Source: Elusimicrobiota bacterium (GTDB taxonomy: Bacteria > Elusimicrobiota > Elusimicrobia > UBA1565 > UBA9628). From it: a DNA stretch of 64,000 bases. Location of the stretch: NCBI GenBank assembly GCA_003151975.1, contig PLZD01000002.1, forward strand, positions 3,638-67,637, read 5' to 3'. This document shows, one piece after another, positions 1 through 64,000 of the stretch; position 1 is the stretch's first letter, and each line of letters opens with the position of its first letter. A program made the translations under genes and the position numbers. Under the pieces are notes generated by a model. That model saw only the letters and a list, made by a program, of their open reading frames with translations. It did not search any database and was not told the origin of the DNA.

Positions 1-1447
1 CGTCGCCGAGGGCGAGTCCGGCGGCATCACTCAGCACATCGGCGCCTACAAGGTGAAGGTGGCTAAGGGCGAGATCGTTTTTCTTGATACTCCAGGACAC
101 GAGGCGTTCACGGCCATGCGCGCGCGCGGCGCCAAGGTGACCGACATCGTCATTCTCGTCGTCTCGGCGACCGACGGCGTCATGCCGCAGACTCTCGAGG
201 CCATCGATCACGCCAAGGCGGCCGGCGTCCCGATCATCGTCGCCGTCAACAAGATCGACCTGCCGGGCGCCAACCCTCAGAAGATCCGCCAGGAGCTCGC
301 TAACCACGGCCTCCAGCCCGAAGAGTGGGGCGGCAAGACTATTTTTCAGGACGTCTCGGCCAAGAAGCGCATCAACCTCGACAAGCTGCTCGAGATGGTC
401 GCGGTCCAGGCCGAGATCCTCGAGCTCAAGGCCAACCCGGATCGTCCCGGACATGGCGTTATTTTGGAAGCGCGCTTGGACGCCAAGCGCGGCAACGTCG
501 CGACTCTCCTCGTGCAGGCCGGCAGCGTGAAGATCGGCGACGCGTTCGTCGCGGGCCTTTGCTACGGCAAGATCAAGGCTTTGGTCGACGACCTCGGCGG
601 CCGCATCGAGGCGGCGGGTCCCTCGACCCCCGTCGAGATCCTCGGCCTCATGGGCACCCCGCAGGCCGGCGACGTGTTCTCGGTGGTCTCCGACGACCGT
701 CAGGCGCGCGACATCGCCGAGAAGCGCAAGCTCCTCCACCGGGAGCAGTCCATCGCGCATCAGAAGCACATGACCTTGGTGGGCCTCAAGTCGCAGATCG
801 GCGGGACCGTGGCCAAGGATCTTAATCTCGTTTTGAAGACCGATGTGCAGGGCTCGATGCAGGCCTTGCGGGACCAGCTCGAGGGCATGGCGACCTCCGA
901 GTGCAAGGTGCGCCTCATCCACGCCGGCATCGGCAACGCCAACGAGAGCGACGTGCTGCTCGCGTCGGCCTCCGACGCGGTCGTCATGCTCTTCCACACA
1001 GAGATGGAGCCGCGCGGCAAGGAACTCGCCGACCGGGAAGGCGTCGAGGTCCGGAAGTACGAGATCATCTACGACCTCATCGCCGATGTCAAAGCGGCGC
1101 TCGAGGGCCTGCTGGCCCCCGAGATCGTCGACGTCGTCGTCGGCAAGGGTGAAGTCCGCGACTTGTTCCCCCTGAAGGGCGGCGGCAAGGTCGCCGGCTG
1201 CTTCATCCGGGACGGCAAGGTCGTGCGCGGCGGGATCGTCAAGCTCGTGCGCAACGGTCAGGTCGTCGGAGAAGGCAAGATTTCCACGCTCAAGCGCTTC
1301 AAGGACGACGTCAAAGAGGTCGAGAAGAATCTCGAGTGCGGCCTCACGATCGACCCGATGCCCGACTACCAGAAGGGCGACCAGCTGGAGTTCATCGTCA
1401 AGGAGTCGCGCACGCGGCGCCTGAGCGAGTCTCCCCAGCAGAAGTAG
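1..1447 (+). CDS. infB: Translation initiation factor IF-2 (5' truncated)
   Basis: GTPase that delivers initiator tRNA to the 30S subunit. The reading frame is open from the window edge (first whole codon at base 2), so the N-terminal region and P-loop are missing. The visible part starts in the switch I region ([10 protein letters not shown]), followed by G3 (DTPGHEAF) and G4 (NKID), then the beta-barrel domains II-IV to the normal C-terminus. It is followed after 25 bases by rbfA and then truB, the conserved order of the nusA-infB operon. Identification is secure. Confidence 0.97.
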
Positions 1448-1472
1448 CCCGGCCGTCCAGGAGGTCGTTCCG

Positions 1473-1832
1473 ATGTTCTCCCGCAGCGATCGACTCAAAG
1501 AGCTTTACCGCGTCGAGATCGCCAAGGCCCTCCAGGGCGTCAAGGACCCCGGCCTCTCGGGCTTTTTGACGATCACCGACTGCCAGCTGACAGCCGACGG
1601 CAAGACCGTCAACGTTTTTTACTCGCTGCTCGGCAGCGGCGCCCAGCACGAGAGCACCAAAGACGCCCTTGAGCGCGCCGCGCCCTACATCCGCCAGGTC
1701 CTGCGCAAGCGCCTTTCGCTCAAGATGATCCCTTCGATCGTTTTCAACTACGACGACACGCCCAAGCGCGCCTCGCGCATCGACAAGCTGCTGCTCCAGC
1801 TCGAGCAGGAAGAGGGCCAGGAAGACCCGTGA
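1473..1832 (+). CDS. rbfA: Ribosome-binding factor A
   Basis: 119-residue 30S maturation factor with the KH-like RbfA fold. Seen: start FSRSDRLKELYRVEIAKAL, the family's helix 1 pattern, and an RbfA-typical C-terminal stretch (IPSIVFNYDDTPKRASRID). A strong Shine-Dalgarno AGGAGG lies 7 bases before the ATG, so unlike many genes here it is translated with a leader. Its stop overlaps the truB GTG start, implying translational coupling. Confidence 0.95.
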   Translation: MFSRSDRLKELYRVEIAKALQGVKDPGLSGFLTITDCQLTADGKTVNVFYSLLGSGAQHESTKDALERAAPYIRQVLRKRLSLKMIPSIVFNYDDTPKRASRIDKLLLQLEQEEGQEDP

Positions 1833-2536
1833 GCTCCTCCGGGCTCCTGTTGTTCGACAAGCCGCAGGGTTGGACCTCCCACGACGTCGTCGACGCCGTC
1901 CGCCGGACTTTGCCGCACGGCGCCAAGGTGGGCCATTGCGGCACGCTCGATCCGCTGGCGACGGGCCTGCTGATCCTGCTCGTGGGCCAGGCCACGCGCA
2001 TGCAGGCCGCGCTGCAGGGCCTCGACAAAGTCTACTCGGGCGTCATCCGGCTCGGCGTGCGCACCGACACGGGCGACATCACCGGCAAGGTCGTCGAGAG
2101 CAAGCCCATCCCCTCTTTGTGCCTCGAAGCTCTCCAGAAGACGCTGGACGATCATCTCGGGACCTTGGAGATGCCCGCGCCCGCCTATTCCGCCGTCAAA
2201 CATAAAGGGGTGCCGCTCTACAAGTACGCGCGGCGCGGCGCGCCGGTCCCCGAGAAGCCGCGGACCGCGACGATTCGCTCGTGGAAGGCGGTCTCCTACG
2301 CCGAACCAGATCTTTCGCACGTCCTGGCCTGCTCGAGCGGCACTTACGTCCGCTCTTTGGCCGAGAGGCTCGGCGCGGTCCTCGGCTGCGGCGGCACGGT
2401 GCTGACCCTGCGGCGCGAGAGCATCGGAGCCTTCGGCGTCCATGAAGCGATGACTCTCGAACAGTTCAAGACCATGAGCGTCGCGGAGCTCCTCAAGCGC
2501 GCCGAGGAAGGACTCGGCCTGCTCGTGCCGCGCTGA
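1829..2536 (+). CDS. truB: tRNA pseudouridine-55 synthase
   Basis: Converts U55 of the tRNA T-loop to pseudouridine. Seen: LLFDKPQGWTSHDVV at the N-terminus and the catalytic GTLDPLATGLL motif with its Asp near residue 38, followed by the YSAVKHKG and GTYVRSLAERLG family blocks. At 235 residues it lacks a long C-terminal PUA extension. The GTG start at 1829 overlaps the rbfA stop by 4 bases. Last recognised gene of the infB cluster. Confidence 0.95.
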   Translation: MSSSGLLLFDKPQGWTSHDVVDAVRRTLPHGAKVGHCGTLDPLATGLLILLVGQATRMQAALQGLDKVYSGVIRLGVRTDTGDITGKVVESKPIPSLCLEALQKTLDDHLGTLEMPAPAYSAVKHKGVPLYKYARRGAPVPEKPRTATIRSWKAVSYAEPDLSHVLACSSGTYVRSLAERLGAVLGCGGTVLTLRRESIGAFGVHEAMTLEQFKTMSVAELLKRAEEGLGLLVPR

Positions 2537-2579
2537 ACGCGCGCTGGACAAAGGAAGGAAGAGGAGTTAAACTAACGCC

Positions 2580-2735
2580 ATGAGCGATTTCAACAAAGAC
2601 GGCAATCTCTTCGGACGCATGACGGCCCTGATTGTCTTGGTCTCCGTCGCCGTTTGGGTCGGCCGAATTTGCGGGGTCAGCGTCTGCCCGATAGCTTCTT
2701 GCGGTTCCTGCCCGTTCGTCTCAGGCCAGAAATAA
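2580..2735 (+). CDS. Small Cys-rich single-pass membrane protein
   Basis: 51 codons. Seen: a charged N-terminus (MSDFNKDGNLFGR), one hydrophobic helix at about residues 14-30, then a tail with four cysteines (C31, C36, C41, C44; the last two form CxxC). A purine-rich GGAAGAGGAG lies 9-19 bases upstream and may serve as the ribosome site. It follows truB by 43 bases on the same strand and converges on the outer-membrane protein gene. I recognise no family; the cysteine tail could bind metal or form disulfides. Confidence 0.5.
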   Translation: MSDFNKDGNLFGRMTALIVLVSVAVWVGRICGVSVCPIASCGSCPFVSGQK

Positions 2736-2744
2736 ACCCATAGC

Positions 2745-3878
2745 TCAGAAGTGCAGCGAGGCGCCGGTGTACCAGCCGAAGCGCTGAGACTTGACGGTCT
2801 CCAGTTCTTGATCCACGTTGGTCCCGTCGGGCAGGAAGTCTTTCTCGCGCCCGTTGCGCGACCATAGGTAGACGAACATCCAGCCGGCGTCGATGCTGAT
2901 CATTTTGATCGGACTGTAGCTCACGCCGATATTGCCGTCGAAAATGGAGCCGTCGGCGCGCTGGATGAAGTTGGGAGAGCTGCTCGCAAACGGCCTTCCC
3001 CCCGAGGCGCCGGCGAAGCGGTTGAACCCCTCTCCCGCGGCCTGAGCGTTGTAGCCCGTCGCGCCATAGCTCTGCAGGGGCGAATAGGCGAGCACGACCT
3101 TGGCCTTGAGCCCGAAGTCGGTCGATACGGTTTCGCGCACTCCCATGCGCAGGCCCTGCCAGGTCATCGTGATGCTCGAGTCGTTGCCCGGGATGATCCC
3201 GGCGGCCGGCTCGGGCAGAGAGTACGGCGCCGAGAAGGTTTGGTTCCACTGCGTCATATGGTAGTGGCTCGAGTAGCGGTCATAGCCGGCGAGCAGGTCG
3301 AGATCCTGGCGGTACTTCCAATCTCCCCACGAGGTGTCGCTTTTCGTCGATAAGGCGCGGAAGTAGAGGCTGGTGGTCAGCCAGCTCGTGCTGCCGTTCT
3401 GCGCGATCGAAGCGCGGCCGTAGTCCTCGAAGCTCGGATTGACGAAGGTATGGCCGGAAGGGGTATAGGTGATGAGGTCTGGCTGGGTCGTATTGATCCA
3501 ATCGTGCTCGACGGCGTCGCCGTCGCGCGTGGCGCCCGCGGCGTACTGCGTGTCGAACGAGAGCCGCTTCCAAGGGCGAATCTCCATGGCGTAGAGATTG
3601 ATCGATGCGTCGGCGCGGTTGAATTCCCAGCTGTTGCCGAGGTACGCCCCGTCCGAGGGCGGATTGATCTGAGTCGGCACGATCTGGGTTTGAGTCCGGT
3701 AGAAGTCCCTGCCGATGCTGTACCAGCGATCGATGGAGAAGCTGATGAATTCGGATTTCTCATCGGCCGTTCTAAACGGGTCGACGACGGCGGTTCGGCC
3801 CCCGGTCGAGAGCAAGACCAGAAGGGCGAGAGCCAGCCGTCCCGGGGCCGCCAGGATGCCGTTGGCTTTGGTTGTCAT
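2745..3878 (-). CDS. Outer-membrane beta-barrel protein
   Basis: 377 residues from the ATG at 3878; an in-frame TTG 18 bases upstream is less likely because a signal peptide starts well at MTTKANG. Seen: a hydrophobic signal segment (about residues 8-26), then many short alternating amphipathic strands rich in Tyr, Trp and Ser, ending in ...ASLHF with the C-terminal Phe typical of BAM-inserted barrels. The pattern resembles omptin-like barrels, but I do not see convincing omptin catalytic residues. Function unknown; probably a porin or adhesin-type barrel. Confidence 0.7.
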   Translation of the reverse strand: MTTKANGILAAPGRLALALLVLLSTGGRTAVVDPFRTADEKSEFISFSIDRWYSIGRDFYRTQTQIVPTQINPPSDGAYLGNSWEFNRADASINLYAMEIRPWKRLSFDTQYAAGATRDGDAVEHDWINTTQPDLITYTPSGHTFVNPSFEDYGRASIAQNGSTSWLTTSLYFRALSTKSDTSWGDWKYRQDLDLLAGYDRYSSHYHMTQWNQTFSAPYSLPEPAAGIIPGNDSSITMTWQGLRMGVRETVSTDFGLKAKVVLAYSPLQSYGATGYNAQAAGEGFNRFAGASGGRPFASSSPNFIQRADGSIFDGNIGVSYSPIKMISIDAGWMFVYLWSRNGREKDFLPDGTNVDQELETVKSQRFGWYTGASLHF

Positions 3879-3936
3879 TCGTTCGGCGACAGCCAAATTA
3901 TGGTGGGAATCCTTTGCGGATTTGTTGCTTTGGAGG

Positions 3937-5475
3937 CTAGCGGAGGATGAGGTCAGCCTGCGCGCCCGAGGCGGGCAGGAGTTGCGGCGTTTGATCGCGA
4001 TTCTGGCGGTGGGCTTCGTCCTGCACTTTGGGCAGGAGATAGTCGTAGAGGCTCTTCACGCTAACCTGTCCGGATGCATCTTTGGCTTCGCCGTTTAAGC
4101 CCTTGAGAAGGAAGTACGTGAACATGCCGTGGCCCTGGTCGTCCAAAGTGCTCGTGACTTCGTCTCCCGAGGCCGCGGCAAACAGGATCATGCCGCCTTG
4201 CGGCGCGAAGCCCGCGTCCACCTTGGTTACGAGTGGACGCGTGCCCTTGGCCAGGACGGACCTTCCCCCAGCGCCGGAGAAGCACGCGTCGAGCGCCACG
4301 ATCACTTGCTTGGCGTTGAGCGCGTTGAGCGAGGCGTAGAGCTGCTTGACCGGATAAGCGGTGGTCTTGAGGAACTTGACGTCGGCGTCCCAGGGCACGA
4401 GGTAGGCGTCGCCCGTCTTGGGGTCCGGCGCGCCGTGGCCCGAGTAATAAAGAAAAACCGTGGATTGCGGCTTGACGTTGCGCGGGAGCCACTCTTCGAG
4501 ATAGCTCTGGATGCCGGTCCGCGTGGCCTTGGGGCCTTCGAGATAGACGATGTTGCGCGACGGATAGCCCAGCGCGCGCAGGTGCTCGCGCACGGCGGTG
4601 GCGTCGTGGACGGCGTACTCGGCCTCGGGCAGGTTCGCGTATTTGTCGATGCCGATGACCAGCGCGAAGTTGTCGGCGTTCTCCGGGCGGGAGTATGACG
4701 GCTTGTCGACGTCGGAGTGGCTGTTGACCTCAGCCTGTGAAGTTGGTGCTTCCGCAGGTTCCGACGCGGCTGGTAAAACGGGCTTGGAAGCAACTGATGT
4801 TGGGGCTCCGTGCTGTCGAGACTTGGCTTCCTGGATGAGCTGTGCGATCTCCGGGTGGCCTCTTTGTGTCGATATTTCCTCCAGAGACCCCGAGCCGCCG
4901 CACGACGTGCTGATGTAATAGGCATTCGGATCGGCGCCATGCGCTAGGAGCAGTCTTACCATGTCCGTATAACCTGAGACTGCGGCAATCACCAAGGCAG
5001 TGGGCTCTTTGAGGCCTTTGCAAACGCTGCCCGGGGTTCCTTGACCATAATAGCCTGCCTTGATATTGACGTCCGCCCCATGAGCAAGGAGAATCTTCGC
5101 GACGTCCAGTTGATTCGCGGAGCTCGCGTAGATTAGTGGTGACCCGCGACCTACGGGCTGGTTCCCTTCATGGCAGTCTTTATTGACGTCGGCGCCCTTG
5201 TCCAGAAGTGCTTTCACGGTGTCGATGCGCCCTTCAAAAGACGCGCAACTTAGAGGAGAGCCGATGCGCCATTGGCTGTCTGTAAAGTAGTTGCAGTCGC
5301 CGCAGACATTGATGTCCCCTTCTTGGGAAACTAAGCGAAGGACTTCGCTCGTGTTTCCTTCTCGCGCCGCCTTCTGGAGAGGGCCAATGCAACCGCATAG
5401 AAAGACGGCCATGCTTGCGAACGCCGGCAGGAGGGTGCTGATGAGTCTGTCTTTTAGTGGTTTAGGAGCATGCAT
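3937..5475 (-). CDS. Ankyrin-repeat / caspase-like (peptidase C14) lipoprotein
   Basis: 512 residues. A hydrophobic signal ends at lipobox LCGC (lipidated Cys29). Ankyrin repeats cover about residues 33-215 (LLDKGADVN, LLAHGADVN, LLAHGADPN). A low-complexity linker (220-265) leads to a caspase-fold domain from FALVIGIDKY (270) with the catalytic dyad in YYSGHGA (His347) and DACFSGAGG (Cys398). Clan CD peptidases with this dyad cleave after basic or acidic residues; the substrate here is unknown. A Shine-Dalgarno-like TGAGG precedes the ATG. It lies 38 bases beyond the potADBC operon on the same strand. Two relatives occur at 35.7-38.4 kb. Confidence 0.88.
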   Translation of the reverse strand: MHAPKPLKDRLISTLLPAFASMAVFLCGCIGPLQKAAREGNTSEVLRLVSQEGDINVCGDCNYFTDSQWRIGSPLSCASFEGRIDTVKALLDKGADVNKDCHEGNQPVGRGSPLIYASSANQLDVAKILLAHGADVNIKAGYYGQGTPGSVCKGLKEPTALVIAAVSGYTDMVRLLLAHGADPNAYYISTSCGGSGSLEEISTQRGHPEIAQLIQEAKSRQHGAPTSVASKPVLPAASEPAEAPTSQAEVNSHSDVDKPSYSRPENADNFALVIGIDKYANLPEAEYAVHDATAVREHLRALGYPSRNIVYLEGPKATRTGIQSYLEEWLPRNVKPQSTVFLYYSGHGAPDPKTGDAYLVPWDADVKFLKTTAYPVKQLYASLNALNAKQVIVALDACFSGAGGRSVLAKGTRPLVTKVDAGFAPQGGMILFAAASGDEVTSTLDDQGHGMFTYFLLKGLNGEAKDASGQVSVKSLYDYLLPKVQDEAHRQNRDQTPQLLPASGAQADLILR

Positions 5476-5513
5476 GGTATTACCTCAGGATGATTTCGCC
5501 TTGATGATCGCTT

Positions 5514-6296
5514 TCAAGACTGAGTTTCCTTCTTAGCGAGGAGTTTTTGGGAGCTCAGCAAGACCACAGTCAGCAGGAGCAGACAGCAGGCCAGCGCGTT
5601 GATCTCGGGCGTGACGCCGAACTTCATCATGGAGTAGATCTTGATGGGCATCGTCACGATGCCGATGCCCGCGATGAAGAATGAAGTCACAAAATCCTCG
5701 AAACTCACCGTGAACGCCAGCAGCGCGCCCGAAAAGATCGCGGGCCCGGCCAGCGGCAAGGTGACCTTGTAGAAGGCCTGCCATTCCGTGGCGCCGAGGT
5801 CCATGGCGGCGTCCTCAAGGCGCGAATCCTTCAACGACAACAGGCGCGCGCGAATCGAGCTGGCCGTGTAGGGCAAGGCGATCATCGCGTGGGCGCAGGC
5901 CAAGGTCCAGAAGTTGAGCGGGATGTGCACGCGCACGAAGAAAGAGAGCAGGCCCACGCCCATGACGATCTCGGGCATCATGAGCGGGACGCTCAGCATC
6001 GACGAGTAAATCCCCCTCCCTTTGAACGGCGCGTGGCGGGTCATCGCGTAGCTCGCAAAGAGGCCAAGGATCGAAGCGAACACGCTGGCCGCGATCGCAA
6101 GCTCAAGCGTCGTCACAAGAGCGCTCAGGAGTTCGGCATTGTGGAACATGCTTCCGTACCACTTCAGCGTGAAGCCCTTCCAGACGACGTTGCGGCGCGC
6201 ATCGTTGAAAGAGAAGGCGAACATGACCGCGAGCGGCAAGTAGAGGAAAGCGTAAATCGAAGCGCAGAACGCCGCCAAGCCCTTGTTCTTGGTCAT
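5514..6296 (-). CDS. potC: Polyamine ABC transporter permease PotC
   Basis: 260-residue inner-membrane permease with about six transmembrane helices. The ABC-permease EAA loop is visible as EDAAMDLGATEWQAFYKVTLPLAGP. With PotB it forms the channel for spermidine/putrescine uptake. Its start overlaps the potB stop by 4 bases (ATGA). It is the last gene of the potA-D-B-C operon, whose product would feed the putrescine-degradation genes at 22-28 kb. Confidence 0.93.
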   Translation of the reverse strand: MTKNKGLAAFCASIYAFLYLPLAVMFAFSFNDARRNVVWKGFTLKWYGSMFHNAELLSALVTTLELAIAASVFASILGLFASYAMTRHAPFKGRGIYSSMLSVPLMMPEIVMGVGLLSFFVRVHIPLNFWTLACAHAMIALPYTASSIRARLLSLKDSRLEDAAMDLGATEWQAFYKVTLPLAGPAIFSGALLAFTVSFEDFVTSFFIAGIGIVTMPIKIYSMMKFGVTPEINALACCLLLLTVVLLSSQKLLAKKETQS

Positions 6297-7222
6297 GCGC
6301 GCTCAAGCTCCGCGGCTTCGAGCTTCTGGTAGAAGTAGACGCCGGAGATCAGCGAGACGAGCAGGATCGTGGTGAGCGCCGCGCCGAAAGGCCAATCCTG
6401 CGCCATCAGGAATTGATTCTGCACGAGGTTGCCGATCAGGTAGGTCTTCGGCCCGCCCAGAAATTCCGCCGTCAAGAAGTCGCCGATGCAGGGCACGAAG
6501 GTCAAAATGCAGCCCGCGAAGACCCCGGGCAAGGCCAGCGGCAATGTGACTTTGGAGAAGGTCTGGATCGTCCCCGCGCCGAGGTCGTAGGAGGCCTCGA
6601 TGTAGCTGCGCGGAATCTTTTCGAGAGACGAGTACAGCGGCAGGATCATGAACGGCAGATAAAAGTAGACCAAGCCCAGGATCACCGAGAACGGCGTGTT
6701 CAGAATCCCGAGCGGCGTCGAGATCACGCCGAGATTGAGGAGAAAATTATTGAGCAGTCCCGCGCGGCCCAGTATGATGATCCACGAATAGATCGAGACG
6801 AGGCACGACGTCCAGAAAGGGATCATCAGCAGAATCAAAAATGTCTCGCGGCGGTGGCCTGCGTAGAAGCTCAGGAAATAGGCGAATGGGAAGCCAAGCA
6901 CGAGGCAGATTCCCGTCGTCGCCGAGGCGTAGCACATCGTCCTGATGAGCACGGTGAGGTATTTGTGGTCGAGCGCGCGCGCGAAGTTTTCCCAGGTGAA
7001 GGTCCAGATGACGCTCGAGTACGGTCCGCGCTTGGCCAACGACATGGCGAGCAGGCTCGCGACGGGCAGCAGCAGGAAGGCCAGGAGCCAAATCGTCGCC
7101 GGCGCCAGCATCAGATGGCTGGCGCGAGGATCTTTCCCTCGTACAAGCCAGGACAAAGCGCGATCGACGGCGTTTTTTTCGCGCGCCGAGGATTTCTCCT
7201 GAGTAATCTCGGCGTTCGTCAT
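6293..7222 (-). CDS. potB: Polyamine ABC transporter permease PotB
   Basis: 309 residues from the ATG at 7222, which overlaps the potD stop (ATGA). The frame is open further upstream but that region is potD coding sequence. Six transmembrane helices; EAA loop EASYDLGAGTIQTFSKVTLPLALPG. A charged ~35-residue N-terminal tail precedes the first helix. It pairs with PotC and is energised by PotA. Family assignment is clear; substrate preference (putrescine versus spermidine) is inferred from context. Confidence 0.93.
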   Translation of the reverse strand: MTNAEITQEKSSAREKNAVDRALSWLVRGKDPRASHLMLAPATIWLLAFLLLPVASLLAMSLAKRGPYSSVIWTFTWENFARALDHKYLTVLIRTMCYASATTGICLVLGFPFAYFLSFYAGHRRETFLILLMIPFWTSCLVSIYSWIIILGRAGLLNNFLLNLGVISTPLGILNTPFSVILGLVYFYLPFMILPLYSSLEKIPRSYIEASYDLGAGTIQTFSKVTLPLALPGVFAGCILTFVPCIGDFLTAEFLGGPKTYLIGNLVQNQFLMAQDWPFGAALTTILLVSLISGVYFYQKLEAAELERA

Positions 7223-8280
7223 CCGGCCACCTTGACGTCTTCCCAGGTGTCGGTCCAAAGCTGCTGGATGTCGGGCTCGAGCAAAGAGTGGAACTTCAAG
7301 AGCTTGGCCATCTTCGGCGGCGGGAACACGCGCGGGTCCTTGAGCAAGTCCTTGTCGAGCGTCTTCTTGGCTTCCGCGTTGGGCGTCGCGTAGCGCACGG
7401 TATTGGCGATGTCGGCGGCGACCGGGCCCTCGAGCAGATAGTCCACGAGGCGCAGCGTGTCCTCGCGGTGCTGGGAGCCGCGCACGAGGCAGAGGTTGTC
7501 GACCCACATGTAGCTGCCTTCCTTGGGGATCACGTAGTCGAGGTGAGGATTCTCGCGCGCCGACTGCAGGACGTCGCCCGACCACGCCATCGCCATGAAA
7601 AGCTCGCCCGCGACCAGGCTGTCCATGTACTGCGTGCTGGAATATTGCTTCACGAGCGGCCGCTGCTTGACCAGCAGGTCGCGCACGGCGGCGAAGTCCT
7701 TCTCGTCGGTCGTCGTCTCGGGCAGGCCCTTGAGCAGCAGGCCCGTCGAGATGCAGTCGCGGGCGTTGTCGAGGATCGAGATCTTGCCGGAGTACTTCTC
7801 GTCCCAGAGGTCCCACCAGGAGGTCGGGGGCTTGGGCATCATCTTTTTGTTGTAGCCGATGCCCGTCGTGCCCCAAAGGTACGGGATCGTGAAGGCGTTG
7901 TCGGGGTCGTACGGCGTGTTCAGGAACTGCTTATCGATGTTCCCCGTCTTCGTGAGCACGCCCGTGGGGTACGGATCGATCACGTTCAAGCCCTTGAGGC
8001 TCGGGATCATGTAGTCCGTGCCGATGATCAGGTCGTAGCCGCGCGCGCCCGACCGGAGCTTCGCGAACATCTCGGCTTCGTCGGCGAATTCCTCGTAGTT
8101 GACCTTGATGCCGGAATCCTTCGTGAAGCCGGACAAGGTGTCCTTGCCGATGTACTTGGACCAGTTGAAGAAATTGACCTCGCGCTCCTTCTCCTTGGCG
8201 GCGCAAGCCAGCAGCCACGGCGACGCGGCGCCGACGACCGCGAGCTTTAGGAATTCGCGGCGCGTGACCGGCTTAGCCAT
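7219..8280 (-). CDS. potD: Polyamine-binding protein PotD (Tat lipoprotein)
   Basis: 353-residue periplasmic substrate-binding protein of the PotD/PotF family. The N-terminus has a twin-arginine motif (TRREFLKLA, Arg7-Arg8), a hydrophobic core and lipobox LLAC (Cys26), so it is probably exported folded by Tat and lipidated. Mature-domain blocks include NFFNWSKYIG, IIGTDYMIP, IPYLWGTTGIGYN and AWSGDV, typical of polyamine binders. The start ATG at 8280 overlaps the potA stop by 8 bases. Confidence 0.92.
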   Translation of the reverse strand: MAKPVTRREFLKLAVVGAASPWLLACAAKEKEREVNFFNWSKYIGKDTLSGFTKDSGIKVNYEEFADEAEMFAKLRSGARGYDLIIGTDYMIPSLKGLNVIDPYPTGVLTKTGNIDKQFLNTPYDPDNAFTIPYLWGTTGIGYNKKMMPKPPTSWWDLWDEKYSGKISILDNARDCISTGLLLKGLPETTTDEKDFAAVRDLLVKQRPLVKQYSSTQYMDSLVAGELFMAMAWSGDVLQSARENPHLDYVIPKEGSYMWVDNLCLVRGSQHREDTLRLVDYLLEGPVAADIANTVRYATPNAEAKKTLDKDLLKDPRVFPPPKMAKLLKFHSLLEPDIQQLWTDTWEDVKVAG

Positions 8281-9400
8281 TGGAGCCGTTTGGGCTGGGC
8301 TCGAGCAGGAGGATGTCGCAAGGGCGGATCTCGGCCCAGACCGTGCCGCCGGCGGTCCGCCGTTCGCGGTGCTCGGCGTCCATGGAGACGGCCATGAGCA
8401 CGCGGCCCGGCGGCTTTTGGAACGGCAGCAGAAAAATCTGCGAGGAGTTGCCCAAGTAGACATTGTCGATCATCGTGGCCTTGAGCCAGACGTTATCGGT
8501 ATTCGCAGGGGTGTCTTGATACCTGACCTCGATACGCTCGGGACGGATGGCGACCTTCAGAAGCTGGCCCGCGCCGAGAGCGAGTTCCATCGACCGGGGC
8601 AGGGTCACCTCGACCTCGTCCTCGAGCCGCAGCTTCACTTCCCCCTTCTTATTGTCGATGACCCGGGCGCTCAGCACGTTGGCGGCGCCGATGAAGTCGG
8701 CCACGAAGGAAGTCTTGGGGCGCTCGTAAATCTCGCGCGGCTCTCCGAGCTGTTCGATGTTGCCCTGGTTGAAGACCGCGATGCGGTCCGACATCGTCAT
8801 GGCCTCTTCCTGGTCGTGCGTCACGTAAATGAACGTGATGCCGAGCTTGCGCTGGATGCTCTTGAGCTCGAGCTGCATCTCCTTGCGGAGCTTCAGGTCG
8901 AGCGCGCCGAGGGGCTCGTCGAGGAGCAGGACCGAGGGCCGGCCCACGAGCGCGCGCGCCAGCGCGATGCGCTGCATCTGGCCGCCGGAGAGCTGGCTCG
9001 TGCGGCGTCTCTCGAAGCCCTGGAGCTTGACCAGCGACATGGCCTCGTTGACGCGCTTCGTGACCTCGGGCTCGGCGACCTTGCGGATGCGCAGGCCGAA
9101 GGCGATGTTGTCGAAGACGTTGTAGTGGGGAAACAGCGCGTAATGCTGGAAGACGGTGTGCACGTCGCGCCGATAAGGCGGCAGGTCGGTCACGTCCTTG
9201 CCCTCGAGCAGAACGCGGCCCGAGTCGGGGTCTTCGAACCCCGCGATGATGCGCAAAGTGGTGGTCTTGCCGCAGCCGGAAGGCCCCAGGAAAGTCAGGA
9301 ATTCGGCCTTCTTGATGGAAAGCGAGACGCCTTTCAGGACGGTCTGGCCGCCGAAGGACTTCGTGATCCCCTCGATTTCGAGCAACGACTCCCCGGGCAT
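8273..9400 (-). CDS. potA: Polyamine ABC transporter ATPase PotA
   Basis: 375 residues. Walker A GPSGCGKTT, signature LSGGQ, Walker B VLLLDEPLGALD, and the switch His in VTHDQEEA; a C-terminal TOBE-type regulatory domain starts near residue 240. It drives import through PotBC. First gene of the operon: a -10 hexamer TATTAT ends 6 bases before the ATG, suggesting a leaderless message. Gene order potA-potD-potB-potC differs from the common potABCD order. Confidence 0.94.
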   Translation of the reverse strand: MPGESLLEIEGITKSFGGQTVLKGVSLSIKKAEFLTFLGPSGCGKTTTLRIIAGFEDPDSGRVLLEGKDVTDLPPYRRDVHTVFQHYALFPHYNVFDNIAFGLRIRKVAEPEVTKRVNEAMSLVKLQGFERRRTSQLSGGQMQRIALARALVGRPSVLLLDEPLGALDLKLRKEMQLELKSIQRKLGITFIYVTHDQEEAMTMSDRIAVFNQGNIEQLGEPREIYERPKTSFVADFIGAANVLSARVIDNKKGEVKLRLEDEVEVTLPRSMELALGAGQLLKVAIRPERIEVRYQDTPANTDNVWLKATMIDNVYLGNSSQIFLLPFQKPPGRVLMAVSMDAEHRERRTAGGTVWAEIRPCDILLLEPSPNGSNG

Positions 9401-9406
9401 TTGGAG

Positions 9407-9412
9407 ATAATA
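9407..9412 (-). promoter_or_regulatory. -10 element of the pot operon
   Basis: TATTAT read on the minus strand, 6 bases from the potA ATG. No good -35 is visible. The position predicts transcription starting at or next to the start codon. Confidence 0.5.
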
Positions 9413-9426
9413 CTAAATTCGACGGA

Positions 9427-9990
9427 CTACTGAGCCGGGCGGAAGCTTTGGAGGACTTTTTGGAAGACGGGCCGCTGCTTGGCGTCGAGCGACTGGGGCG
9501 CCGCGTAGCTCAAGGTGTAGAAGCCCTCCTTGGCCTCGACGAGCACGATCTCCTCGCTGATGGGAATCTCCTTGGTGTCCATGGAGGAGGGCGGGATATA
9601 CTGAAACGACTTGCGCGTGAAGCGTTTGGCGGGCAAGCCCGCGACCTTGGTCTTCTCGACGACGGGAGGCTTCTCTCCCTTCTTTGGGATCACGCTGGGG
9701 GCGAGATTGGCCTTCAGGAAATCCTCTGCCTTCGGGAATACGGTGTTGCCGCGGGCGTAGTAGCGCAGCTCTATCTGCGTCGAGGCGCCGTCCTCGCTGC
9801 GCGGGCCCGTGAGAAAGACGCCGTAAGCCTTCTCCTTCTGCTCGAGCCCCGCCTCGCGGCGCTGGCTCCAGCCCTTCGGAATCTGACAGCTGAACCGGCC
9901 TTCCTTGAGGGCGTAGGCGGAATAGCTCTGGGTTCCGGCCCAGGCCGGAAGCGCGAGTCCCATTGAGACGATCATGATCAGTCCTCTCAT
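9427..9990 (-). CDS. Secreted protein of unknown function
   Basis: 187 residues from the ATG at 9990, chosen because it starts a clean signal peptide (MRGLIMIVSMGLALPAWAG) and overlaps the stop of the upstream gene (ATGA). The mature part is a single globular domain with QIPKGWSQRRE and ELRYYARGN strands, resembling small beta-rich lipid or protein-binding folds (PsbP/Mog1-like), which is only an impression. It is coupled to the HExxH protein gene and likely cotranscribed with it. Confidence 0.7.
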   Translation of the reverse strand: MRGLIMIVSMGLALPAWAGTQSYSAYALKEGRFSCQIPKGWSQRREAGLEQKEKAYGVFLTGPRSEDGASTQIELRYYARGNTVFPKAEDFLKANLAPSVIPKKGEKPPVVEKTKVAGLPAKRFTRKSFQYIPPSSMDTKEIPISEEIVLVEAKEGFYTLSYAAPQSLDAKQRPVFQKVLQSFRPAQ

Positions 9991-11864
9991 GGCGATTGGG
10001 GCGACGGGGGCTCGTTGCGGCTTGCGCCGCTGCCGAGTTTGCGAAGGCCCGTGTCCAGGTACATCTGAAAGTCGTCGGAACGGTCGGCGTTGGCGCCGTA
10101 GCTCTCGACCATTTTGTCGCGGACGACGAGCTTGTTTTCCAGGTCCTGCTTGAGGCTCGTCGTCGTCGCCTGGGCCGCGTAAGCGCGCCACTCCTGCCAA
10201 TCCTTGAATTTCTGGCCCTTCGCGAGGGTTTTTCCGTTCTTTTCGACGGCGTCCTGCTCGGTCTGCGGCAGTTTCTGCCGGCGGTCGAGCTCCTTGCGGA
10301 CAAACGCGATCGATGCGTCGACCTGCTGCATGTCCGAGGCCGTCATCGCGTCGAGAGAGGGCAGATCTTCGTAGTAGTCCGACATCACGATGTTGCGGAA
10401 TTTCGGAGCGCCCTTCTGGCTCAGGGTGTCGGCGAGCATGATCTCTTGGCGCGCGAGCATCGAGCTGTCGCGGCTGTCCCCGTAGAATTTCTTAAAGGCC
10501 TCGTTCTTCGACTTTTGCAGGAAGAAGAGCGCCTCGACCCCCTTGGCCTCGACTTCGTAATTTTGGCCCGGCTGGAAGATGAAGCCTTTCTCTTTGGCCC
10601 AGGCCTGCTGCTCCTGGTGACGGGCTTCGTGCACGAAGTTGGGCGACAACAGCATCGCCAGCTTGGTGAGCGCGTCTCCGTTGGTCGTCAGATCCTTGGC
10701 CGTGAGGCCCTCGCCCTTGGCCCAGTCCATGATGAAGCGTTCGTTGAACACGAGGTCTTTCTCCTCGAAGCGGTATTCCGCGAGATTCGACGGCATGGAC
10801 ATGATGGTGATCTTCATGTCGTGCTTATTTTTTGGATCGTTGAAGAACGCCGTCAGGTCGTCGCCGGCGTCCGTGCCGGCGGTCTGGGCCAGCAGAGCCG
10901 TCCCGAGCTCGGTGCCAAGGAGCTTGCGTTGATCGTCGGTGAACTGATCGGCGGCCGTGGTCGGGCGCTGGGATTGCAGCGCCTTGTTGGGAATGCCGAG
11001 CTTGTCGAAGATCTGGCTGAGCTTCGAGAGGGTTCCTTCAATGTCCGAGCTTCCCTTGGCTTGCGCGAGCAGTTCGGCCACGCCGGGCTCGTTGAGGCGC
11101 GCGCTCACGGCGTCGAGCTTGGCGAAGGAGTCGACGGACTCGCTGGCCATGTGCACGCGCTCCCACATGAGCCGCACCTCGGTCGAGCCGAGCAGGGGCG
11201 CGATGTCGTTGGCCGTCTTGCGCATCGCGTCGAGATCGTCCTGCGTCTTGGGATTGAGCTTCTTGATATTGTCGAGGACGCGTTGAGCCAGGGGTTTCAG
11301 GGCGGTCTTGCGATCTTCAAAGGAGGTTTTCTGCCAAGCTGATTCGGCGATCTTCTTCTCTTTGACGAGATAATCCTTGGCGCCCGGGTTGAGCGTGTCG
11401 AATTCGAGCAAAGCCTTGCGCAGGACGGCGGGGTCGCCCAGCGCGCCCCATTGGTCGTTCCATTGAGAGAATTTCGCCGGCTCGAGACCGAAACCGAAAT
11501 AGGGCGCGTTGCCGTCTTCATCCTTGTTTCTCAGGCGGATGGTCAGCGCGTTGACCAAGGTCGGATAATCCGAATGCGCCTGGAGCATGTCGCTCAGATC
11601 CTTGAGTTCCGTCGCGTGGGTCACGAGGCGAGCTTGGCGGTCCTTGTCGGCGCTGCCCAGCCAACCGAGCACGGACTGATCGCGGAGGAACGCGGCGGCG
11701 GTAAAGGGGTTGAGGTCCTTCTCGATCCCGTTCTCGTAGGTCGCGGCCGCGGCCTCGGCGTCGAGCGTCCGCTGAGCGCGTACCGGCGCGGGGGCCAGCC
11801 ATAGAAGCGCCGCGATCGGTATCAGGACGGAAACGAGGCGGGCTTGCGGGAGGGGTTGCCGCAT
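9987..11864 (-). CDS. Secreted protein with HExxH motif, putative zinc metallopeptidase
   Basis: 625 residues with a Sec signal peptide (cleavage after APVRAQ). The middle is helix-rich. FVHEARHQEQ contains HEARH at residues 412-416, the zincin zinc-binding/catalytic signature, followed ~25 residues later by a conserved-looking EVEAKGVEALF stretch that could supply the third ligand. I recognise no named family. It has its own promoter and is translationally coupled to the downstream secreted protein, so the two may act together in the envelope. Confidence 0.6.
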   Translation of the reverse strand: MRQPLPQARLVSVLIPIAALLWLAPAPVRAQRTLDAEAAAATYENGIEKDLNPFTAAAFLRDQSVLGWLGSADKDRQARLVTHATELKDLSDMLQAHSDYPTLVNALTIRLRNKDEDGNAPYFGFGLEPAKFSQWNDQWGALGDPAVLRKALLEFDTLNPGAKDYLVKEKKIAESAWQKTSFEDRKTALKPLAQRVLDNIKKLNPKTQDDLDAMRKTANDIAPLLGSTEVRLMWERVHMASESVDSFAKLDAVSARLNEPGVAELLAQAKGSSDIEGTLSKLSQIFDKLGIPNKALQSQRPTTAADQFTDDQRKLLGTELGTALLAQTAGTDAGDDLTAFFNDPKNKHDMKITIMSMPSNLAEYRFEEKDLVFNERFIMDWAKGEGLTAKDLTTNGDALTKLAMLLSPNFVHEARHQEQQAWAKEKGFIFQPGQNYEVEAKGVEALFFLQKSKNEAFKKFYGDSRDSSMLARQEIMLADTLSQKGAPKFRNIVMSDYYEDLPSLDAMTASDMQQVDASIAFVRKELDRRQKLPQTEQDAVEKNGKTLAKGQKFKDWQEWRAYAAQATTTSLKQDLENKLVVRDKMVESYGANADRSDDFQMYLDTGLRKLGSGASRNEPPSPQSP

Positions 11865-11870
11865 GCCGAT

Positions 11871-11898
11871 AGTGTAGCAGGGTTTCCCGAAATTTCAA
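11871..11898 (-). promoter_or_regulatory. Sigma70-type promoter of the HExxH gene
   Basis: TTGAAA (11893-11898), 16-base spacer, TACACT (11871-11876), all minus strand; the ATG follows 6 bases later, so the transcript is predicted to be leaderless. Confidence 0.65.
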
Positions 11899-11908
11899 GG
11901 GGTTGTTT

Positions 11909-13087
11909 TTAGCGGCCGCGAGGAAGCGGCAAGGAAAGCCAAAACTCGCTGCCGACGCCGATCTCGGAGTTCAGCCCGACGCTGCCGCCGTGCGCCTCGA
12001 CGACGTTCTTCGCGAAGGCCAAGCCGAGGCCAAAGCCCGGAGCCTGGCAGGTGAAGAACTCGTCGATCTGGTAGAACTTGCGGAACAGCTTGGCCTGCTC
12101 CTCGCCGGGGATGCCGGGGCCGTTGTCCTTGACCGTGATGCGGACGCTGCCCTCATCCTTGACGACCGAAATCTCGACGAATTTCTTGGCCGCGGGATTG
12201 AACTTGACGGCGTTCTCGATCAGATTGGCCAAGACTTCCTTTAAGAGCAGCAAGTCGAGCTTCAGCTTCGGCAGATGGGCGCAGGAGGCGGGCTCCCATT
12301 TCAGCGTCACCGCGGGGTCGGAGGCGGAGTTGGCGCTCTTGATGCCGGTGTCGATGACCTCCTCAAGCCGCGTCTCCATGCGCTCGAGCACGATGCTGGC
12401 CGGGCTCTGCACCGTGGAGAACGCGATGAGCTTTTCGACAAGGCGCCGAAGCTTCTCGCTCTCGCTCTGAACCTTGGTCAGCGCGACCTTCTGCTCGCCC
12501 GTGAGGTTGCCGGCGTCGCGTTTGATGATCTCGAGAAAGCCGAGCGCCGCGGCCAGCGGCGTGCGCAGCTTATGGGAGACCAAAGAGAGAAAGTCCCGGG
12601 ATAAAGTTTCGCCGCGCTTCTCAAGCGTCGCGTCGCGAAAGATGAACAGGTACGCCGCGGCGTCGGGGCTCTTGCCGAGGCGGTCGGCCACGCCCGCGAG
12701 GATCAAGAGCTTTGGGTCCCGCCGTTCCCATTCAAAAGCGATGGTGCGCCGCTCGGCAGAGAATATCTCGTCGACCGACGGCCGAGAGGCGTATTCAGGC
12801 TGCAGAATTCGTTGGACGGTTTCCACGGCCCGGCCTTGGCGGCCGAGCAGCGCGCGCGCGGCGGGATTAATCAAAAGGATTCGTCCGGCGGCGTCGGCCA
12901 GCATCATCCCTTCCTTCGTGTCGTGGAAGATGCTCGCGAATTTTTCTTTTTCAGCCTGGAGGGTCCGCGAGAGCACCGAGTTGGCTGCCGCGAGCTCCGT
13001 GAAGGCTTTGGCGAGCTCTTCGGCTTCTTCGACCAATTTGGACCCTTTCCGCGCCGGGGCGCGGGAAGGGTGTCGGCGCACCCTCAT
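11909..13087 (-). CDS. PAS-domain sensor histidine kinase
   Basis: 392 residues with no membrane segment. A coiled-coil (about 18-50) is followed by a PAS domain (50-155), then HisKA with SHKLRTPLAA (phospho-acceptor His172) and a HATPase_c domain with NLIENAVKFNP, DNGPGIP and GFGLGLAFAK boxes. It is 55 bases downstream of a response regulator gene on the same strand, its likely partner. The signal is probably cytoplasmic. The start is uncertain within the first ~20 codons. Confidence 0.88.
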   Translation of the reverse strand: MRVRRHPSRAPARKGSKLVEEAEELAKAFTELAAANSVLSRTLQAEKEKFASIFHDTKEGMMLADAAGRILLINPAARALLGRQGRAVETVQRILQPEYASRPSVDEIFSAERRTIAFEWERRDPKLLILAGVADRLGKSPDAAAYLFIFRDATLEKRGETLSRDFLSLVSHKLRTPLAAALGFLEIIKRDAGNLTGEQKVALTKVQSESEKLRRLVEKLIAFSTVQSPASIVLERMETRLEEVIDTGIKSANSASDPAVTLKWEPASCAHLPKLKLDLLLLKEVLANLIENAVKFNPAAKKFVEISVVKDEGSVRITVKDNGPGIPGEEQAKLFRKFYQIDEFFTCQAPGFGLGLAFAKNVVEAHGGSVGLNSEIGVGSEFWLSLPLPRGR

Positions 13088-13142
13088 CCTAGAAGGATAG
13101 CGGGAAGAGGCGATTGCGCAAGACCCCCTGTGTCAGCGCTTG

Positions 13143-13820
13143 TCAGCCAACTAGTTCGTAGCCGTCGATCGTGGTCTGCAGGCGCTGGCTGCCGGTGGGT
13201 CCGAGGTCCTCGCGCAGGCGCTGGATGGTCTTCTCCAAGGCCGCGGCGCTGCCTTCGTCGCCCCAGACCGCGGTCAGCAGCTTTTCGCGCTTGACCGGGC
13301 CCTTGGCGTCGAGCAGCACGCGCAGGAGCTGGGCCTTCATGGGCGAGAGCGTGGCCACCATCCGGTCGCTGATCCAGACGGTCCTAAATTTAGTGTCGAG
13401 CCGCACCTCGCCTTTGGCGACCTGCGCCGACGGCATGGACTTGCGCGGGTACTGGGTCAGCATGCGGCGCACCAGGCTCTTGACCGAGGCGACCTCGAAG
13501 GGCTTGCGCACGTACTCGCGCACGCCCTGGGCCTTGATCGAAGTCTCGAGCATGTCGGCCTTGTCGCCGTGGGCGGTCATGACGATGATCGGGATGTCCT
13601 TGGTCAGCGTGTTGGTCGTGACGAGCTTGATGACCTCGACGCCGTTGAGCACCGGCATCATGAGGTCGAGCAGGACCACGTCGGGCTGGACCGAGAGAAT
13701 CTTCTCGTAGCCTTCCTTGCCGTTGAAGGCGTAGTGGACCTCGTAGCCTTCGTGGTTGAAGGCCAGCGAGAGCATCTGCTGGAGGTCCCCGTCGTCCTCG
13801 ATGATCAGGAGCTTGGCCAT
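13143..13820 (-). CDS. OmpR/PhoB-type response regulator
   Basis: 225 residues. Receiver domain with IIEDDGD acidic pocket and phospho-acceptor Asp52 in VLLDLMMP; C-terminal winged-helix DNA-binding domain from about residue 130 (LSPMKAQLLRVL, VWGDEG, TTIDGYELVG). First gene of a two-gene unit with the histidine kinase. Its promoter places transcription start at the ATG. It is divergent from the uridine-kinase-like gene, and the two promoters overlap. Confidence 0.9.
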   Translation of the reverse strand: MAKLLIIEDDGDLQQMLSLAFNHEGYEVHYAFNGKEGYEKILSVQPDVVLLDLMMPVLNGVEVIKLVTTNTLTKDIPIIVMTAHGDKADMLETSIKAQGVREYVRKPFEVASVKSLVRRMLTQYPRKSMPSAQVAKGEVRLDTKFRTVWISDRMVATLSPMKAQLLRVLLDAKGPVKREKLLTAVWGDEGSAAALEKTIQRLREDLGPTGSQRLQTTIDGYELVG

Positions 13821-13826
13821 GGCTTC

Positions 13827-13855
13827 AATCTAATAAATCTCGGACCGGTTGACAA
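13827..13855 (-). promoter_or_regulatory. Sigma70-type promoter of the response regulator
   Basis: TTGTCA (13850-13855), 17 bases, TAGATT (13827-13832) on the minus strand; the ATG follows 6 bases later (leaderless). Confidence 0.6.
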
Positions 13856-13875
13856 GGAAACTCGCGGCTTCTTGC

Positions 13876-13881
13876 TATAAT
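13876..13881 (+). promoter_or_regulatory. -10 element of the uridine-kinase-like gene
   Basis: TATAAT ends 7 bases before the ATG at 13889. A TTGACA at 13849 is 21 bases upstream, too far for a normal spacer, so the -35 is unresolved. An earlier in-frame ATG at 13880 overlaps this hexamer and is rejected as the start. Confidence 0.5.
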
Positions 13882-13888
13882 GTGGCCC

Positions 13889-14509
13889 ATGCCGACGCGA
13901 AAATCGCTGTGCCTGGGGATCAGCGGCGGCAGCGGCTCCGGGAAATCCTGGCTGGCCCAATTCCTCCTGAAGAGCCTCGGTCCCAAAGCCGTCATCGTCT
14001 GCGCGGATTGGTATTACAAGGACAACGGACATCTCAGCCGCGAGGAGATCAAGAAGCTCAACTTCGATCACCCCAAGGCGATCGAGACCGGCTTGCTCTG
14101 CCGCCAGGTCAAGGCTCTCCTCCAAGGCGTTACCATGGAAGCGCCCTGCTACGACTACCAGCGCTCCGCGCGCCTGCCTGAGACGCGTATCGTCGAATCC
14201 GCGCCGCTCGTGATCCTCGACGGCCTGCTGATCCTGGCCGACAAGAAAATCCGCGAGCTGCTCGATTTGTCCGTGTACATCGAGTCCCCCTCCGACGAGC
14301 GCCTGATCCGCCGCATCCGCCGCGACGTCGAGCACCGGCGCGTCGACCTCGAGGAGACGCTGAGGCTCTACGAGCATTGCGTCAGGCCCATGCACGAGCG
14401 CTACATCGCGCCGTCGGCCGCGCACGCCACTTGGATCTGGCGACAGCAGGAGGACGAGGGCTTCCCCGCCGATCTTCTGGCCACGCTGCGCGCGCGGCTC
14501 AAAGTTTAG
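13889..14509 (+). CDS. udk: Uridine kinase-like P-loop kinase
   Basis: 206 residues. P-loop GISGGSGSGKS at the N-terminus, nucleoside-binding ADWYYKDNGHLSREE and NFDHPKAIETG blocks, and RIRRDVEHRR in the lid; these match the uridine/cytidine kinase family that phosphorylates uridine to UMP. It could be a phosphoribulokinase/uridine kinase-family member with another substrate. Start chosen from the -10 position. Pyrimidine salvage would fit the pyrimidine genes at 38-45 kb, but it is not linked to them. Confidence 0.85.
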   Translation: MPTRKSLCLGISGGSGSGKSWLAQFLLKSLGPKAVIVCADWYYKDNGHLSREEIKKLNFDHPKAIETGLLCRQVKALLQGVTMEAPCYDYQRSARLPETRIVESAPLVILDGLLILADKKIRELLDLSVYIESPSDERLIRRIRRDVEHRRVDLEETLRLYEHCVRPMHERYIAPSAAHATWIWRQQEDEGFPADLLATLRARLKV

Positions 14510-15209
14510 CGAACTTTCGGGTCGCGAGATCGAAGCCCCAGGTCTCGACGGCGGGCGCGCCGGATTGCTTGGGCGGAGGCTCCTTGCCGTGCACCAAGTG
14601 CACGCGCCGGACCTTGAAGGAGAGCGCGTTGTCCGACTTCCACAGAGCCTCCGAGACTTCCGTGCGCCAGACGTCTTTGCCGCCGTCGATCCCCTCGTTG
14701 CGGAAGCGGTAGGCGCTGTAGCCGAGATCCGAGAGCACGTCGCCGGAGATCTCGATCTGGCTTGCCGTCTCGTCGAAGGCCATCAAGCGCAGCGAATTGT
14801 TGAGCAGGCCCTGGGCGTCTTGGACGACGAGGTAGCGGCCCGAGGGCGACCAAGTTAGCGCGCGCGCGTCGCACGAGGTGTCGAGTATCTGTGCCGACCG
14901 CGAGTCGACCTTGAACACGCCGATGACCGAGGCGCCGGCTCCCGTGGCCTTGAACGCGATCCGGCGGCCGTCTGGGGAAAGGGCGACCTGCTCGAAGCGC
15001 GAGAGCTTCCAGGCCGCCCCGGAGGCGAAGGCGTCGGAGCTTTGAAGCCCGGTGTCGAACAGCTTCGCGGGTCCGCCGCGCTCGAACTGACCCATGACGG
15101 CGTCGGGCGCTTCGGGATCGACCCATGCGCGCATCAAGCTGCCTTGCGCCAGCGCGGCGCACGGGCGGCAAAACGAAAAAGCGAGTATTGAGGAAAGAAT
15201 GAACCTCAT
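14499..15209 (-). CDS. Secreted WD40/TolB-like beta-propeller fragment
   Basis: 236 residues from the ATG at 15209, beginning a signal peptide (MRFILSSILAFSFCRPCAALAQ). Mature part shows propeller-blade repeats such as ALSPDGRRIAFKA and TWSPSGRYLVVQD, as in TolB-type proteins, but only about four blades. Tail-to-tail overlap of 11 bases with the uridine-kinase-like gene. Probably a periplasmic binding protein; partner unknown. Confidence 0.7.
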   Translation of the reverse strand: MRFILSSILAFSFCRPCAALAQGSLMRAWVDPEAPDAVMGQFERGGPAKLFDTGLQSSDAFASGAAWKLSRFEQVALSPDGRRIAFKATGAGASVIGVFKVDSRSAQILDTSCDARALTWSPSGRYLVVQDAQGLLNNSLRLMAFDETASQIEISGDVLSDLGYSAYRFRNEGIDGGKDVWRTEVSEALWKSDNALSFKVRRVHLVHGKEPPPKQSGAPAVETWGFDLATRKFAKL

Positions 15210-15228
15210 GGTTTCCCTGACCCTGTTA

Positions 15229-15257
15229 AGTCTAGCCCGCATATGGAAAAAATGCAA
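15229..15257 (-). promoter_or_regulatory. Sigma70-type promoter of the propeller gene
   Basis: TTGCAT (15252-15257), 17 bases, TAGACT (15229-15234), minus strand, about 12 bases of leader with an AGGGA ribosome site before the ATG at 15209. Confidence 0.6.
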
Positions 15258-15288
15258 GGTGATCGTAGTCACCGTTAATCGGCCGCCA

Positions 15289-15317
15289 TTGACTTTTTCG
15301 CCCCCCCCTGTTATTTA
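15289..15317 (+). promoter_or_regulatory. Sigma70-type promoter of the aas-like gene
   Basis: TTGACT (15289-15294), 17 bases including a run of C, TATTTA (15312-15317); the ATG at 15323 is 5 bases later, so the transcript is predicted to be leaderless or nearly so. Confidence 0.55.
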
Positions 15318-15322
15318 GAGGT

Positions 15323-18300
15323 ATGGCGCCGGCGCAAAAAGGCCGAGGGACGCTCTCGAACGTTGGATTTCTCTGCCTGCTGACGACGCAGTCGCTCAGC
15401 GCTTTCAACGACAACGCCTTCAAGACCTTCGTGGCGCTATGGGCCGTGGCGACCATGCCCGCGGGGGAGTCCGCGCGGCTCATCGCGCTGGCGGGCGCGA
15501 TGTTTGTGGCGCCCTTCCTGCTCTTCTCGACCTACGCGGGCTGGGTCGCCGACCGCTGGAGCAAGAAAAAGCTCAGCGTCTTCTTCAAGGCCGTCGAGCT
15601 CATCCTCTTGGTCTTGAGCTACCCGGCGCTGCGCTCGCGCAGCGCTCCACTCCTGATGGTACTGCTCTTTCTCATGGGGGTGCACAGCGCCTTCTTCGGG
15701 CCGGTCAAGCTCGCCATTATCCCCGAGATGATCGAGGGCGACGATCTCTCGGCCGCCAACGGCTGGGTTCAGATGACGATGTTTCTCGGGATCATCGCGG
15801 GCACCGCCGCGGCCGGGACGATGCTTGGTCCCTGCCGGCAGCGCCCCGAGCTCGCCTCGTTGGTCTTTATCGGCGCGTCGCTCGCCGGATTGGCCGCGAG
15901 CCTTTTCATCCCGGATGTCCCCGCCGCCGGCAGCCGCGAACCGCTCAAGCTCAACTTCGTCGGCCAAAGCTGGAAGAGCGTCGTCGAACTGCGGCGCACC
16001 TACGGGATCTACCTCGCGACGGTCGGCTGCGCTTATTTTTGGTTTGTCGGTGCGATTTTCCAGATGAATCTACTCGTGTACGGCAAGGAGCTCATGGGAG
16101 TCAGCGAGACCGTCTGCTCCTATTTTCAGGTGCTGGTCGCCGTCGGCATCGCGTTGGGCAGCTATGCGGCGGGGCGCATGTCGCGCAAGCAAGTGGAGCT
16201 TGGCCTCGTCCCGCTGGGGGCGCTAGGGCTGGTCGCCTTCGCGCTGGATTTGGCCTTCGCGTTTCACTCGGAGCGCCGCGCGATGGCGGACCTTCTCTTT
16301 CTCGGGCTCTCGGCCGGCTGCTTCGTGGTGCCTCTGCAGACCTTGATCCAGCAGAGAAGCCCCGAGGCCAAGCGCGGCAAGATTCAGGCCACTGGAAACA
16401 TACTTTCCTTTCTCGCGATCCTGATCGCCTCGGTCTTCCTCTGGATGTTCAGCGGCTTCTTCAAGCTCCATCCCGGCCAGGTCTTCCTCGTGACGGCGCT
16501 GATGACGCTCGTCGTCGCGCTCTACATTACAGCCATGCTGCCGGATTTCTTCACCCGGCTGCTGCTGTACCCGATCGCCAATATCCTTTACCGCATTCGC
16601 GTCGAAGGCCGCGAGAACGTGCCGCTGGAAGGCCCCGTGCTGCTCGTCTCGAACCACGTCTCTTTCATTGACCCTTTTCTGATCGTGATGGCCAATTCGA
16701 GGCTGGTGCGCTTCCTGATGTTCCGCGCTTACTACGAGATTCCCGTCGCGAACTGGTTTTTCCGCGCGATGAAGACGATTCCCGTCTCGAACCACGACGG
16801 CCCCAAAGCGCTCATCAAATCGTTTCAAGCCGCGCGCGCGGCGCTCGAACGCGGCGAGGCGGTCTGCATTTTCGCCGAGGGCGAGATCTCGCGGCACGGC
16901 CAGATGCTGCGCTTCAAGAATGGGTTTGAACGCATCATCGATGGGCTCGACGTGCCGGTGGTGCCCGTGCATCTCGACCAAGTCTGGGGCAGCGTGTTCA
17001 GCTTCGAGGGCGGCAAGGCCCTGTTCAAATGGCCCCGCCGCGTGCCGTATCCGGTCACGGTCAGCTTCGGCAAGCCCGTTCCCGCCACGACCGCGGCTTT
17101 CGAACTGCGCCAGCGCATACTCGAGCTCGGCGCGGCCGCCTTCCGGCATCGGCTGGAAGAGACGCCGCCGCTGCCGATCAGCTTCGTGCGCGAGGCCAAG
17201 CGTCATCCCCTGCGGCTTGGCGCGGCCGATTCGACCGGGATGAAAAATAACCGCTTCGGCTTGCTGGTCAAGAGCGCCGCGTTGGCTGGAGTCCTGGACC
17301 GGGAGCTCGGAGCGGAAGATCGCGTCGGGATTCTGCTTCCCCCCTCGGTCGGCGGGGTCATGGCCAATCTCGCGCTCGGGCTGTCCGGCCGCGTCGCCGT
17401 CAATCTCAATTATACCGCCTCGAAAGAAGTCGTCGCGGCCTGCGCGCAGAAGGCCGGCATCAAGCATGTCGTGACCTCGAAGCGCTTCATCGAAAAACTC
17501 GGCTGGGAACCGGGCCCCGCCCTCCTTTATATAGAGGATCTGGCGGAGAAAGTGCCTAAATTCCAGACCCTCATCAAGGGGGCTGCGATGTTCGCCTTGC
17601 CCTCTTTTCTCGTGGAGCGCATATTCTTCGGCAAGGCACGCGTTCCGCTCGATCGGCCGGCCACGGTCATGTTCACGAGCGGCTCGACGGGCATCCCCAA
17701 GGGCGTCGTGCTGACGCACTTCAATCTGCAGGCCAACATCGCGGCGCTGGCGCAGGTCTACGCGCTGGGCGGCGACGACCGCGTCATGGGCATACTGCCC
17801 TTCTTCCATTCCTTCGGCTTCATGGGCACGCTGTGGCTGCCGCTCGTGACGGGCATGGGCGCGGTCTATCACTACAACCCGCTCGACTCCAAGCGCATCG
17901 GCGATTTGGTCGCCGAGTACAAGGCCAGTTTTCTGATGGGGACTCCCACTTTCTTGTTGGGATTTATTCGGCGCGTCGATCCCGAGAAGTTCAAGTCGCT
18001 GCGCATCGTCGTGGTTGGCGCCGAGAAGCTGCGCGAGGATGTCGCCAAAGCGTTCCAGGAGAAATTCGGCATCGAGCCGCTCGAGGGCTACGGCGCGACG
18101 GAACTTTCTCCGGCCGCCGCCGTCAACATCCCGGACATCGACTGGCCCGGCGCGCATCAAAAAGGCAGCAAGCGCGGAACTATCGGCCAGCCTCTGCCCG
18201 GCGTCTTTATGAAAGTCGTCGATCCCGACACGGGACAGGAGCGCGAGATCGGCGCGTCCGGTCTGCTCCTCGTGAAAGGTCACAACGTCATGGCCGGCTA

Positions 18301-18751
18301 CCTCGACGACGTCAAACACACGGAGGAGTCCGTGCGCGACGGCTACTACATCACCGGCGACATCGCGGCCATCGACGCCGACGGCTTCGTGACGATCACC
18401 GACCGCCTCTCGCGGTTCAGCAAGATCGCAGGCGAGATGGTCCCGCACATCAAGATCGAGCAGCGCCTGCACGAGCTCGCCGAAAAAGTGGAGCAGACCT
18501 TCATCGTGACTGCCGTGCCGGATGAGAAGCGCGGCGAGCGACTCGTTGTCCTCTTTAAAGATATCGACGACCTCGACGCGCTCTACGCGAAGCTCGCGGC
18601 ATCCGAGCTCCCCAAACTCTGGATTCCATCCAAGGACAATTTCCACAAAGTCGCGGAGTTCCCCCTGCTGGGCTCGGGCAAGCTTGACATGGCGCGCCTC
18701 AAGTCGGTCTCAAACGAACTCGAGGGCTCGGCCGCGCCGAAAATTCCCTAG
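15323..18751 (+). CDS. LplT-PlsC-acyl ligase fusion (Aas-like)
   Basis: 1142 residues joining three activities. Residues 1-410: MFS transporter with LplT signature (LSAFNDNAFKTFV). About 425-600: PlsC-type acyltransferase with HX4D box (NHVSFIDP near 444) and FAEGEIS. About 640-1120: AMP-forming acyl ligase with FTSGSTGIPKG (near 783) and GYGATELSP. In E. coli, LplT and Aas do this as two proteins: lysophosphatidylethanolamine is flipped inward, and a fatty acid activated as acyl-ACP is transferred to it. The fusion predicts an inner-membrane lysophospholipid recycling enzyme. Confidence 0.92.
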   Translation: MAPAQKGRGTLSNVGFLCLLTTQSLSAFNDNAFKTFVALWAVATMPAGESARLIALAGAMFVAPFLLFSTYAGWVADRWSKKKLSVFFKAVELILLVLSYPALRSRSAPLLMVLLFLMGVHSAFFGPVKLAIIPEMIEGDDLSAANGWVQMTMFLGIIAGTAAAGTMLGPCRQRPELASLVFIGASLAGLAASLFIPDVPAAGSREPLKLNFVGQSWKSVVELRRTYGIYLATVGCAYFWFVGAIFQMNLLVYGKELMGVSETVCSYFQVLVAVGIALGSYAAGRMSRKQVELGLVPLGALGLVAFALDLAFAFHSERRAMADLLFLGLSAGCFVVPLQTLIQQRSPEAKRGKIQATGNILSFLAILIASVFLWMFSGFFKLHPGQVFLVTALMTLVVALYITAMLPDFFTRLLLYPIANILYRIRVEGRENVPLEGPVLLVSNHVSFIDPFLIVMANSRLVRFLMFRAYYEIPVANWFFRAMKTIPVSNHDGPKALIKSFQAARAALERGEAVCIFAEGEISRHGQMLRFKNGFERIIDGLDVPVVPVHLDQVWGSVFSFEGGKALFKWPRRVPYPVTVSFGKPVPATTAAFELRQRILELGAAAFRHRLEETPPLPISFVREAKRHPLRLGAADSTGMKNNRFGLLVKSAALAGVLDRELGAEDRVGILLPPSVGGVMANLALGLSGRVAVNLNYTASKEVVAACAQKAGIKHVVTSKRFIEKLGWEPGPALLYIEDLAEKVPKFQTLIKGAAMFALPSFLVERIFFGKARVPLDRPATVMFTSGSTGIPKGVVLTHFNLQANIAALAQVYALGGDDRVMGILPFFHSFGFMGTLWLPLVTGMGAVYHYNPLDSKRIGDLVAEYKASFLMGTPTFLLGFIRRVDPEKFKSLRIVVVGAEKLREDVAKAFQEKFGIEPLEGYGATELSPAAAVNIPDIDWPGAHQKGSKRGTIGQPLPGVFMKVVDPDTGQEREIGASGLLLVKGHNVMAGYLDDVKHTEESVRDGYYITGDIAAIDADGFVTITDRLSRFSKIAGEMVPHIKIEQRLHELAEKVEQTFIVTAVPDEKRGERLVVLFKDIDDLDALYAKLAASELPKLWIPSKDNFHKVAEFPLLGSGKLDMARLKSVSNELEGSAAPKIP

Positions 18752-18849
18752 GCCATTTGGGTAGGCCCAAAGTCTCCGTGTTGGGACCGTTCGGCCCTCG
18801 TGGCGCGCGCGCGTTCCGGCTACTCTTATGTCAGAGAGGCCAAAACCCA

Positions 18850-19011
18850 ATGTCCCGACACATGAACACGGTAGATCACATCGGCGGACGATACGAAGCT
18901 CACGAGATGCGCTCGGCCGCCGAACTCGAGCATCCGATGGATTGGTGCGCGCTCGTCTTCAAGCTCGCGCGCAAGCGCGCCCTGCCCGACCTTAGGGGCG
19001 GGCGGCAGTAG
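18850..19011 (+). CDS. Small hypothetical protein
   Basis: 53 codons from the ATG at 18850 (MSRHMNTVDHIGGRYEAHE...). No family recognised, no membrane segment, one Cys. It overlaps the 3' end of the convergent Cys-rich gene by 20 bases. An AGAGAGG lies about 10 bases upstream. In such GC-rich sequence a chance frame of this length is common, so this is a weak call. Confidence 0.3.
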   Translation: MSRHMNTVDHIGGRYEAHEMRSAAELEHPMDWCALVFKLARKRALPDLRGGRQ

Positions 19012-19339
19012 AAGCCGGCTTGTAGCCCGGGCACGCCTTCATCGGCAAGCGCGGGAATTTCGCGAACCGCTCGTCGGACTTCGCGAGGCCGCAGAGGTAG
19101 ATCGGCGAGCCGCCCTTCGAGACCAGGCGCTGCGCATGGACGCACAACGCGCATTGTCCCGCCTGGGTCAACAACGAATCGATCTCCGCACGCAGGCATT
19201 TCCGGCACAGGCACCCTTCTTCGGTGAGCGGCATCACTGGAGGCAGCTCCGCGCACCAGCAGGGCGCCTCCCCGCCCGCGCCGCACTCGAACGCTGCGCC
19301 GCAGCGGACGCACTTCTCATTTCCGGCAGATATTGTCAT
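18992..19339 (-). CDS. Cysteine-rich CWC-type protein
   Basis: 115 residues with 13 cysteines. The N-terminal half follows the Cys_rich_CWC pattern (CVRCGAAFECG, CWCAELPP, CLCRKCL), a small presumed metal-binding domain. The second half has a further Cys set (CALCVHAQ, YLCGLAKS, KACPGYKP), so two zinc or iron sites are plausible. Divergent from a 50-residue CxxC protein 40 bases away. Molecular role unknown. Confidence 0.72.
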   Translation of the reverse strand: MTISAGNEKCVRCGAAFECGAGGEAPCWCAELPPVMPLTEEGCLCRKCLRAEIDSLLTQAGQCALCVHAQRLVSKGGSPIYLCGLAKSDERFAKFPRLPMKACPGYKPASTAARP

Positions 19340-19379
19340 ATTATCGGCACTAGCCTTCCATTAATGATATTATGTCTTG

Positions 19380-19532
19380 ATGCCTGCTGAAGAGATCCAG
19401 CCTGAGATTTGCTCGGTCTGCGGCAAGCGGATATATACCAAGAAGTCCCGGTCGCTCGTCGCGGGCCGCCCCGTCTGCACCGTCTGCGGCGAATTCAAGA
19501 TCAAGTCCCCCCGCCGCGCCGCTAGCGCTTAA
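19380..19532 (+). CDS. Small zinc-ribbon protein
   Basis: 50 residues with two CxxC knuckles (CSVCGK at 11-16, CTVCGE at 33-38) and a basic C-terminus (KIKSPRR), consistent with a one-site zinc ribbon that could bind nucleic acid or ribosomes. TATTAT ends 6 bases before the ATG, suggesting a leaderless message. The stop overlaps the convergent PLP enzyme gene by 11 bases. No named family recognised. Confidence 0.6.
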   Translation: MPAEEIQPEICSVCGKRIYTKKSRSLVAGRPVCTVCGEFKIKSPRRAASA

Positions 19533-20676
19533 GCGCCTGGTCGAAATCCGCGATCAGGTCCCCGGCATCCTCTAACCCAACCGACACGCGCACCAAACTG
19601 TCCGTTATTCCCAACGCCTGACGCTCGTTGGCCGTCATGCCCGCGTGCGAAGTCGTCGCGGGCCTTGTCACGAGCGACTCCACGCCGCCCAGGCTTGGCG
19701 CCACAACGGGCAGAGTCACGCGTCTCATGAACTTGCGCGCCGCGGCTAGCCCGCCCTTGAGCTCGAAGCTCAGCATGCCGCCGAAGCCGTCGAGGAACTT
19801 GGCGGCGTTCTTTTGGCCGAGCCCAGGATAGTTGACGGATTTGACCGCGCGATGCCGTGCGAGGAACTTCGCCAGCTTGCCGGCGCTTTCGTTCTGCCGG
19901 CGCACGCGCACGCCGAGCGTCTTGAGGCCGCGGTGCAGCAAGAAGCAGGCGTGCGGGTCGAGGCTTCCGCCGAGGTGGTCGAGCTTATGTTTGATCTTCG
20001 CGATGATCGCCTTGGAGCCGATGGCGGCGCCCGCCACAATGTCGGTGTGGCCGTTGAGATACTTCGTCGCACTGTGAAGAGAGATATCAAAACCCCACTC
20101 GATGGGCCGGAAATTGACCGGCGAGGCGAAGGTGTTGTCGATCATCGAGACGAGGCCGTGCTTCTTGGCGAAGGCGGCCAGCGCCTTGAGGTCGGCCACC
20201 TTCATCATGGGATTTGAGATCGTTTCCACGTAAAGCGCGCGCGTGTTGGGCTTGAGCGCTTTCTCCCAGGTCTCGGGGCGTTCGGCGTCGATGAAGCCGT
20301 GGCCGATGCCGTAGTCGGGCAAGTCCTTCGTCGCGAAGTCGTGCGTGCCGCCGTAGAGGCAGTTCTGCAGGATGACGTGATCGCCGGCGCGCAGGACCGT
20401 GAGCAGGGCCGTCGAGATGGCCGCCATGCCGGAGGCGAAGACGAGCGCGTCCTCCGCGTTTTCGAGCGCCGCGAGTTTCTGGTGTAGGGCCACATGGTTG
20501 GGCGTGTTATTGAGCCGGATGTAGCGCAGGTCGTGGTAGTCGGTGCTCTCGCCGGAGTATTCGTAGGTCGCCGATTGAAAAACGGGCAATGAGACCGCGC
20601 CGAGCACGCCGGGGCGCGGTTCGCCGGCATGGATGAGCTTCGTGTCGAGTTTGTGCTTAATTGAGGAATTCTTCAT
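19522..20676 (-). CDS. Cys/Met-metabolism PLP-dependent enzyme (trans-sulfuration family)
   Basis: 384 residues of fold-type I PLP enzyme. Seen: ALVFASGMAAIST, the PLP-phosphate/aromatic block LYGGTHDF, DNTFASP, and the Schiff-base lysine in HSATKYLNGHTDIVAG. This family includes cystathionine gamma-synthase, cystathionine beta/gamma-lyase, methionine gamma-lyase and O-acetylhomoserine sulfhydrylase; which reaction applies cannot be settled here. Length matches the family. It is monocistronic. Confidence 0.88.
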   Translation of the reverse strand: MKNSSIKHKLDTKLIHAGEPRPGVLGAVSLPVFQSATYEYSGESTDYHDLRYIRLNNTPNHVALHQKLAALENAEDALVFASGMAAISTALLTVLRAGDHVILQNCLYGGTHDFATKDLPDYGIGHGFIDAERPETWEKALKPNTRALYVETISNPMMKVADLKALAAFAKKHGLVSMIDNTFASPVNFRPIEWGFDISLHSATKYLNGHTDIVAGAAIGSKAIIAKIKHKLDHLGGSLDPHACFLLHRGLKTLGVRVRRQNESAGKLAKFLARHRAVKSVNYPGLGQKNAAKFLDGFGGMLSFELKGGLAAARKFMRRVTLPVVAPSLGGVESLVTRPATTSHAGMTANERQALGITDSLVRVSVGLEDAGDLIADFDQALKR

Positions 20677-20715
20677 GCGGCTATCCTATCAAAAGGCGGC
20701 TGATGCATGCTGTGA

Positions 20716-20739
20716 GCGACTGTGGCCGGCCACAGTCGC
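20716..20739. repeat. Perfect 24-bp palindrome
   Basis: A perfect inverted repeat centred on GGCC, with arms GCGACTGTGGCC and its complement. It lies 40 bases upstream of the PLP enzyme start and 15 bases upstream of the -35 of the BrnA-like gene, so it may be an operator shared by both divergent genes. As RNA it would form a stem of about 10 bp, but no T-tract follows. Confidence 0.7.
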
Positions 20740-20754
20740 CGGCGATAAAATCCC

Positions 20755-20783
20755 TTGAACGAGTTGGGTTCCGGCGTTATAAT
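20755..20783 (+). promoter_or_regulatory. Sigma70-type promoter of the BrnA-like gene
   Basis: TTGAAC (20755-20760), 17 bases, TATAAT (20778-20783); the ATG at 20792 begins 8 bases later, so the message is predicted to be leaderless. Confidence 0.75.
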
Positions 20784-20791
20784 AATCTCGC

Positions 20792-21028
20792 ATGAGAACG
20801 CACCTCGATTGGTCGAAGAGCATTCGGAATCCCTACGCGAAGTTGCTCAAGAAGCCCGTTACGCTCAGCTTGGATTTCGTGACCAACGCTTACTTCCGGA
20901 AGCTCGCAGGCGAGACCGGACTCCCACTGCAAGACGTGATCAAAATGTACCTCAAGGAATGCGTTCACCGCCAGCGCAGGCTTCAACTGCGGTGGTCCTC
21001 CCGCCGCGCCCGCCCTCAAAAGGTATAA
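20792..21028 (+). CDS. Orphan BrnA-like antitoxin (ribbon-helix-helix)
   Basis: 78 residues. The pattern DWSKSIRNPYAKLLKKPVTL, then YFRKLAGETGLPLQDVIKMYL, matches BrnA/CopG-like antitoxins: a basic strand that would pair into a ribbon, then two helices. Such proteins bind an operator and neutralise a BrnT-type RNase. No toxin gene lies next to it: upstream is the divergent PLP enzyme and downstream an esterase. The nearby palindrome could be its binding site. It may be a solitary regulator or a relic. Confidence 0.65.
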   Translation: MRTHLDWSKSIRNPYAKLLKKPVTLSLDFVTNAYFRKLAGETGLPLQDVIKMYLKECVHRQRRLQLRWSSRRARPQKV

Positions 21029-21029
21029 T
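21024..21029 (+). promoter_or_regulatory. -10 element of the esterase gene
   Basis: TATAAT inside the last codons of the antitoxin gene, ending 7 bases before the ATG at 21037. The -35 is weak. Confidence 0.45.
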
Positions 21030-21036
21030 CGTCCGC

Positions 21037-22512
21037 ATGCAGAACCTTCTTCTCGCCATAGCTCTGTCTTTCTCCCCCTGCCAAGCCGCCGAGACGACGA
21101 CTCCGATCAAGCATCTCGTCGTCATCTTCCAGGAAAACGTCTCCTTCGACCATTATTTCGCGACTTATCCCAACGCGCTCAACAAGAAAGGCGAGCCCCA
21201 GTTCCATCCGAGCAAGGGCACGCCGACCGTCAACGGTCTCAGCGGCCCGCTTTTGAGCCGCAATCAAAACGCGGTTCCTCCCTTCCGCCTAGACCGGGAC
21301 CATTCCGCGACCTGCGACCAGAGCCACGAATACCAGGACGAGCAGAAGGCCTATCATGGCGGTCTCATGGATCGCTTCGTGGAGTCGACCGGAGAATCCC
21401 ACGGCGGCTGCGACCCGAAGATCGTGATGAGCTATTTCGACGGCAACACGGTCACGGCGCTTTGGAACTACGCCCAGCATTACGCGATGAGCGACAATTC
21501 CTTCGGCACGACCTTCGGCCCCTCGACGCCGGGCGCCATCAACCTCGCGTCCGGGCAAACGTACGGCGCCGTCCCGGCGGACCTCAAGGACGGCAAGGAC
21601 TTAGTGAGCGTCAGTGGGGCGCTCGTGGGCGACGCGGACCCGGAGTTCGACGACTGCTCTGATTCGCCCACGGTCCGCATGACCGGGCGAAACATCGGCG
21701 ATCTGCTCAGCGCGAAGGGCATATCGTGGGGCTGGTTTGAGGGCGGCTTTCGGCCCACGCTGGTGACGCCGGGCAAGGCGATCTGCGGCGCGGCTCACAA
21801 GGGCGCCGATGGGAAGAACAAGCACGACTACATCCCCCACCACGAGCCGTTCCAATATTATTCCTCGACGGCCAATCGCCACCATTTGCCGCCGACTTCC
21901 GCCAAGAAGATCGGCCTCCAGGATCAGGCCAACCATCAGTACGACCTCGAGGACTTTTGGGACGCGATCAAGGCCGGCCGCATGCCGGCCGTCAGTTTTC
22001 TGAAAGCGCCCGGCTACCAGGACGGCCACGCGGGCTATTCCGATCCCATCAGCGAGCAGGCCTTCCTCGTTGAGACTCTGAACGGCCTGCAGAGGCTTCC
22101 TCAGTGGAAGAACACCGCGGTCGTCATCGCTTACGACGATTCCGACGGCTGGTACGACCACGCGATGCCGCCGGTGGTGCGGCAGTCGAGTCTTGCCGGC
22201 GCCGACGCCTTGCTCGGCCCCGATTCCTGCGGCGTGGGAAAGCCCGGCGAGTATCCCGGACGCTGCGGCTACGGCCCGCGCCTGCCTCTGCTCGTGGTTT
22301 CTCCCTACGCGAGAAAGAACTTTGTCGACCACTCGGTCACGGACCAGACCTCGATCACCAACTTTGTCGAGGACAACTGGAAGCTTGGCCGTATCGGGGA
22401 TCAGTCGTACGACGAGGACGCGGGCACGCTGCTGTCGATGTTTGATTTTGCGCGCGCGCCGCGCGCCGACAAACTGGTGCTAGACCCGAAGACCGGGCAG
22501 CCTAAGCGCTAA
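21037..22512 (+). CDS. Phospholipase C / acid phosphatase-type phosphoesterase
   Basis: 491 residues from the ATG at 21037, which starts a signal peptide (MQNLLLAIALSFSPCQA). The frame is open upstream, but the start is fixed by the -10. Family blocks of the non-hemolytic phospholipase C group: VVIFQENVSFDHYFATYP near the N-terminus, TFGPSTPGAINL, AYDDSDGWYDH and GYGPRLPLLVVSPYARKNFVDH. Members hydrolyse phospholipid head groups or other phosphoesters. Exported; probably acts on phospholipid or for phosphate scavenging. Confidence 0.85.
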   Translation: MQNLLLAIALSFSPCQAAETTTPIKHLVVIFQENVSFDHYFATYPNALNKKGEPQFHPSKGTPTVNGLSGPLLSRNQNAVPPFRLDRDHSATCDQSHEYQDEQKAYHGGLMDRFVESTGESHGGCDPKIVMSYFDGNTVTALWNYAQHYAMSDNSFGTTFGPSTPGAINLASGQTYGAVPADLKDGKDLVSVSGALVGDADPEFDDCSDSPTVRMTGRNIGDLLSAKGISWGWFEGGFRPTLVTPGKAICGAAHKGADGKNKHDYIPHHEPFQYYSSTANRHHLPPTSAKKIGLQDQANHQYDLEDFWDAIKAGRMPAVSFLKAPGYQDGHAGYSDPISEQAFLVETLNGLQRLPQWKNTAVVIAYDDSDGWYDHAMPPVVRQSSLAGADALLGPDSCGVGKPGEYPGRCGYGPRLPLLVVSPYARKNFVDHSVTDQTSITNFVEDNWKLGRIGDQSYDEDAGTLLSMFDFARAPRADKLVLDPKTGQPKR

Positions 22513-22516
22513 CGAG

Positions 22517-24034
22517 TCAAGCGGGGTCGCCGAAGGCCGTGTAGTGCCAGCCTTTGCGCGCGGCACCCGTGGTGTCGACCATCACATGCTTGACGATGGT
22601 GTAGTCCTCGAGCGCGTACTTCGACATGTCCTTGCCGAAGCCCGACTGCTTGAAGCCGCCGTGGGGCATCTCGGAGGTCAGCGGCAGATGGTCGTTGATC
22701 CAGACCGTGCCGAAGCGCATGCCGTTGGCCATGCGGAAGGCCTTCTGGACATCCTTGGTCCACACCGAGCCGGCGAGGCCGTAGGGCACATCGTTGGCCA
22801 AGAAAATGGCCTCGGCTTCGTTCTTGAAAGGAAGTATGACCACGAGCGGTCCGAAAACTTCTTTCTGGACCAACTCGGAATCTTGCGCGACGCCGGTGAC
22901 GATCGTCGGCTCGAAGAAGTAGCCCTTCTTCTGGCCGCGAGGTCGTCCTCCCCCCAGCAAAACCTTGGCGCCCTTGGCGCGCTGCAAGAAACCCTCGACG
23001 CGCTCGCGCTGTTCCGCACAAATGAGCGGGCCCATGTCGGTGTCGGGCTTGGACGGATCGCCCACGCGCATCTTGGAGGCTTCCTTGACGAACGCTTCGG
23101 TGAACTTCTTGAGCGCGCCGTCTTCGACATAGATTCTAGTCGCGGCCGTGCAGTCCTGGCCGCAGTTGACGAAGGAAGCAACCACCGCGCCCTGGACGGC
23201 GGCGTTGAGGTCCGCGTCTTCGAAAACGACGAACGGCGCCTTGCCGCCCAATTCGAAATGCAGGCGCTTGACCGTGGACGCGGCCTGGCCCATGATCTTC
23301 TTGCCGGTGTCGGTGTCACCCGTGAATGAAATCATGCGCACATCGGGGTGCGAGGTCAGCGCGCGGCCGGTTTCTTCGGCGCCGGTGACAATGTTGATGA
23401 CGCCGGCGGGAATTCCCGCTTCAACCGCTAAACGACCGATTTCGAGCGTCGTCAGCGGCGTGAGCTCAGACGGCTTGATCACGCAGGTGTTGCCCGCGGC
23501 AAGCGCGGGTCCCAACTTCCACGCGGCCATCATGAGCGGATAGTTCCACGGAGCGACGAGGGCAACAACTCCCACCGGCTCGCGTCGGATGATCGAGGTG
23601 TAGCCCGTCGAATACTCGCCTGAGCCCGAACCCTCGGGCAAGCGCGCCGCAGCGGCAAAGAAGCGCAGATTGTCGACGGCAAACGGAATGTCGCCGTCTC
23701 TTGCGAGCTTGAGCGGCTTCCCGGTGTTCTGAGATTCGAGTGCTGCGAGCTCGGCGAGGTTTACTTCGATGAGACCAGCCCACTTTGTCAGGAGCGCAGC
23801 GCGCTCGACCGGAGCCTTGCCCGACCAAATGCCGGAATCAAAGGCCTTCTTGGCCGCGGCCACCGCCTGCCCGACTTCAAGCGGGCTGGCGTCATAAGCC
23901 TCGGCGATGACTTCTTCGGTCGCCGGGTTTATGATCTCGCGCGTCGTGCCGCGAGCGGATGCGACCCATTGTCCGTCGATGAGCATTTTGAGCGTCTTCA
24001 TCTTGACTCCGGCTTTGGTCGCGGTCGCGGCCAT
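22517..24034 (-). CDS. patD: Gamma-aminobutyraldehyde dehydrogenase
   Basis: 505-residue NAD-dependent aldehyde dehydrogenase. Catalytic Cys in VNCGQDCTAATR, general base Glu in FELGGKAPF, VAPWNYPL cofactor block. The GQDCTA context resembles E. coli PatD (YdcW), which oxidises 4-aminobutanal to GABA. Its position 2 bases downstream of the patA-like transaminase supports this. Tail-to-tail with the esterase gene, 4 bases apart. Confidence 0.87.
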   Translation of the reverse strand: MAATATKAGVKMKTLKMLIDGQWVASARGTTREIINPATEEVIAEAYDASPLEVGQAVAAAKKAFDSGIWSGKAPVERAALLTKWAGLIEVNLAELAALESQNTGKPLKLARDGDIPFAVDNLRFFAAAARLPEGSGSGEYSTGYTSIIRREPVGVVALVAPWNYPLMMAAWKLGPALAAGNTCVIKPSELTPLTTLEIGRLAVEAGIPAGVINIVTGAEETGRALTSHPDVRMISFTGDTDTGKKIMGQAASTVKRLHFELGGKAPFVVFEDADLNAAVQGAVVASFVNCGQDCTAATRIYVEDGALKKFTEAFVKEASKMRVGDPSKPDTDMGPLICAEQRERVEGFLQRAKGAKVLLGGGRPRGQKKGYFFEPTIVTGVAQDSELVQKEVFGPLVVILPFKNEAEAIFLANDVPYGLAGSVWTKDVQKAFRMANGMRFGTVWINDHLPLTSEMPHGGFKQSGFGKDMSKYALEDYTIVKHVMVDTTGAARKGWHYTAFGDPA

Positions 24035-24036
24035 GA

Positions 24037-25413
24037 CTATTTTCTTACGGGGATGCGCTTGTTCTCGAAGTGCTTGGCGTTGACTTCCTTGAAGACCTTC
24101 TCGATGGTCTCGATGGCCATCGTGACTTCCGCGGGAGTGATCGTCAGCGGAGGCTCGATGCGGATCGTCTTCGCGGAGAACAGCGTTCCCGCGACGAGAC
24201 AGCCTTTGTCGAAGAGCCCCTTGGCGACTTCGTAGCCGAGCGCGTCGGTCGGGAACTCCATGCCGATCATGAGGCCCTTGCCGCGCACGTCCATGCAGAG
24301 CTTAGGGTAGCGCCGGCGCAGACCGCGCAGCTTCTCGATCATTTCGGAGCCCAGCTTGGCGGCCTTTTCGGGCAGCTTCTCGTCGAGCAGCACGTGGATG
24401 CCGGCGATCGCGGCCACGCACGCCAGCGGATTGCCGCCGAATGTGGTCGAATGCAGCCACGGCTCGGGGAAGAGCTGTTCCCAAATGGTCTTGTTCGAGA
24501 CGAAGGCGCCGATCGGCATCACGCCGCCGCCCAACGCCTTTCCGAGGCACATGATGTCGGGCACCACGCCCCAGTGGTCGACGCAGAACATCTTGCCGGT
24601 GCGGCCCATGCCGGTCTGGACCTCATCGGCGATGAGCAGCGCGCCGTAGCGATCGCAAAGATCGCGCACGCGCGGGAAGTAATCGTCCGGCGGAACGTTG
24701 ATGCCGCCCTCGCCCTGAATGGGCTCGAGGATGACGCCGGCGATGTCGTTTCCGACCTCGTCGGCGCAGCGCAAGGCCGACTCGATGTAGTCGGCGTCGC
24801 CGTAGGGCACGTGGTAGCAGTCGGGCAGGATGGGCAGGAACGGCTGGCGGAACTTGGCCTTGGCCGTGGCCGACAGCGCGCCCAAGGTTTTTCCGTGGAA
24901 CGCCGAGGTTGCCGCGATGAACGACTTTCTGCCCGTGTGCAGCATCGCGAGCTTCATCGCGCCTTCGACGGCTTCGGCGCCGGAGTTGCCGAAGAACGAG
25001 AACTGCAGATCGCCGGGAGTGATGTCGTGGATGAGCTTGGCCAGGATCGCGCGGAAGGGCTCGAGCAGCTCCTGCGAGTGCAGGGCTTGGCGCTTGAGCT
25101 GGTTGGTGACGGCCTCTACGACCTTGGGATGCCTATGCCCAACGTTGAAGATGCCGTACCCCCCGAGCAGATCGAGGTACTTCTTTCCCTTGATGTCGGT
25201 GAAGCAGTTGCCGTGGTCGGCCCACTCGACCGAGATGTACTCGGTGGAAACCGACTTGCGGTATTCGAGGATGCCGGGGTTGACGTGGTTGGCGTAGTGG
25301 CTTGCCGTCGCCTCGGTCAGCCAAGCCTTGTCTTCCTCGGTGATCTCGTGCTTGCCGATCAGGCCGAGCGTCTTTTCCGTCTCTTTCAGTATGTCTTGTG
25401 CGCTTACCTTCAT
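24037..25413 (-). CDS. patA: Putrescine aminotransferase
   Basis: 458 residues, the length of E. coli PatA (YgjG, 459). N-terminal ~40-residue helical region, then [60 protein letters not shown] and the PLP-lysine block CLGKALGGGVMP. Transfers the amino group of putrescine to 2-oxoglutarate, giving 4-aminobutanal for PatD. Cotranscribed with patD; upstream are the saccharopine-dehydrogenase-like gene and gabT. Confidence 0.9.
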   Translation of the reverse strand: MKVSAQDILKETEKTLGLIGKHEITEEDKAWLTEATASHYANHVNPGILEYRKSVSTEYISVEWADHGNCFTDIKGKKYLDLLGGYGIFNVGHRHPKVVEAVTNQLKRQALHSQELLEPFRAILAKLIHDITPGDLQFSFFGNSGAEAVEGAMKLAMLHTGRKSFIAATSAFHGKTLGALSATAKAKFRQPFLPILPDCYHVPYGDADYIESALRCADEVGNDIAGVILEPIQGEGGINVPPDDYFPRVRDLCDRYGALLIADEVQTGMGRTGKMFCVDHWGVVPDIMCLGKALGGGVMPIGAFVSNKTIWEQLFPEPWLHSTTFGGNPLACVAAIAGIHVLLDEKLPEKAAKLGSEMIEKLRGLRRRYPKLCMDVRGKGLMIGMEFPTDALGYEVAKGLFDKGCLVAGTLFSAKTIRIEPPLTITPAEVTMAIETIEKVFKEVNAKHFENKRIPVRK

Positions 25414-25426
25414 ATTTTCACCTGCT

Positions 25427-26617
25427 TCAAATCGCCAGCGGATGGGCGATCGTTTCTACGATCGAAAAAACTTTCCTAGCCTTCAGTTCTCGGAAGAACA
25501 CGTCCTGGTCGAGCACGCTCTCCGGCGCGCCGACGCCGGCGCCGACTTGGCTCTTGCGATGGCCGAGCATGACCGAGACGATGGAACCGGTAAATCCTAC
25601 GCCGATGGCGCCCGCGCTCAGAAGCTTCGTGGGCCGAATCTCGCAGTCCCAGACTTTGACGAGCGGCTTCTTGTGCCGCGTGCCCGTGATTCGTACGCGT
25701 AATACTTCGTAATCTGCCGGCTTCGTGAAGGCCTGGGCCGAGGCGGTCACCGCGCTTTGCTGGGCCAGCGCCGTGACGAAATGGCGCGGGGAGACCTCGT
25801 AGCCGTTGACCCGGACCGGCTTGTCCTTCGAGAGGCCCATGCCGACGAGCATGCCGAGCTGGCGCTTGACCGACTCGGGGTAAACGATCTTGAAGAAAAG
25901 ATTCTTGACCTTCTTGTCCTTTAGATAGTCCGGCAAGGTCGCCGTCTCCGAATGTATAACTGTACCAGCAGTCACGCGGCCGATGGGCTCCTTGAATTCG
26001 AGCGGCTCGGGCTGGCTGTGCGCGGCGACGTCGACCATGCGGCCTTTCAACAGGATGGGCGCGGGGGCCTCGTACTCGGCGAGCATCGTGCGGATCGAGA
26101 ACGGCGGCAAGAAGCTGTCTTCGGAGAGCGACGGGTCGTGGCTGGCGTCGTAGATGCCGACGGTCTCGATGGCCTCAAACGGCGCGCTCATCCGCGCGAC
26201 CATCATGTTCGTGATGCCGGGCGTCGAGCCGCAGCCGAGCGCTCCCAGCAGGTTCGCGCGCCTAAACTCCGCGTCGCGCTTGAGCTGCTTGAGCGTCATG
26301 TGGTAGAGCCCGCCGAGATCGGCGTAATGCGCCTTCAGCGCGAGGCTCAGGTCCATCGCCTTGAGGTTGAATTCATACCAGGAGGCATTAAGGACCGAGT
26401 CGGTTCCTTTAAGAGCCCTGGCCGCCGCGGCGGTCTTGGTGAGGTCGATCTTGATCGCGCGGATCTTCTTGGCGTTAGGAATGCGGGAGAGGACGACTTT
26501 GGCGCGGGCCAGGTTGGTGTCGGCCGCGAAGATGTGCGTGACGCGGCGATCGGCGGCTAAATCGTGCAGCGCGGCCTCCGCCATGAGGCCGAACCCGCCG
26601 AGCACCGCGACTTTCAT
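25427..26617 (-). CDS. Saccharopine dehydrogenase-like oxidoreductase
   Basis: 396 residues. N-terminal Rossmann fold with AVLGGFGLMAEAALHDL, a GCGSTPGITNMM block, and a C-terminal domain typical of saccharopine dehydrogenase / lysine 6-dehydrogenase / carboxynorspermidine synthase relatives. In a polyamine/GABA operon a lysine- or polyamine-related substrate is plausible, but the reaction is unassigned. The start overlaps the gabT stop by 4 bases (ATGA), so it is translationally coupled. Confidence 0.8.
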   Translation of the reverse strand: MKVAVLGGFGLMAEAALHDLAADRRVTHIFAADTNLARAKVVLSRIPNAKKIRAIKIDLTKTAAAARALKGTDSVLNASWYEFNLKAMDLSLALKAHYADLGGLYHMTLKQLKRDAEFRRANLLGALGCGSTPGITNMMVARMSAPFEAIETVGIYDASHDPSLSEDSFLPPFSIRTMLAEYEAPAPILLKGRMVDVAAHSQPEPLEFKEPIGRVTAGTVIHSETATLPDYLKDKKVKNLFFKIVYPESVKRQLGMLVGMGLSKDKPVRVNGYEVSPRHFVTALAQQSAVTASAQAFTKPADYEVLRVRITGTRHKKPLVKVWDCEIRPTKLLSAGAIGVGFTGSIVSVMLGHRKSQVGAGVGAPESVLDQDVFFRELKARKVFSIVETIAHPLAI

Positions 26618-27948
26618 GCTTTGGCCTCGCGCAGGGCGTTCTCGAGGATGTCGAGGCCCTTGTTGAGATCCTTTTCGGAGATAGTGAGCGGCATCAAAGT
26701 GCGGATGACGTTGTCGTAGACGCCGGCCTTAATGACGATGAGGCCGTTGTCCTCGCAAGCGTGCAGGATTTCCTTGACCTTGGCGCCTGGGAGCGGGGTC
26801 TTGCTCTTCTTGTCGGTCACGAGTTCGATGGCCCGCATCGCGCCCACGCCGCGCGAGTCGCCCACGATGGGCATCTCGTCGCGCCATGCGTCGAAGCGCG
26901 CCTCGACGATGGCGCCGATGCGCTGGGCCTTCTCGACGAGCTTTTCCTTCTTGAAAATCTCAAAGACCGCCAACGCCGCGGCGCAGGACATCGGGTTGCC
27001 GCCGTAGGTCCCGCCGATGGCTCCGGCCGCCACGGAATCCATTATCTCGGCTTTGCCGACGACGCCCGAGATCGGCATGCCGGCGCCGAGGGATTTTCCG
27101 ACGGTCACGAGATCGGGGATGATGCCCTCGTGCTCCATGGCCCAGAACTTGCCGGTGCGGCCAAAGCCCGTCTGGACCTCGTCGATGATCAGCACGATGC
27201 CGTGCTTGTCGCAGATTTTTCGAAGCGCGGGAAGGAAGCCCGGCGTGGGAGCGACGAAGCCCCCCTCGCCCTGCACGGGCTCGATGATGATCGCCGCCAC
27301 GTCCTCGGCCGCGACTTCGGTCAGGAAGAACTTGTCGAGCTCGCCGAGACAATACGCGGTCAAGTCCTCGGCCTTGAGGCCCTTCGGCGGGCGGTAGGCG
27401 TACGGAAAGCGCGCGTGGAAAACTTCCGGGGCGAACGGCCCGAGCCCCTGGCGCAGGGGCTTGTACTTGCCGTCGAGCGTCAGGCAGAGGAGCGTGCGTC
27501 CGTGAAACGCGTTGTCAAAACTGATGATCGCCTTGCGCTTGGTATAGGCGCGGGCGTACTTGACGGCGTTCTCGACGGCTTCCGAACCGCTATTGAACAG
27601 GATGGCTTTCTTTTTGGCGTTGCCAGGGATGGTCTCGATGAGCTTGCGGCAGACCGCCATGTAGCCGGGGTAGGCGCAGACGTGGAAACTTGTATGTAGG
27701 AGCTTGCCGGCCTGCTCGCGCAGAGCCGCGGTGACGGCCGGGTGGCAGTGGCCGACGTTGATCGTGCCGATGCCGCCGCCAAAATCGATGTATTCCTTGC
27801 CGTCGACGTCCCAAATGGTCGCGTTCAGGGCTCTTTCGACAACGACGGAAGTGTAAGCGGCGGTCCCGGTTGAGACGACCTCGGAGCGCTCGGCCCAGAG
27901 CTGTTGGGCTTTGGATATTTTAGGAGCGGATTTCGTTTTTGTAAGCAT
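26614..27948 (-). CDS. gabT: 4-aminobutyrate aminotransferase
   Basis: 444-residue class III transaminase. FGGGIGTINVGHCHP, FNSGSEAVENAVKYAR, FDNAFHGRTLLCLTL, IDEVQTGFGRTGKFWAMEH and the PLP lysine in TVGKSLGAGMPISGV match GabT, which converts GABA plus 2-oxoglutarate to succinate semialdehyde plus glutamate. It heads the gabT-saccharopine DH-patA-patD unit. No Shine-Dalgarno is visible before the ATG. A promoter with an internal palindrome lies upstream. Confidence 0.9.
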   Translation of the reverse strand: MLTKTKSAPKISKAQQLWAERSEVVSTGTAAYTSVVVERALNATIWDVDGKEYIDFGGGIGTINVGHCHPAVTAALREQAGKLLHTSFHVCAYPGYMAVCRKLIETIPGNAKKKAILFNSGSEAVENAVKYARAYTKRKAIISFDNAFHGRTLLCLTLDGKYKPLRQGLGPFAPEVFHARFPYAYRPPKGLKAEDLTAYCLGELDKFFLTEVAAEDVAAIIIEPVQGEGGFVAPTPGFLPALRKICDKHGIVLIIDEVQTGFGRTGKFWAMEHEGIIPDLVTVGKSLGAGMPISGVVGKAEIMDSVAAGAIGGTYGGNPMSCAAALAVFEIFKKEKLVEKAQRIGAIVEARFDAWRDEMPIVGDSRGVGAMRAIELVTDKKSKTPLPGAKVKEILHACEDNGLIVIKAGVYDNVIRTLMPLTISEKDLNKGLDILENALREAKA

Positions 27949-27983
27949 ATATAAAGATAATTTGGCCTTGGTGCGACAGGATT

Positions 27984-28004
27984 GACCAGCCGGAGGGGCT
28001 AGTC
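27984..28004 (-). promoter_or_regulatory. 5'-terminal hairpin in the gabT leader
   Basis: On the minus strand GACTAGCC, loop CCTCC, GGCTGGTC: 8 pairs with one U-G. It starts at about the predicted transcript 5' end and lies about 35 bases before the start codon. It may stabilise the message or regulate it. Confidence 0.4.
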
Positions 28005-28009
28005 CCGGG

Positions 28010-28039
28010 AGTCTACCACTTTGAAGTGGGGGCTGTCAA
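28010..28039 (-). promoter_or_regulatory. gabT promoter with operator-like palindrome in the spacer
   Basis: Minus strand TTGACA (28034-28039), 18-base spacer, TAGACT (28010-28015). The spacer contains CCACTT-2-AAGTGG (28016-28029), a perfect 6+6 inverted repeat exactly between -35 and -10, where a repressor or a MerR-type activator would bind. Confidence 0.65.
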
Positions 28040-28051
28040 AGCAAACCCAAG

Positions 28052-28080
28052 TGGAACTTTTTTAGGGGGTCAATCGTATG
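28052..28080 (+). promoter_or_regulatory. ECF-sigma-like promoter of tRNA-like gene 1
   Basis: TGGAAC (28052-28057), 17 bases, CGTATG (28075-28080). ECF sigma factors of the sigmaE/sigmaW kind read GGAAC/TGAAAC with CGTA at 16-17 bases. The same elements, and much of the spacer (TTTTAGGGGG.TCA.T), recur at 41276. No sigma70 -35 fits here. Confidence 0.5.
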
Positions 28081-28092
28081 CTCTTTAAGGTT

Positions 28093-28164
28093 CCCAGGGT
28101 AGTTTAATTGGTAGAACGCACCCCTGTCAAAGGTGTGGTGCAGGTTCGAGTCCTGCTCCTGGGG
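28093..28164 (+). tRNA. tRNA-Asp(GTC)-like gene
   Basis: 72-base cloverleaf: acceptor CCCAGGG/TCCTGGG (one G-U), D-arm GTTT/GAAC with GG in the loop, anticodon loop CTGTCAA (GTC), T-arm GCAGG-TTCGAGT-CCTGC, discriminator G73, no encoded CCA. Odd points: C1-G72 instead of the usual G1, a C-A mismatch closing the anticodon loop (31-39), and flanking AGG/CCT that could extend the acceptor helix. It might be a genuine tRNA-Asp, but its promoter and its downstream antisense RNA suggest a special role. It lies between gabT and rocD, antisense to both. Confidence 0.7.
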
Positions 28165-28180
28165 CCTGTCGTTCCGTGTC

Positions 28181-28209
28181 TTGACAGAGTTTCGGGGCTC
28201 TGTTAAACT
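28181..28209 (+). promoter_or_regulatory. Sigma70 promoter of antisense RNA 1
   Basis: TTGACA (28181-28186), 17 bases, TAAACT (28204-28209). It starts 17 bases after the tRNA-like gene. An inverted repeat ACAGAG-8-CTCTGT (28184-28203) overlaps the -35 and spacer. Predicted start is G28216, the first base of the antisense segment. Confidence 0.7.
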
Positions 28210-28215
28210 GTCGTC

Positions 28216-28268
28216 GACAGGGGTGCAAGAAACTACCCAAAGGCTCCGGGCAACCGGGGCCTTTTCGT
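28216..28268 (+). ncRNA. Short RNA antisense to tRNA-like gene 1
   Basis: About 53 bases. GACAGGGGTGC (28216-28226) is complementary to 28118-28128 (tRNA-like bases 26-36: anticodon stem 5' strand through the anticodon), and AAACTACCC (28230-28238) to 28097-28105 (bases 5-13: acceptor end and D-stem). Pairing would loop out 12 bases of the tRNA-like RNA and 3 of the small RNA and would destroy the cloverleaf. It ends in a GC hairpin. No open reading frame. A homologous arrangement at 41431 carries different, matching segments. Confidence 0.6.
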
Positions 28269-28271
28269 TTT
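28242..28271 (+). terminator. Rho-independent terminator of antisense RNA 1
   Basis: GGCTCCGG-GCAA-CCGGGGCC, 8-bp stem with a tetraloop, followed by TTTTCGTTTT. It abuts the rocD stop codon and could also act on the opposite strand, where TTTGG follows. Confidence 0.7.
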
Positions 28272-29523
28272 ACTTGAACTCTGCCAACGCCTCGCTTATA
28301 ATTCGCAGGGCCTGGTCGATCTGGGCTTTCGTGATGACCAACGGCGGCGCGAAGCGCACGGTGTGATCGTGGGTTTCTTTGGCCAGCAAGCCTTTGCGCA
28401 TGAGGATTTCGCAGAGCGGACGGGCTTTGACGGTCAGCTCGACGCCCAACAGCAAGCCCCGGCCCCGGACTTCCTTTATACGGGGGTCCGCTATGGCCTC
28501 AAGGCCCGCTTTGAAATAGCGGCCAAGCTTGTCGGCGTTTTCGGGAAGCTTCTCTTTGACGAGGACGTCGAGCGCCGCCAGACCGATCGCGCAGGCCAGC
28601 GGATTGCCCCCGAAGGTGCTGCCGTGCGTGCCGGGCTTGAACAGGCCCAGCACTTCCTTTGAGGACGCTACGGCCGAAATCGGATAAAGCCCCCCCGACA
28701 AAGCCTTGCCGAGGATGACGAGATCCGGCTTGATCTTTTCATGATCGAGCGCGAAGAACTTTCCAGTGCGGCCCAAACCGGTTTGTATCTCGTCGGCGCA
28801 AAGCAGGACCTTGTGCCGGGAGCAGATTTCCCGGACCTTCTGGAAGTAGCCGGCGGGTGGGATGTTCACGCCGGCCTCGCCTTGGATGGGCTCTACGAGA
28901 AAGCCGCAAACGTCGGCCGTGATCGCGGCCTGCAGCGCGGCCGCGTTTCCGAAGGGAATCTTTAGGAAGCCCGGCGTCGCGGGTCCGAAACCGTCGTAAG
29001 AGTCGGGATCGGAGGAAAAACCAACAATGGTCGTCGTGCGCCCGTGAAAGTTCTGTTCGCAGACGATGATGCGCGCCTTATTCTTCGGGATCCCCTTCTT
29101 GCGGTAGCCCCAGAGGCGCATGGCCTTGATCGCGGTCTCGACGGCCTCGGCGCCTGAGTTCATCGGGAGCGCCATGTCTTGTCCGGTCAGTTCGCAAACG
29201 CGCTGCAAGAACGGACCCAGCAGGACATTGTGGAAAGCGCGCGAGGTCAAAGAGATCCGGCCGAGCTGCTTCTTCGCGGCCGCCACGATCTTCGGGTGAT
29301 TGTGGCCCTGGTTCAAGGCCGAGTAGGCCGAGAGCATGTCGAAATAGCGTTTGCCCGCCGCGTCCCAGACGAAGACGCCCTTGCCGCGCTCGAGAACGAC
29401 GGGCAGCGGGTGGTAGTTGTGCGCGCCGTAGCGCTCGGCGAGCGCGATGAGCTTCTCAGCTTTATCCTTCAATGGTATACTCGCATTCGTGAGACGGCTT
29501 CCGGGACGACCGCTCGGCGGCAT
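28270..29523 (-). CDS. rocD: Ornithine aminotransferase
   Basis: 417 residues from the ATG at 29523, chosen because AAAGGA lies 6-7 bases upstream; an ATG 51 bases earlier lacks this. [18 protein letters not shown] and [14 protein letters not shown] are diagnostic of ornithine aminotransferase, with [20 protein letters not shown] and PLP lysine [12 protein letters not shown]. Converts ornithine plus 2-oxoglutarate to glutamate-5-semialdehyde plus glutamate. Its 5' end overlaps the divergent CoA-transferase gene by 35 bases. Confidence 0.9.
29453..29481 (+). promoter_or_regulatory. Sigma70-type promoter of the CaiB-like gene
   Basis: TTCTCA (29453-29458), 17 bases, TATACT (29476-29481); a GTG codon follows 7 bases later. 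The promoter lies inside the 5' coding region of rocD on the other strand. Confidence 0.5.
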
Positions 29524-30556
29524 CGGGATTCCTTTTAAAGGATTCTCGCGCCTGCGCGTCTTGGATTTTAGCAAATTGCTCCCCGGCCCCTACGCGACGC
29601 AGGTCCTTCGCGACATGGGCATGAAAGTCACGCGCGTCGAGCTGCCGTATTTCGGCGACCTCGCGCGCGAGTTCCTCCCCAAGATCGACGGCGTCGGCGC
29701 GACCTACTGGATGGTCAACCAGGGCAAGAAGGAACTCTGCTTCGACTTCCGCAAGCCCGCGGGCCTCAAGCGGCTTTTACGCATGATCAAGGAGTCCGAC
29801 ATTCTGCTCGAAGGCTTTAGGCCTGGCCTCATGGAGCGCATCGGGCTCGGCTACGACGCGGTGCGGCGGATCAACCCGAAGATCGTGTACTGCTCGCTGG
29901 TCGGCTACCCGCCCGACGGCCCGTGGGCGCGCAAGGCGGGCCACGATCTCAATTTCCAGGCCGTCGCGGGCCTGCTGGGTCTCGGCGACAGCGAGCAGGC
30001 CATTCGTTTCGGCTCGGCCCAGGTCGCCGATCTCTCGGGCAGCATGGCGGCGGTGGCGGGCATCCTCGCGGCGCTGGTCGAGCGGCAGAGCACGGGCAAA
30101 GGCCGGCTCTTGCGCGTCGCGATGGCCGAGGCCATCCATTCGTGGCTTGCGATTCCGCTGGGACACTTGGCCGCGGGCGAGGACCCGAGCCTTCAGCCGC
30201 AGTGGTGGAACGGCGGTCATCCCTTCTACCGGCTCTACGATACCGCAGACGGAAAGAAGATCGCGGTGGCCGCCGTCGAGAAAGGCTTTGCTTTGACCTT
30301 GCTCGATGCGCTGGGGCTCTCGGAGTTAAAATCCTTGGCCGATGAGCCGGCGGCGCACGCTGAGAAACTTTCGAGCGAGATCGCGAAAGTGTTCGCGACG
30401 GCGGGCCGCGACGAGTGGGAGCGCAGGCTCGAGGGCAAGGACGTCTGCGTGACGGGTGTCTACAGCCTCAAGGAAGCGGCGGAGGCTTTGGACCGAATCC
30501 GCAAATCCGCCCCGTCATCAGCCCTAGTCCGTAGAAAACCAAGAAGCCGCTCATAG
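29489..30556 (+). CDS. CaiB/BaiF-type CoA-transferase
   Basis: 355 residues from GTG at 29489, the codon where the leaderless transcript would begin. [23 protein letters not shown] and [18 protein letters not shown] are the family's N-terminal blocks, followed by [18 protein letters not shown]. The catalytic Asp is expected in the [12 protein letters not shown] block. Closest to alpha-methylacyl-CoA racemase-like members. Substrate unknown. The 3' end overlaps a convergent membrane-protein gene by 89 bases. Confidence 0.83.
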
Positions 30557-30896
30557 AGAGCGAGAACCAGGGGCTCACGAGGCGCCGGACCAAGATGAGC
30601 GCCACGGCGGTCATGATCACGAAGAAGGCCCCGATGCCGACCATGTAGTCGATTAGAATTTCGTGGTAGAAGATTCTCGCCTGCTTGAAGCTCAGGCCCA
30701 TGTAGATGAAGCCGCCCAGAACCATGAATAGGAAGTGCGCGAAGTAGAACTCGCTCCAAAGGCCCGCCGGGATGACGGCGTGGATGCGCCCCAGAGAGTA
30801 GAGCGCGGCGTAGACCATCATCGCGGCATGGATGAGCCCGCCGAGCAAGTAGATGATTCCGATGCCGCGCCGCAAGCGCAGAAGTTCATTGCGCAT
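30468..30896 (-). CDS. Four-helix membrane protein of unknown function
   Basis: 142 residues from the ATG at 30896, set by a TATATT hexamer ending 6 bases upstream. Four hydrophobic segments (about 12-33, 47-67, 82-103, 108-128) with few charges and a [10 protein letters not shown] tail. No family recognised. Overlaps the CoA-transferase gene tail-to-tail and is divergent from the secreted-protein gene at 30958. Confidence 0.6.
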   Translation of the reverse strand: MRNELLRLRRGIGIIYLLGGLIHAAMMVYAALYSLGRIHAVIPAGLWSEFYFAHFLFMVLGGFIYMGLSFKQARIFYHEILIDYMVGIGAFFVIMTAVALILVRRLVSPWFSLSMSGFLVFYGLGLMTGRICGFGPKPPPLP

Positions 30897-30902
30897 GCGC
30901 TG

Positions 30903-30908
30903 AATATA
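30903..30908 (-). promoter_or_regulatory. -10 element of the four-helix protein gene
   Basis: TATATT on the minus strand, 6 bases before the ATG; predicted leaderless transcript. Confidence 0.45.
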
Positions 30909-30921
30909 CCAATTATGGGCC

Positions 30922-30950
30922 TTGCGGCAGAGTAGCGTCGGGGGTACACT
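30922..30950 (+). promoter_or_regulatory. Sigma70-type promoter of the 30958 gene
   Basis: TTGCGG (30922-30927), 17 bases, TACACT (30945-30950), 7 bases before the ATG (leaderless). Confidence 0.6.
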
Positions 30951-30957
30951 GATTTTG

Positions 30958-31551
30958 ATGAACCGCCGAGCATGGCTCGCCTTGCTTCTTCTCGGCTCTC
31001 CAGCCTTTGCCGATGACGCGGTCAACCAGCATATCCAAAACAACTACATCGACCCGATCCTCGACCAGATTGGGACCGCGGCGCGCACGGCGGCCGACCC
31101 CAACGGCTTCGCCGAGCCCAACTTGCTGATGCCGGGGCTCGACACGATGTCCCCCCACGCGCGGCGCGCGGTCGACTACGCCAAGACCAGGCTGATCGAT
31201 CCTCTGACCGACGCCTCGCAGAATACCGCGGCGCAAGCGGCGCGCGTGCTGGGCTCGTCGGATGCGAATGCGACGGCGCCCGGTTTAGAAGACCACATTT
31301 TCGATTTCCCGAATCAGATGGCGCTGCAGATCACCCAGATGATCCGCGAAATGATGACGAGCCGCGAGGCGCTCTCGGCCCCTGCCGACCCGCTTCCCGG
31401 GGACAATCTTCCGGCGAACCTGCGCAAAAAGATGACCCCCGTCGCGACGCCGAAGGACTTCGCCTACCGCAAGGACTCGACCACGCTGGTGCGCGGCGGA
31501 CACGGCTCAGCGCTGGGCGGGCGGAAGCTCAAGGGCCTCAAGCCCCTCTAG
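30958..31551 (+). CDS. Secreted hypothetical protein
   Basis: 197 residues. A signal peptide (MNRRAWLALLLLGSPAFA) precedes a helix-rich region (to about 145) and a disordered basic C-terminus (RGGHGSALGGRKLKG). No cysteines and no recognised domain. Flanked by the convergent Sel1-repeat gene 2 bases away, so it stands alone as a transcription unit. Confidence 0.6.
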   Translation: MNRRAWLALLLLGSPAFADDAVNQHIQNNYIDPILDQIGTAARTAADPNGFAEPNLLMPGLDTMSPHARRAVDYAKTRLIDPLTDASQNTAAQAARVLGSSDANATAPGLEDHIFDFPNQMALQITQMIREMMTSREALSAPADPLPGDNLPANLRKKMTPVATPKDFAYRKDSTTLVRGGHGSALGGRKLKGLKPL

Positions 31552-31553
31552 GC

Positions 31554-32252
31554 CTAGCGCGTCGGGCCGTCGCCCGAATATTCTTTTTTCTCAACACGGG
31601 GAGCCTGCCTTGCCGGCCCGTTCTTCAGAAGATTCTTCAGGTTGCCGCAGGCATCCTCGTTTCCCAGGCCGCAGGACTTGCGGTACAAAATCTCGGCGCG
31701 CGCCGTGTCCTGTTCGACGCCCACGCCGCGCTCATAGAGGTCGGCGAGGCGGTTGCAGCCGCCCGAGACGACCTCCGTGCGCCAGTGGCGCTTGGTCCGG
31801 CCGGTGGTCGGCTTGGCGCAGGCGCCGCGGAAGAGCTCGGCGGCCTTGGCCGGGTCGGCCGCTACGCCCGTCCCTTCTTCATAGAAGCCGCCAAGGTTGA
31901 CGCACGCGGTGATCTCTTCCCCTTTGCAGGACTTTTCGTAGAGCTTCGCCGCGCCTTCGAAGTCGACTTGGACTCCCTGGCCGTAATGGTAGATCGTGCC
32001 GAGGTCGTAGCAGCCGGTCGCCGAGCCGTGCTTGCAGGACAGCACGAAGATCTTCCTGGCGCGCTCGAAATCCTGCGGGACGTCGACGCCGTTCTGGTAC
32101 ATGTAGCCGATCGTGTTGCAGTCGTTGTCGTCGCCGCTCGAACAGGAAGCCATGTAAGCCTCGGGCGTCTTGTTCCCGAAGGCCGCGGCCGTGGTCGCGG
32201 CGAGCACGAGCGCCCCGAGGCTAAATCTCAGAAAGCGATTCCTCGATCGCAT
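31554..32252 (-). CDS. Sel1-repeat (TPR-like) secreted protein
   Basis: 232 residues from the ATG at 32252. Signal peptide about 1-25, then four or five Sel1-like repeats with Cys pairs (CNTIGYMYQNGVDVPQD, CYDLGTIYHYGQGVQVD, CVNLGGFYEEGTGVAAD, CNRLADLYERGVGVEQD). The regularly spaced cysteines suggest disulfide-locked repeats, as in HcpA-type proteins. The start overlaps the transaminase gene by 32 bases. Likely a protein-protein interaction module. Confidence 0.82.
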   Translation of the reverse strand: MRSRNRFLRFSLGALVLAATTAAAFGNKTPEAYMASCSSGDDNDCNTIGYMYQNGVDVPQDFERARKIFVLSCKHGSATGCYDLGTIYHYGQGVQVDFEGAAKLYEKSCKGEEITACVNLGGFYEEGTGVAADPAKAAELFRGACAKPTTGRTKRHWRTEVVSGGCNRLADLYERGVGVEQDTARAEILYRKSCGLGNEDACGNLKNLLKNGPARQAPRVEKKEYSGDGPTR

Positions 32253-33537
32253 CGGCGGCGAAATCGGCGTCCTTCTTCGTCCAGCACAAAGGCGGCTTGA
32301 TGCGCAGGATGTTGCCGGAAAGCCCGCCCTTGCCGATGAGTAATCCCTTGTCCTTGGTCTTGTCGAGAACCTTGACCGCGATGTCGGAGGCCGGCTCCTG
32401 GCTCTTCTTGTCCTTGACGAGCTCGATGCCGACCATGAGGCCCATGCCGCGGACCTCGCCGACGTGCGGGTTCTTGCTCTCGAGTTTTTTAAGCTTCGCG
32501 ATGAAGTGGGTCCCGACCTCGTGCGTGTTCTCGGCGAGCTTTTCCTTTTCCAACACATCGAGCACGGCGCCGACGGCGGCCATCTGCACGGGCGAGCCGC
32601 CGAAGGTGTTGTAATGGAGCTTGCCTTTCATGGCTTCGCCGATCTCGCGCGTCGTGATCACGCAGCCGACGGGATAGCCGTTGCCGAGGCCCTTGGCCAT
32701 CGTGACGATGTCTGGTTTGACGCGCCACTTTTGAATTCCCAGAAACTCCCGGCCCGTGCGGTAGACGCCGGTCTGCACCTCGTCGGCGATGAACAGGCCT
32801 CCGGCCTTCTTGATGATGTCGTAAGCCCCAGGAAAATACTCGGGCTCCGGAGTGATGACGCCGCCGACGCCGTTGATGGGCTCGGCGTAGAACGCCGCGA
32901 TGCGGCCCGAGGTCGACGTGCGGATGACTTGGTTGAGGTCGTCGAGCGCTTCCTTGTGCTTGTAGCCGCGATAAGTGTAGTTGGCCTTGGCAAACGACAC
33001 GCTCTGGCCGTAGGGCGTGCTGTGGCGCCAGTTGGACTGGCCGGTCAGCGCCATCGCCATCAAGGTTCGGCCGTGGTAGGAATGCTGGAGCGCCACGAAC
33101 TCGTGCGAGCCGGTGTAGTTCTTGGCGATGAGCGCGGCGAGCTCGTTGGCCTCCGAGCCGGAGTTGGTGAAGAAGCACATCTCGAGCATCGGGTTGGCCA
33201 TCTTGACCATCGCGACTAGGCGTTGCGCGAGCAGGCCGAGAGACGGATGCAGGTAGAGGGAGGTCGTGTGGAAGTATTCGTCCATCTGCTCCTTGATTTT
33301 CTTGAGCCAGTGCGGATGGCTGTGGCCGATGGAGACCGTCGCCACGCCGGCGAACCCGTCGAGGTACTTCTTGCCCTTCTCATCGAAGACGAATTGGCCG
33401 CGGCCGCGCACGATCTGGATGGGCTTGGCGTACATCGGCCCCGGCAGGGGTAGAACGTGCTTCTCGCGCAAGGCCGCGACGGCCTCGGTCGAGTCCGGGG
33501 AAATCACATCTTGATCAAGCACCGCTGACTTTTTCAT
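32221..33537 (-). CDS. Class III aminotransferase, beta-alanine / AGXT2-like
   Basis: 438 residues. FAGVATVSIGHSHPHWL, FFTNSGSEANELAALIAK, HSYHGRTLMAMALTG, IADEVQTGVYRTGREFLG and PLP lysine TMAKGLGNGYPVG are closest to alanine-glyoxylate aminotransferase 2 and 3-aminoisobutyrate-pyruvate transaminases. These take the end products of reductive pyrimidine degradation, beta-alanine and beta-aminoisobutyrate, to (methyl)malonate semialdehyde, which fits the neighbouring genes. The start overlaps the membrane-protein gene. Confidence 0.82.
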   Translation of the reverse strand: MKKSAVLDQDVISPDSTEAVAALREKHVLPLPGPMYAKPIQIVRGRGQFVFDEKGKKYLDGFAGVATVSIGHSHPHWLKKIKEQMDEYFHTTSLYLHPSLGLLAQRLVAMVKMANPMLEMCFFTNSGSEANELAALIAKNYTGSHEFVALQHSYHGRTLMAMALTGQSNWRHSTPYGQSVSFAKANYTYRGYKHKEALDDLNQVIRTSTSGRIAAFYAEPINGVGGVITPEPEYFPGAYDIIKKAGGLFIADEVQTGVYRTGREFLGIQKWRVKPDIVTMAKGLGNGYPVGCVITTREIGEAMKGKLHYNTFGGSPVQMAAVGAVLDVLEKEKLAENTHEVGTHFIAKLKKLESKNPHVGEVRGMGLMVGIELVKDKKSQEPASDIAVKVLDKTKDKGLLIGKGGLSGNILRIKPPLCWTKKDADFAADAIEESLSEI

Positions 33538-34189
33538 TGTTTCTCCTTACAACGATCCAGATTCCAAGTCCGAGGCCCGCGCCGGTGAACATCCCGTCGA
33601 GCAGGGCCGAAAGCTGGGGAAGAAATTCCGTGGGGCGCCATGACCAGGCGTCGAGCTGGGGATCGGCCTTCTGCACGAGCGTGAGCAGCAGGTACGCCGC
33701 AAACGCCCCGCCTATCGCGCCTAGCGCGCCGAGCTTGCGCCCCGAAACCGCGCGCCCAAGCCAAGCCACCGTGCCCCAGACGGCCGCCGCGTAGACGGCG
33801 ACGACCGCGGCGTACCAGGGGTTTTGCAGGAAGCGCCAAATGCCGCCTGAATACTCAATGTCGGCGCCCCAGCCCATGCGCGCCGTGCGCTCGAGCACGA
33901 AGAGCGGCAGCATGATCGTCAGCGTGGGCAGGGCCAGACCGGCCAGCGCGGCCTTCCAGCGGCGCGAGAGCGCGGCCGCGATGGTGCCGTACAAAACGCC
34001 GATGAAAAGCGCGATGTCGAAGAACGGCGGGCCCCACTTGCCCTGGAGCGCCTGGCTTCCCGCGCCCAGGCGATGCGCGAGGCTGACCGCGCATTGGGCC
34101 AGCACCGCGCCGCCAAGGCCTCCCGCTCCGCCGCCGAAGAGCGCCGCGAGCGCGGTCAAGTTAGTAGAGGTTCGACTGCCGGCGCTCAC
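33515..34189 (-). CDS. Multi-pass membrane protein of unknown function
   Basis: 224 residues with about six hydrophobic helices and a Gly/Ala-rich N-terminus (LFGGGAGGLGGAVLA). No family recognised. It overlaps the aldehyde dehydrogenase stop (29 bases) upstream and the transaminase start (23 bases) downstream, so it is embedded in the same operon; a transport or regulatory role linked to amine/semialdehyde metabolism is only a guess. Confidence 0.6.
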   Translation of the reverse strand: MSAGSRTSTNLTALAALFGGGAGGLGGAVLAQCAVSLAHRLGAGSQALQGKWGPPFFDIALFIGVLYGTIAAALSRRWKAALAGLALPTLTIMLPLFVLERTARMGWGADIEYSGGIWRFLQNPWYAAVVAVYAAAVWGTVAWLGRAVSGRKLGALGAIGGAFAAYLLLTLVQKADPQLDAWSWRPTEFLPQLSALLDGMFTGAGLGLGIWIVVRRNNEKVSGA

Positions 34190-35687
34190 CCGTGTAGTCC
34201 AGGAACACCGTCTTGAGCTCCGTGAAGAAGTGCAGGCCTTCCTTCGACATCTCGCGGTCGCCGACGCCCGAGCCCTTCACTCCGCCGAAGGGCACCTGGG
34301 CCTCGCCGCCGATGGTCGGGCTGTTGACGTGGACCATGCCCGCCTCGATGCGGTCGACGAAGTTCATGACGTTGGTGAGGTCCTGCCCGTAGAAAGCGCA
34401 GGTCAGGCCGAACTCGCAGGCGTTGGCAAGCTCGATCATCTCGTCGAAGGTCTTGACCCGGGTCACGGCGAGCACCGGCCCGAACACCTCTTCCTTGAAC
34501 AGGCGCGAACTGGGCTTGACGTTGTCGAAGATCGTCGCCTCGACGAAGAAGCCGTACTGCAAATCGCCGGTCGTGACGCGCTTGCCGCCGAGCACGAGCT
34601 TGGCGCCCTCCTTCTTGGCGATCTCGATGTACTCCAAGTCCGTGTCCATCTGATCCTGGTCAACGGCGGGGCCCATGCCGACGCTGGAATCCAGACCGTC
34701 GCCCAGCTTGAGCTTCTTGGCCTCGTCGACGACCATCTTGAGGAACTTGTCGGCGATCTTCTCGTGAAGGATCAGCCGCGAGGTGGCCGTGCAGCGCTGG
34801 CCGGTGGAGCCGAAGGCGCCTTTCATGATGCCGCCAAGAGCGAGGTTGAGGTCGGCGTCTTCCCAGACCACGCCGGGGTTCTTGCCGCCCATCTCGCAGG
34901 TGGCCTTGATGCCGCGCGTTCCGCAGATCGTGTGGACGCGCTTGCCGACGGAGTTGGAGCCAGTGAACGAGACCGCGCGGATGGCCTCATGCTCGACGAG
35001 CGTGTCCCCGATCAGCGAGCCGGCGCCGAGAATTAGATTCAAGACGCCGGGAGGCAGGCCGGCCTCCTCGAAGATCTCGACGATCTTGACGGCCAGCGCG
35101 GGAACCAAGGAGGCGGGCTTGAAGACGACGGTGTTGCCCGCGACCAAGGCGGGCGAGAGCTTCCAGACCGGGATCGCGAACGGGAAGTTCCAAGGCGTGA
35201 TGATCGAGACGACGCCGAGCGGCTGGCGCACGGTGTAGAGAAGATTCTTGGAGAGCTCGGAGGGCATCGAGACGCCGCCCAGGCGCATGCCTTCGCCCGC
35301 GAACCACTCCATCAAGGTGATGCCTTTGTCCATTTCGCCCTTGGCCTCGGAGAGAATCTTGCCTTCCTCCCGGGTCATGAGGGCTGCGAGCTCGTCGCGG
35401 CGTTCGCGGCAGATCTGCGCGGCCTTGGCGAGTATGCGGCCGCGGGCGGGAGGCGTGGTGGCTTTCCAGCTCGGGAAGGCCTTCTTGGCTGCTTCGATGG
35501 CGGCCAAGGCTTGAGCCTTGTCGGCCGACTTGAACTTAGCGAGGACCTCGCGGCTATCCGCGGGGTTCGTGGAGATGACGACGCGGTCGGAGACGCCCTC
35601 GATCCATTTGCCTCCGATGTACTGCTTCAAATTGGCGGGGGCGACGGGGGTCTTCTTCTGGGAAGCGGGCTTGGTCAAGGTGGCCAT
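34161..35687 (-). CDS. Aldehyde dehydrogenase (semialdehyde type)
   Basis: 508 residues. Catalytic Cys in STGQRCTATSR, Glu in CEMGGKNPG, ITPWNFPFA block. The sequence is nearer to 2-oxoglutarate-semialdehyde/succinate-semialdehyde type enzymes than to CoA-dependent MmsA. By context it could oxidise malonate or methylmalonate semialdehyde made by the adjacent transaminase, or succinate semialdehyde made by GabT. It has its own promoter and an AGGAG ribosome site 8 bases from the ATG. Confidence 0.83.
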   Translation of the reverse strand: MATLTKPASQKKTPVAPANLKQYIGGKWIEGVSDRVVISTNPADSREVLAKFKSADKAQALAAIEAAKKAFPSWKATTPPARGRILAKAAQICRERRDELAALMTREEGKILSEAKGEMDKGITLMEWFAGEGMRLGGVSMPSELSKNLLYTVRQPLGVVSIITPWNFPFAIPVWKLSPALVAGNTVVFKPASLVPALAVKIVEIFEEAGLPPGVLNLILGAGSLIGDTLVEHEAIRAVSFTGSNSVGKRVHTICGTRGIKATCEMGGKNPGVVWEDADLNLALGGIMKGAFGSTGQRCTATSRLILHEKIADKFLKMVVDEAKKLKLGDGLDSSVGMGPAVDQDQMDTDLEYIEIAKKEGAKLVLGGKRVTTGDLQYGFFVEATIFDNVKPSSRLFKEEVFGPVLAVTRVKTFDEMIELANACEFGLTCAFYGQDLTNVMNFVDRIEAGMVHVNSPTIGGEAQVPFGGVKGSGVGDREMSKEGLHFFTELKTVFLDYTGERRQSNLY

Positions 35688-35722
35688 TGGGGGTTCTCCT
35701 GGGGCTACGAAACTGAAGTCTG

Positions 35723-35728
35723 ATTATA
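35723..35728 (-). promoter_or_regulatory. -10 element of the aldehyde dehydrogenase-transaminase unit
   Basis: TATAAT on the minus strand with about 30 bases of leader. Immediately upstream is CCAATTTGG, a short palindrome with a one-base centre. The -35 is weak. Confidence 0.5.
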
Positions 35729-35752
35729 CCAAATTGGGGTTTTTCCGACGAG

Positions 35753-37105
35753 CTATTGGCCGCCGAGCCACTGGGGCTCCTGGTTCGCGTTGAAATCGCG
35801 GCGAGCGGCCTTGGAGACCTCGGGCTTCAGATAATCGAACGCGGCGCGCCAGTCTCCCGGGTGCTCCTTGAGGCCCCGCAGAAAATAATAGGTGAAGAGG
35901 CCGTGGCCTTTGTCCTTGTAGGTGTTGCTGACCTCGTCGCTCTTGGCGGCCGCCAGCACGGTGATGTTCGCGGGGATGTTCGTCTGCTTGACGGTTACCA
36001 GCGGCCTGGCCCCCGCGGCGATGACCGAGCGGCCGCCCGCACCCGAGAAGCATGAGTCGAGCGCGACGGTGATCTTTGAAGCCGGGAGCTTGGACAGCGC
36101 TTCGTACATGCGCTGCAGCGGGAAGGCGGTCTTGGCCAGGTACATGGGGTCCCCATCGTAAGGGACCAGGTAGGAATCTCCCGTCGAGGGATTGGGCGCG
36201 CCGTGGCCGGAGAAATAGACGAACACCTCGTCGCCGGGCCCAACGCGCGAGGGCAGCCAGCTCTCAAAATACTTCTCGAAGTCGCTTTTGCCGGCCTGGC
36301 CGTCGGTCAGCAGCGCAATCTCCGCTTCGGGATAGCCCGCCGCGCGGTTGAGATACTTCGCGACCAGCCGAGCGTCGGCGGCCGCGAAGCTCGCCGAGGG
36401 AAGCTTCGCGCGGTAGTTCTCGATGCCGATGACGATCGCGTGCCCTTTGCGCGGCGCCGCCGCTTCGGGCAGCTCGTCGACGTCCGAGAGGCGGAAGGCG
36501 TTGGCGGCGACGGCCTGGCCAGTGCGGGCGAATTCCTTGAGCTTTTCCGACGAGAAAAGAGCGCCCTCGAAATTGTAGAGCGCCTCGTCGACGGCCGACG
36601 CCATGTTGCGCGGCGTCCACAGCCTGCCGCTGCCCTTGGACATGGGGTTCCAGAACGAGTTGGTCTTGCTGCTGTAGCCCCAGTTCTCGCCGGCGACGGA
36701 GTCGATCTGCTTCTCGTCAAGAGTGAGAAAGGTCGCGCGCAGGGAAATGTCGACCGTGGCCCGCGCGCACGAGAGCACCGTGCGGTCGTCCATGATCGCG
36801 ATGAGGTCGGCTTGGGCGGCGCGCCCGGCCTCGGGGGAGTCGACGCTGATGACCTTCCGGAAGGCCATCTCGAGCTTCTTCATCGATTCGTCGAACCAAG
36901 CGCGCGGGGCGTAGATTCCCCCGTAGCACATCATCGAGGTCGCAGCGCGGGCATTGTCCCGCATCTTCTGGGTCTGGATGAGCGCCAAAGTCAGCTTCTT
37001 ATATAACGGGCGGGAGACGTCGACATTCGCGTAAGGGTCCGGCGGCTTCGTGAGCGTCGCGCAAGCGCAGAAGATTGCGATGAGCGGCAGTAGACCAATT
37101 CTCAT
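35753..37105 (-). CDS. Caspase-like (peptidase C14) lipoprotein
   Basis: 450 residues. Signal with lipobox-like FCAC (Cys15), a 190-residue N-terminal helical domain of unknown type, then a caspase fold from AIVIGIENY (about 223) with YFSGHGA (His301) and DSCFSGAGG (Cys352). No ankyrin repeats, unlike its neighbour. Its ATG directly abuts the stop codon of the ankyrin-caspase gene, so the two are translated together behind dihydropyrimidinase. Target unknown; the dyad is intact. Confidence 0.86.
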   Translation of the reverse strand: MRIGLLPLIAIFCACATLTKPPDPYANVDVSRPLYKKLTLALIQTQKMRDNARAATSMMCYGGIYAPRAWFDESMKKLEMAFRKVISVDSPEAGRAAQADLIAIMDDRTVLSCARATVDISLRATFLTLDEKQIDSVAGENWGYSSKTNSFWNPMSKGSGRLWTPRNMASAVDEALYNFEGALFSSEKLKEFARTGQAVAANAFRLSDVDELPEAAAPRKGHAIVIGIENYRAKLPSASFAAADARLVAKYLNRAAGYPEAEIALLTDGQAGKSDFEKYFESWLPSRVGPGDEVFVYFSGHGAPNPSTGDSYLVPYDGDPMYLAKTAFPLQRMYEALSKLPASKITVALDSCFSGAGGRSVIAAGARPLVTVKQTNIPANITVLAAAKSDEVSNTYKDKGHGLFTYYFLRGLKEHPGDWRAAFDYLKPEVSKAARRDFNANQEPQWLGGQ

Positions 37106-38374
37106 TTAGAACCTCTGGTCGGCGCCCGCGAAAGTCGGCGTTTGTTCCCGATTCTGGCGGCGCGCCTCGTCCTCGACCTTCGGCTTCAGGAAATCGAAGA
37201 GTTCCCGTGAGCCCGTCTTGCCTTGGTCGAGTCCCTTCAGAAAATAGTAGGTGAACAGACCGTGGCCCTGGTCGTCAAGCGTGCCGGTGATCTCATCTCC
37301 GGAGGCGGCGGCGAGCACCGTCAGGTTGTTGGAGGCCGGCAGGTCCTGCTCGACCTTCGTCACGAGCGGTCGGGCGCCTTTAGCGAGCACGGAGCGGCCG
37401 CCCGCGCCCGAGAAGCAGGCGTCCAGCACGACCACGATGTTTTTGGCCTTGATCTTGGCGAGGTTCGCGTAAAGCTGCTTGAGCGAATAGGATGAGGTTT
37501 TAAGGAACTTCGGGTCGCCGTCCCATGGTACGAGGTAGGCGTCGCCGGTCTTCGGATCGGGAGCGCCGTGCCCAGAGTAATAAACGAACAAGGTGGAGTC
37601 TTCTTTGACGTTGAGCGGCAGCCATTCTTCGATGTAGCTCTGCAGCTTGCTCTTCGTCGCGGTCTGGCCTTCGAGCGAGACGATGTTGCGCGCGGGCACG
37701 CCGAGGGCCTCCAGGTGCTTGCGCACGGCCTGCGCGTCGCGGGCTCCGAAGTCCGCCTTTGGCAGGCTTTGATAATCTTCGATGCCGATGACCAAAGCGA
37801 AGTCGTCGGGGCGATCCGCTCCGCTCCGCGTCGGCTCGTCGACGTCGGAGAAGATCGCCTTCGCGGCCTGAGCGCGGGATGACTCCAGCATGCGCTTCAT
37901 CGCGTCCGGGTCGAGATTGCCGGGCTGGCGCGGAGCTCCGTTCTTGAGACGCTCGAGCTGCCGGGGCTTCTCGGCCTCGAAGTAGGCGAGGACCTCGGGA
38001 TGCTTTTTGGCGACCCACCGGGCTGCGGTCATCTCGCGCTCGCCGATAAGCGCCCCATGCTCGACCAGGTACTTCGCCATGTCGAGCCGTCCGTTGTAGG
38101 CGCAGTAGAACAGCGGGCTGTCGACGAAGAAGCGTCCGTTGAGCCGGGCGCCCTTGGACACTAGATATTTGAGGGAATCGAACTTGCCGTTGTCGCAGGC
38201 GTAGCAAGCCGGCTCGATGTTGGGCGAGAAAAAGGACTTATTGATGTCCTCGCTAGCCAGAGCGCTCTCGATGCCCGCGATATCCTCGTGCTTGATCGCG
38301 GTTTGCAGCGAGCCCGCGCAGCCGGTGAGGATAGCTAGTGATGCCAGCGCCAGGACGGCGGAAAGGCGGCTCAT
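37106..38374 (-). CDS. Ankyrin-repeat / caspase-like lipoprotein
   Basis: 422 residues from the ATG at 38374; the frame continues upstream but that region codes for dihydropyrimidinase in another frame. Signal and lipobox LTGC (Cys19), two or three ankyrin-type repeats (about 22-130), a linker, and a caspase domain from FALVIGIEDY (192) with YYSGHGA (His269) and DACFSGAGG (Cys320). The TGATG overlap with the dihydropyrimidinase stop implies translational coupling. Very similar in its peptidase domain to the protein at 3937-5475, so a recent duplication is likely. Confidence 0.88.
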   Translation of the reverse strand: MSRLSAVLALASLAILTGCAGSLQTAIKHEDIAGIESALASEDINKSFFSPNIEPACYACDNGKFDSLKYLVSKGARLNGRFFVDSPLFYCAYNGRLDMAKYLVEHGALIGEREMTAARWVAKKHPEVLAYFEAEKPRQLERLKNGAPRQPGNLDPDAMKRMLESSRAQAAKAIFSDVDEPTRSGADRPDDFALVIGIEDYQSLPKADFGARDAQAVRKHLEALGVPARNIVSLEGQTATKSKLQSYIEEWLPLNVKEDSTLFVYYSGHGAPDPKTGDAYLVPWDGDPKFLKTSSYSLKQLYANLAKIKAKNIVVVLDACFSGAGGRSVLAKGARPLVTKVEQDLPASNNLTVLAAASGDEITGTLDDQGHGLFTYYFLKGLDQGKTGSRELFDFLKPKVEDEARRQNREQTPTFAGADQRF

Positions 38375-39771
38375 CAGTTGAAGTTGCGCGGCGGCCGTCT
38401 GAGGAACTGGCCGTGGCCCTTGGAGCCGACGAACTTGTCGTGATCGACCATGTGCTTGCCGCGGATGAACACGTGCGCGATCGAGCCGTCGACCGTTTTC
38501 CCTTCGTAAGGATTGTAGTCGGCCGCGGTGTGCTGGTTCTTGATCGAGATCGTGTGCTTCTTCTTCGGGTTGATGAGGACGATGTCGGCGTCGCCGCCCG
38601 GCGAGAGATGTCCTTTGCGCGGATAGAGGCCGAACAGTTTGGCCGGAGTGGTGGAAGTGATCTCGACGAACCGGTTGGCCGTGATCTTGCCCTTCGAAAC
38701 CGCATCCCAAAGAAGAAGCAGTCGGGTTTCAACACCGGGCGCGCCATTAGGGATCTTCGCGAAGCTTTCTTTGCCGAGCTCCTTGCCGATCTTCGTTTTG
38801 GTCGCCTTCATGCAGAACGAGCAGTGGTCGGTTGAGACGACCTGCAAGTCGTTGCGCACGAGGCCCTTCCAGAGCCGCTCCTCGTTGCCCTTGGGGCGCA
38901 GAGGCGGGCTCATGACGAACTTGGCGCCCTCAAAACCGGGCCGCTCGTAGTCCTCGTAAGAAAGATAGAGATACTGCGGGCAGGTCTCGGCGAAGACCGG
39001 TTGGCCGCGCTCGCGCGCGCGCCGGACCTCGTCCAGCGCGTCGCCGGCGGAGAGATGCACGAAATAGATCGGCGTGCCCGCCATCTCGGCCAGCGCGATC
39101 GCGCGGCGCGTGGCCTCGGCCTCGGCCGACATCGGCCGGGTCAGGGCGTGGTACTTGGGCTCGATCTGGCCAGCGGCGATGGCCTTCTGCACGAGCACAT
39201 CGATGACGCCGCCGTTCTCGGCGTGCATGCAGATCATCCCGCCGTTTTCCTTGGTGCGCGAAAGCGCCCGGAAAATCGTCGCGTCGTCCGACATAAAGAT
39301 GCCTGGGTAGGCCATGAAGAGCTTGAAGGAGGCCACGCCCTCCTTGATCATGTCGTCCATTTCCTTGACGCGCTTCTCGGGCAGGTCGACGATAATCATG
39401 TGGAAGGCGTAGTCGACGACGGACTTGCCCTCGGCCTTCCCGTGCCAAGTGTCGAGCGCGCCTTTGAGCGACTCTCCCCGCTTCTGGATCGCGAAGTCGA
39501 TGACCGAGGTCGTGCCGCCGAACACCGCGCCGGCTGATCCTGTTTGAAAGTCATCGGCGGTGGTCGCGCCCATGAAGGGCATATCGAAATGGGTGTGAAC
39601 ATCTATACCGCCTGGAACGGCGATGAGACCGCGCGCGTCGACGACCTTGGCGTCGCCGGCGTCGATCTGGCCCACGGCGGCGATCTTGCCTTTGGAGATC
39701 GCGAGGTCGGCGACGAACGAGTCGGACGCCGTGACGAGGTTTGCGCCCTTGATGACGAGATCGTAGGCCAT
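38374..39771 (-). CDS. Dihydropyrimidinase (D-hydantoinase family)
   Basis: 465-residue cyclic amidohydrolase that opens dihydrouracil/dihydrothymine to N-carbamoyl-beta-amino acids. All metal ligands are visible: H59 and H61 (DVHTHFD), carbamylated Lys150 (SFKLFMAYPG), H183, H239 and Asp315 (STDHCSF). Second step of the reductive pathway, between PreAT and beta-ureidopropionase. Start 1 base from the NCS1 permease stop; its own stop overlaps the start of the caspase gene. Confidence 0.93.
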   Translation of the reverse strand: MAYDLVIKGANLVTASDSFVADLAISKGKIAAVGQIDAGDAKVVDARGLIAVPGGIDVHTHFDMPFMGATTADDFQTGSAGAVFGGTTSVIDFAIQKRGESLKGALDTWHGKAEGKSVVDYAFHMIIVDLPEKRVKEMDDMIKEGVASFKLFMAYPGIFMSDDATIFRALSRTKENGGMICMHAENGGVIDVLVQKAIAAGQIEPKYHALTRPMSAEAEATRRAIALAEMAGTPIYFVHLSAGDALDEVRRARERGQPVFAETCPQYLYLSYEDYERPGFEGAKFVMSPPLRPKGNEERLWKGLVRNDLQVVSTDHCSFCMKATKTKIGKELGKESFAKIPNGAPGVETRLLLLWDAVSKGKITANRFVEITSTTPAKLFGLYPRKGHLSPGGDADIVLINPKKKHTISIKNQHTAADYNPYEGKTVDGSIAHVFIRGKHMVDHDKFVGSKGHGQFLRRPPRNFN

Positions 39772-39772
39772 G

Positions 39773-41257
39773 TTATTTCTCCTTGATGGAAGACATCAAT
39801 AGACGGTAAACGGCAAATGAGATGCCGAAGCTGATGAACCATGCGTAATTGTAGATCGTGATCCAGAACGAGGCGACCTGGACGGCGCCGATCGTGCCGA
39901 GGAAGCCCGGCGCGAGAGGAATGATGCCCAGCACGAGAGCGATGAGCGCGCGCGGATTGAATCCGTTGCCGTACCAATATCTGCCTTTGCGCTCGTAGAG
40001 CTCGCCGATGTTCAGTTCGCAATGCCGGATGAAGAAATAATCGCAGATCAGCACGCCGCCGATGGATCCCAGCAGAGAAGAGTAGGCCACCAGCCACTTG
40101 AAGATGTAGCCCGACGGATCGGAGAGAAGCTTCCACGGCTGCATCAGGATGCCGATGACGCCGGTGATGTAGCCGCCCATGCGGAAGTCGATTTTCTTGG
40201 GCCAGAGGTGCGCGATGTCGTTTGCGGGGCTCACGACATTGGCCGCGATGTTGGTCGCGAGCGTGGCGATGCACAGCGAGATCATCGCGATTGCGAGTAT
40301 TAGGGGATTGCTGAACTTTGTGAGCAATTCGATAGGATCCCAAATGCTTTTCCCGTAGATCACCACCGTCGCCGAGGTCACGGCCACGCCGATGAACGAG
40401 AACAAGCCCATCGTCGTCGGCAGGCCGAGCGCTTGGCCGAGGATCTGATCCTTCTGCGACTTCGAGTAGCGCGTGAAATCAGGGATGTTGAGCGAGAGCG
40501 TAGCCCAGAAGCCGATCATGCCGGTCAGCGCCGGAAAGAAAAAACCCCAGAAGTGCCCGGCCTTGGGCTGGCCCGGGTCGAAGGCGGAGGGCGTCGCGAG
40601 CATCGCGCCGAAGCCGTGGGCCTCTTTGTAGGCCCAGGCGAGCAGCGCGAGTCCCAGCGCGATCAGCAGCGGCGCCTTGATGTTGAGCAGAAACCGGATC
40701 GACTCCACGCCCTTGTAGATCACGAACATGTTGATCGCCCAGAAGAACATGAAGCAGGCAAGTTGTGGCATACTGATCCCGATCGCCGTGGCTTGTGCTT
40801 CCTTCATGCCGGGGAACCAGATCGCGAGCAGCGTGAAGATCGCGTTGCCGCCGATCCAGGCTTGAATACCGAACCAGCCGCACGCCACGAGCGCGCGCAG
40901 CAGCGCCGGGACATTCGCGCCGAGAATCCCGAACGCGGGCCGGCAGTAGACCGGGAACGGAATGCCGTACTTCGTCCCGGCGTGCGCATTCATGACCATC
41001 GGGATAAGCACGATGCAGTTGCCGAGGAAAATGGTCAGCACGGCCTGCCACCAATTCATCCCCTCGGCGATCAGCGAAGAGGCCAGCATGTAGGTCGGCA
41101 CGCACGCGCACATGCTGATCCAGAGGACCATGATGTCCTTCTGGGCCCAGGTGCGCTCGCTCTTTTTCGTCGGAGCGATGTCGTGATTCCAGTACGGAGA
41201 ATGCGACAGGTCCCCGGTATGCTCGCGGATCTCGGAGTCGAAGAGAGACTCGATCAT
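39773..41257 (-). CDS. NCS1-family nucleobase/hydantoin permease
   Basis: 494 residues, about 12 transmembrane helices. GTKYGIPFPVYCRPAFGI and ACGWFGIQAWIGG are NCS1 signatures; the second carries the Trp and Gln that stack on and hydrogen-bond hydantoin in Mhp1. Genomic context favours uracil, thymine or dihydropyrimidine as substrate. Expressed with dihydropyrimidinase directly downstream. The second tRNA-like/antisense locus begins 18 bases upstream of its ATG on the opposite strand. Confidence 0.9.
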   Translation of the reverse strand: MIESLFDSEIREHTGDLSHSPYWNHDIAPTKKSERTWAQKDIMVLWISMCACVPTYMLASSLIAEGMNWWQAVLTIFLGNCIVLIPMVMNAHAGTKYGIPFPVYCRPAFGILGANVPALLRALVACGWFGIQAWIGGNAIFTLLAIWFPGMKEAQATAIGISMPQLACFMFFWAINMFVIYKGVESIRFLLNIKAPLLIALGLALLAWAYKEAHGFGAMLATPSAFDPGQPKAGHFWGFFFPALTGMIGFWATLSLNIPDFTRYSKSQKDQILGQALGLPTTMGLFSFIGVAVTSATVVIYGKSIWDPIELLTKFSNPLILAIAMISLCIATLATNIAANVVSPANDIAHLWPKKIDFRMGGYITGVIGILMQPWKLLSDPSGYIFKWLVAYSSLLGSIGGVLICDYFFIRHCELNIGELYERKGRYWYGNGFNPRALIALVLGIIPLAPGFLGTIGAVQVASFWITIYNYAWFISFGISFAVYRLLMSSIKEK

Positions 41258-41275
41258 CTCTCTCTCGAATACGAG

Positions 41276-41304
41276 TGGAACATTTTAGGGGGGTCATTCG
41301 TATA
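41276..41304 (+). promoter_or_regulatory. ECF-sigma-like promoter of tRNA-like gene 2
   Basis: TGGAAC (41276-41281), 17 bases, CGTATA (41299-41304). Same elements, spacing and spacer core as at 28052. An AT-rich TATATATATTAAG follows, ending next to the tRNA-like 5' end. Confidence 0.5.
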
Positions 41305-41318
41305 TATATTAAGAGGTT

Positions 41319-41389
41319 TGCCAGGTAGTTTAAAGGTAGAACAGCCGCCCCTCAAGCGGAAGGTGTGGGTTCGAGTCCCACCCTGGCAA
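41319..41389 (+). tRNA. tRNA-like RNA, degenerate tRNA-Glu(CTC) type
   Basis: 71-base cloverleaf: acceptor TGCCAGG/CCTGGCA, which can be extended to about 11 pairs by flanking GGTT/AGCC; D-arm GTTT/GAAC with GG in the loop; T-arm GTGGG-TTCGAGT-CCCAC; A73; no encoded CCA. The anticodon arm is abnormal: GCCGC-CCCTCAA-GCGGA has only four pairs, and position 33, nearly always U in decoding tRNAs, is C. The arm looks two bases shorter than that of an ordinary tRNA-Glu. It probably does not decode normally; a loop read as CAA would pair even worse. Confidence 0.55.
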
Positions 41390-41395
41390 GCCGTC

Positions 41396-41424
41396 TTGAC
41401 ACCGCACACGGCCAGGGTTATACT
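41396..41424 (+). promoter_or_regulatory. Sigma70 promoter of antisense RNA 2
   Basis: Consensus TTGACA (41396-41401), 17 bases, TATACT (41419-41424), starting 7 bases after the tRNA-like gene. Predicted start is A41431. GCCAGGG in the spacer (41411-41417) can pair with CCCTGGC at the tRNA-like 3' end (41381-41387), an alternative to the acceptor helix in a read-through transcript. Confidence 0.75.
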
Positions 41425-41430
41425 ACGAGT

Positions 41431-41509
41431 ACTTGAGGGGCGGCTTCCGAGCGCGAGTTCGGATGTTAAACTACCAAAGGCCTCGGCGAAAGCCGGGGCC
41501 TTCGCATTT
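41431..41509 (+). ncRNA. Short RNA antisense to tRNA-like gene 2
   Basis: About 79 bases. CTTGAGGGGCGGCT (41432-41445) is complementary to 41343-41356 (tRNA-like bases 25-38, the whole anticodon loop and 5' stem) and TTAAACTACC (41466-41475) to 41324-41333 (bases 6-15). Between them is a hairpin TCCGA-8-TCGGA (41446-41463). A GC hairpin closes the RNA. Same design as the RNA at 28216, but with different, matching antisense segments. No open reading frame. Confidence 0.62.
41479..41509 (+). terminator. Terminator hairpin of antisense RNA 2
   Basis: GGCCTCGGC-GAAA-GCCGGGGCC, 9-bp stem with a GNRA-type loop, followed by a weak TTCGCATTT tract. It also sits just past the stop of the beta-ureidopropionase gene on the other strand, so it may be bidirectional. 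Confidence 0.6.
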
Positions 41510-41513
41510 CCCA

Positions 41514-42389
41514 TCACGGAAGCTGTTGGACGAGCTCCCCGTAGGTCTCGGGCCGGCGGTCGCGGAAGAACTGCCAGACCTTGCGGACCTCGAGGATCTC
41601 GTCGAAGTCGAGGTCGGCGGTGATGATCGCGTCCTTGTCGCGCGGGCCCACGGCGAGCATCTGGCCGCGCGGGTCGCAGAAGTAGGACTGGCCGTAGAAC
41701 TCGCCGATGTTCCAGGGCTTCTCGCGGCCGACGCGGTTGATGGCGCCGACGAAGTATTGGTTGGCGACCGCGTGCGCGGGCTGCTCGAGCTTCCAGAGGT
41801 ACTCCGAAAGGCCGGCGACGGTCGCGGACGGATTGAATACGATCTCCGCTCCATTGAGTCCGAGTATGCGCGCGCCGTCGGGGAAGTGCCGGTCGTAGCA
41901 GATGTAGACGCCGACCTTGCCGTACCTGGTCTGGAACACGGGATAGCCCTTGTTGCCCGGCTTGAAGTAGAACTTCTCCCAAAATCCCGGAGCGCAGTGC
42001 GGGATGTGGTTCTTGCGGTAGGTGCCCGCGATCGAGCCGTCGGCGTCGATGACGACGGCGGTGTTGTAGTAAGTGCCGGTCGACGGCGTCTCGTAGATCG
42101 GGACCACGATGACCATCTTGTATTTCTTGGCGAGCTTCTGCATCAAGACGGTGGTCGGGCCGGGGACGGGCTCGGCCGTGTCGTACCACTTGTCGTCCTG
42201 TTCGGCGCAGAAATAAGGCCCGTAGAAGATCTCCTGCATGCAAAGCATCTGCACGCCTTTCTTGCCGGCCTGCTCGATCAAGGGGATGTGCTTGTCGATC
42301 ATCTTCTTCTTGATTTCTTTGAGCGTGTACTTCGGGGTGGACCAGTCGCAGGACGTTTGGATCAGGCCGGCGCGGACGATTCGTGACAT
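41514..42389 (-). CDS. Beta-ureidopropionase / N-carbamoyl amide hydrolase
   Basis: 291-residue nitrilase-superfamily hydrolase from the ATG at 42389 (frame open upstream, but that is other coding sequence). The catalytic triad is visible: Glu53 (MQEIFYGP), Lys126 (YRKNHIPH), Cys164 (YICYDRHFP). Releases beta-alanine or beta-aminoisobutyrate, CO2 and ammonia from N-carbamoyl-beta-amino acids, the third step of the pathway. N-carbamoylputrescine amidase is a close relative and an alternative. Downstream of preTA and the DUF6624-like gene. Confidence 0.88.
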   Translation of the reverse strand: MSRIVRAGLIQTSCDWSTPKYTLKEIKKKMIDKHIPLIEQAGKKGVQMLCMQEIFYGPYFCAEQDDKWYDTAEPVPGPTTVLMQKLAKKYKMVIVVPIYETPSTGTYYNTAVVIDADGSIAGTYRKNHIPHCAPGFWEKFYFKPGNKGYPVFQTRYGKVGVYICYDRHFPDGARILGLNGAEIVFNPSATVAGLSEYLWKLEQPAHAVANQYFVGAINRVGREKPWNIGEFYGQSYFCDPRGQMLAVGPRDKDAIITADLDFDEILEVRKVWQFFRDRRPETYGELVQQLP

Positions 42390-42400
42390 GGGAGACCTCT

Positions 42401-42904
42401 CTAACCTTTCGCTTGGATTTTTCCGTTGAGCTGCGCGAGCCTCTCGGCGATCGGCGGCACGTTGAAGAACTTCTTCTCGAAGCTCAACAGCGTCGTGTCC
42501 TCGATCGGCAGGCGCAGCTGGTACTTGTTCTCGTCGGGATTGTGCTCGAACTGCGTGCCGTAGGTCTGCGCGAGACCCGCAGCCATCAAAAAGCGGTCGA
42601 GGCTGGCGCAGGCCAGCCAGCGCGAGGGCGTGTGCCCCTTGATCGAGGCGATCATGGCGAGCCGGTGAGCCGTCAAAAAGTCTTTCTGAGAGGAACCGTG
42701 CAGGTGGATGACGGATGCGTGATAGAGGTCCTGGGGCGTGTTGACCTCGCCGCGGCTCATCATCTCTTGGACCGTGCGGCGGCGCTGGGCATCGCGCTCG
42801 CGCAGAGTTTCGACGGCGTCCGGCGTGCTGTAGACGCGCTGGCGGTCCTGTTGGTCGGTCTCGTAGAGCTCTTGGAGCTTGAGATTGTCGGTTTCGGGAG
42901 GCAT
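42401..42904 (-). CDS. DUF6624-like protein
   Basis: 167 residues, soluble, no signal peptide. Pattern: an N-terminal DQQDRQRV region, DLYHASVIHLHGSSQKDFLTAHRLA, then RWLACASLDRFLMAAGLAQTYGTQFE, which matches what I know of DUF6624-type proteins (helical, often found as accessory genes). Biochemical role unknown. It lies between preA and the beta-ureidopropionase gene with gaps of 3 and 11 bases, so it is cotranscribed with the pyrimidine pathway. Confidence 0.6.
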   Translation of the reverse strand: MPPETDNLKLQELYETDQQDRQRVYSTPDAVETLRERDAQRRRTVQEMMSRGEVNTPQDLYHASVIHLHGSSQKDFLTAHRLAMIASIKGHTPSRWLACASLDRFLMAAGLAQTYGTQFEHNPDENKYQLRLPIEDTTLLSFEKKFFNVPPIAERLAQLNGKIQAKG

Positions 42905-42907
42905 GGT

Positions 42908-44215
42908 CTATCCGTGCATCCGCTTGTAGACTTCTTTGTAGCCCGAGAATCCGTTCTTGGTGTACTCTTCCCACGTCAGCGGCTTGTGGCCGGTCTTGAC
43001 CTCGGTCATCGTGATGCAGCCGTCGACGGGGCAGACCAAGGAGCAGAGATTGCAGCCGACGCAGTCTTCCTCGATAACGACAGGTTTGCGGTTGCCGTTT
43101 TTCTTGCGGTCGATCGTGATGCACTGGTGCGCGGTGTCGTTGCAGGCGACGAAGCAGAGGTCGCAGCCGATGCATTTGTCGTGGTCGATCTTGGCGACCG
43201 TCTTATGATGCAGATTCAGCTTCTTCCAATCGACGATGTCGGGAGCGGTTTTGCCGATGAAATCGTCGAGCGTCTCGAAGCCCTGCTTCTCCATCCAATC
43301 CTCGAGGCCGGCATTGAGCTCCTCGACGATCCGAAAGCCGTAATGCATGACCGCCGTGCAAAGCTGAACCGAGGAAGAGCCGAGCAGCATGAACTCGACG
43401 GCGTCCGCCCAAGTCGAGATGCCGCCGATGCCGGAGATCGGCAGACCCTTGGTTTCCGGGTCCGTCGAGATTTGAGAGACCATGTTGAGCGCAATGGGCT
43501 TGACCGCGGGGCCGCAGTAGCCGCCGTGCGAGATTTTCCCGCCGACCGCGAATTTGGGCTTCATCGTGTCGAGGTCGACGCCCATGATCGAGTTGATCGT
43601 GTTGATGAGCGCCACGCCGTCGGCGCCGCCCGCTTTGGCCGCGCGCGCGGCGTAGCGCACGTCGGTGATGTTGGGCGTGAGCTTGACGAGAACCGGGATC
43701 GTCGACTTTTCTTTTACAAACTCCGTGACCATCTTGATGTACTCGGGCACCTGTCCTACGGCGGCGCCCATGCCGCGCTCGCTCATCCCGTGCGGGCAGC
43801 CGAAGTTGAGCTCGAAGCCGTCGGCGCCGGTGTCGAGACAGCGCTTGACGATGTCGTGCCAAGACTTGCGCTCGCAGGGGACCATCAAGGAGATCACGAC
43901 CGCGTGCTTCGGGAAGCGCTTCTTGACCTCGGTGATCTCGCGCAGATTGTCTTCCAACGGGCGATCGGTGATCAGCTCGATGTTGTTGAACCCGGCGATC
44001 TTCTGGCCGCCGATGTCGATGGCTCCGTAACGACTAGTTTGATTGATCACCGGGGGGTCCTGGCCGAGCGTTTTCCAGACCGCTCCCCCCCAGCCGTACT
44101 CGAAGGCGCGCATGACCTGCTCGCCGGAATTGGCGGGCGGCGCCGAGGCGAGCCAAAAAGGGTTGGGCGACTTGATGCCCGCGCAGTTGGCGGCGAGATT
44201 AGGCTTCTTACCCAT
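42908..44215 (-). CDS. preA: NAD-dependent dihydropyrimidine dehydrogenase, PreA subunit
   Basis: 435 residues from the ATG at 44215, overlapping the preT stop by 8 bases. FMN-binding TIM barrel with the catalytic Cys in NFGCPHGMSERGMGAAVGQ, and two C-terminal 4Fe-4S ferredoxin clusters (CIGCDLCFVAC, CVGCNLCSLVCP). With PreT it reduces uracil and thymine to the 5,6-dihydro forms, the first step of the reductive pathway, or runs in reverse. The Fe-S and catalytic residues are intact. Confidence 0.93.
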   Translation of the reverse strand: MGKKPNLAANCAGIKSPNPFWLASAPPANSGEQVMRAFEYGWGGAVWKTLGQDPPVINQTSRYGAIDIGGQKIAGFNNIELITDRPLEDNLREITEVKKRFPKHAVVISLMVPCERKSWHDIVKRCLDTGADGFELNFGCPHGMSERGMGAAVGQVPEYIKMVTEFVKEKSTIPVLVKLTPNITDVRYAARAAKAGGADGVALINTINSIMGVDLDTMKPKFAVGGKISHGGYCGPAVKPIALNMVSQISTDPETKGLPISGIGGISTWADAVEFMLLGSSSVQLCTAVMHYGFRIVEELNAGLEDWMEKQGFETLDDFIGKTAPDIVDWKKLNLHHKTVAKIDHDKCIGCDLCFVACNDTAHQCITIDRKKNGNRKPVVIEEDCVGCNLCSLVCPVDGCITMTEVKTGHKPLTWEEYTKNGFSGYKEVYKRMHG

Positions 44216-45626
44216 GAGCTGCTCGCTCCGACGGAAGCTTGGGCATGATCGGCGCGACCTTGCGGCCATCGATCGTCGAGATCCAGTAATCGTTGCCTTC
44301 CGGCGCGGGCACGCCCGGCTGCAGGGCGTTGTGAATGGCCCAGGCGGCGCGCTTGCCGTCGGCGGCCGCGTTGACGACTTCCTTGCCGCCGTTGATCGCG
44401 TCGCCGCCCGCGAACACTTTCGGGTGGGTGGTGCGCAATGTCTCTGCCTCAACCTTGATGCGTCCGTCGGAGGCCAGCGCGAGCCCGAATCCCTTGGCCA
44501 GCGCGAAGTGCTTGGTCTGACCGATCGCCTTGATGACGCGATCGCACTCGATCGTGAAATTCTGGCCCTTGAGGACGGAGAGTTTGCCGCCGACGACCTT
44601 GGTCCGCGCGAACTCGATTCCTTCAACTTTGGTTTTGCCGATGACGCGCACGGGAGCGGCGTTCCAGAGAAATTCCGCCCCGTCCGTCTGGGCGAGTTCG
44701 TACTCGAAGCCATACGCGCCCATGTCGGCTTCGGAACGACGGTACGCCATGATGACGCGTTTGGCGCCCGTCCTCTTGGACTGGGTCACGGCGTCGATCG
44801 AGGTGTTGCCGGCGCCGATCACGACCGTGGTCTCGCTCTTGCCAAGCGGCCCGAGGTCGCGCTCCTTGACGTAGCGAATGAACGAGAGGGCGTCCCAAAC
44901 GCCGCGGAGTCCTTCTCCTGGAATCTCCAATTTGTGCGTCTCGCCGAGGCCGATGCCGACGAAGACCGCGGCAAAATCCTTCAGCAGCTTCTCGACGGAG
45001 ACATCCTTGCCGATCTCGACGCCCATGCGCACGTCGATGCCGAGCTTGAACAGTCGCTTGAACTCGTCGAGCGACACCTTCTGGGTCATCTTGTACTCGG
45101 CGATGCCGAAAGTGTTGAGTCCTCCGGGGACCGAGTCATGCTTCTCGAATATCGTGACGGCATAGCCCAACCGCCGCAAATAAGAGGCGCAGGAGACGCC
45201 GGCCGGTCCGCCGCCGATCACGGCGACGCGCAGGCCGTTGTCGGGGGCGGCCCTGAAGGGTTGGGTCCCGGTCTCGTTGAGATGATCGGTCGCCCTGCGC
45301 TGTAGGCGCGCGATGTCGATGGGCTTTTCCTGCCAGTCGTGGTAGACGCAGGCGCCCTCGCAGAGGACTTCGACGGGACAGGCGCGGGCGCAGGAATGGC
45401 CCAGCGCGTTGGCCTCAAGGATCGTCTTGGCCGAGCCGGTCAGGTTGTTCGAGGCAATCTGCTTGATGAAGCGTGGGATGTCGATGTGCGTCGGACAGGC
45501 CTTGATGCAGGGCGCGTCGTAGCAATAGAGGCAGCGGTGAGCCTCGATGACGGCCTCTTCGGGGCGCAGCGCCGGCTTGATCTCGGCGAAGTTTTCCTGG
45601 AAGATCTTCTTGGTCGTGGAATCCAT
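44208..45626 (-). CDS. preT: Dihydropyrimidine dehydrogenase, PreT subunit
   Basis: 472 residues, GltD-like. N-terminal Fe-S cysteines (CLYCYDAPCIKACP, CARACPVEVLCEGAC), FAD motif VIGGGPAGVSCASYL, NAD(P) motif VVIGAGNTSIDA, and a C-terminal FAD block (VFAGGDAINGG). Passes electrons from NAD(P)H to PreA. First gene of the pyrimidine operon, with its own promoter. Confidence 0.93.
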   Translation of the reverse strand: MDSTTKKIFQENFAEIKPALRPEEAVIEAHRCLYCYDAPCIKACPTHIDIPRFIKQIASNNLTGSAKTILEANALGHSCARACPVEVLCEGACVYHDWQEKPIDIARLQRRATDHLNETGTQPFRAAPDNGLRVAVIGGGPAGVSCASYLRRLGYAVTIFEKHDSVPGGLNTFGIAEYKMTQKVSLDEFKRLFKLGIDVRMGVEIGKDVSVEKLLKDFAAVFVGIGLGETHKLEIPGEGLRGVWDALSFIRYVKERDLGPLGKSETTVVIGAGNTSIDAVTQSKRTGAKRVIMAYRRSEADMGAYGFEYELAQTDGAEFLWNAAPVRVIGKTKVEGIEFARTKVVGGKLSVLKGQNFTIECDRVIKAIGQTKHFALAKGFGLALASDGRIKVEAETLRTTHPKVFAGGDAINGGKEVVNAAADGKRAAWAIHNALQPGVPAPEGNDYWISTIDGRKVAPIMPKLPSERAAHG

Positions 45627-45645
45627 TGGGACCGTCGGAAAGCCG

Positions 45646-45674
45646 ATTTTATCTTATCCCCGAAGGGCTTTCAA
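45646..45674 (-). promoter_or_regulatory. Sigma70-type promoter of the pyrimidine-degradation operon
   Basis: TTGAAA (45669-45674), 17 bases, TAAAAT (45646-45651), minus strand; about 12 bases of leader before the preT ATG. Confidence 0.65.
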
Positions 45675-45679
45675 CCCAT

Positions 45680-46228
45680 TCAGCGCATGATCTGGATGTG
45701 GCCGATCGTCGGCTGCGGGATCAGCGACTTGGACAGCGCGCTGACGCCTTCGCCCACGTACATTGCCGAGATCAGAACGACGCTGGCAAGCAGAATGCCC
45801 ATCGCGACGTTGCCCCGCTGGAGCTCCTTGCCCGGGGAGACGTCGTTGAAGCGGCGCGCCAGGCGCCCGAAAAGGCGCAAGGTGACCGAGATGGTGATGA
45901 GCGCCAGCACCATCGAGATCACGAGGTGGCCCATCGCCATCAGGACCAGCTGCCAGAGCGAGAAGCCGCTTTCGGTCGGGGTCGTCAAGTAGACCCGGAA
46001 AATCGTGACCACCGAGGTTAGGCCCTTCTGGAGGATCATGGAGGCCGAGAAAAGGATCGCCGCCATCAAGACTCCGACGGAGACGTTGCCCTTCTTGATC
46101 TCCTCTCCCATGTGGAAGTCGGGGTTGGCCGCCACGAACATCTCGTACGTCGTCCAGATGACGATGCCCGACATGGCCACCATGAGGACGAATTCAAATA
46201 GGCCGCGCGACACTTGGGTCAGGAACAT
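45680..46228 (-). CDS. DUF350 family membrane protein
   Basis: 182 residues, about four or five helices arranged as two similar halves: IKKGNVSVGVLMAAILFSASMIL and LQRGNVAMGILLASVVLISAMYV are the repeated DUF350 (UPF0719) cores. Members are small inner-membrane proteins often found with transglutaminase-like or ATP-grasp genes and of unresolved function. The next upstream gene on this strand encodes a transglutaminase-like protein, 18 bases away, which fits that pattern. Confidence 0.8.
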   Translation of the reverse strand: MFLTQVSRGLFEFVLMVAMSGIVIWTTYEMFVAANPDFHMGEEIKKGNVSVGVLMAAILFSASMILQKGLTSVVTIFRVYLTTPTESGFSLWQLVLMAMGHLVISMVLALITISVTLRLFGRLARRFNDVSPGKELQRGNVAMGILLASVVLISAMYVGEGVSALSKSLIPQPTIGHIQIMR

Positions 46229-46246
46229 GCTTCCTCCATGCTGTTT

Positions 46247-47245
46247 TTAGAAAAATGGCTCCATACGGTAGCTTTCCGAGGCTTCCAATAGCGCCTGCGT
46301 ATGATCGCCGACGGAACCTGGCGCCAGCCACGCGGGCCCGGCCGGTTCGACGAGAACGTACTGCAGCCCCTGGAACTCCAGGAAAAGATCGCCCTTGTTG
46401 GGGATGCGCAGCACGCCGAGCAGGTAGTGCTCGGGCAGCGCCACGCCGATCATGCGCATCTGCGGCCAATTGGCGAGTATGGAGGCCAAAGTTCCCGTTT
46501 TAGTATCGCAGTCGCCCCAGCCCCCGATCAAGGTCTGCAAGGGCGGCCAAAAGCCGCCGTTGTGCACGCCGTTTACCACGGGAGGCGGAATCTTGTAGAT
46601 GATGGCGGTCTGGACCATCGACGCGACCGCGCCGATGATGAGGCCCGAATCGTAATGCCGCGAGATGGCGACCTGATCGAAGGCTCCCGCCAGCGATTTG
46701 ACTAGAGGCGAGTTGGCCTTGACGACCTTCGGCATGTCGACTTCGACTTCGTTGCCCTGAAGGAAATGGAACATCTTGGCGGCCATGTAGTCGTCGACCT
46801 TCTTGTCGTACTGCGTCTGAAGCGCCGCGATCTGAGCGTCGAACGGCGCCTGCGGCGTATGGAGCCGGGTGGCGGCAGCGAAGGCCGCTTGGCGCGCGGC
46901 CGCGTGCCAGGACTTGAGGTCGGCGAGGTCGCTGTCGCGGTAGCCCCAATTCTTGACGTACGCCTCGTAGGCGCCGCGAGGCTCTTGGAAATGCATCGTG
47001 AGGAAATCCTGATTGAAGTTCGTGAAGCCATAGTCGGCCGTCGCGAGCTGGGGAGTCTTGCGCAGGCGCTGGTAGGTCTTGCTCGTGCCTTCGCTGTCGC
47101 CCTCCGACTCCTGGTCGTAGAGGATGTCCCGGCCCGCGGGCCAGACCGTCATGCGCCGCTGCAGGGGAATCGCCAGAGCGCACGCGAGCCAAAAAGCCGC
47201 GGCCCACAGCGCGGTCAACCGTCTATAGGGAAGCGAGCAGAACAT
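46247..47245 (-). CDS. Membrane-anchored transglutaminase-like protein
   Basis: 332 residues from the ATG at 47245. N-terminal signal anchor (about 8-28), a ~200-residue helical region, then a transglutaminase/cysteine-protease core: GGWGDCDTKTGTLASIL carries the likely nucleophile Cys and GVALPEHYLLGV the His. Predicted periplasmic. The divergent cyclase-kinase gene starts 68 bases away, and their promoters must overlap (TTGACA/TGTCAA region). Confidence 0.65.
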   Translation of the reverse strand: MFCSLPYRRLTALWAAAFWLACALAIPLQRRMTVWPAGRDILYDQESEGDSEGTSKTYQRLRKTPQLATADYGFTNFNQDFLTMHFQEPRGAYEAYVKNWGYRDSDLADLKSWHAAARQAAFAAATRLHTPQAPFDAQIAALQTQYDKKVDDYMAAKMFHFLQGNEVEVDMPKVVKANSPLVKSLAGAFDQVAISRHYDSGLIIGAVASMVQTAIIYKIPPPVVNGVHNGGFWPPLQTLIGGWGDCDTKTGTLASILANWPQMRMIGVALPEHYLLGVLRIPNKGDLFLEFQGLQYVLVEPAGPAWLAPGSVGDHTQALLEASESYRMEPFF

Positions 47246-47276
47246 TCGTTGCGAGGATATCAAATTCGTGGAGCCG

Positions 47277-47305
47277 TTGACAGGCCGACGCCGGGGGTCT
47301 ATACT
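47277..47305 (+). promoter_or_regulatory. Sigma70 promoter of the cyclase-kinase gene
   Basis: TTGACA (47277-47282), 17 bases, TATACT (47300-47305); the ATG at 47313 follows 7 bases later (leaderless). This promoter is nearly identical in form to that of antisense RNA 2. Confidence 0.8.
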
Positions 47306-47312
47306 TAGACCC

Positions 47313-49712
47313 ATGAGCGGTCCGCGCACGCGCAACCTCACCATCCTGCTGACCGACATCAAGGACTTTACCAGCCAAACGGCCAGCAGAAGCCGGGCGG
47401 AGATCGGGCTCATGCTCGACCGCCACAAGGAGGTGGTCCTGCCCATCCTGGAATCCCATGGCGGCAAGCTGGTCAAGACGATCGGCGACTCCTTCCTCGT
47501 GACTTTCGAGAGCCCCACGGACGCGGTGCTGGCCGGGATCGCCGTCCAAGAGGCGCTCCACCGCTACAACGTGAGCGTGCCGGCCGCTCAGCGCTTCGAG
47601 ATCCGCATCGCGCTCAATCAAGGCGAGGTCAACCTAGTCGACAACGACGTCTTCGGTGATCCTGTCAACATCGCCGCCCGGGTCGAGGAGATCGCCGAGG
47701 CCGGTGAGGTCTATTTCACGGACGCCGTGTATCTTTCGATGAACAAGCGCGAGGTCCGCTCGCTCGAAATCGGCCCCGTCGAGCTCAAGGGCGTCGGCGA
47801 GAAAGTCCGGATCTACAAGGTCGTCCGCGAGCTGACGACGCCAGAAGTCCGCGCGGCGTCTCCCAAGGCCGTCTCGCCTGCTCCGCCCGCCCCAAGCGCG
47901 CCGTCTCCCGTCGCGGAACGTGAAGTCAATTTAAAACTGGACTTTCCTGCGTCCTCGCCCGCCGCCTCCGCGGCGGCGCCGGCCGCTCCGCCGCCGTCAT
48001 TTGTCGCCGCGGCTCCGCCGGCCGCTACCGCGACGCAGTGGTTCGAGGGCCCCACTTCGATGAACTCGCCGGAGGAGCTGATCGGGAAGGATGTCGGTCC
48101 CGCGCGCATTGAGGCCGTCATGGGCCAGGGCGGCATGGGCGTCGTCTTTCGGGCGCGGCACAAGCGCCTCGACCGAGTCGTCGCGGTGAAGATCATCGCT
48201 CCCACGCTCAGCCGCTCGGCCGCCGCGTCCGAGCTGCTGCTCCAGGAGGCGCGCCTCGTGGCGCGGCTCGAGGATCCGCGCATCGTGCAGGTCTACGACG
48301 TCGGCACCCAGGGGACCTTGAGCTTCGTCGTCATGCAGTTCATCGAGGGCGAGACGCTCGGCGACCGCGTCCAGCGGCAGGGAAAGCTCGCGCCGGGCGA
48401 AGCGTTGGCCCTCATGAAGGAAGTGCTGCTGGGGCTCATGGCCGCCCACGCCAAGGGCATCGTGCACCGCGATCTCAAGCCGTCCAACATCATGATCGAC
48501 CGGGGCGGAGCGGTGAAGCTGCTCGACTTCGGCATCGCCGGCGTGACGGGAAACGAGGAATTCGTTCCGGACGCGACCTTTTCCGGGAGCTTGGAGTTCA
48601 TGGCCCCTGAGCAGGCGTTCGGCGCTAAGGCCGACCCGCGCATGGATCTTTACTCGTTCGGCGCGACGTTTTTCTACGCCTTGACCGGGATGCCCCCTTT
48701 CGCCGGAACCAGCGCCGTCGACGTCATGATGAAGCACCGCGAGGCGCCCGTTCCTGATGCGAGGACGATCAACCGCGAGGTGACCGAAGGCGCTGCCAAG
48801 CTGATCGCCCGCCTCATGCAGAAATTTCCCGAGCAGCGGCCGTCGAGCGCCGCGGAAGTGCTCGCGGAGCTCTCCAAGCCGGGGATGACGATGTCCGTCG
48901 ACGCGAGCGGTTCTCCGTTCAAGATCCTGCCTCCTCCCGTCGAGGCGAAGGTGGGCCTGGCCGCCGAGATGGAGGCGATGGGACGCCCGAGCGATGAGGT
49001 GGCCGCAGCCTCCGCCCCTCCCGCGGCGGCGCTCGGCAGAGCGGCGGCCGGCCTGCCGCCCCCTCCTCCTCCCGTGGACTTCTCCCCGGGGCATATACCG
49101 GCCGTCGCGTGGGCGATCTTTGGAACTCTCTTTTTCGTCTTTTGCGGCACGCCTTGGTCGGGCATCACGCCGGAGGATTGGCTCGCAGGCGGATTCGTTG
49201 GAGCCGTCGCCGCCGCCATCCTGGCTTATCTGGGCGCCGAGGGCTGGCTTCAGCGCTTTGCCGGACCGATGCTGATTGCGGCCTCGTGCTTCTGCTTCCT
49301 AAAATTCGGCGTCGCGCCCGGAGAAGGCTTCCCGCCGGCCATGCCGGGATTCGAGATCCTCGTCATCATCTTCCTGGGGATCATCCTAGGCGGCGCGGGG
49401 CTCTATCTGGGGTATTTCGCCGCGCCGCCGGAGCGAGACCTTGCCGCGATCCTCCTGGCCGGCGGCGGAGCGGTCCTGGCGGTTGCGGCCGCCGCGCGCG
49501 GGCTTCCGGAGTCGGCGGGTTGGATCGACGGCGTATCGAGCCGCTTAGCGCAGGCTCTCGGAGAGCTCGCGCGCACGGGCGGCATCGCGCGCTGGTCGGG
49601 CCTCGGCGTGCTCTTCGGGGCCTACCGCTTCGCCAGATACTTCCGTTACGATCCGGCGCAATGGAGCCGCCGCAAGACCGCGGACGGCCGGATTCTCAAC
49701 TGGAACAAATAG
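47313..49712 (+). CDS. Class III adenylyl cyclase - Ser/Thr kinase - membrane fusion
   Basis: 799 residues; start set by the promoter. Residues 5-175: class III cyclase with metal Asp15 and Asp59 (TDIKDFT, TIGDSF), adenine-selecting Lys55 and Asp116, and Asn119/Arg123 (FGDPVNIAAR), so catalytically complete and probably making cAMP. 176-250: Pro/Ala linker. 256-530: Hanks-type kinase with GQGGMGVVF, Lys293 (VAVKII), catalytic Asp387 (HRDLKPSN), DFG and MAPEQ. 596-780: about five transmembrane helices, then a basic tail. Both catalytic domains would face the cytoplasm. Confidence 0.9.
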   Translation: MSGPRTRNLTILLTDIKDFTSQTASRSRAEIGLMLDRHKEVVLPILESHGGKLVKTIGDSFLVTFESPTDAVLAGIAVQEALHRYNVSVPAAQRFEIRIALNQGEVNLVDNDVFGDPVNIAARVEEIAEAGEVYFTDAVYLSMNKREVRSLEIGPVELKGVGEKVRIYKVVRELTTPEVRAASPKAVSPAPPAPSAPSPVAEREVNLKLDFPASSPAASAAAPAAPPPSFVAAAPPAATATQWFEGPTSMNSPEELIGKDVGPARIEAVMGQGGMGVVFRARHKRLDRVVAVKIIAPTLSRSAAASELLLQEARLVARLEDPRIVQVYDVGTQGTLSFVVMQFIEGETLGDRVQRQGKLAPGEALALMKEVLLGLMAAHAKGIVHRDLKPSNIMIDRGGAVKLLDFGIAGVTGNEEFVPDATFSGSLEFMAPEQAFGAKADPRMDLYSFGATFFYALTGMPPFAGTSAVDVMMKHREAPVPDARTINREVTEGAAKLIARLMQKFPEQRPSSAAEVLAELSKPGMTMSVDASGSPFKILPPPVEAKVGLAAEMEAMGRPSDEVAAASAPPAAALGRAAAGLPPPPPPVDFSPGHIPAVAWAIFGTLFFVFCGTPWSGITPEDWLAGGFVGAVAAAILAYLGAEGWLQRFAGPMLIAASCFCFLKFGVAPGEGFPPAMPGFEILVIIFLGIILGGAGLYLGYFAAPPERDLAAILLAGGGAVLAVAAAARGLPESAGWIDGVSSRLAQALGELARTGGIARWSGLGVLFGAYRFARYFRYDPAQWSRRKTADGRILNWNK

Positions 49713-49716
49713 CTTA

Positions 49717-49733
49717 GCCCCGCTGCGCGGGGC
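49717..49733. terminator. Bidirectional hairpin between convergent genes
   Basis: GCCCCGC-TGC-GCGGGGC, 7-bp stem, between the cyclase-kinase stop and the nuoN stop. No T-tract on either side, so termination is only inferred from position. Confidence 0.4.
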
Positions 49734-49763
49734 AACCGTGGGAAGCTCAAGGGAGCGCTTCGG

Positions 49764-51212
49764 CTAGGGCAGGAAGCCGGCCGACGATTGCACGCTGGCG
49801 ATCAAGGGTTCAGGGTAGATTCCGAAGATGATCACTCCCGCGATCGCGACCGCCAGCCCGCCATAAAGATAGGGGCCTAGGGCGATGGGTTCCGCGCTGT
49901 CGGCCTGCTTGAAGAACATGTGGTAGGCGATGCGCATGTAGAAATAGACCGAGACCACGCTGTTGACCAAGCCGACGACGGCAAGGCCGATGTGCCCGGT
50001 CTTCACGGCGGACTCGAAAATGTAGAGCTTGCCGATGAATCCCGCCAGCGGCGGGATGCCCGCCAGCGAGAGCAGGCAGAAGGTCAGCGCCAATGCCAGC
50101 CCAAATGACCTGCGAGCGAGGCCGTTGAAGGCCTCGAGGCCGTACGGATCCTTTGCGCCGGCGGCAGCGGCCTCCGTGGCGACGGCCTGCACGACGACGA
50201 AGGCGCCGATGTTCATGGCGACATAGATGAACGAGTAAAGCAGAACTCCCTCGATCCCCCGGACGTCGCCGCCCGAAGTGCCGGCCGCCACCAGGCCGAT
50301 GAGCATATAGCCCGCCTGCGCGACCGACGAATAGGCCAAGAGACGCTTGACGTTGGTCTGGAACATCGCGGTGAAGTTGCCGATCGTCATGGTGAGCGCC
50401 GCGAGCAGCGTGAAGAGCGAGGTCAGGTCGAGCATCGACGCGGGAAGCATCAGCGTGAAGATCCGCATCAGCGCCGCGATCGTGGCGATCTTTGGAGCGA
50501 CCGAGAGATAGGCGGTGACGGGTGTCGGCGCGCCTTCGTAGGCGTCAGGCACCCAGAAATGCATCGGGGCAATCGAGGCCTTGAAGCCCAGGCCCAGCAG
50601 GATAAAAAGAAGGCCGAGAATCATCAGCGGCCCTGGAGCTTGGGTCACGTTGAGGAGGCGCGTCGAGCCCGTCGCGCCGTAGAACAGGGAGATGCCGTAG
50701 GCCATAATGGCGGAGGAGAAGGCGCCGAATAGAAAATACTTGAGCGCGCCTTCGTTGGACTTCGGATTGCGGCGCTCGAAGCCCGTCAGGATGAACGAGG
50801 AAATCGAGATGAGCTCGAGCGCGATGAAAGTCAGCAGCAAGTCCGTCGACGAGACGAGAAACATCATCCCCGCGCTGGCCATGAGCAGCAGCGAGGTGAA
50901 GATGCCGGCGTGCTTGCTCGGGAGTTCCCGGTACTCCAGGCCCATCAGCAGGCTCAGGACCGTGGTCAGAAGGATCAGCATCTTGAAGAATTGGCTGAAC
51001 GGATCGACGGCCCAAAGCGTTCCGACGCCTTGAAAATGCGCCCCATCAGAGATCGTGAAGCCGATCAGACACAGCGTGACGATGGAAATGATCCAGGCCA
51101 GGTGATAGAGCAGCCGGCCGTGCTTGGGAGCGACGAAGAGATCGCTGACCAGCAGGCCGAGCGCCAGCGAGCCCAGCGCGAATTCGGGGTAGAGCAGATT
51201 GAGGTGTTCCAT
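49764..51212 (-). CDS. nuoN: Complex I subunit N
   Basis: 482 residues, about 14 transmembrane helices; antiporter-like proton-pumping subunit of the membrane arm. Family blocks: GFERRNPKSNEGALKYFLFGAFSS, FKASIAPMHFWVPDAYEGAP with the conserved Lys and His, and LLAYSSVAQAGYMLIGL. Last gene of the nuoABCDHIJKLMN operon; the next gene upstream (nuoM) ends at the base before its start. Confidence 0.95.
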   Translation of the reverse strand: MEHLNLLYPEFALGSLALGLLVSDLFVAPKHGRLLYHLAWIISIVTLCLIGFTISDGAHFQGVGTLWAVDPFSQFFKMLILLTTVLSLLMGLEYRELPSKHAGIFTSLLLMASAGMMFLVSSTDLLLTFIALELISISSFILTGFERRNPKSNEGALKYFLFGAFSSAIMAYGISLFYGATGSTRLLNVTQAPGPLMILGLLFILLGLGFKASIAPMHFWVPDAYEGAPTPVTAYLSVAPKIATIAALMRIFTLMLPASMLDLTSLFTLLAALTMTIGNFTAMFQTNVKRLLAYSSVAQAGYMLIGLVAAGTSGGDVRGIEGVLLYSFIYVAMNIGAFVVVQAVATEAAAAGAKDPYGLEAFNGLARRSFGLALALTFCLLSLAGIPPLAGFIGKLYIFESAVKTGHIGLAVVGLVNSVVSVYFYMRIAYHMFFKQADSAEPIALGPYLYGGLAVAIAGVIIFGIYPEPLIASVQSSAGFLP

Positions 51213-52673
51213 CTATTTGAACATGTTGGCCATGTGGACCAAGGTCGTGTTCATGATGTCGAGCGCCCACTTCGGGTAAATCCCGAGCGCCACTGTCATC
51301 ACGGTGAGCGGCAGGATCGAGCAGAGCTCGCGAGCGTTGATGTCGGAGAGGCCGGCCCACTTGTTGTTGAACGGCCCCAGGAAGACTTTCTCCATCATGC
51401 GCAGGAAGAAGGCCGCCGTCGCCAGGACCCCGAGGACGCTGATCGCCGCGTAGATCTTCCACGCCTGGAACGAGCCAAGGAAGCAAAAGAACTCGCTGAT
51501 GAAGCCGGCAAGGCCCGGCAGGCCGAGCGAGGCGAAACAGGCGAGGAACATGAGCGCCGCGTAGACGGGCACACGGACGGCCAGGCCGCCGAAGGCCGAG
51601 ATGTCGCGCGTGTGGGCCCGGTCGTAGATCACGCCGACGAGCAAGAACAAGGAGCCCGTGATGATGCCGTGGGTGATCATCTGCATGACGGCGCCCTGAA
51701 ATCCAGTGGCGGTCACGCCCGCGATGCCGAGCAGGCAGTAGCCCATGTGGTTGACCGAAGAGTAGGCCACCATCTTCTTCATGTCGGTCTGCGCCATCGC
51801 GCAGAGCGCCCCGTAGACGATGTTGATCGTCGCGATCACGATAAGAGGCTTCAAGAACCAGTGGAAGCCCAGCGGCAGCATGCCGTAGGAGATGCGCATG
51901 AGGCCGTACACGCCCATCTTCAGCAGCACGGCTGCCAGAATCACTGACACGGCAGTCGGCGCCTCGACGTGGGCCAGCGGCAGCCACGTGTGGAACGGGA
52001 AGGCCGGGATTTTGATCGCGAAGCCGAAGTAGAATCCCAGGAAGACCAGGATTTGGAACCGGGGACTCCAGTTGGCGTTTGCGGCCATGAGGTCCGGCAG
52101 GTAGAACGTGTGCGGGTTCGTGTTGAAGTAGACAGCCAGGATCGCCAGCAGCATGAACACCGAACCAGAGAGAGTGTACAGGAAGAACTTGATGGCCGCG
52201 AACTCCTTCTTGGGGCCGCCCCAGATGCCGATCAAGAAGTACATCGGGACCAAGGTGATCTCCCAGAAGACGTAGAAGAGGACGAGGTCCTGCGCCTCGA
52301 AGACGCCGATCATGCCGGCCTCGAGAATCAGGAACCAGAAGAAGTACTCCTTGATGCGCTCTTTGATCCCGAACGAGCCGATAATCGCGAGCACGGTGAC
52401 GAAGGTCGTCAGCAGGACCAGCGGGAACGAGAGTCCATCGACGCCCAACGCGTATTGAATGTCCATCGACGGAATCCACGAGAAGCGCTCGGTGAACTGC
52501 ATCAACGGCGTCGTGCGGTCGAAAGCGTAGAGGACGAACAGCGAGAACACGAAGGACAGGCCGCTGGCGATCAAGGCCGTGATCTGGATCGGCTTCTCCG
52601 CCTCTTTCGGCAGGCAAAGAATGACCAAGGCTCCCGCGACCGGGATGAAGGTGATGAGGCTCAAAATGTTCAT
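51213..52673 (-). CDS. nuoM: Complex I subunit M
   Basis: 486 residues, antiporter-like membrane subunit. Blocks: GVDGLSFPLVLLTTFV with the conserved channel Glu just after (LILEAGMIGVFEAQDL), FAIKIPAFPFHTWLPLAHVEAPTA, and VAYSSVNHMGYCLLGI. Contiguous with nuoN and 9 bases from nuoL. Confidence 0.95.
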   Translation of the reverse strand: MNILSLITFIPVAGALVILCLPKEAEKPIQITALIASGLSFVFSLFVLYAFDRTTPLMQFTERFSWIPSMDIQYALGVDGLSFPLVLLTTFVTVLAIIGSFGIKERIKEYFFWFLILEAGMIGVFEAQDLVLFYVFWEITLVPMYFLIGIWGGPKKEFAAIKFFLYTLSGSVFMLLAILAVYFNTNPHTFYLPDLMAANANWSPRFQILVFLGFYFGFAIKIPAFPFHTWLPLAHVEAPTAVSVILAAVLLKMGVYGLMRISYGMLPLGFHWFLKPLIVIATINIVYGALCAMAQTDMKKMVAYSSVNHMGYCLLGIAGVTATGFQGAVMQMITHGIITGSLFLLVGVIYDRAHTRDISAFGGLAVRVPVYAALMFLACFASLGLPGLAGFISEFFCFLGSFQAWKIYAAISVLGVLATAAFFLRMMEKVFLGPFNNKWAGLSDINARELCSILPLTVMTVALGIYPKWALDIMNTTLVHMANMFK

Positions 52674-52682
52674 GCGCGTCTC

Positions 52683-54656
52683 CTAGCGAGAAAGTATCAA
52701 GATCGTGAAAAGACTGACGGCCACGGCAATATACATGAGGTATTCCTGCGCCTGCCCGTGCGTGACCAAGGAGCGCAGCAGGACGCCGGCGTCCATGCTC
52801 AGGCCTCCGAAGCCGTCCACGGTGCGATCCACGAAAATGTTGTCGACGAGCGCGCTGAGCTCGGCCAAGAGCGTCGTGACGAGGCCCCAGCTGTCCACGA
52901 AGAACTGGTCGATGACCGAGGAGTCGAACCAGAAGGCGAACTTGGCGACGCGGTCGCAGAAGGCCACCAAGCCCAGGAACAAGGCGTCCATGCCGTAGCG
53001 GTTCTCGAGCACGCTGAACAGTATCGAGAAGCGCGACTTGAGGCTTTCGGCGAGGCGGAAGTCGTTGCGGCCGTAGAGGCGCCACGACAGCATGATCGAG
53101 GCGACCACCAGGCCCGTCACGTAGAGGCCCAGATGAGCGGGGGCTTCGGTCTCCGGGACGAGGCCTTCGGGCAGCTTGAAATTAACGAGCCGCTCGAACA
53201 GGCCGCCGTGTTCCAGCCCGAAGCCCGAGACGAACGAGAGGAAAGCCAGCAAGACCAGCGGCCCGAGCATGACCCACGGCGACTCGTGCGCGTGGTGGTG
53301 CTTCTCGTGGTCGCGGTCATCGCCCACGAAGGTCAGGAAGACCATGCGGAACATGTAGAAGGCGGTGAGCAGCGCGGCGAAAGTCAGGAGATAGAACATC
53401 ACATGATTGTAGGCGTAGACCTTCTCCAGGATCATGTCCTTCGAGTAATAGCCGGCGAATGGGGGGATGCCCGAGATCGCCAGCGTCCCGATGAACATCG
53501 TCGCGAAAGTGAAGGGCATCTTTTTCGCGAGTCCCCCCATCTGCCGCATGTCGTTGGTGTGCACGGCGTGGATCACGGAGCCCGCGCCCAAGAACAACAG
53601 CGCCTTGAAGAAGGCGTGCGTGGTCAGGTGGAACAGGCCGGCGGTGTAGCCGCCGCAGCCCAGCGCGCACATCATGAAGCCGAGCTGCGAGACCGTCGAG
53701 AAGGCCAGCACGCGCTTGATGTCGTAGGCGACCAGGGCCATCGTCGCGGTCAACAGCGCCGTGACGAGGCCCGTCCAAGCGACGGCGCCCATCGCGATAT
53801 CGCTGTGAACGAAGATGAAGTAGGTCTTGCCGACGAGATAAATGCCGGCCGCGACCATCGTGGCCGCGTGGATCAGAGCCGAGACGGGCGTCGGGCCCTC
53901 CATCGCGTCGGGCAGCCAGATAAAGAGCGGCCATTGCGCGGACTTGCCGGCCGCTCCGAACAAAATCCCGAGGCCGATGGCGGTGGCGGCGGCCGTCGAC
54001 AGGTAGCCCGGCATCGCGGCCGAGACGGTCATCGCCGTGATATTGAAGGTGCCGAACTTGGCCCAGATCAGCAGGAGCGCGAGATACAGGCCGCAGTCGC
54101 CGAGCTTGGTCGTCATGAAGGCTTTCTTCGAGGCGTAAGCCGGTCCCGGCTTCTCGAACCAGAAGCCGATCAACAAATAGGACGAGACGCCGACGAGTTC
54201 CCAGCAGGCGAAGGTCACCAGCAGGTTGCTCGAGACGACCAAGCCGAGCATCGAGGCGGTGAAGAACGACAGGAAGGCGTAGTAGCGTTTGAAGCGCGGA
54301 TCGCCGTGCATGTAGCCCAGCGAGTAGAGCTGGACGAGGAAGCTCACCAAGGTGACGACGACAAGCATGACGGACGCCGGGCCGTCGATGAGGATGCCGA
54401 TTGGCATGGGCACGGTGAAGCCCTTGCCGGCGACGTCGGCCGCGAAGGAGAACCAGGTCCAGTTCGCCTCGTAAGGCAGGGCCGAGGCGCCGCTTGCGGC
54501 GCCGTAGAAAATCACGACCGACTGGACGAAGCACCAGAACATCGCGGCCAAGCCGAGATAGGGCGCGGGCGAATGCGAGTCTTCCTTGAAGAAAAGCAAG
54601 ATGATGAGAGAGGTCGTCAGGGGCAGAAGCGGGATCAGGTAGGCGTGTTCTAGCAT
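52683..54656 (-). CDS. nuoL: Complex I subunit L
   Basis: 657 residues, the longest antiporter-like subunit; ends with the lateral helix region (about 520-657). Blocks: FWCFVQSVVIF, FACWELVGVSSYLLIGFW, GKSAQWPLFIWLPDAMEGPTPVSALIHAATMV and LAFSTVSQLGFMMCALG. Length is normal for NuoL with the C-terminal piston helix. Follows nuoK by 3 bases. Confidence 0.95.
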   Translation of the reverse strand: MLEHAYLIPLLPLTTSLIILLFFKEDSHSPAPYLGLAAMFWCFVQSVVIFYGAASGASALPYEANWTWFSFAADVAGKGFTVPMPIGILIDGPASVMLVVVTLVSFLVQLYSLGYMHGDPRFKRYYAFLSFFTASMLGLVVSSNLLVTFACWELVGVSSYLLIGFWFEKPGPAYASKKAFMTTKLGDCGLYLALLLIWAKFGTFNITAMTVSAAMPGYLSTAAATAIGLGILFGAAGKSAQWPLFIWLPDAMEGPTPVSALIHAATMVAAGIYLVGKTYFIFVHSDIAMGAVAWTGLVTALLTATMALVAYDIKRVLAFSTVSQLGFMMCALGCGGYTAGLFHLTTHAFFKALLFLGAGSVIHAVHTNDMRQMGGLAKKMPFTFATMFIGTLAISGIPPFAGYYSKDMILEKVYAYNHVMFYLLTFAALLTAFYMFRMVFLTFVGDDRDHEKHHHAHESPWVMLGPLVLLAFLSFVSGFGLEHGGLFERLVNFKLPEGLVPETEAPAHLGLYVTGLVVASIMLSWRLYGRNDFRLAESLKSRFSILFSVLENRYGMDALFLGLVAFCDRVAKFAFWFDSSVIDQFFVDSWGLVTTLLAELSALVDNIFVDRTVDGFGGLSMDAGVLLRSLVTHGQAQEYLMYIAVAVSLFTILILSR

Positions 54657-54659
54657 GAG

Positions 54660-54965
54660 TTATCCCTTGAGCAGGCTGAAATCCTCGACGTAGACGGTGT
54701 CGGTGTTGCGGTAGATCGCCAGCACCAGGGCCAAGCCCACGACGACCTCGGCGGCCGCGATCGTGATGAAGAACAGGGCCACCGCCTGCCCCGCGACGCC
54801 CTGCGGATGGAGGAAACGGTTGAAGGCGGCTAAGTTGATGTTGGCGGCGTTGAAGATGAGCTCGATGCTCATGAGGATGCCGATGATGTTCCGGCGCGTG
54901 AGCGCGCCGAAGATGCCGATTAGGAAGACGATGGCGCCCAGCGTCAGGTAATGGGTCAGGGTCAT
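54660..54965 (-). CDS. nuoK: Complex I subunit K
   Basis: 101 residues from the ATG at 54965, three helices, the normal NuoK size. IGILMSIELIFNAANINLAAFN contains the conserved membrane Glu, and ITIAAAEVVVGLALVLAIYR the second. Start overlaps the nuoJ stop by 4 bases. The frame upstream is nuoJ in another phase. Confidence 0.94.
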   Translation of the reverse strand: MTLTHYLTLGAIVFLIGIFGALTRRNIIGILMSIELIFNAANINLAAFNRFLHPQGVAGQAVALFFITIAAAEVVVGLALVLAIYRNTDTVYVEDFSLLKG

Positions 54966-55459
54966 TCCGGTTTCTCCACGTGAGAGAAGAAGATCGCGCC
55001 GAGCAAGGCGGCCGTCAGCACGAGCGAGACCAGCTCGAAAGGGACCGCGTAATCGCCCATCATGAGCTGGCCCAGCAACTTGGTCGTGGGCTGAGCGGCC
55101 GTCGTCACGGTCGAGCCCGAGAAGGAACTGGCCACGCGCCACAGCCCAACCATCGAAATGCAGCAGATCAGCACGGCCGCGAGCCATTGGTTGTTGACCT
55201 GGCGCAGGTGCAGATCCGAGGCGCGGCCCAAGAGCATGACGACGAACATGATCAGAACCGCGATGCCGCTGACATAGATCAGGATCTGGCCCGCGAATAG
55301 GAAGTCCGCCGAGAGCGAGGCGAATATGCCGGCCACTCCGGCCAGGCTCAGTCCCAGGAAGAGCGAGGAGTGCACGGTGTTCCGGTGCATGACCACGCCG
55401 AGCGCACTGATGACGACGAGCGCGGAAAGGCTGTAGAACACGATCGCTTCGAAAGTCAT
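54962..55459 (-). CDS. nuoJ: Complex I subunit J
   Basis: 165 residues from the ATG at 55459, five helices. GVVMHRNTVHSSLFLGLSL and ILIYVSGIAVLIMFVVMLLG (pi-bulge helix region) are the NuoJ signatures. Overlaps nuoI (4 bases) and nuoK (4 bases). Confidence 0.93.
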   Translation of the reverse strand: MTFEAIVFYSLSALVVISALGVVMHRNTVHSSLFLGLSLAGVAGIFASLSADFLFAGQILIYVSGIAVLIMFVVMLLGRASDLHLRQVNNQWLAAVLICCISMVGLWRVASSFSGSTVTTAAQPTTKLLGQLMMGDYAVPFELVSLVLTAALLGAIFFSHVEKPE

Positions 55460-55983
55460 CGGCGCGGGGCCACCTCGTGGATGCTGATCTGGCCCGGGGG
55501 AGCCTTGAACTCCTTGACCTTGCGGTCCCAGTATTTCCCGATGAACCCGAAGCCGGCCTTCCAGCAGCGGACCATCTCGTCCCTGTTGAAGAACACGAGC
55601 TCGTAGTCGAGCGAGTGCCACACGGACTTTGGCTTGGTTGGGCAGGACTCCTCGCAGAGCCGGCAGAAATTGCATTTTCCGAAGTCGATCGTGTAGAAGT
55701 CGACCTTGGCGACCTTCTTCTTCAGCGCGGGGTTCTTGGGGTCGGGCACCGTCGCGTTCTCGAGCGCGATGCAGACCGAGGGGCAGGCCTTCACGCAGAG
55801 GTTGCACGAGATGCAGGTCTCGGGGTCGAAGAGCAGGGCCCCGCGAAATTTCTCATAAGGGACAAGCTTCTCCGTCGGGTATTGCACGGTCACCGAGGGC
55901 TTGAACATGTAGCGCAAGGTGATCCAAAGGCCCTGGCAAATAGCCCAGGTCGCGCCGAAAACATGCTTGAAGTATTCGATCAT
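55456..55983 (-). CDS. nuoI: Complex I subunit I (2x 4Fe-4S)
   Basis: 175 residues. Two ferredoxin motifs, CISCNLCVKACPSVC and CNFCRLCEESCP, bind clusters N6a/N6b. An amphipathic N-terminal helix (FKHVFGATWAICQGLW) contacts the membrane arm. Overlaps nuoH by 4 bases. Confidence 0.95.
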   Translation of the reverse strand: MIEYFKHVFGATWAICQGLWITLRYMFKPSVTVQYPTEKLVPYEKFRGALLFDPETCISCNLCVKACPSVCIALENATVPDPKNPALKKKVAKVDFYTIDFGKCNFCRLCEESCPTKPKSVWHSLDYELVFFNRDEMVRCWKAGFGFIGKYWDRKVKEFKAPPGQISIHEVAPRR

Positions 55984-57409
55984 CTAATCACCAGGTAGAT
56001 TCCCGCGAAGGCGATGTTGGCGAAGCTCCAGGGGATCAGGAACTTCCAGCAGAAGTCCATGAGCTGGTCGACGCGCAGGCGCGGGAAGGTCCAGCGAAAC
56101 CAAATGAACACGAACATCATGAGCATGGCCTTGGCCAGCATCCAGATCCAGCTCGGGATGATGTGATCGAAGAAGAAGGGCGAGGCGCCGCCGCCGAGGA
56201 AGAACGTCGAGAGCAGGAACGACGCCAACAGCACGTAGCCGTATTCCGTCAAGAAAAAGATGGACCACTTCATGCCGGAGTACTCCGTGTGGAAGCCGGC
56301 GACGAGCTCGGACTCGGCCTCGGCGATGTCGAACGGGACGCGGTTGGTCTCGGCGACCGACGAGATCAGGAAGATCACGAACGCCAGCTGTCCAATGACC
56401 GGGTAGAAGATGAACCACTTGGGCAGCACGCCGTGCCAGTAGCCGGCCTGGGACTGAGCGATGACCGCGAGGTCCATCGAGCCCGCGAACATCAGGACGG
56501 GCACCACGGAAAATCCGCGGGGAAGCTCGTAGCTGACCATCTGGGCCGCCGAACGCAGGCCGCCGAGCAAGGAATACTTGTTTCCCGAGGCCCAGCCGGC
56601 CATGACGATGCCGATAACCGAGATGCCGGAGATGGCGAAGATGTAGAGCGTGCCGATGTCGATGCTCGCGGCCGAGAGGTCCAATCCGAACGAGACGGGC
56701 GCGAAGGCGACCATCACGGGTACTACGACGATCGCCGGCGCCAAGGCGTGAACCCAGCTGTCGGCGGCGGCCGGAGTGATGTCTTCCTTTAATAGGAGCT
56801 TGATGCCGTCGACCAAGGTCTGCGCCCAGCCGTGCATGTTCCAGCCCTTGATGAAGCCTCCCGAATAGACGGGCCCCAGGCGCGACTGCATGTGCGCCGA
56901 GATCTTGCGCTCCCACCAGATGGCCCAGAGGCCGTTGATCAGCACTATGTGGAGCACGATCAAGAGCTTTATGGCGATCCAGACGAGCTGGGTCAGGGTG
57001 TCAGGGCTCATTCGCAAGAAAGCGGCGATCTGTGAGTGGCTGGAGGAGAACGCGGACAGGAAATCGTAGACCAATCCCCCCCAGTGCGAGAGCTCGCCCA
57101 CGGCGGCGCCGGTGGCGAAGATGCCGCCGATGATCCCGACGAGCATCGCCGCGGAAAGGGCGTAGCCGGGGCGGGACCAAGGGCTCTTCCAAAGTTCGGT
57201 CGGCCAGTAGCGGGTGTTCTTGAGGAGGATGCCGTTCTTCTCGTTGAAAACCGGGTCGGGAATAACGAATTTTGGTTTTGGTGCGGGTTTAGGTGCTGCG
57301 GCCGCTGGCGCGGCCGTCCCTGCGGCAGCAGGCACCGGCGCAGCCGCAGGGGTCGGAACGGCGGGTTTCGGAACCGGTTTCTCTTCGGGCTTGTCGTTCA
57401 CGGGCTCGG

Positions 57410-57413
<4 letters not shown>
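55980..57413 (-). CDS. nuoH: Complex I subunit H with long N-terminal extension
   Basis: 477 residues from the ATG at 57413. The usual NuoH starts only near residue 140 (IAIKLLIVLHIVLINGLWAIWWERK); before it lies a Pro/Ala-rich segment (about 12-48) and an extra hydrophobic helix (about 84-107). The core has the quinone-channel blocks: LADGIKLL-like VDGIKLLLKED, GWASGNKYSLLGGLRSAAQMVSYE, and ETNRVPFDIAEAESELVAGFHTEYSG. The start overlaps nuoD (4 bases). Gene order D-H skips nuoE, F and G. Confidence 0.92.
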
Positions 57414-58545
<1,132 letters not shown>

Positions 58546-58549
<4 letters not shown>

Positions 58550-59114
58550 TCGTCGTACTTGTCCTTGATGTGGACGTAATCCTTGCGCAGCGGATGTCCC
58601 TGCGTGAAATCGGGCGTCAAGATCTTGATGAGATTGGGATGCCCGTCGAAGAGAATACCCATAAGGTCGAAAAGCTCGCGTTCCTGCCAATCGGCGGCCT
58701 TAAAGAGCCCGGTCAGCGTGGGCACGCGCGGGTTGTCGCGCGGAATCTCGAGGCGCAGAAAAAACCGGACCCGGTCCGCGATGCTTGCGAAGGTCCAGAC
58801 GAGCTCGAAAGCGGGATGATAATTGAAGCCCGGCGTCGCGGTCGGGATGCTCTGCGGCGTCGCGCCCTCAGCGAGGAAGATGTTGGGGTTCGGGTTGCGG
58901 ATGTATCCCTCGGGCTTGACCGCGCCCAGCCAGTCGGTGGCGCTGATCATCTCGAGGTAGTCGAATCCGAGATCTTCCTTCAATAGCTTCGCTGTCGGCA
59001 CGAGCTCGTCGGCGGACGGAAGCCGCATCGTCAAGTAATCCTTGACCTGGGCCGAAGCCTTCTCGAGGCGCGGCAGCTTCGACGCGAGCTTGGACAGCAG
59101 TTCGTCCTGAGTCA

Positions 59115-59115
<1 letters not shown>
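58546..59115 (-). CDS. nuoC: Complex I subunit C (30-kDa homologue)
   Basis: 189 residues; RFFLRLEIPRDNPRVPTLTGLFKAADWQERELFDLMGILFDGHPNL is the family signature region (shown only in part: ERELFDLMGI, FDGHPNL). Stand-alone, not fused to NuoD. Start overlaps the nuoB stop by 1 base. Confidence 0.93.
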
Positions 59116-59716
<601 letters not shown>

Positions 59717-59726
<10 letters not shown>

Positions 59727-60073
59727 TGCAGTGCTCCCTTGACCCAGGCGTAGGCCAGACCGAGGAAGAGGATCGTCAGAAAAATCCCCATCTCGACGAT
59801 GGCCACAGGCCCCACGGATTTCGTGGCCACGGCCCACGGGTACACGAACAAAGTCTCGGCGTCGAACAGGACGAAGAGAAGCGCGAAAACGTAAAAGCGG
59901 ATGTTGAGCTTGACCTCGGTCGTGCCGACGGCGGGCATGCCGCACTCGTAGGTGGTCAGCTTGCGGGCATACTCGACCTTGGGCCGCAACAGCTTGGCGG
60001 CGATCAAAGTGACGGCGGCAAACGCGACGCCCAACAGCACCATCGCGTAAACGGCGGCGTAGGCCGGCATCAT
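59717..60073 (-). CDS. nuoA: Complex I subunit A
   Basis: 118 residues, three helices. [40 protein letters not shown] is the diagnostic loop-helix region (Cys and Glu/Asp visible in YECGMP and LFDAETLF). First nuo gene; overlaps the methyltransferase gene upstream by 4 bases. Confidence 0.94.
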
Positions 60074-61065
60074 CGAGGAAGCCCTCTCTTTTGGATGAGC
60101 ACTTTGAAAATCTCCCCCATGCCGTCGGGGTGGAAGAGCGTCTTGACTTGGCCGCGCGCGCGGATCGCGGCGACGCTGTCGCCTTGGGGAAGCCAGTCCC
60201 CGATGCCGCCTTCTACAAGGAAGCGCCCCAAAGTCTCGTACGAGTCGACCTCGAAGCCGAGCTTTTGGCCTTCGGCGATGAGGGGATCGAAATCGACGGA
60301 GGCCGTGATGTCCTTGAATCCCTTCCCTTCGGTCAGGCGGAAATCGGTGGTGTGCTTGAAGAACGTCCGCGGCGGATTGAGCGAGCCGCCCATCCGGCGG
60401 CCGTAATCGATCGTCATCAAGAAGCCGGCGCGCAGCTTGTCCGAGACCGTGCGCAGCCAGCGCAAGGCCTCGAGGTTGACCGAGTGGCGTTCTCCCTCGG
60501 ACAGCGCCGGCGCGATCATCGCGGCATAAGGCTTGAGCTCGTCGGTGGAGAGGTCGGAGAGCAGCGCCCGGCCCGATTCCTCGACGTAGACCTCGTAGAT
60601 CGAGCCGCCTCGCTTTTCGAGCAAGTGCACCGGGAACGCGTCGACGAGTTCGTTGGAAAGGAAAACGCCAGCGCTCGGGAGCACTTCCTCGAGCCGGCTG
60701 TATCCGACGGCATTGACGGATTTCGACAGCGCAAGCACGCTGTCGAGCAAAGCCGTGCGCGAGCGCTCAACGAGGACGTAGCGGACGGTGTCGGCCCACC
60801 GCGGCGATAGCCCGCGCAGCGCCTTGATGACGTCCTCGGCCAAGCGTCCGGAGCCCGAGCCCATCTCGGTGATCGAGTATGGGCCCGGGACCCCGGCTTC
60901 AGCGAGCGCATCGAGCCGCCGCTTGATCTCCCGAGCGACCACGCCGGCGAAGGCGGGGTGCAGTTCGGGAGCGGTGTAGAAGTCTTCGGTGGGTGTGCGC
61001 CGGGAATAATAGCCGCGCTCAGGGTCATAGAGCGCCGAATCCATGTAGTCCCGGAAAGTCTGCAT
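60070..61065 (-). CDS. MidA/NDUFAF7-family SAM-dependent methyltransferase
   Basis: 331 residues. The N-terminal [27 protein letters not shown] block and SAM motif [15 protein letters not shown] match the MidA/NDUFAF7 family (PF02636). In mitochondria NDUFAF7 dimethylates an Arg of the 49-kDa (NuoD) subunit early in complex I assembly. Here the gene overlaps nuoA by 4 bases and opens the nuo operon, which points to the same role. [12 protein letters not shown] is the family's conserved NELxDA block. Confidence 0.85.
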
Positions 61066-61082
61066 GCCCTTAGCGGGCTACC

Positions 61083-61265
61083 TTAGGCGAGGTCTTCCGC
61101 GCCCAGGGTCTTCTTCTTGCCGTCGGCCTTGACCTTCTCGATGGAGGCCTGGACCAAAGAGATGACCTTGGTAGAAAGGCTCTCGATGAAATCCCCGCCG
61201 GTGCGGAAGCCGGCTTCCTTGACGATCTTCTTGATCTTGCTGGTGACGACGAGCGTTTCGGCCAT
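61083..61265 (-). CDS. Bacterial histone-fold protein
   Basis: 60 residues from the ATG at 61265. A single histone fold: helix 1 (KIKKIVKEAG), FRTGGDFIESLSTKVISLVQASIEKVKADG as the long central helix (seen in parts), and the end KKKTLGAEDLA, which matches the K-T-(x)-x-x-D L2/helix 3 signature of archaeal and bacterial minimal histones. Presumably a DNA-binding dimer. It has a strong promoter and a GGAGGT ribosome site 9 bases upstream. The methyltransferase-nuo operon starts 17 bases downstream. Confidence 0.8.
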   Translation of the reverse strand: MAETLVVTSKIKKIVKEAGFRTGGDFIESLSTKVISLVQASIEKVKADGKKKTLGAEDLA

Positions 61266-61307
61266 GATCTTGTGACCTCCGTTGATGTTGCGGCTCCGGC
61301 TGCGGCT

Positions 61308-61337
61308 AATATATCTATAAACGCACGAGCATGTCAA
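61308..61337 (-). promoter_or_regulatory. Sigma70 promoter of the histone (and possibly nuo) unit
   Basis: TTGACA (61332-61337), 18 bases, TATATT (61308-61313), minus strand; about 37 bases of leader with Shine-Dalgarno GGAGGT. No separate promoter is obvious before the methyltransferase gene. Confidence 0.65.
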
Positions 61338-61369
61338 ATAACGGCAAAATATGGAACCGGCTAAATCTG

Positions 61370-61442
61370 TGGCGCCGGGAGGAATCGAACCTCCGACCTA
61401 TCGCTTATGAAACGACCGCTCTAACCTCTGAGCTACGGCGCC
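61370..61442 (-). tRNA. tRNA-Met (CAT)
   Basis: 73-base cloverleaf on the minus strand: acceptor GGCGCCG/CGGCGCC, D-arm GCTC/GAGC, anticodon loop TTCATAA with U33 and CAT, T-arm GGAGG-TTCGATT-CCTCC, A73, CCA not encoded. Elongator tRNA-Met is most likely; tRNA-Ile(CAU) awaiting lysidine modification cannot be excluded. It provides a normal comparison for the two tRNA-like genes. Confidence 0.92.
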
Positions 61443-61453
61443 GCGAGAACTCA

Positions 61454-61482
61454 ATTATATTTTTCTTAAGCCCCCCCGTCAA
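61454..61482 (-). promoter_or_regulatory. Sigma70 promoter of tRNA-Met
   Basis: TTGACG (61477-61482), 17 bases, TATAAT (61454-61459), minus strand, with about 4-5 bases of leader. Unlike the two tRNA-like genes, this tRNA uses an ordinary housekeeping promoter. Confidence 0.7.
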
Positions 61483-61488
61483 ATTCGG

Positions 61489-62268
61489 TCAGCGTTTCTG
61501 CGCGCGAACGCGGCGGATCGCCGCCGAGGCCGCCTCATGCAGGTCGGCGTCGTCCAGCGCGGCCGACAGCGCCGGCAGCGCGTCGGCGGCGGTCGGCCCC
61601 ATCAGCCCCAGGACTTTGATCGCGACCAAGCGGATGTCCTTGCCTTTTAGACGCGGGTCCAGATCGTCCACGACGCCGTCGCCGCCGGCCGCGCGAGCGA
61701 GTTCGGTGACGGCCGGCGCTCCCGCCTTGAGCACCGCGGCCGCCGCGCGGGCCTGGCCCTTCTTGTCCCCCTCTCTCGTGAAGCGGAAGAGATCGTAGAC
61801 CAGACGGTGCGCCGGAGACGCCGCGGCGCCGGTGGGAGCCGCGAACGCGATCAGCGCGCCTTGATCGATCAAGGCGGCCGAGTCCTTGTGGCCGCGCTCG
61901 CGGGCCAGGAACGCGGCGGTCTTGTCGTTCCAGGTGACGAGTTCCGGGTCCGCCCTCCGGATGAGCAGAAGGCGCACGCAGTCGTTGCGGCCCGACATGG
62001 CCGCCAGCATCAAAGGCGTGTAGCCGTCGCGGTCCTTGGAGTTGACGTCGCAGCCGCCGTCGAGCAGGGCCGCGATCGCCTCGACCTTATTTCGCGCGGC
62101 GGCCTCCCGCAGCGCCGCGCCGCAATGACGGCGGTCTCCGGGCAACAGCGAGCGGATGGCGTCGGCGCGTCCTTGCTTGGCCGCATCGACGAGGGCCGAT
62201 GAGCACGCGGAGAGAACCAGGGGCGCCGCCACGAGAAGGATTGAGATTTTTGGCGCGGAATTGCGCAT
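61489..62268 (-). CDS. Ankyrin / HEAT-repeat lipoprotein
   Basis: 259 residues. Signal with lipobox LSAC (Cys22), ankyrin repeats (about 24-135: GGCDVNSKDRDGYTPLMLAAMSGRND, RRADPELVTWNDKTAAFLA, read in parts), then a HEAT-like C-terminal segment (LVAIKVLGLMGPTAADALPALSAAL). The N-terminal half resembles that of the ankyrin-caspase lipoproteins, but no peptidase domain follows. Probably a periplasmic protein-binding module. Confidence 0.78.
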   Translation of the reverse strand: MRNSAPKISILLVAAPLVLSACSSALVDAAKQGRADAIRSLLPGDRRHCGAALREAAARNKVEAIAALLDGGCDVNSKDRDGYTPLMLAAMSGRNDCVRLLLIRRADPELVTWNDKTAAFLARERGHKDSAALIDQGALIAFAAPTGAAASPAHRLVYDLFRFTREGDKKGQARAAAAVLKAGAPAVTELARAAGGDGVVDDLDPRLKGKDIRLVAIKVLGLMGPTAADALPALSAALDDADLHEAASAAIRRVRAQKR

Positions 62269-62388
62269 GAGCGTTTCATTTTAGCATGGCCCGCGCTTGC
62301 CGCTCAAAAAATATTGCGATATGAAGTGCAAGCTCTCCGATATTTTGTATATTAGAAAGGCGTTGGAAAAAGAGAACGGGGGATAAGA

Positions 62389-63057
62389 GTGGCCAAGAAA
62401 AAGATCACCGTCGTGATCGCGGACGATCAGACTTTATTTCGCGAGGGCATCAAGGACCTGCTCGAGAATGAAAAAACGATCGAGGTCATCGGCGAGGCCG
62501 CCGACGGACAAGAGGCCCTGCGCTTGGTCAAGAAGCTCAAGCCCAACGTCATCCTTCTCGACATCAAGCTCCCCCACATGGACGGCATCGAGGCCACGCG
62601 GCAGATCCACAAGGACTGCCCCACGACGAACGTCTTGATCTTGTCCTCCTACGAAGACGAATCGCACGTCATGGAAGCGATCCAGGCCGGCGCCAACGGC
62701 TATCTCTCGAAGATGCTGCCGGCCGCCGAGCTCGTCAACGCGCTCAAGGCGTTCGCCAATCAAGGCGTCATGATTCCTCAGCCGGTCATGAGCAAGCTCA
62801 TCGACGGCCTTCGGCAAATGGGCAGCGCCTCGGCCGAGGCGTCGCTCGTCGCGCTGACCAAGACCGAGATCAAGGTGCTCGCACTCCTCGGTCGCGGGCA
62901 CTCGAACAAGGAAATCGCGGCGCAGCTCGAGTGCAGCGTAAAGACGATCAAGAACCATCTCAACAGCATGTTCCAAAAACTTGACGTCTCCAATCGCACC
63001 GAGGCCGTCGTTAAAGGCATAGACCTCGGCCTTATTTCGGCTGAAAAGTCGGATTAA
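62389..63057 (+). CDS. NarL/LuxR-type response regulator
   Basis: 222 residues from GTG at 62389, preceded by GGGGGATAAGA. Receiver with IADDQ acidic pocket and phospho-acceptor Asp58 (ILLDIKLP); C-terminal LuxR helix-turn-helix (LTKTEIKVLALLGRGHSNKEIAAQL, SVKTIKNHLNSMFQKLDV, read in parts). No kinase gene adjoins it. The upstream 120 bases are AT-rich with several TATATT-like hexamers, but I cannot choose a promoter. Confidence 0.9.
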   Translation: MAKKKITVVIADDQTLFREGIKDLLENEKTIEVIGEAADGQEALRLVKKLKPNVILLDIKLPHMDGIEATRQIHKDCPTTNVLILSSYEDESHVMEAIQAGANGYLSKMLPAAELVNALKAFANQGVMIPQPVMSKLIDGLRQMGSASAEASLVALTKTEIKVLALLGRGHSNKEIAAQLECSVKTIKNHLNSMFQKLDVSNRTEAVVKGIDLGLISAEKSD

Positions 63058-63062
63058 TCCTT

Positions 63063-63082
63063 AGAAAAACAGCCGTTTTTCT
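63063..63082 (+). terminator. Terminator after the NarL-type regulator
   Basis: AGAAAAAC-AGCC-GTTTTTCT, 8-bp AT-rich stem, starting 6 bases after the stop codon; the T-run is inside the 3' arm. Confidence 0.5.
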
Positions 63083-63097
63083 GAAACATCCCGGTCA

Positions 63098-63126
63098 TTG
63101 AATTCCCCCCGTAGGGGAATTACAAT
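63098..63126 (+). promoter_or_regulatory. Promoter with embedded palindrome, subtilase gene
   Basis: TTGAAT (63098-63103), 17 bases, TACAAT (63121-63126). AATTCCCC (63101-63108) and GGGGAATT (63114-63121) form a perfect 8+8 inverted repeat that overlaps both hexamers, a likely operator. Confidence 0.65.
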
Positions 63127-63152
63127 TCCTTAAGAGTATCGACACCGGGATA

Positions 63153-64000
63153 ATGCGCCAAAATCGACGCCTGCTTTTTCTTTTTGTCCTGTCGCTCTTA
63201 TCTCTTTTCTTCCTGCCACGAGCGGCTTGCGCGCAGAACGCGCCGGTCAAGAAAAGCAAGCTCGGCCATCATCTGCACGCGATGCGCTTCGCTTCCCGGA
63301 AAAAACTGCGCGGGATGAAGCGCTTCCTGGGCGTCGATCCCGAGGCCGCCGACCCTACGGCCGACGTCTTGGTCCAACTCAAGCCCGGCTCGCACATCAA
63401 CGATCTGCGTCAGAAATATCCGCACTCGCGCTTCCACAGCGAGATCGCCGACGTCGTCACGGCCGTCGTGCCGATCAAAGAGCTCGACCTCTTCGAGTCC
63501 GACGACTCGGTGGCGAGAGTTGAATCCAGCCGCAAATCGAAGCCGAACTTGAACGTCGTCAAATCGGTCTCGGTCTCGGGCGGGCTTTATCTGGGCGTTC
63601 TCGAGACCTCCGCCGACCTCGCCAACGTGAACGGCTCGGGCGTGATCGTCGGCGTCATCGACACGGGCGTCGACTACACCCACGCCGACTTCAACAAGAC
63701 ACGCGGTCAGCCTTTCTTTGGGGCGCCCTACGACACGCGCCTGCTGACCATCTGGGACCAACAGTCAGCGGGCACGCCGCCCGGCGGCAGCTTCAACGGG
63801 AGCAGTTTTAATTACGGCAACGAGTGCAACACGAACGGCACCGGCGGCAGGCAGTCCATCAACAGCGGCGCCTGCACGGAGACCGACACCGACGGCCACG
63901 GGACCAACGTCATGGGCATCGCGGCGGGCAACGGACGCGCCTTCAAGGACGCGGGCAACACGACCGGACGGTACGCCGGCATCGCCGGCGGCGCGGACCT
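63153..64000 (+). CDS. Subtilisin-like serine protease (3' truncated)
   Basis: The first 282 codons lie in the window and the frame runs off the end. Signal peptide (MRQNRRLLFLFVLSLLSLFF... cleaved near ACAQ, residue 28), an I9-like propeptide (about 70-125), then the S8 catalytic domain with Asp in VGVIDTGVDYTHADF and His in DTDGHGTNVMGIAAG. The Ser is beyond the edge. Gly/Asn/Ser-rich insertion between Asp and His. Leader of about 20 bases. Confidence 0.88.
   Translation, partial: MRQNRRLLFLFVLSLLSLFFLPRAACAQNAPVKKSKLGHHLHAMRFASRKKLRGMKRFLGVDPEAADPTADVLVQLKPGSHINDLRQKYPHSRFHSEIADVVTAVVPIKELDLFESDDSVARVESSRKSKPNLNVVKSVSVSGGLYLGVLETSADLANVNGSGVIVGVIDTGVDYTHADFNKTRGQPFFGAPYDTRLLTIWDQQSAGTPPGGSFNGSSFNYGNECNTNGTGGRQSINSGACTETDTDGHGTNVMGIAAGNGRAFKDAGNTTGRYAGIAGGAD

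Follow-up and report, generated by a model that had tools for sequence, protein, structure and literature searches.

Two genes for putative caspase-like lipoproteins, P0001 and P0002, related to cell-death enzymes of animals, stand directly behind the dihydropyrimidinase gene of an uncultured Elusimicrobiota bacterium (GCA_003151975.1, contig PLZD01000002.1). The question raised by this locus is why peptidases of the caspase type should be encoded within a pathway of nucleobase breakdown. A preliminary description of the 64,000-nucleotide stretch of DNA that was analysed (the window) held that translational coupling demands coordinate synthesis, and that the peptidases either act on pathway or transport proteins at the envelope or respond to pyrimidine status. 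Related genomes are labelled here with G-numbers, the source genome being G000.

The locus

The arrangement of the two caspases behind dihydropyrimidinase was confirmed, including the coordinates, the TGATG overlap and the abutting second caspase gene (Table 1). PreA and dihydropyrimidinase both score above their NCBIfam cut-offs and identify the cluster as one of reductive pyrimidine catabolism. It contains the enzyme set of the known clusters of this type (PreTA, dihydropyrimidinase and beta-ureidopropionase), together with an NCS1 permease, an aldehyde dehydrogenase and an aminotransferase, but differs from them in that caspase genes stand between the dihydropyrimidinase and the aldehyde dehydrogenase. 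The best NCBIfam match of the carbon-nitrogen hydrolase, N-carbamoylputrescine amidase, is under its cut-off.

Table 1. Features of the window discussed in the text, all on the minus strand
Feature	Position	Strand	Description
Third caspase-domain protein	3937-5217	-	ankyrin-like N-terminus; outside the pyrimidine operon
Class III aminotransferase of the cluster	32221-33537	-	
Conserved membrane protein of the cluster	33515-34189	-	without Pfam match
Aldehyde dehydrogenase	34161-35687	-	bounds the slot, 65 nt downstream of P0002
P0002, caspase 2	35753-37105	-	putative lipoprotein; caspase domain; N-terminal part without Pfam match
P0001/P0002 junction	37103-37108	-	...TTCTAAATGAGA...; TAA followed at once by ATG
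P0001, caspase 1	37106-38374	-	putative lipoprotein; N-terminal ankyrin repeats and C-terminal Peptidase_C14; His269/Cys320
Dihydropyrimidinase/P0001 junction	38372-38376	-	...AACTGATGAGC...; TGATG, stop TGA and start ATG sharing one base
Dihydropyrimidinase	38374-39771	-	TIGR02033, 589.6 bits (cut-off 393.25)
NCS1-type nucleobase permease	39773-41257	-	PF02133; 1 nt upstream of dihydropyrimidinase
Carbon-nitrogen hydrolase	41514-42389	-	beta-ureidopropionase by context
167-aa conserved cluster protein	42401-42904	-	no NCBIfam name found
PreA, dihydropyrimidine dehydrogenase subunit	42908-44215	-	NF006183, 668 (cut-off 335)
PreT-like dihydropyrimidine dehydrogenase subunit	44208-45626	-	Fer4_20/Pyr_redox domains and context

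The start of P0002 is preceded by AGAGG. No clear Shine-Dalgarno sequence is seen upstream of P0001, which is compatible with translational coupling. Tight spacing was rejected as functional evidence. A gap of zero or less to a co-directional upstream gene is found for 4/28 caspases and 58/233 other genes of the source genome. Because one in four of the genes read abuts or overlaps the gene before it, the coupling loses its value as special evidence for coordinate synthesis. The genes were called with a home-made caller and some starts are wrong.

The peptidases

The Pfam matches of P0001 are Ank_2 (residues 26-110) and Peptidase_C14 (residues 192-416, 63 bits; the PF00656 cut-off is 21.4). 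P0002 matches Peptidase_C14 with 62 bits and has no ankyrin match in Pfam. Both proteins carry the motifs SGHG and D(A/S)CFSG, and the catalytic His/Cys pair is intact in each, as the preliminary description had stated. Among 78 aligned caspase domains, the equivalent of P0001 His269 is conserved in all 78 and that of Cys320 in 77, the single exception being a Cys to Ser replacement from another genome. Asp213 of P0001 aligns with the conserved metacaspase Asp and Asp318 is located two residues before the Cys; each is conserved in at least 77 of the 78 domains. An acidic S1 pocket for Arg or Lys at P1, typical of metacaspases and orthocaspases, is predicted from these residues. Acidic S1 pockets are reported for TbMCA2 and MALT1 in the accessible text of PMC4357240.

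P0001 is predicted to have the caspase fold. Its AlphaFold model (9 aligned sequences, mean pLDDT 76.1) can be superimposed, from about residue 186 to residue 422, on MALT1 paracaspase and on Arabidopsis metacaspase 4 with Z 21.3; the alignment, inspected for the p10 part, reaches the end of the protein at residue 422. These solved structures are the best structural matches of the predicted peptidase domain, but they are eukaryotic, 16-19% identical in the corresponding alignments and joined to other partner domains. With metacaspases and orthocaspases (C14, PF00656), the proteins share the His-Cys dyad, the acidic S1 residues, additional N-terminal domains, the frequent location in operons and, for P0001 by prediction, the caspase fold. 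The nearest named bacterial models are NF047832 (EACC1-associated caspase), which P0001 and P0002 match with 81.1 and 74.6 bits, under the cut-off of 140, and the generic PADLOC caspase model PDLC02987, the only PADLOC model matched, and this partially; the adjoining genes are pathway genes. The accessible text of a metacaspase survey (PMC3501461) places 46.6% of prokaryotic metacaspases within predicted operons and lists none in Elusimicrobia. Unlike the present analysis, that text describes neither a fixed slot in nucleoside-catabolic operons nor replacement of modules at such a slot.

Both proteins appear to be lipoproteins, judged by eye and by a regular expression. The N-terminus of P0001 contains a lipobox-like LTGC|AG, and that of P0002 the less canonical ..IFCAC|ATL...

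The slot after dihydropyrimidinase

Among the 32 related genomes in which this slot could be read, 10 have a caspase gene directly behind dihydropyrimidinase (G000, G014, G019, G041, G043, G045, G048, G062, G064 and G065, belonging to genera g1 and g9). The gene order is kept beyond the source genome, a check that the preliminary description had called for. Genus g9 supplies nine of the ten cases, and with two genera in all the number of independent events must be small. The order was found at none of 51 dihydropyrimidinase loci from other phyla. P0001 belongs to a clade of eight slot caspases which includes the other genus (bootstrap 100, SH-aLRT 98), and nine of its ten best relatives (at least 390 bits, among the matches listed from 56 genomes of the order) occupy the slot.

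The slot is empty of a caspase in the remaining 22 genomes, where the pathway is still present. It holds a beta-barrel-like protein in G007 and PDZ-like lipoproteins in G061 and G066, as judged by eye. No convincing caspase remnants were detected by tblastn in the empty slots of close relatives (best E 0.02). The pathway with caspases elsewhere, which was to have indicated chance adjacency, is thus the rule among relatives outside the two genera, but not among all.

In the trees of dihydropyrimidinase, the permease, the aldehyde dehydrogenase and the aminotransferase, the window groups with genera that have no caspase in the slot, and a sliding identity comparison of dihydropyrimidinase shows that its 3' end contains no segment of g9 type. 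A single ancestral dihydropyrimidinase-caspase unit that moved as a whole was rejected on these comparisons. Since the enzymes group with caspase-less genera, loss or transfer is needed, and the slot would have arisen either with several losses or by separate acquisition of the caspase.

P0002 has a different origin. In the tree it stands closest to two tandem caspases from another site of the source genome, and it falls inside a clade (SH-aLRT 99) with 19 of the 20 caspase domains from slots of the microcompartment operon described below, the operon in which its subfamily is otherwise mostly found. P0002 was accordingly rejected as a member of the conserved arrangement, and is best regarded as a local recruit.

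The caspase family and the microcompartment operon

The source genome has 27 caspases, most of them without shared neighbours; 36 relatives have 0-17 copies among the matches listed. In a survey of the neighbours of 163 caspases from 26 genomes, the commonest neighbour was RpiB, in 12 genomes, ahead of EutN (11), dihydropyrimidinase (9) and BMC-T (6), and no further family was recorded in more than 3; these figures include seven genomes read only at the microcompartment or dihydropyrimidinase loci, where a caspase was already known. In the 14 more widely sampled genomes, in which part of the caspases were read, the microcompartment operon was represented in 8, dihydropyrimidinase in 7 and others in at most 3.

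The second favoured site is in an operon for an SPU bacterial microcompartment, which in the source genome is on contig C30, outside the window. By Pfam the operons contain TIM, PduL, AldDH, RpiB, DeoC, BMC and EutN, and they share DeoC, RpiB, TIM, AldDH, PduL and shell genes with the SPU operon of Axen et al. 2014 (PMC4207490). The accessible text of that paper predicts a role of SPU operons in DNA catabolism and mentions a peptidase of unclear role in another microcompartment type, GRM3; a word search of it finds no caspase, in contrast to the operons studied here. In the SPU operons of 42 genomes the gaps on either side of rpiB were read, wholly or in part; 15 of these genomes have caspases there and 27 do not. 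Only two of about 12 gaps are used, both flanking rpiB, and no caspase was found in the others. Most slot-1 SPU caspases have, by eye, an apparent plain Sec-type signal and not a lipobox. G000 has three caspases in SPU slots, two of which were called too short. The second tree omits four sequences, two of which formed the longest branches of the first, and one row labelled BMC (L209_1912), which lies outside the SPU slots, is left out of the clade counts.

Both favoured operons degrade nucleosides. A role specific to pyrimidines, as first proposed, is not borne out, since the pathway occurs without the caspase in most relatives and the same family is found more often in the deoxyribose-phosphate microcompartment operon.

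Replacement of the N-terminal module

Besides ankyrin repeats and PDZ-Sel1, the N-terminal modules across the family comprise two or more types without a name, and they differ between species whose dihydropyrimidinases are 91-97% identical (comparisons with G065, out of frame, were left out). The first copies in G043 and G045 illustrate this. Dihydropyrimidinase has a dS of 0.35 between them, and the caspase domain is 94% identical with a dS of 0.36, yet the N-terminal part is 27% identical. The DNA identity drops to 44-67% exactly between dihydropyrimidinase and the caspase domain. As dS is unreliable for N-termini of 25-35% identity, the argument depends on unalignable N-termini between flanks that behave like a clock. 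The dN/dS of 0.09 for this peptidase domain points to purifying selection.

When peptidase domains are at least 80% identical, the N-termini are unalignable or at most 31% identical in 11 of 14 slot pairs vs 2 of 9 other pairs; in one of these two the start call in the table is too short, and the full N-termini differ by eye. A replacement peculiar to the slot is accordingly a less clean proposal, as non-slot pairs also display it. At the dihydropyrimidinase slot the catalytic domain shares the descent of the genes around it, and the N-terminal domain has been exchanged between close species.

Discussion

The reading that we favour, at a probability of about one half, is that P0001, P0002 and their relatives are peptidases of metacaspase type, anchored in the envelope, that carry exchangeable recognition modules and are expressed together with nucleic-acid catabolism, their activity, substrate and trigger being inferred. 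Of this reading, the family, the intact dyad, the predicted fold of P0001, the conserved slots, the distribution of clades by operon, purifying selection on the peptidase domain and N-terminal replacement are shown. The family, of predicted metacaspase/paracaspase fold and with a conserved C-terminal peptidase domain in each member, is expanded in this order of Elusimicrobiota, and certain subfamilies stand at fixed sites, after dihydropyrimidinase and beside rpiB. Its members would be exported to the envelope and mostly lipid-anchored. The caspases would be made while the cell degrades nucleic acids, would face the periplasm and may cleave after Arg or Lys, with the trigger or the substrate chosen by the N-terminal module. 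Regulated envelope proteolysis would thus accompany nucleic-acid scavenging, and the cytoplasmic enzymes of the pathway would not be the targets.

A functional tie may also be lacking altogether, if secreted proteins of a large and mobile family insert where well-expressed operons have gaps that tolerate them, and are passed on afterwards. The many copies, their mostly unshared neighbours, the other secreted proteins in the slots and the ordinary spacing are all in keeping with such hitchhiking, but the restriction to two SPU gaps, the operon-specific peptidase subfamilies, the purifying selection and the position of both operons in the same pathway area argue against it, and we consider it possible, if unlikely. 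Adjacency by chance in the source genome accounts for P0002 and many other caspases. For P0001 it is refuted, as another genus has a caspase in the corresponding slot. A caspase stands beside dihydropyrimidinase in 7 of the 14 better-sampled genomes, vs about 0.05 expected after one named gene (a Poisson figure which ignores shared ancestry and gives the scale only), and chance as the whole explanation has next to no credit.

Direct control of the pathway, as originally suggested, would mean that the NCS1 permease or another protein of the pathway is trimmed or eliminated by the peptidases, or that these react to pyrimidines. The conserved co-orientation and the apparent reinitiation at TGATG agree with this, as does the permease, for which alone among the proteins of the pathway periplasmic loops are expected. 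The proposal is very improbable, however, given that the enzymes are expected to be cytoplasmic, the pathway is intact without a caspase in 22 of 32 genomes, the same family stands beside a different pathway, and the N-terminal module is swapped next to a nearly constant dihydropyrimidinase. The original interpretation is supported in part: the gene order is kept in other genomes, but the argument from coupling, the pyrimidine-specific role and a place for P0002 in the conserved arrangement are not supported. Cells feeding on the nucleic acids of dead neighbours might alternatively co-express envelope caspases with changing N-terminal modules directed at proteins that are hostile or foreign, and cleavage would then defend the cell or kill it. 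Replacement of these modules between close species beside a constant peptidase is what changing selection on recognition should produce, and the prediction that SPU operons serve DNA catabolism is in line with this. Nevertheless, the PADLOC match is generic and partial, no adjoining defence genes were noticed and no partner for killing or immunity was found, so that a defensive role is rather unlikely. A further reading, also improbable, is an envelope caspase system tied to the consumption of nucleic acids from dead cells. Its operon-anchored peptidases, with an executioner domain that stays constant and recognition modules that are quickly replaced, would be produced once the catabolism of bases and deoxyribose is on, and nucleic-acid debris would signal danger or food and lead to regulated envelope proteolysis.

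To our knowledge, little is settled about the roles of bacterial caspase relatives except in cyanobacteria and in some defence systems. The favoured reading hints at an unrecognised tie between nucleic-acid feeding and regulated protein cutting. The genomic address of these caspases is repeated and specific, with two fixed sites in two arms of nucleoside breakdown, and natural module swaps set the cutting part apart from the recognising part. Together they make the function of a caspase in a DNA-eating cell testable, and the swapped N-termini may offer a route to the partners that are recognised.

The caspase pair and its operon

Dihydropyrimidinase, caspase 1 (P0001) and caspase 2 (P0002) follow one another on the minus strand (Table), as the preliminary description had it. 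The stop codon of dihydropyrimidinase and the start codon of P0001 have one base in common (TGATG), the TAA of P0001 is followed immediately by the ATG of P0002, and the aligned domains of both proteins retain the catalytic His-Cys dyad. The predicted structure of P0001 is a caspase fold, most like MALT1 paracaspase and plant metacaspase 4 in structure comparison (Z 21.3). Two aspartates, kept in at least 77 of 78 caspase domains, are placed as in the acidic, aspartate-containing S1 pocket described for TbMCA2 and MALT1 (PMC4357240), a conservation that predicts Arg or Lys at P1.

From PreT (45626) to the aminotransferase (32221) all genes are co-directional with gaps of at most 65 nt, except for 256 nt before the permease. 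The order is PreT, PreA, a 167-aa protein, carbon-nitrogen hydrolase, NCS1 permease, dihydropyrimidinase, the caspases, aldehyde dehydrogenase, a membrane protein and the aminotransferase. This is the gene set of reductive pyrimidine breakdown, and we infer that the operon also serves downstream use of the breakdown product. Between dihydropyrimidinase and aldehyde dehydrogenase, no promoter-like site is found on the coding strand and the single terminator-like site lies within the P0002 gene; counts of such sites across the region are at the shuffle level. The junctions had been taken as coupling that demands coordinate synthesis. A gap of 0 nt or less to the co-directional upstream gene is found for 4 of 28 caspases and 58 of 233 other genes read here; tight spacing is no less usual among other genes, and the overlap is therefore not enough to rest an argument on. 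No obvious Shine-Dalgarno sequence precedes the P0001 start, and its translation may depend on reinitiation.

Table. Caspase genes and other features with their locations
Feature	Location	Coordinates (strand)	Remark
Dihydropyrimidinase	window	38374-39771 (-)	
P0001	window	37106-38374 (-)	Pfam: ankyrin repeats, caspase domain
P0002	window	35753-37105 (-)	Pfam: caspase domain; N-terminal part without match
Ankyrin lipoprotein-like protein	window	61489-62268 (-)	no caspase domain; resembles P0001-type N-terminal module
SPU caspase loci	G000:C30, L151	5205-10996	
	G043:C50, L213		
	G031:C113, L211		
PDZ-Sel1 protein, SPU slot 1	G007, L236	7126-8133	alone, no caspase domain
Dihydropyrimidinase slot insert	G058, L201	4580-5515	reverse-strand HNH/DUF222-like frame (by eye)
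Dihydropyrimidinase slot insert	G007, L198	7534-8409	outer-membrane beta-barrel-like protein (by eye)
Caspase after cytochrome b/peroxiredoxin-like/ferredoxin cluster	G014, L177; G002, L188		names by eye; two genera, N-termini differ
Caspase immediately 3' of ornithine carbamoyltransferase gene	G042, L194	4992-6452	name by eye; genus g12; also in G046 (g12)
Second caspase of tandem pair	G014:C52, L179	6090-7625	catalytic Cys to Ser; Cys intact in orthologous pair, window genome contig C46

The dihydropyrimidinase slot in relatives

The slot between dihydropyrimidinase and aldehyde dehydrogenase holds a caspase in the window genome (G000, genus g1) and in nine genomes of genus g9 (G014, G019, G041, G043, G045, G048, G062, G064, G065). 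Several of these loci hold two in tandem, and aldehyde dehydrogenase is always next where visible. Among genomes with DNA 3' of dihydropyrimidinase read, which leaves aside G047 and G031 (contig ends) and more distant dihydropyrimidinases, the slot lacks a caspase in 22, namely six of g9 (G008, G038, G057, G058, G061, G066) and 16 others (G002, G003, G004, G006, G007, G009, G012, G015, G020, G022, G023, G025, G026, G028, G033, G052). The fetched flanks of 51 dihydropyrimidinase loci from other phyla contain no caspase. In G062 (L047, CP096137.1), the one complete chromosome, slot caspase 1 has frame breaks which look like sequencing errors rather than a pseudogene, because several pathway genes are broken too.

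Among 56 genomes of the order, all but one of the ten top-scoring P0001 relatives sit in the slot (the exception is in G046), and the P0001 peptidase domain forms a clade with seven g9 slot caspases (bootstrap/SH-aLRT 100/98). The P0002 domain instead clusters with two tandem caspases from contig C53 of the window genome. Conservation of the gene order thus extends to P0001, in g1 and g9 and against the 22 relatives without a caspase, and not to P0002. In enzyme trees the window's pathway groups with genera lacking a slot caspase, which implies either repeated losses of the slot or its separate filling.

The SPU microcompartment operon as a second site

Contig C30 of the window genome carries three caspases within a microcompartment operon. 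Its Pfam content (TIM, PduL, EutN, AldDH, BMC, RpiB, DeoC) is that of the SPU of Axen et al., there tied to the breakdown of deoxyribose 5-phosphate and to DNA catabolism (PMC4207490). The arrangement of its genes varies little across the order, and caspases within the operon are confined to the two gaps flanking rpiB, most with a 4-nt overlap with the neighbours on both sides. They occur in 15 of the 42 genomes with at least one of these gaps readable, from genera g1, g9, g11 and g14 of two families (G000, G010, G016, G019, G031, G041, G043, G045, G048, G057, G058, G061, G062, G065, G066; the G065 contig does not reach rpiB, and the G041 operon spans two contigs). Nineteen of the 20 SPU-slot peptidase domains included in the tree fall into one clade (SH-aLRT 99), which includes some non-slot members and the domain of P0002.

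A profile search gives 27 PF00656 matches in the window genome and, among the matches listed, 0 to 17 per genome in 36 relatives; the family, unlike the gene spacing, stands out. Co-directional neighbours at most 100 nt away were clustered for 163 caspases of 26 genomes, seven of which were taken in since a caspase was already known at an SPU or dihydropyrimidinase locus. The neighbours are RpiB in 12 genomes (three genera), EutN in 11 (four genera), dihydropyrimidinase in nine (two genera) and BMC-T in six; the next families, a ferredoxin (by eye; g3, g9) and a lipoprotein-like protein (g11, g12), reach three each. In 14 more widely sampled genomes, a caspase stands beside SPU genes in eight and beside dihydropyrimidinase in seven.

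Exchangeable N-termini

The peptidase domains of five slot caspases (G043, G045 and G065 copy 1, G014, G064 copy 2) are 86-96% identical, and their N-terminal parts 20-35%, with one exception of 53%. Between G043 and G045, dS is 0.35 for dihydropyrimidinase and 0.36 for the copy 1 peptidase domain (94% identical), and the N-terminal parts are 27% identical. DNA identity is low from the dihydropyrimidinase end to the domain border and then rises again; misassembly would need a double join error. The dN/dS of 0.09 for this peptidase domain indicates purifying selection. The slot N-terminus of G014 is akin to one that the window genome carries in another subfamily (37%, E 2e-29; peptidase domains 48%). 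G000, G043, G045, G048 and G057 share a PDZ-Sel1 module in SPU slot 1, where G007 has the module with no caspase attached; the G000 module is joined to a peptidase domain from a different subfamily, and the slot-1 peptidase of G062 has a different N-terminus.

Possible function

That prokaryotic metacaspases can lie in operons is established: a 2012 survey put 46.6% of them in predicted operons (PMC3501461), and it lists none for Elusimicrobia. Full-text searches of the open-licence literature gave no relevant report for dihydropyrimidinase with metacaspase and nothing for Elusimicrobiota with peptidase C14 or bacterial microcompartment with metacaspase; for Elusimicrobia with caspase, the 2012 survey and another on polymorphic toxins were the only matches listed that seemed to bear on the subject.

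The main rival explanation is that an abundant secreted family settles in permissive gaps. Such hitchhiking is made less likely by the selectivity of the caspases about which gaps they occupy, but stays plausible because few independent genera carry the slots. A link specific to pyrimidines, as originally suggested, is too narrow, since caspases sit in both arms of nucleoside breakdown, that of the base and that of the sugar. Putative export signals would place the peptidases outside the cytoplasm, and direct cleavage of cytoplasmic pathway enzymes is therefore unlikely. We favour regulated proteolysis at the envelope, in which the N-terminal module would set the trigger or the substrate. Conserved addresses in both arms and operon-specific peptidase subfamilies point to a caspase function that accompanies nucleic-acid catabolism.

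Follow-up and report, generated by a model that had tools for sequence, protein, structure and literature searches.

On its plus strand the window, by which we mean the whole stretch of 64,000 nucleotides that was analysed, carries two short loci of the same design (locus 1, window 28053-28271; locus 2, window 41276-41510), in each of which a tRNA gene is followed by a small RNA complementary to it. Locus 2 is made up of the following parts.

41277-41303, plus strand: predicted ECF-type promoter, GGAAC-N17-CGTAT, upstream of the tRNA (motif recurrence)
41319-41389, plus strand: tRNA gene (ARAGORN; Rfam RF00005, 64 bits; position parse)
41324-41333, plus strand: target segment 2, 10 bases, acceptor-strand end and D-arm of the tRNA
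41343-41356, plus strand: target segment 1, 14 bases, anticodon arm of the tRNA
41396-41424, plus strand: sigma-70 promoter of the antisense RNA, TTGACA-17-TATACT, 11 of 12 consensus bases
41432-41445, plus strand: antisense segment 1, CTTGAGGGGCGGCT, reverse complement of 41343-41356
41446-41463, plus strand: hairpin separating both antisense segments (fold)
41466-41475, plus strand: antisense segment 2, TTAAACTACC, reverse complement of 41324-41333
41479-41509, plus strand: terminator, GGCCTCGGC-GAAA-GCCGGGGCC TTCGCATTT (sequence and fold)

The two complementary stretches that a preliminary description of this DNA had placed here are exact in coordinates and in sequence, and the hairpin that it had drawn between the antisense segments is present. 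What it had called a "tRNA-like" RNA scores as an ordinary tRNA gene, both with ARAGORN and above the gathering score of Rfam RF00005, so that the molecule stands and the qualifier does not. By position parse this tRNA has anticodon CUC at 41351-41353, C33, U1-A72 and A73, with CCA not encoded, and with C33 in place of U33 it is not a canonical elongator. Two further elements went unmentioned in that description, namely the sigma-70 promoter belonging to the small RNA and the candidate ECF-type promoter of the tRNA. Antisense segment 1 begins 7 bases past the -10 box, where the small RNA is predicted to start; the terminator probably ends both this RNA and the tRNA transcript. In this genome there is no terminator between tRNA and antisense, so a transcript started at the ECF-type promoter would carry the antisense in cis too. 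The locus is flanked by two minus-strand genes, apparently part of a reductive pyrimidine-degradation operon as judged by sequence; a T-box or riboswitch was rejected, since the pairing involves the anticodon arm over 11-15 bases and the nearest genes are on the opposite strand. Elsewhere in the window (35753-38710), two adjacent proteins show caspase-like (peptidase C14) motifs by eye, and one of them bears ankyrin-like repeats.

Locus 1 repeats the design; such pairs are small, at about 230 bases.

28053-28079, plus strand: ECF-type promoter (motif)
28093-28164, plus strand: tRNA gene, anticodon GUC (ARAGORN; Rfam RF00005)
28181-28209, plus strand: sigma-70 promoter of the antisense RNA, TTGACA-17-TAAACT
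28216-28226, plus strand: antisense segment 1, 11 bases, pairing with the anticodon arm at 28118-28128
28230-28238, plus strand: antisense segment 2, 9 bases, pairing with 28097-28105
28242-28271, plus strand: terminator (sequence and fold)

The order of parts is common to both loci, as had been described, and each antisense is specific for its own locus: the longest match of the locus 2 downstream stretch to the tRNA of locus 1 is 10 bases, and the longest in the reverse comparison is 8. When the downstream stretches were dinucleotide-shuffled 6000 times each, the calculation that the preliminary description had proposed, a match of at least 14 bases arose in 1/6000 shuffles for locus 2 and one of at least 11 in 10/6000 for locus 1, and the ordered second match never arose alongside at either locus. 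Cofolding of the locus 2 tRNA with its small RNA gives both duplexes plus the hairpin as the minimum free energy structure, at -87.0 kcal/mol vs -25.0 and -38.7 kcal/mol for the separate RNAs. Among 51 tRNAs, the best match of each small RNA of this genome is its own tRNA, with 11-15 bases compared with at most 9 for any housekeeping tRNA. Exact-match specificity was used here in place of RNAduplex energies of 38-base stretches, which do not discriminate because the program ignores internal structure.

Spread of the modules and conservation of the pairing

Seven tRNA/antisense modules are found in this genome, where 6 ECF-type promoters precede tRNAs; the seventh tRNA, with anticodon GUC (C53:96156), stands immediately behind a gene for a Lys/Ala-rich protein, and it is this gene that has the ECF-type promoter. 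The product of that gene is histone-like, and the gene ends right before the tRNA with its antisense (L070, G000:C53:95475-96300). Across the order at least 34 modules exist, and 34 unique modules were analysed; pattern searches located modules in 13 genomes, nine genera and two families, with 0 to 1 matches for the reversed-pattern control. Outside the order, a pattern search of 341 genomes of the phylum gave no convincing module, the printed matches in two of them (G202 and G338) being unlike tRNA genes. Within the order, three matches in one genome (G016) were discarded: one is an ordinary tRNA-Pro that lacks an antisense, and the remaining two gave no tRNA. The taxon-labelled records that carry modules are Elusimicrobia and the remaining ones are bacterial MAGs; spread beyond the phylum was rejected, the only clearly non-Elusimicrobia match in the genome scan (L180, Porticoccaceae) containing no tRNA by ARAGORN and being taken as a chance match. 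The pattern search found no modules in viral contigs.

Nearly all modules sit behind a GGAAC/CGT-type promoter, and in nearly all of them an antisense segment starts 3-7 bases past a near-consensus -10 box and therefore at the 5' end of the RNA. An antisense RNA adjoins every module tRNA but one, the exception being a UUC copy (L151, in G020). Most relatives, unlike this genome, also have a trailer hairpin behind the tRNA, and 6-10 bases of its loop complement the anticodon region. Some modules are clustered in relatives, and their neighbour genes include no constant partner; nor was a dedicated synthetase found among the neighbour genes looked at. In one relative, a single tRNA is followed by two tandem antisense copies, each behind a sigma-70-like promoter (L136, G027:C40:60170).

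The preliminary description had argued from matched change at two sites that the pairing is selected, and this holds over the 34 modules. The longest match of a module tRNA to its own downstream RNA averages 12.0 bases vs 6.2 for those of other modules, a difference reached in 0/100,000 permutations, and housekeeping tRNAs give as baseline a mean longest match of 5.35 and a maximum of 9 (n=43). The covariation that it had proposed to look for in homologues is present: among the modules whose anticodon is one for Asp, Glu, Tyr or Ser (n=28), tRNA positions 29, 30 and 32-35 are Watson-Crick paired in 28/28, each with two or three pair types and no G-U. As the register was picked by best match, the fair control is the cross comparison made with the same script, which gives 8.1 pairs out of 12 as against 11.0 for self. 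Changes between related modules tell the same story. For example, the orthologues L126 and L011 differ by three arm substitutions, all of them compensated in the antisense, and L138 and L144 have tRNAs that are 88% identical with anticodons GUA and CUC, respectively, the antisense having switched to match. Where mobile elements integrate at tRNA genes, a direct repeat of the tRNA 3' end is the mark; the repeated stretches within the modules are inverted and correspond to the anticodon and D arms.

The ECF-type promoter and the identity of the tRNAs

Regulons of ECF sigma factors with GGAAC/CGT promoters are known. In this genome GGAACN{14,19}CGTAT occurs 65 times, as against 28 occurrences when the pattern is reversed. 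There are about 50 sites of the form GGAAC-N16-TCGTAT, and the consensus is near GGAACTTTTT-GGGGGGTCAA-TCGTAT. One such motif lies upstream of an ECF sigma gene, whose product has sigma-70 regions 2 and 4 and whose next gene encodes a protein with a weak zf-HC2 score. The sigma factor has homologues in 51/56 genomes of the order, and in nine relatives among those examined the motif is found at about the same distance upstream of the sigma gene. Further genes behind the motif include recA, comEC, comF and an integron integrase (TIGR02249, 345.7 bits), as well as genes for Gp49 and BrnT toxins, Abi_2, YhcG, Schlafen and NYN proteins and transposases. The integrase gene is at G000:C40:300-1450 (L104), and the comEC, comF and recA set is covered by L058, L056 and L054. 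We read the GGAAC/CGT-type sites as a putative ECF sigma regulon for DNA uptake and recombination, with the promoter type and a sigma gene behind its own motif as the features by which it can be recognised. Like known ECF regulons it has the motif, the self-preceded sigma gene and then a zinc-finger anti-sigma candidate; unlike them, it would include tRNA genes together with recA, comEC, comF and the integron integrase. The idea that it replaces a missing SOS response is not supported, LexA being present; the gene set suggests that cassette capture in Elusimicrobia is governed along with DNA uptake by an ECF factor rather than solely by LexA. Genome-wide, the start codon often follows the motif by about 7 bases (CGTAT-N7-ATG), and an ATG so close to the -10 element points to leaderless mRNAs.

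The module tRNAs have a cloverleaf with conserved arms, scoring with ARAGORN and above the gathering score of Rfam RF00005, and carry the anticodons GUC, CUC, UUC, GUA, GAC and GCU. Their bodies often fit another amino acid. For example, GUC modules have U1-A72 in 18/21 cases and G73 in 20/21 but G1-C72 in none, two of those in this genome carrying C1-G72, whereas the housekeeping tRNA-Asp of this genome has G1-C72, the pair strictly conserved in bacterial tRNA-Asp (PMC9976931). Among the parsed housekeeping tRNAs of this genome U1-A72 is confined to tRNA-Gln and tRNA-Asn, and it is the pair recognised by GatCAB (PMC4206432, PMC9976931). GatB is present and GlnRS falls below the cut-off; AsnRS is also present, and the organism therefore need not amidate Asp-tRNA. 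The bodies of the GCU modules are of class I with A20 and A73, which is the Arg identity set (PMC9976931), and the body of the GUA module is of class I too, where the housekeeping tRNA-Tyr is class II. Judged from these positions, hybrid identity, that is the anticodon of one amino acid on the body of another, appears to be the common theme of the modules, with GUC/U1-A72, class I GCU/A20 and class I GUA modules as candidate instances by sequence. It is ambiguous for the CUC (locus 2 among them), UUC and GAC modules, because CUC and UUC would match Glu if no amidation takes place, and GAC, with A35 C36, belongs to Val. Finally, C33 is found in 15/34 module tRNAs vs 0/44 housekeeping tRNAs, and with this base and their weak anticodon stems the module tRNAs could be unable to decode.

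Probable silencing of the tRNA: proposed mechanism, alternatives and known systems

Our preferred reading, to which we give a probability of roughly 0.6, is that the module is an RNA-RNA pair in which a constitutive antisense silences a stress-induced tRNA of hybrid identity. The tRNA would be made from the ECF-sigma promoter, and the short antisense RNA constitutively from its own strong sigma-70 promoter, with its 5' end complementing the anticodon arm. At rest, the antisense would open and cover any leaked tRNA at its anticodon arm, often also at its D-arm, so that such tRNA would be neither charged nor able to decode; once the ECF factor is active, tRNA in excess would escape the antisense and act. 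The antisense RNA would thus be antitoxin-like, as IstR-1 is toward TisB. That the antisense silences its tRNA is, judging by the pairing, very probable. The most likely output would be mis-decoding or slowed translation through the mismatch of body and anticodon. In a GUC tRNA with U1-A72, for example, GatCAB could turn Asp into Asn or Glu into Gln by amidation, and in the GCU modules the body is of Arg type; mistranslation as the output is nevertheless a tentative assignment. Transcription from both module promoters and silencing in the cell are what we infer from layout, complementarity, covariation, promoter motifs and the sigma gene with its own motif, all of which can be read from the DNA. 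The wider proposal, a programmed, sigma-triggered mistranslation whose missense tRNAs, present as families, are silenced by anticodon-directed antisense and released with the machinery of DNA uptake and recombination, is put forward with more doubt than conviction.

Alternatively, the tRNA could be a benign stress isoacceptor that is correctly charged, the antisense merely setting a threshold of expression until the ECF regulon is on. The ordinary anticodons GUC, CUC and UUC, the good tRNA scores and a G73 that fits AspRS in 20/21 GUC modules would all agree with this, and small RNAs are known to set expression thresholds by antisense. Such tight and repeatedly re-evolved silencing would, however, be needless for a harmless tRNA, and the departure of U1-A72 from the G1-C72 of bacterial tRNA-Asp (PMC9976931), C33 in 15/34 modules, Ser and Tyr anticodons on class I bodies and the switching of anticodons between related modules make this reading unlikely. 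The roles could also be reversed, with the small RNA as an effector on a housekeeping tRNA or an mRNA and the tRNA-shaped RNA as its inducible sponge. We consider this quite improbable: a constitutive small RNA whose 5' seed is free, as predicted here, would be titrated by an induced tRNA, but in this genome it matches its own tRNA far better than any housekeeping tRNA (11-15 vs at most 9 bases), it holds little beyond antisense and terminator, and its sequence tracks that of the tRNA, switched anticodons included.

Queuosine-tRNA nucleases have targets that GUC and GUA anticodons resemble, and the ECF-type motif also precedes genes for ribonuclease-type toxins and for Abi_2, YhcG, NYN and Schlafen proteins, so that the tRNA might be seen as a decoy, protected or recycled by the antisense, for a nuclease that cuts anticodons and is encountered in DNA uptake or attack. 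An idle decoy needs no silencer, however, and the antisense hides precisely the would-be cut site; the anticodons are too varied (GUC, CUC, UUC, GUA, GAC, GCU) and no anticodon-nuclease gene lies among the neighbours tested, which leaves little room for this explanation. The last candidate holds that the complementary stretches arose by chance or are functionless, recently made inverted partial duplications. The preliminary description had itself named such duplications, lacking conservation, as what would refute it, and the repetition of modules in the genome and their clustering in some relatives might bring the idea to mind. It is dismissed as extremely improbable by the permutation test, the shuffles, the fixed distance to a consensus promoter and a pattern conserved in 13 genomes of nine genera with covariation and compensated change.

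The silenced-tRNA reading finds its closest parallel in tisB/istR-1, a type I toxin-antitoxin pair of E. coli in which an RNA antitoxin confines a stress-regulon effector to stress (PMC8145889). On this reading both combine an effector transcript under a stress regulon with an RNA antitoxin, and both have a second restraint by cis structure, here the trailer hairpin loop of the relatives that pairs with the anticodon. They differ in that the effector would be a tRNA and not an mRNA for a membrane peptide, in control by an ECF sigma factor and not LexA, and in an antisense aimed at the anticodon and not at a ribosome standby site (PMC8145889). By sequence the antisense adjoins its target and has its own promoter, as in type I systems, but that target is a tRNA gene and not the mRNA of a protein toxin. 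CreTA, whose CreA has CRISPR-like repeats and works through Cascade, is often grouped as type VIII, a class where an RNA antitoxin neutralises an RNA toxin. Both of its partners are RNA, as are those of the module by sequence, and CreT too works through tRNA supply; unlike the effector proposed here, CreT is no tRNA, and its repression is transcriptional, by a CRISPR effector that CreA guides, whereas the module small RNA consists of antisense and terminator and is directly complementary to the tRNA (PMC8501985). The tRNA-ProX/ProRSx pairs of Streptomyces resemble the modules in joining the body of one amino acid to the anticodon of others, with an odd base 33, tRNA-ProX too departing from U33. 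These hybrid-identity, mistranslating tRNAs are co-encoded with a dedicated synthetase, which the inspected neighbour genes of the modules do not include, and neither an antisense RNA nor an ECF promoter is described with them (PMC11415595). We could not find the tRNA/antisense module described as a class of gene pair, and an antisense RNA silencing a dedicated tRNA through its anticodon was not found in the open-access papers searched. If confirmed, the tRNA would join the kinds of effector held by an RNA antitoxin, and a natural, inducible and programmed change of decoding would be tied to DNA uptake in a phylum that has barely been studied genetically.

Comparable layouts are seen at other genes of the genome. 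Many Gp49- and BrnT-type toxin genes (L045, L053, L055, L061, L101 and others) parallel the tRNA modules in layout: an ECF-type promoter lies about 30-80 bases ahead of the gene, and an internal sigma-70-like promoter sits immediately in front of the toxin. Upstream of an NYN-domain gene (L036, G000:C2:167441), an ECF-type promoter and then a sigma-70 promoter lead into a short terminator-ended RNA, which may be another small-RNA module.
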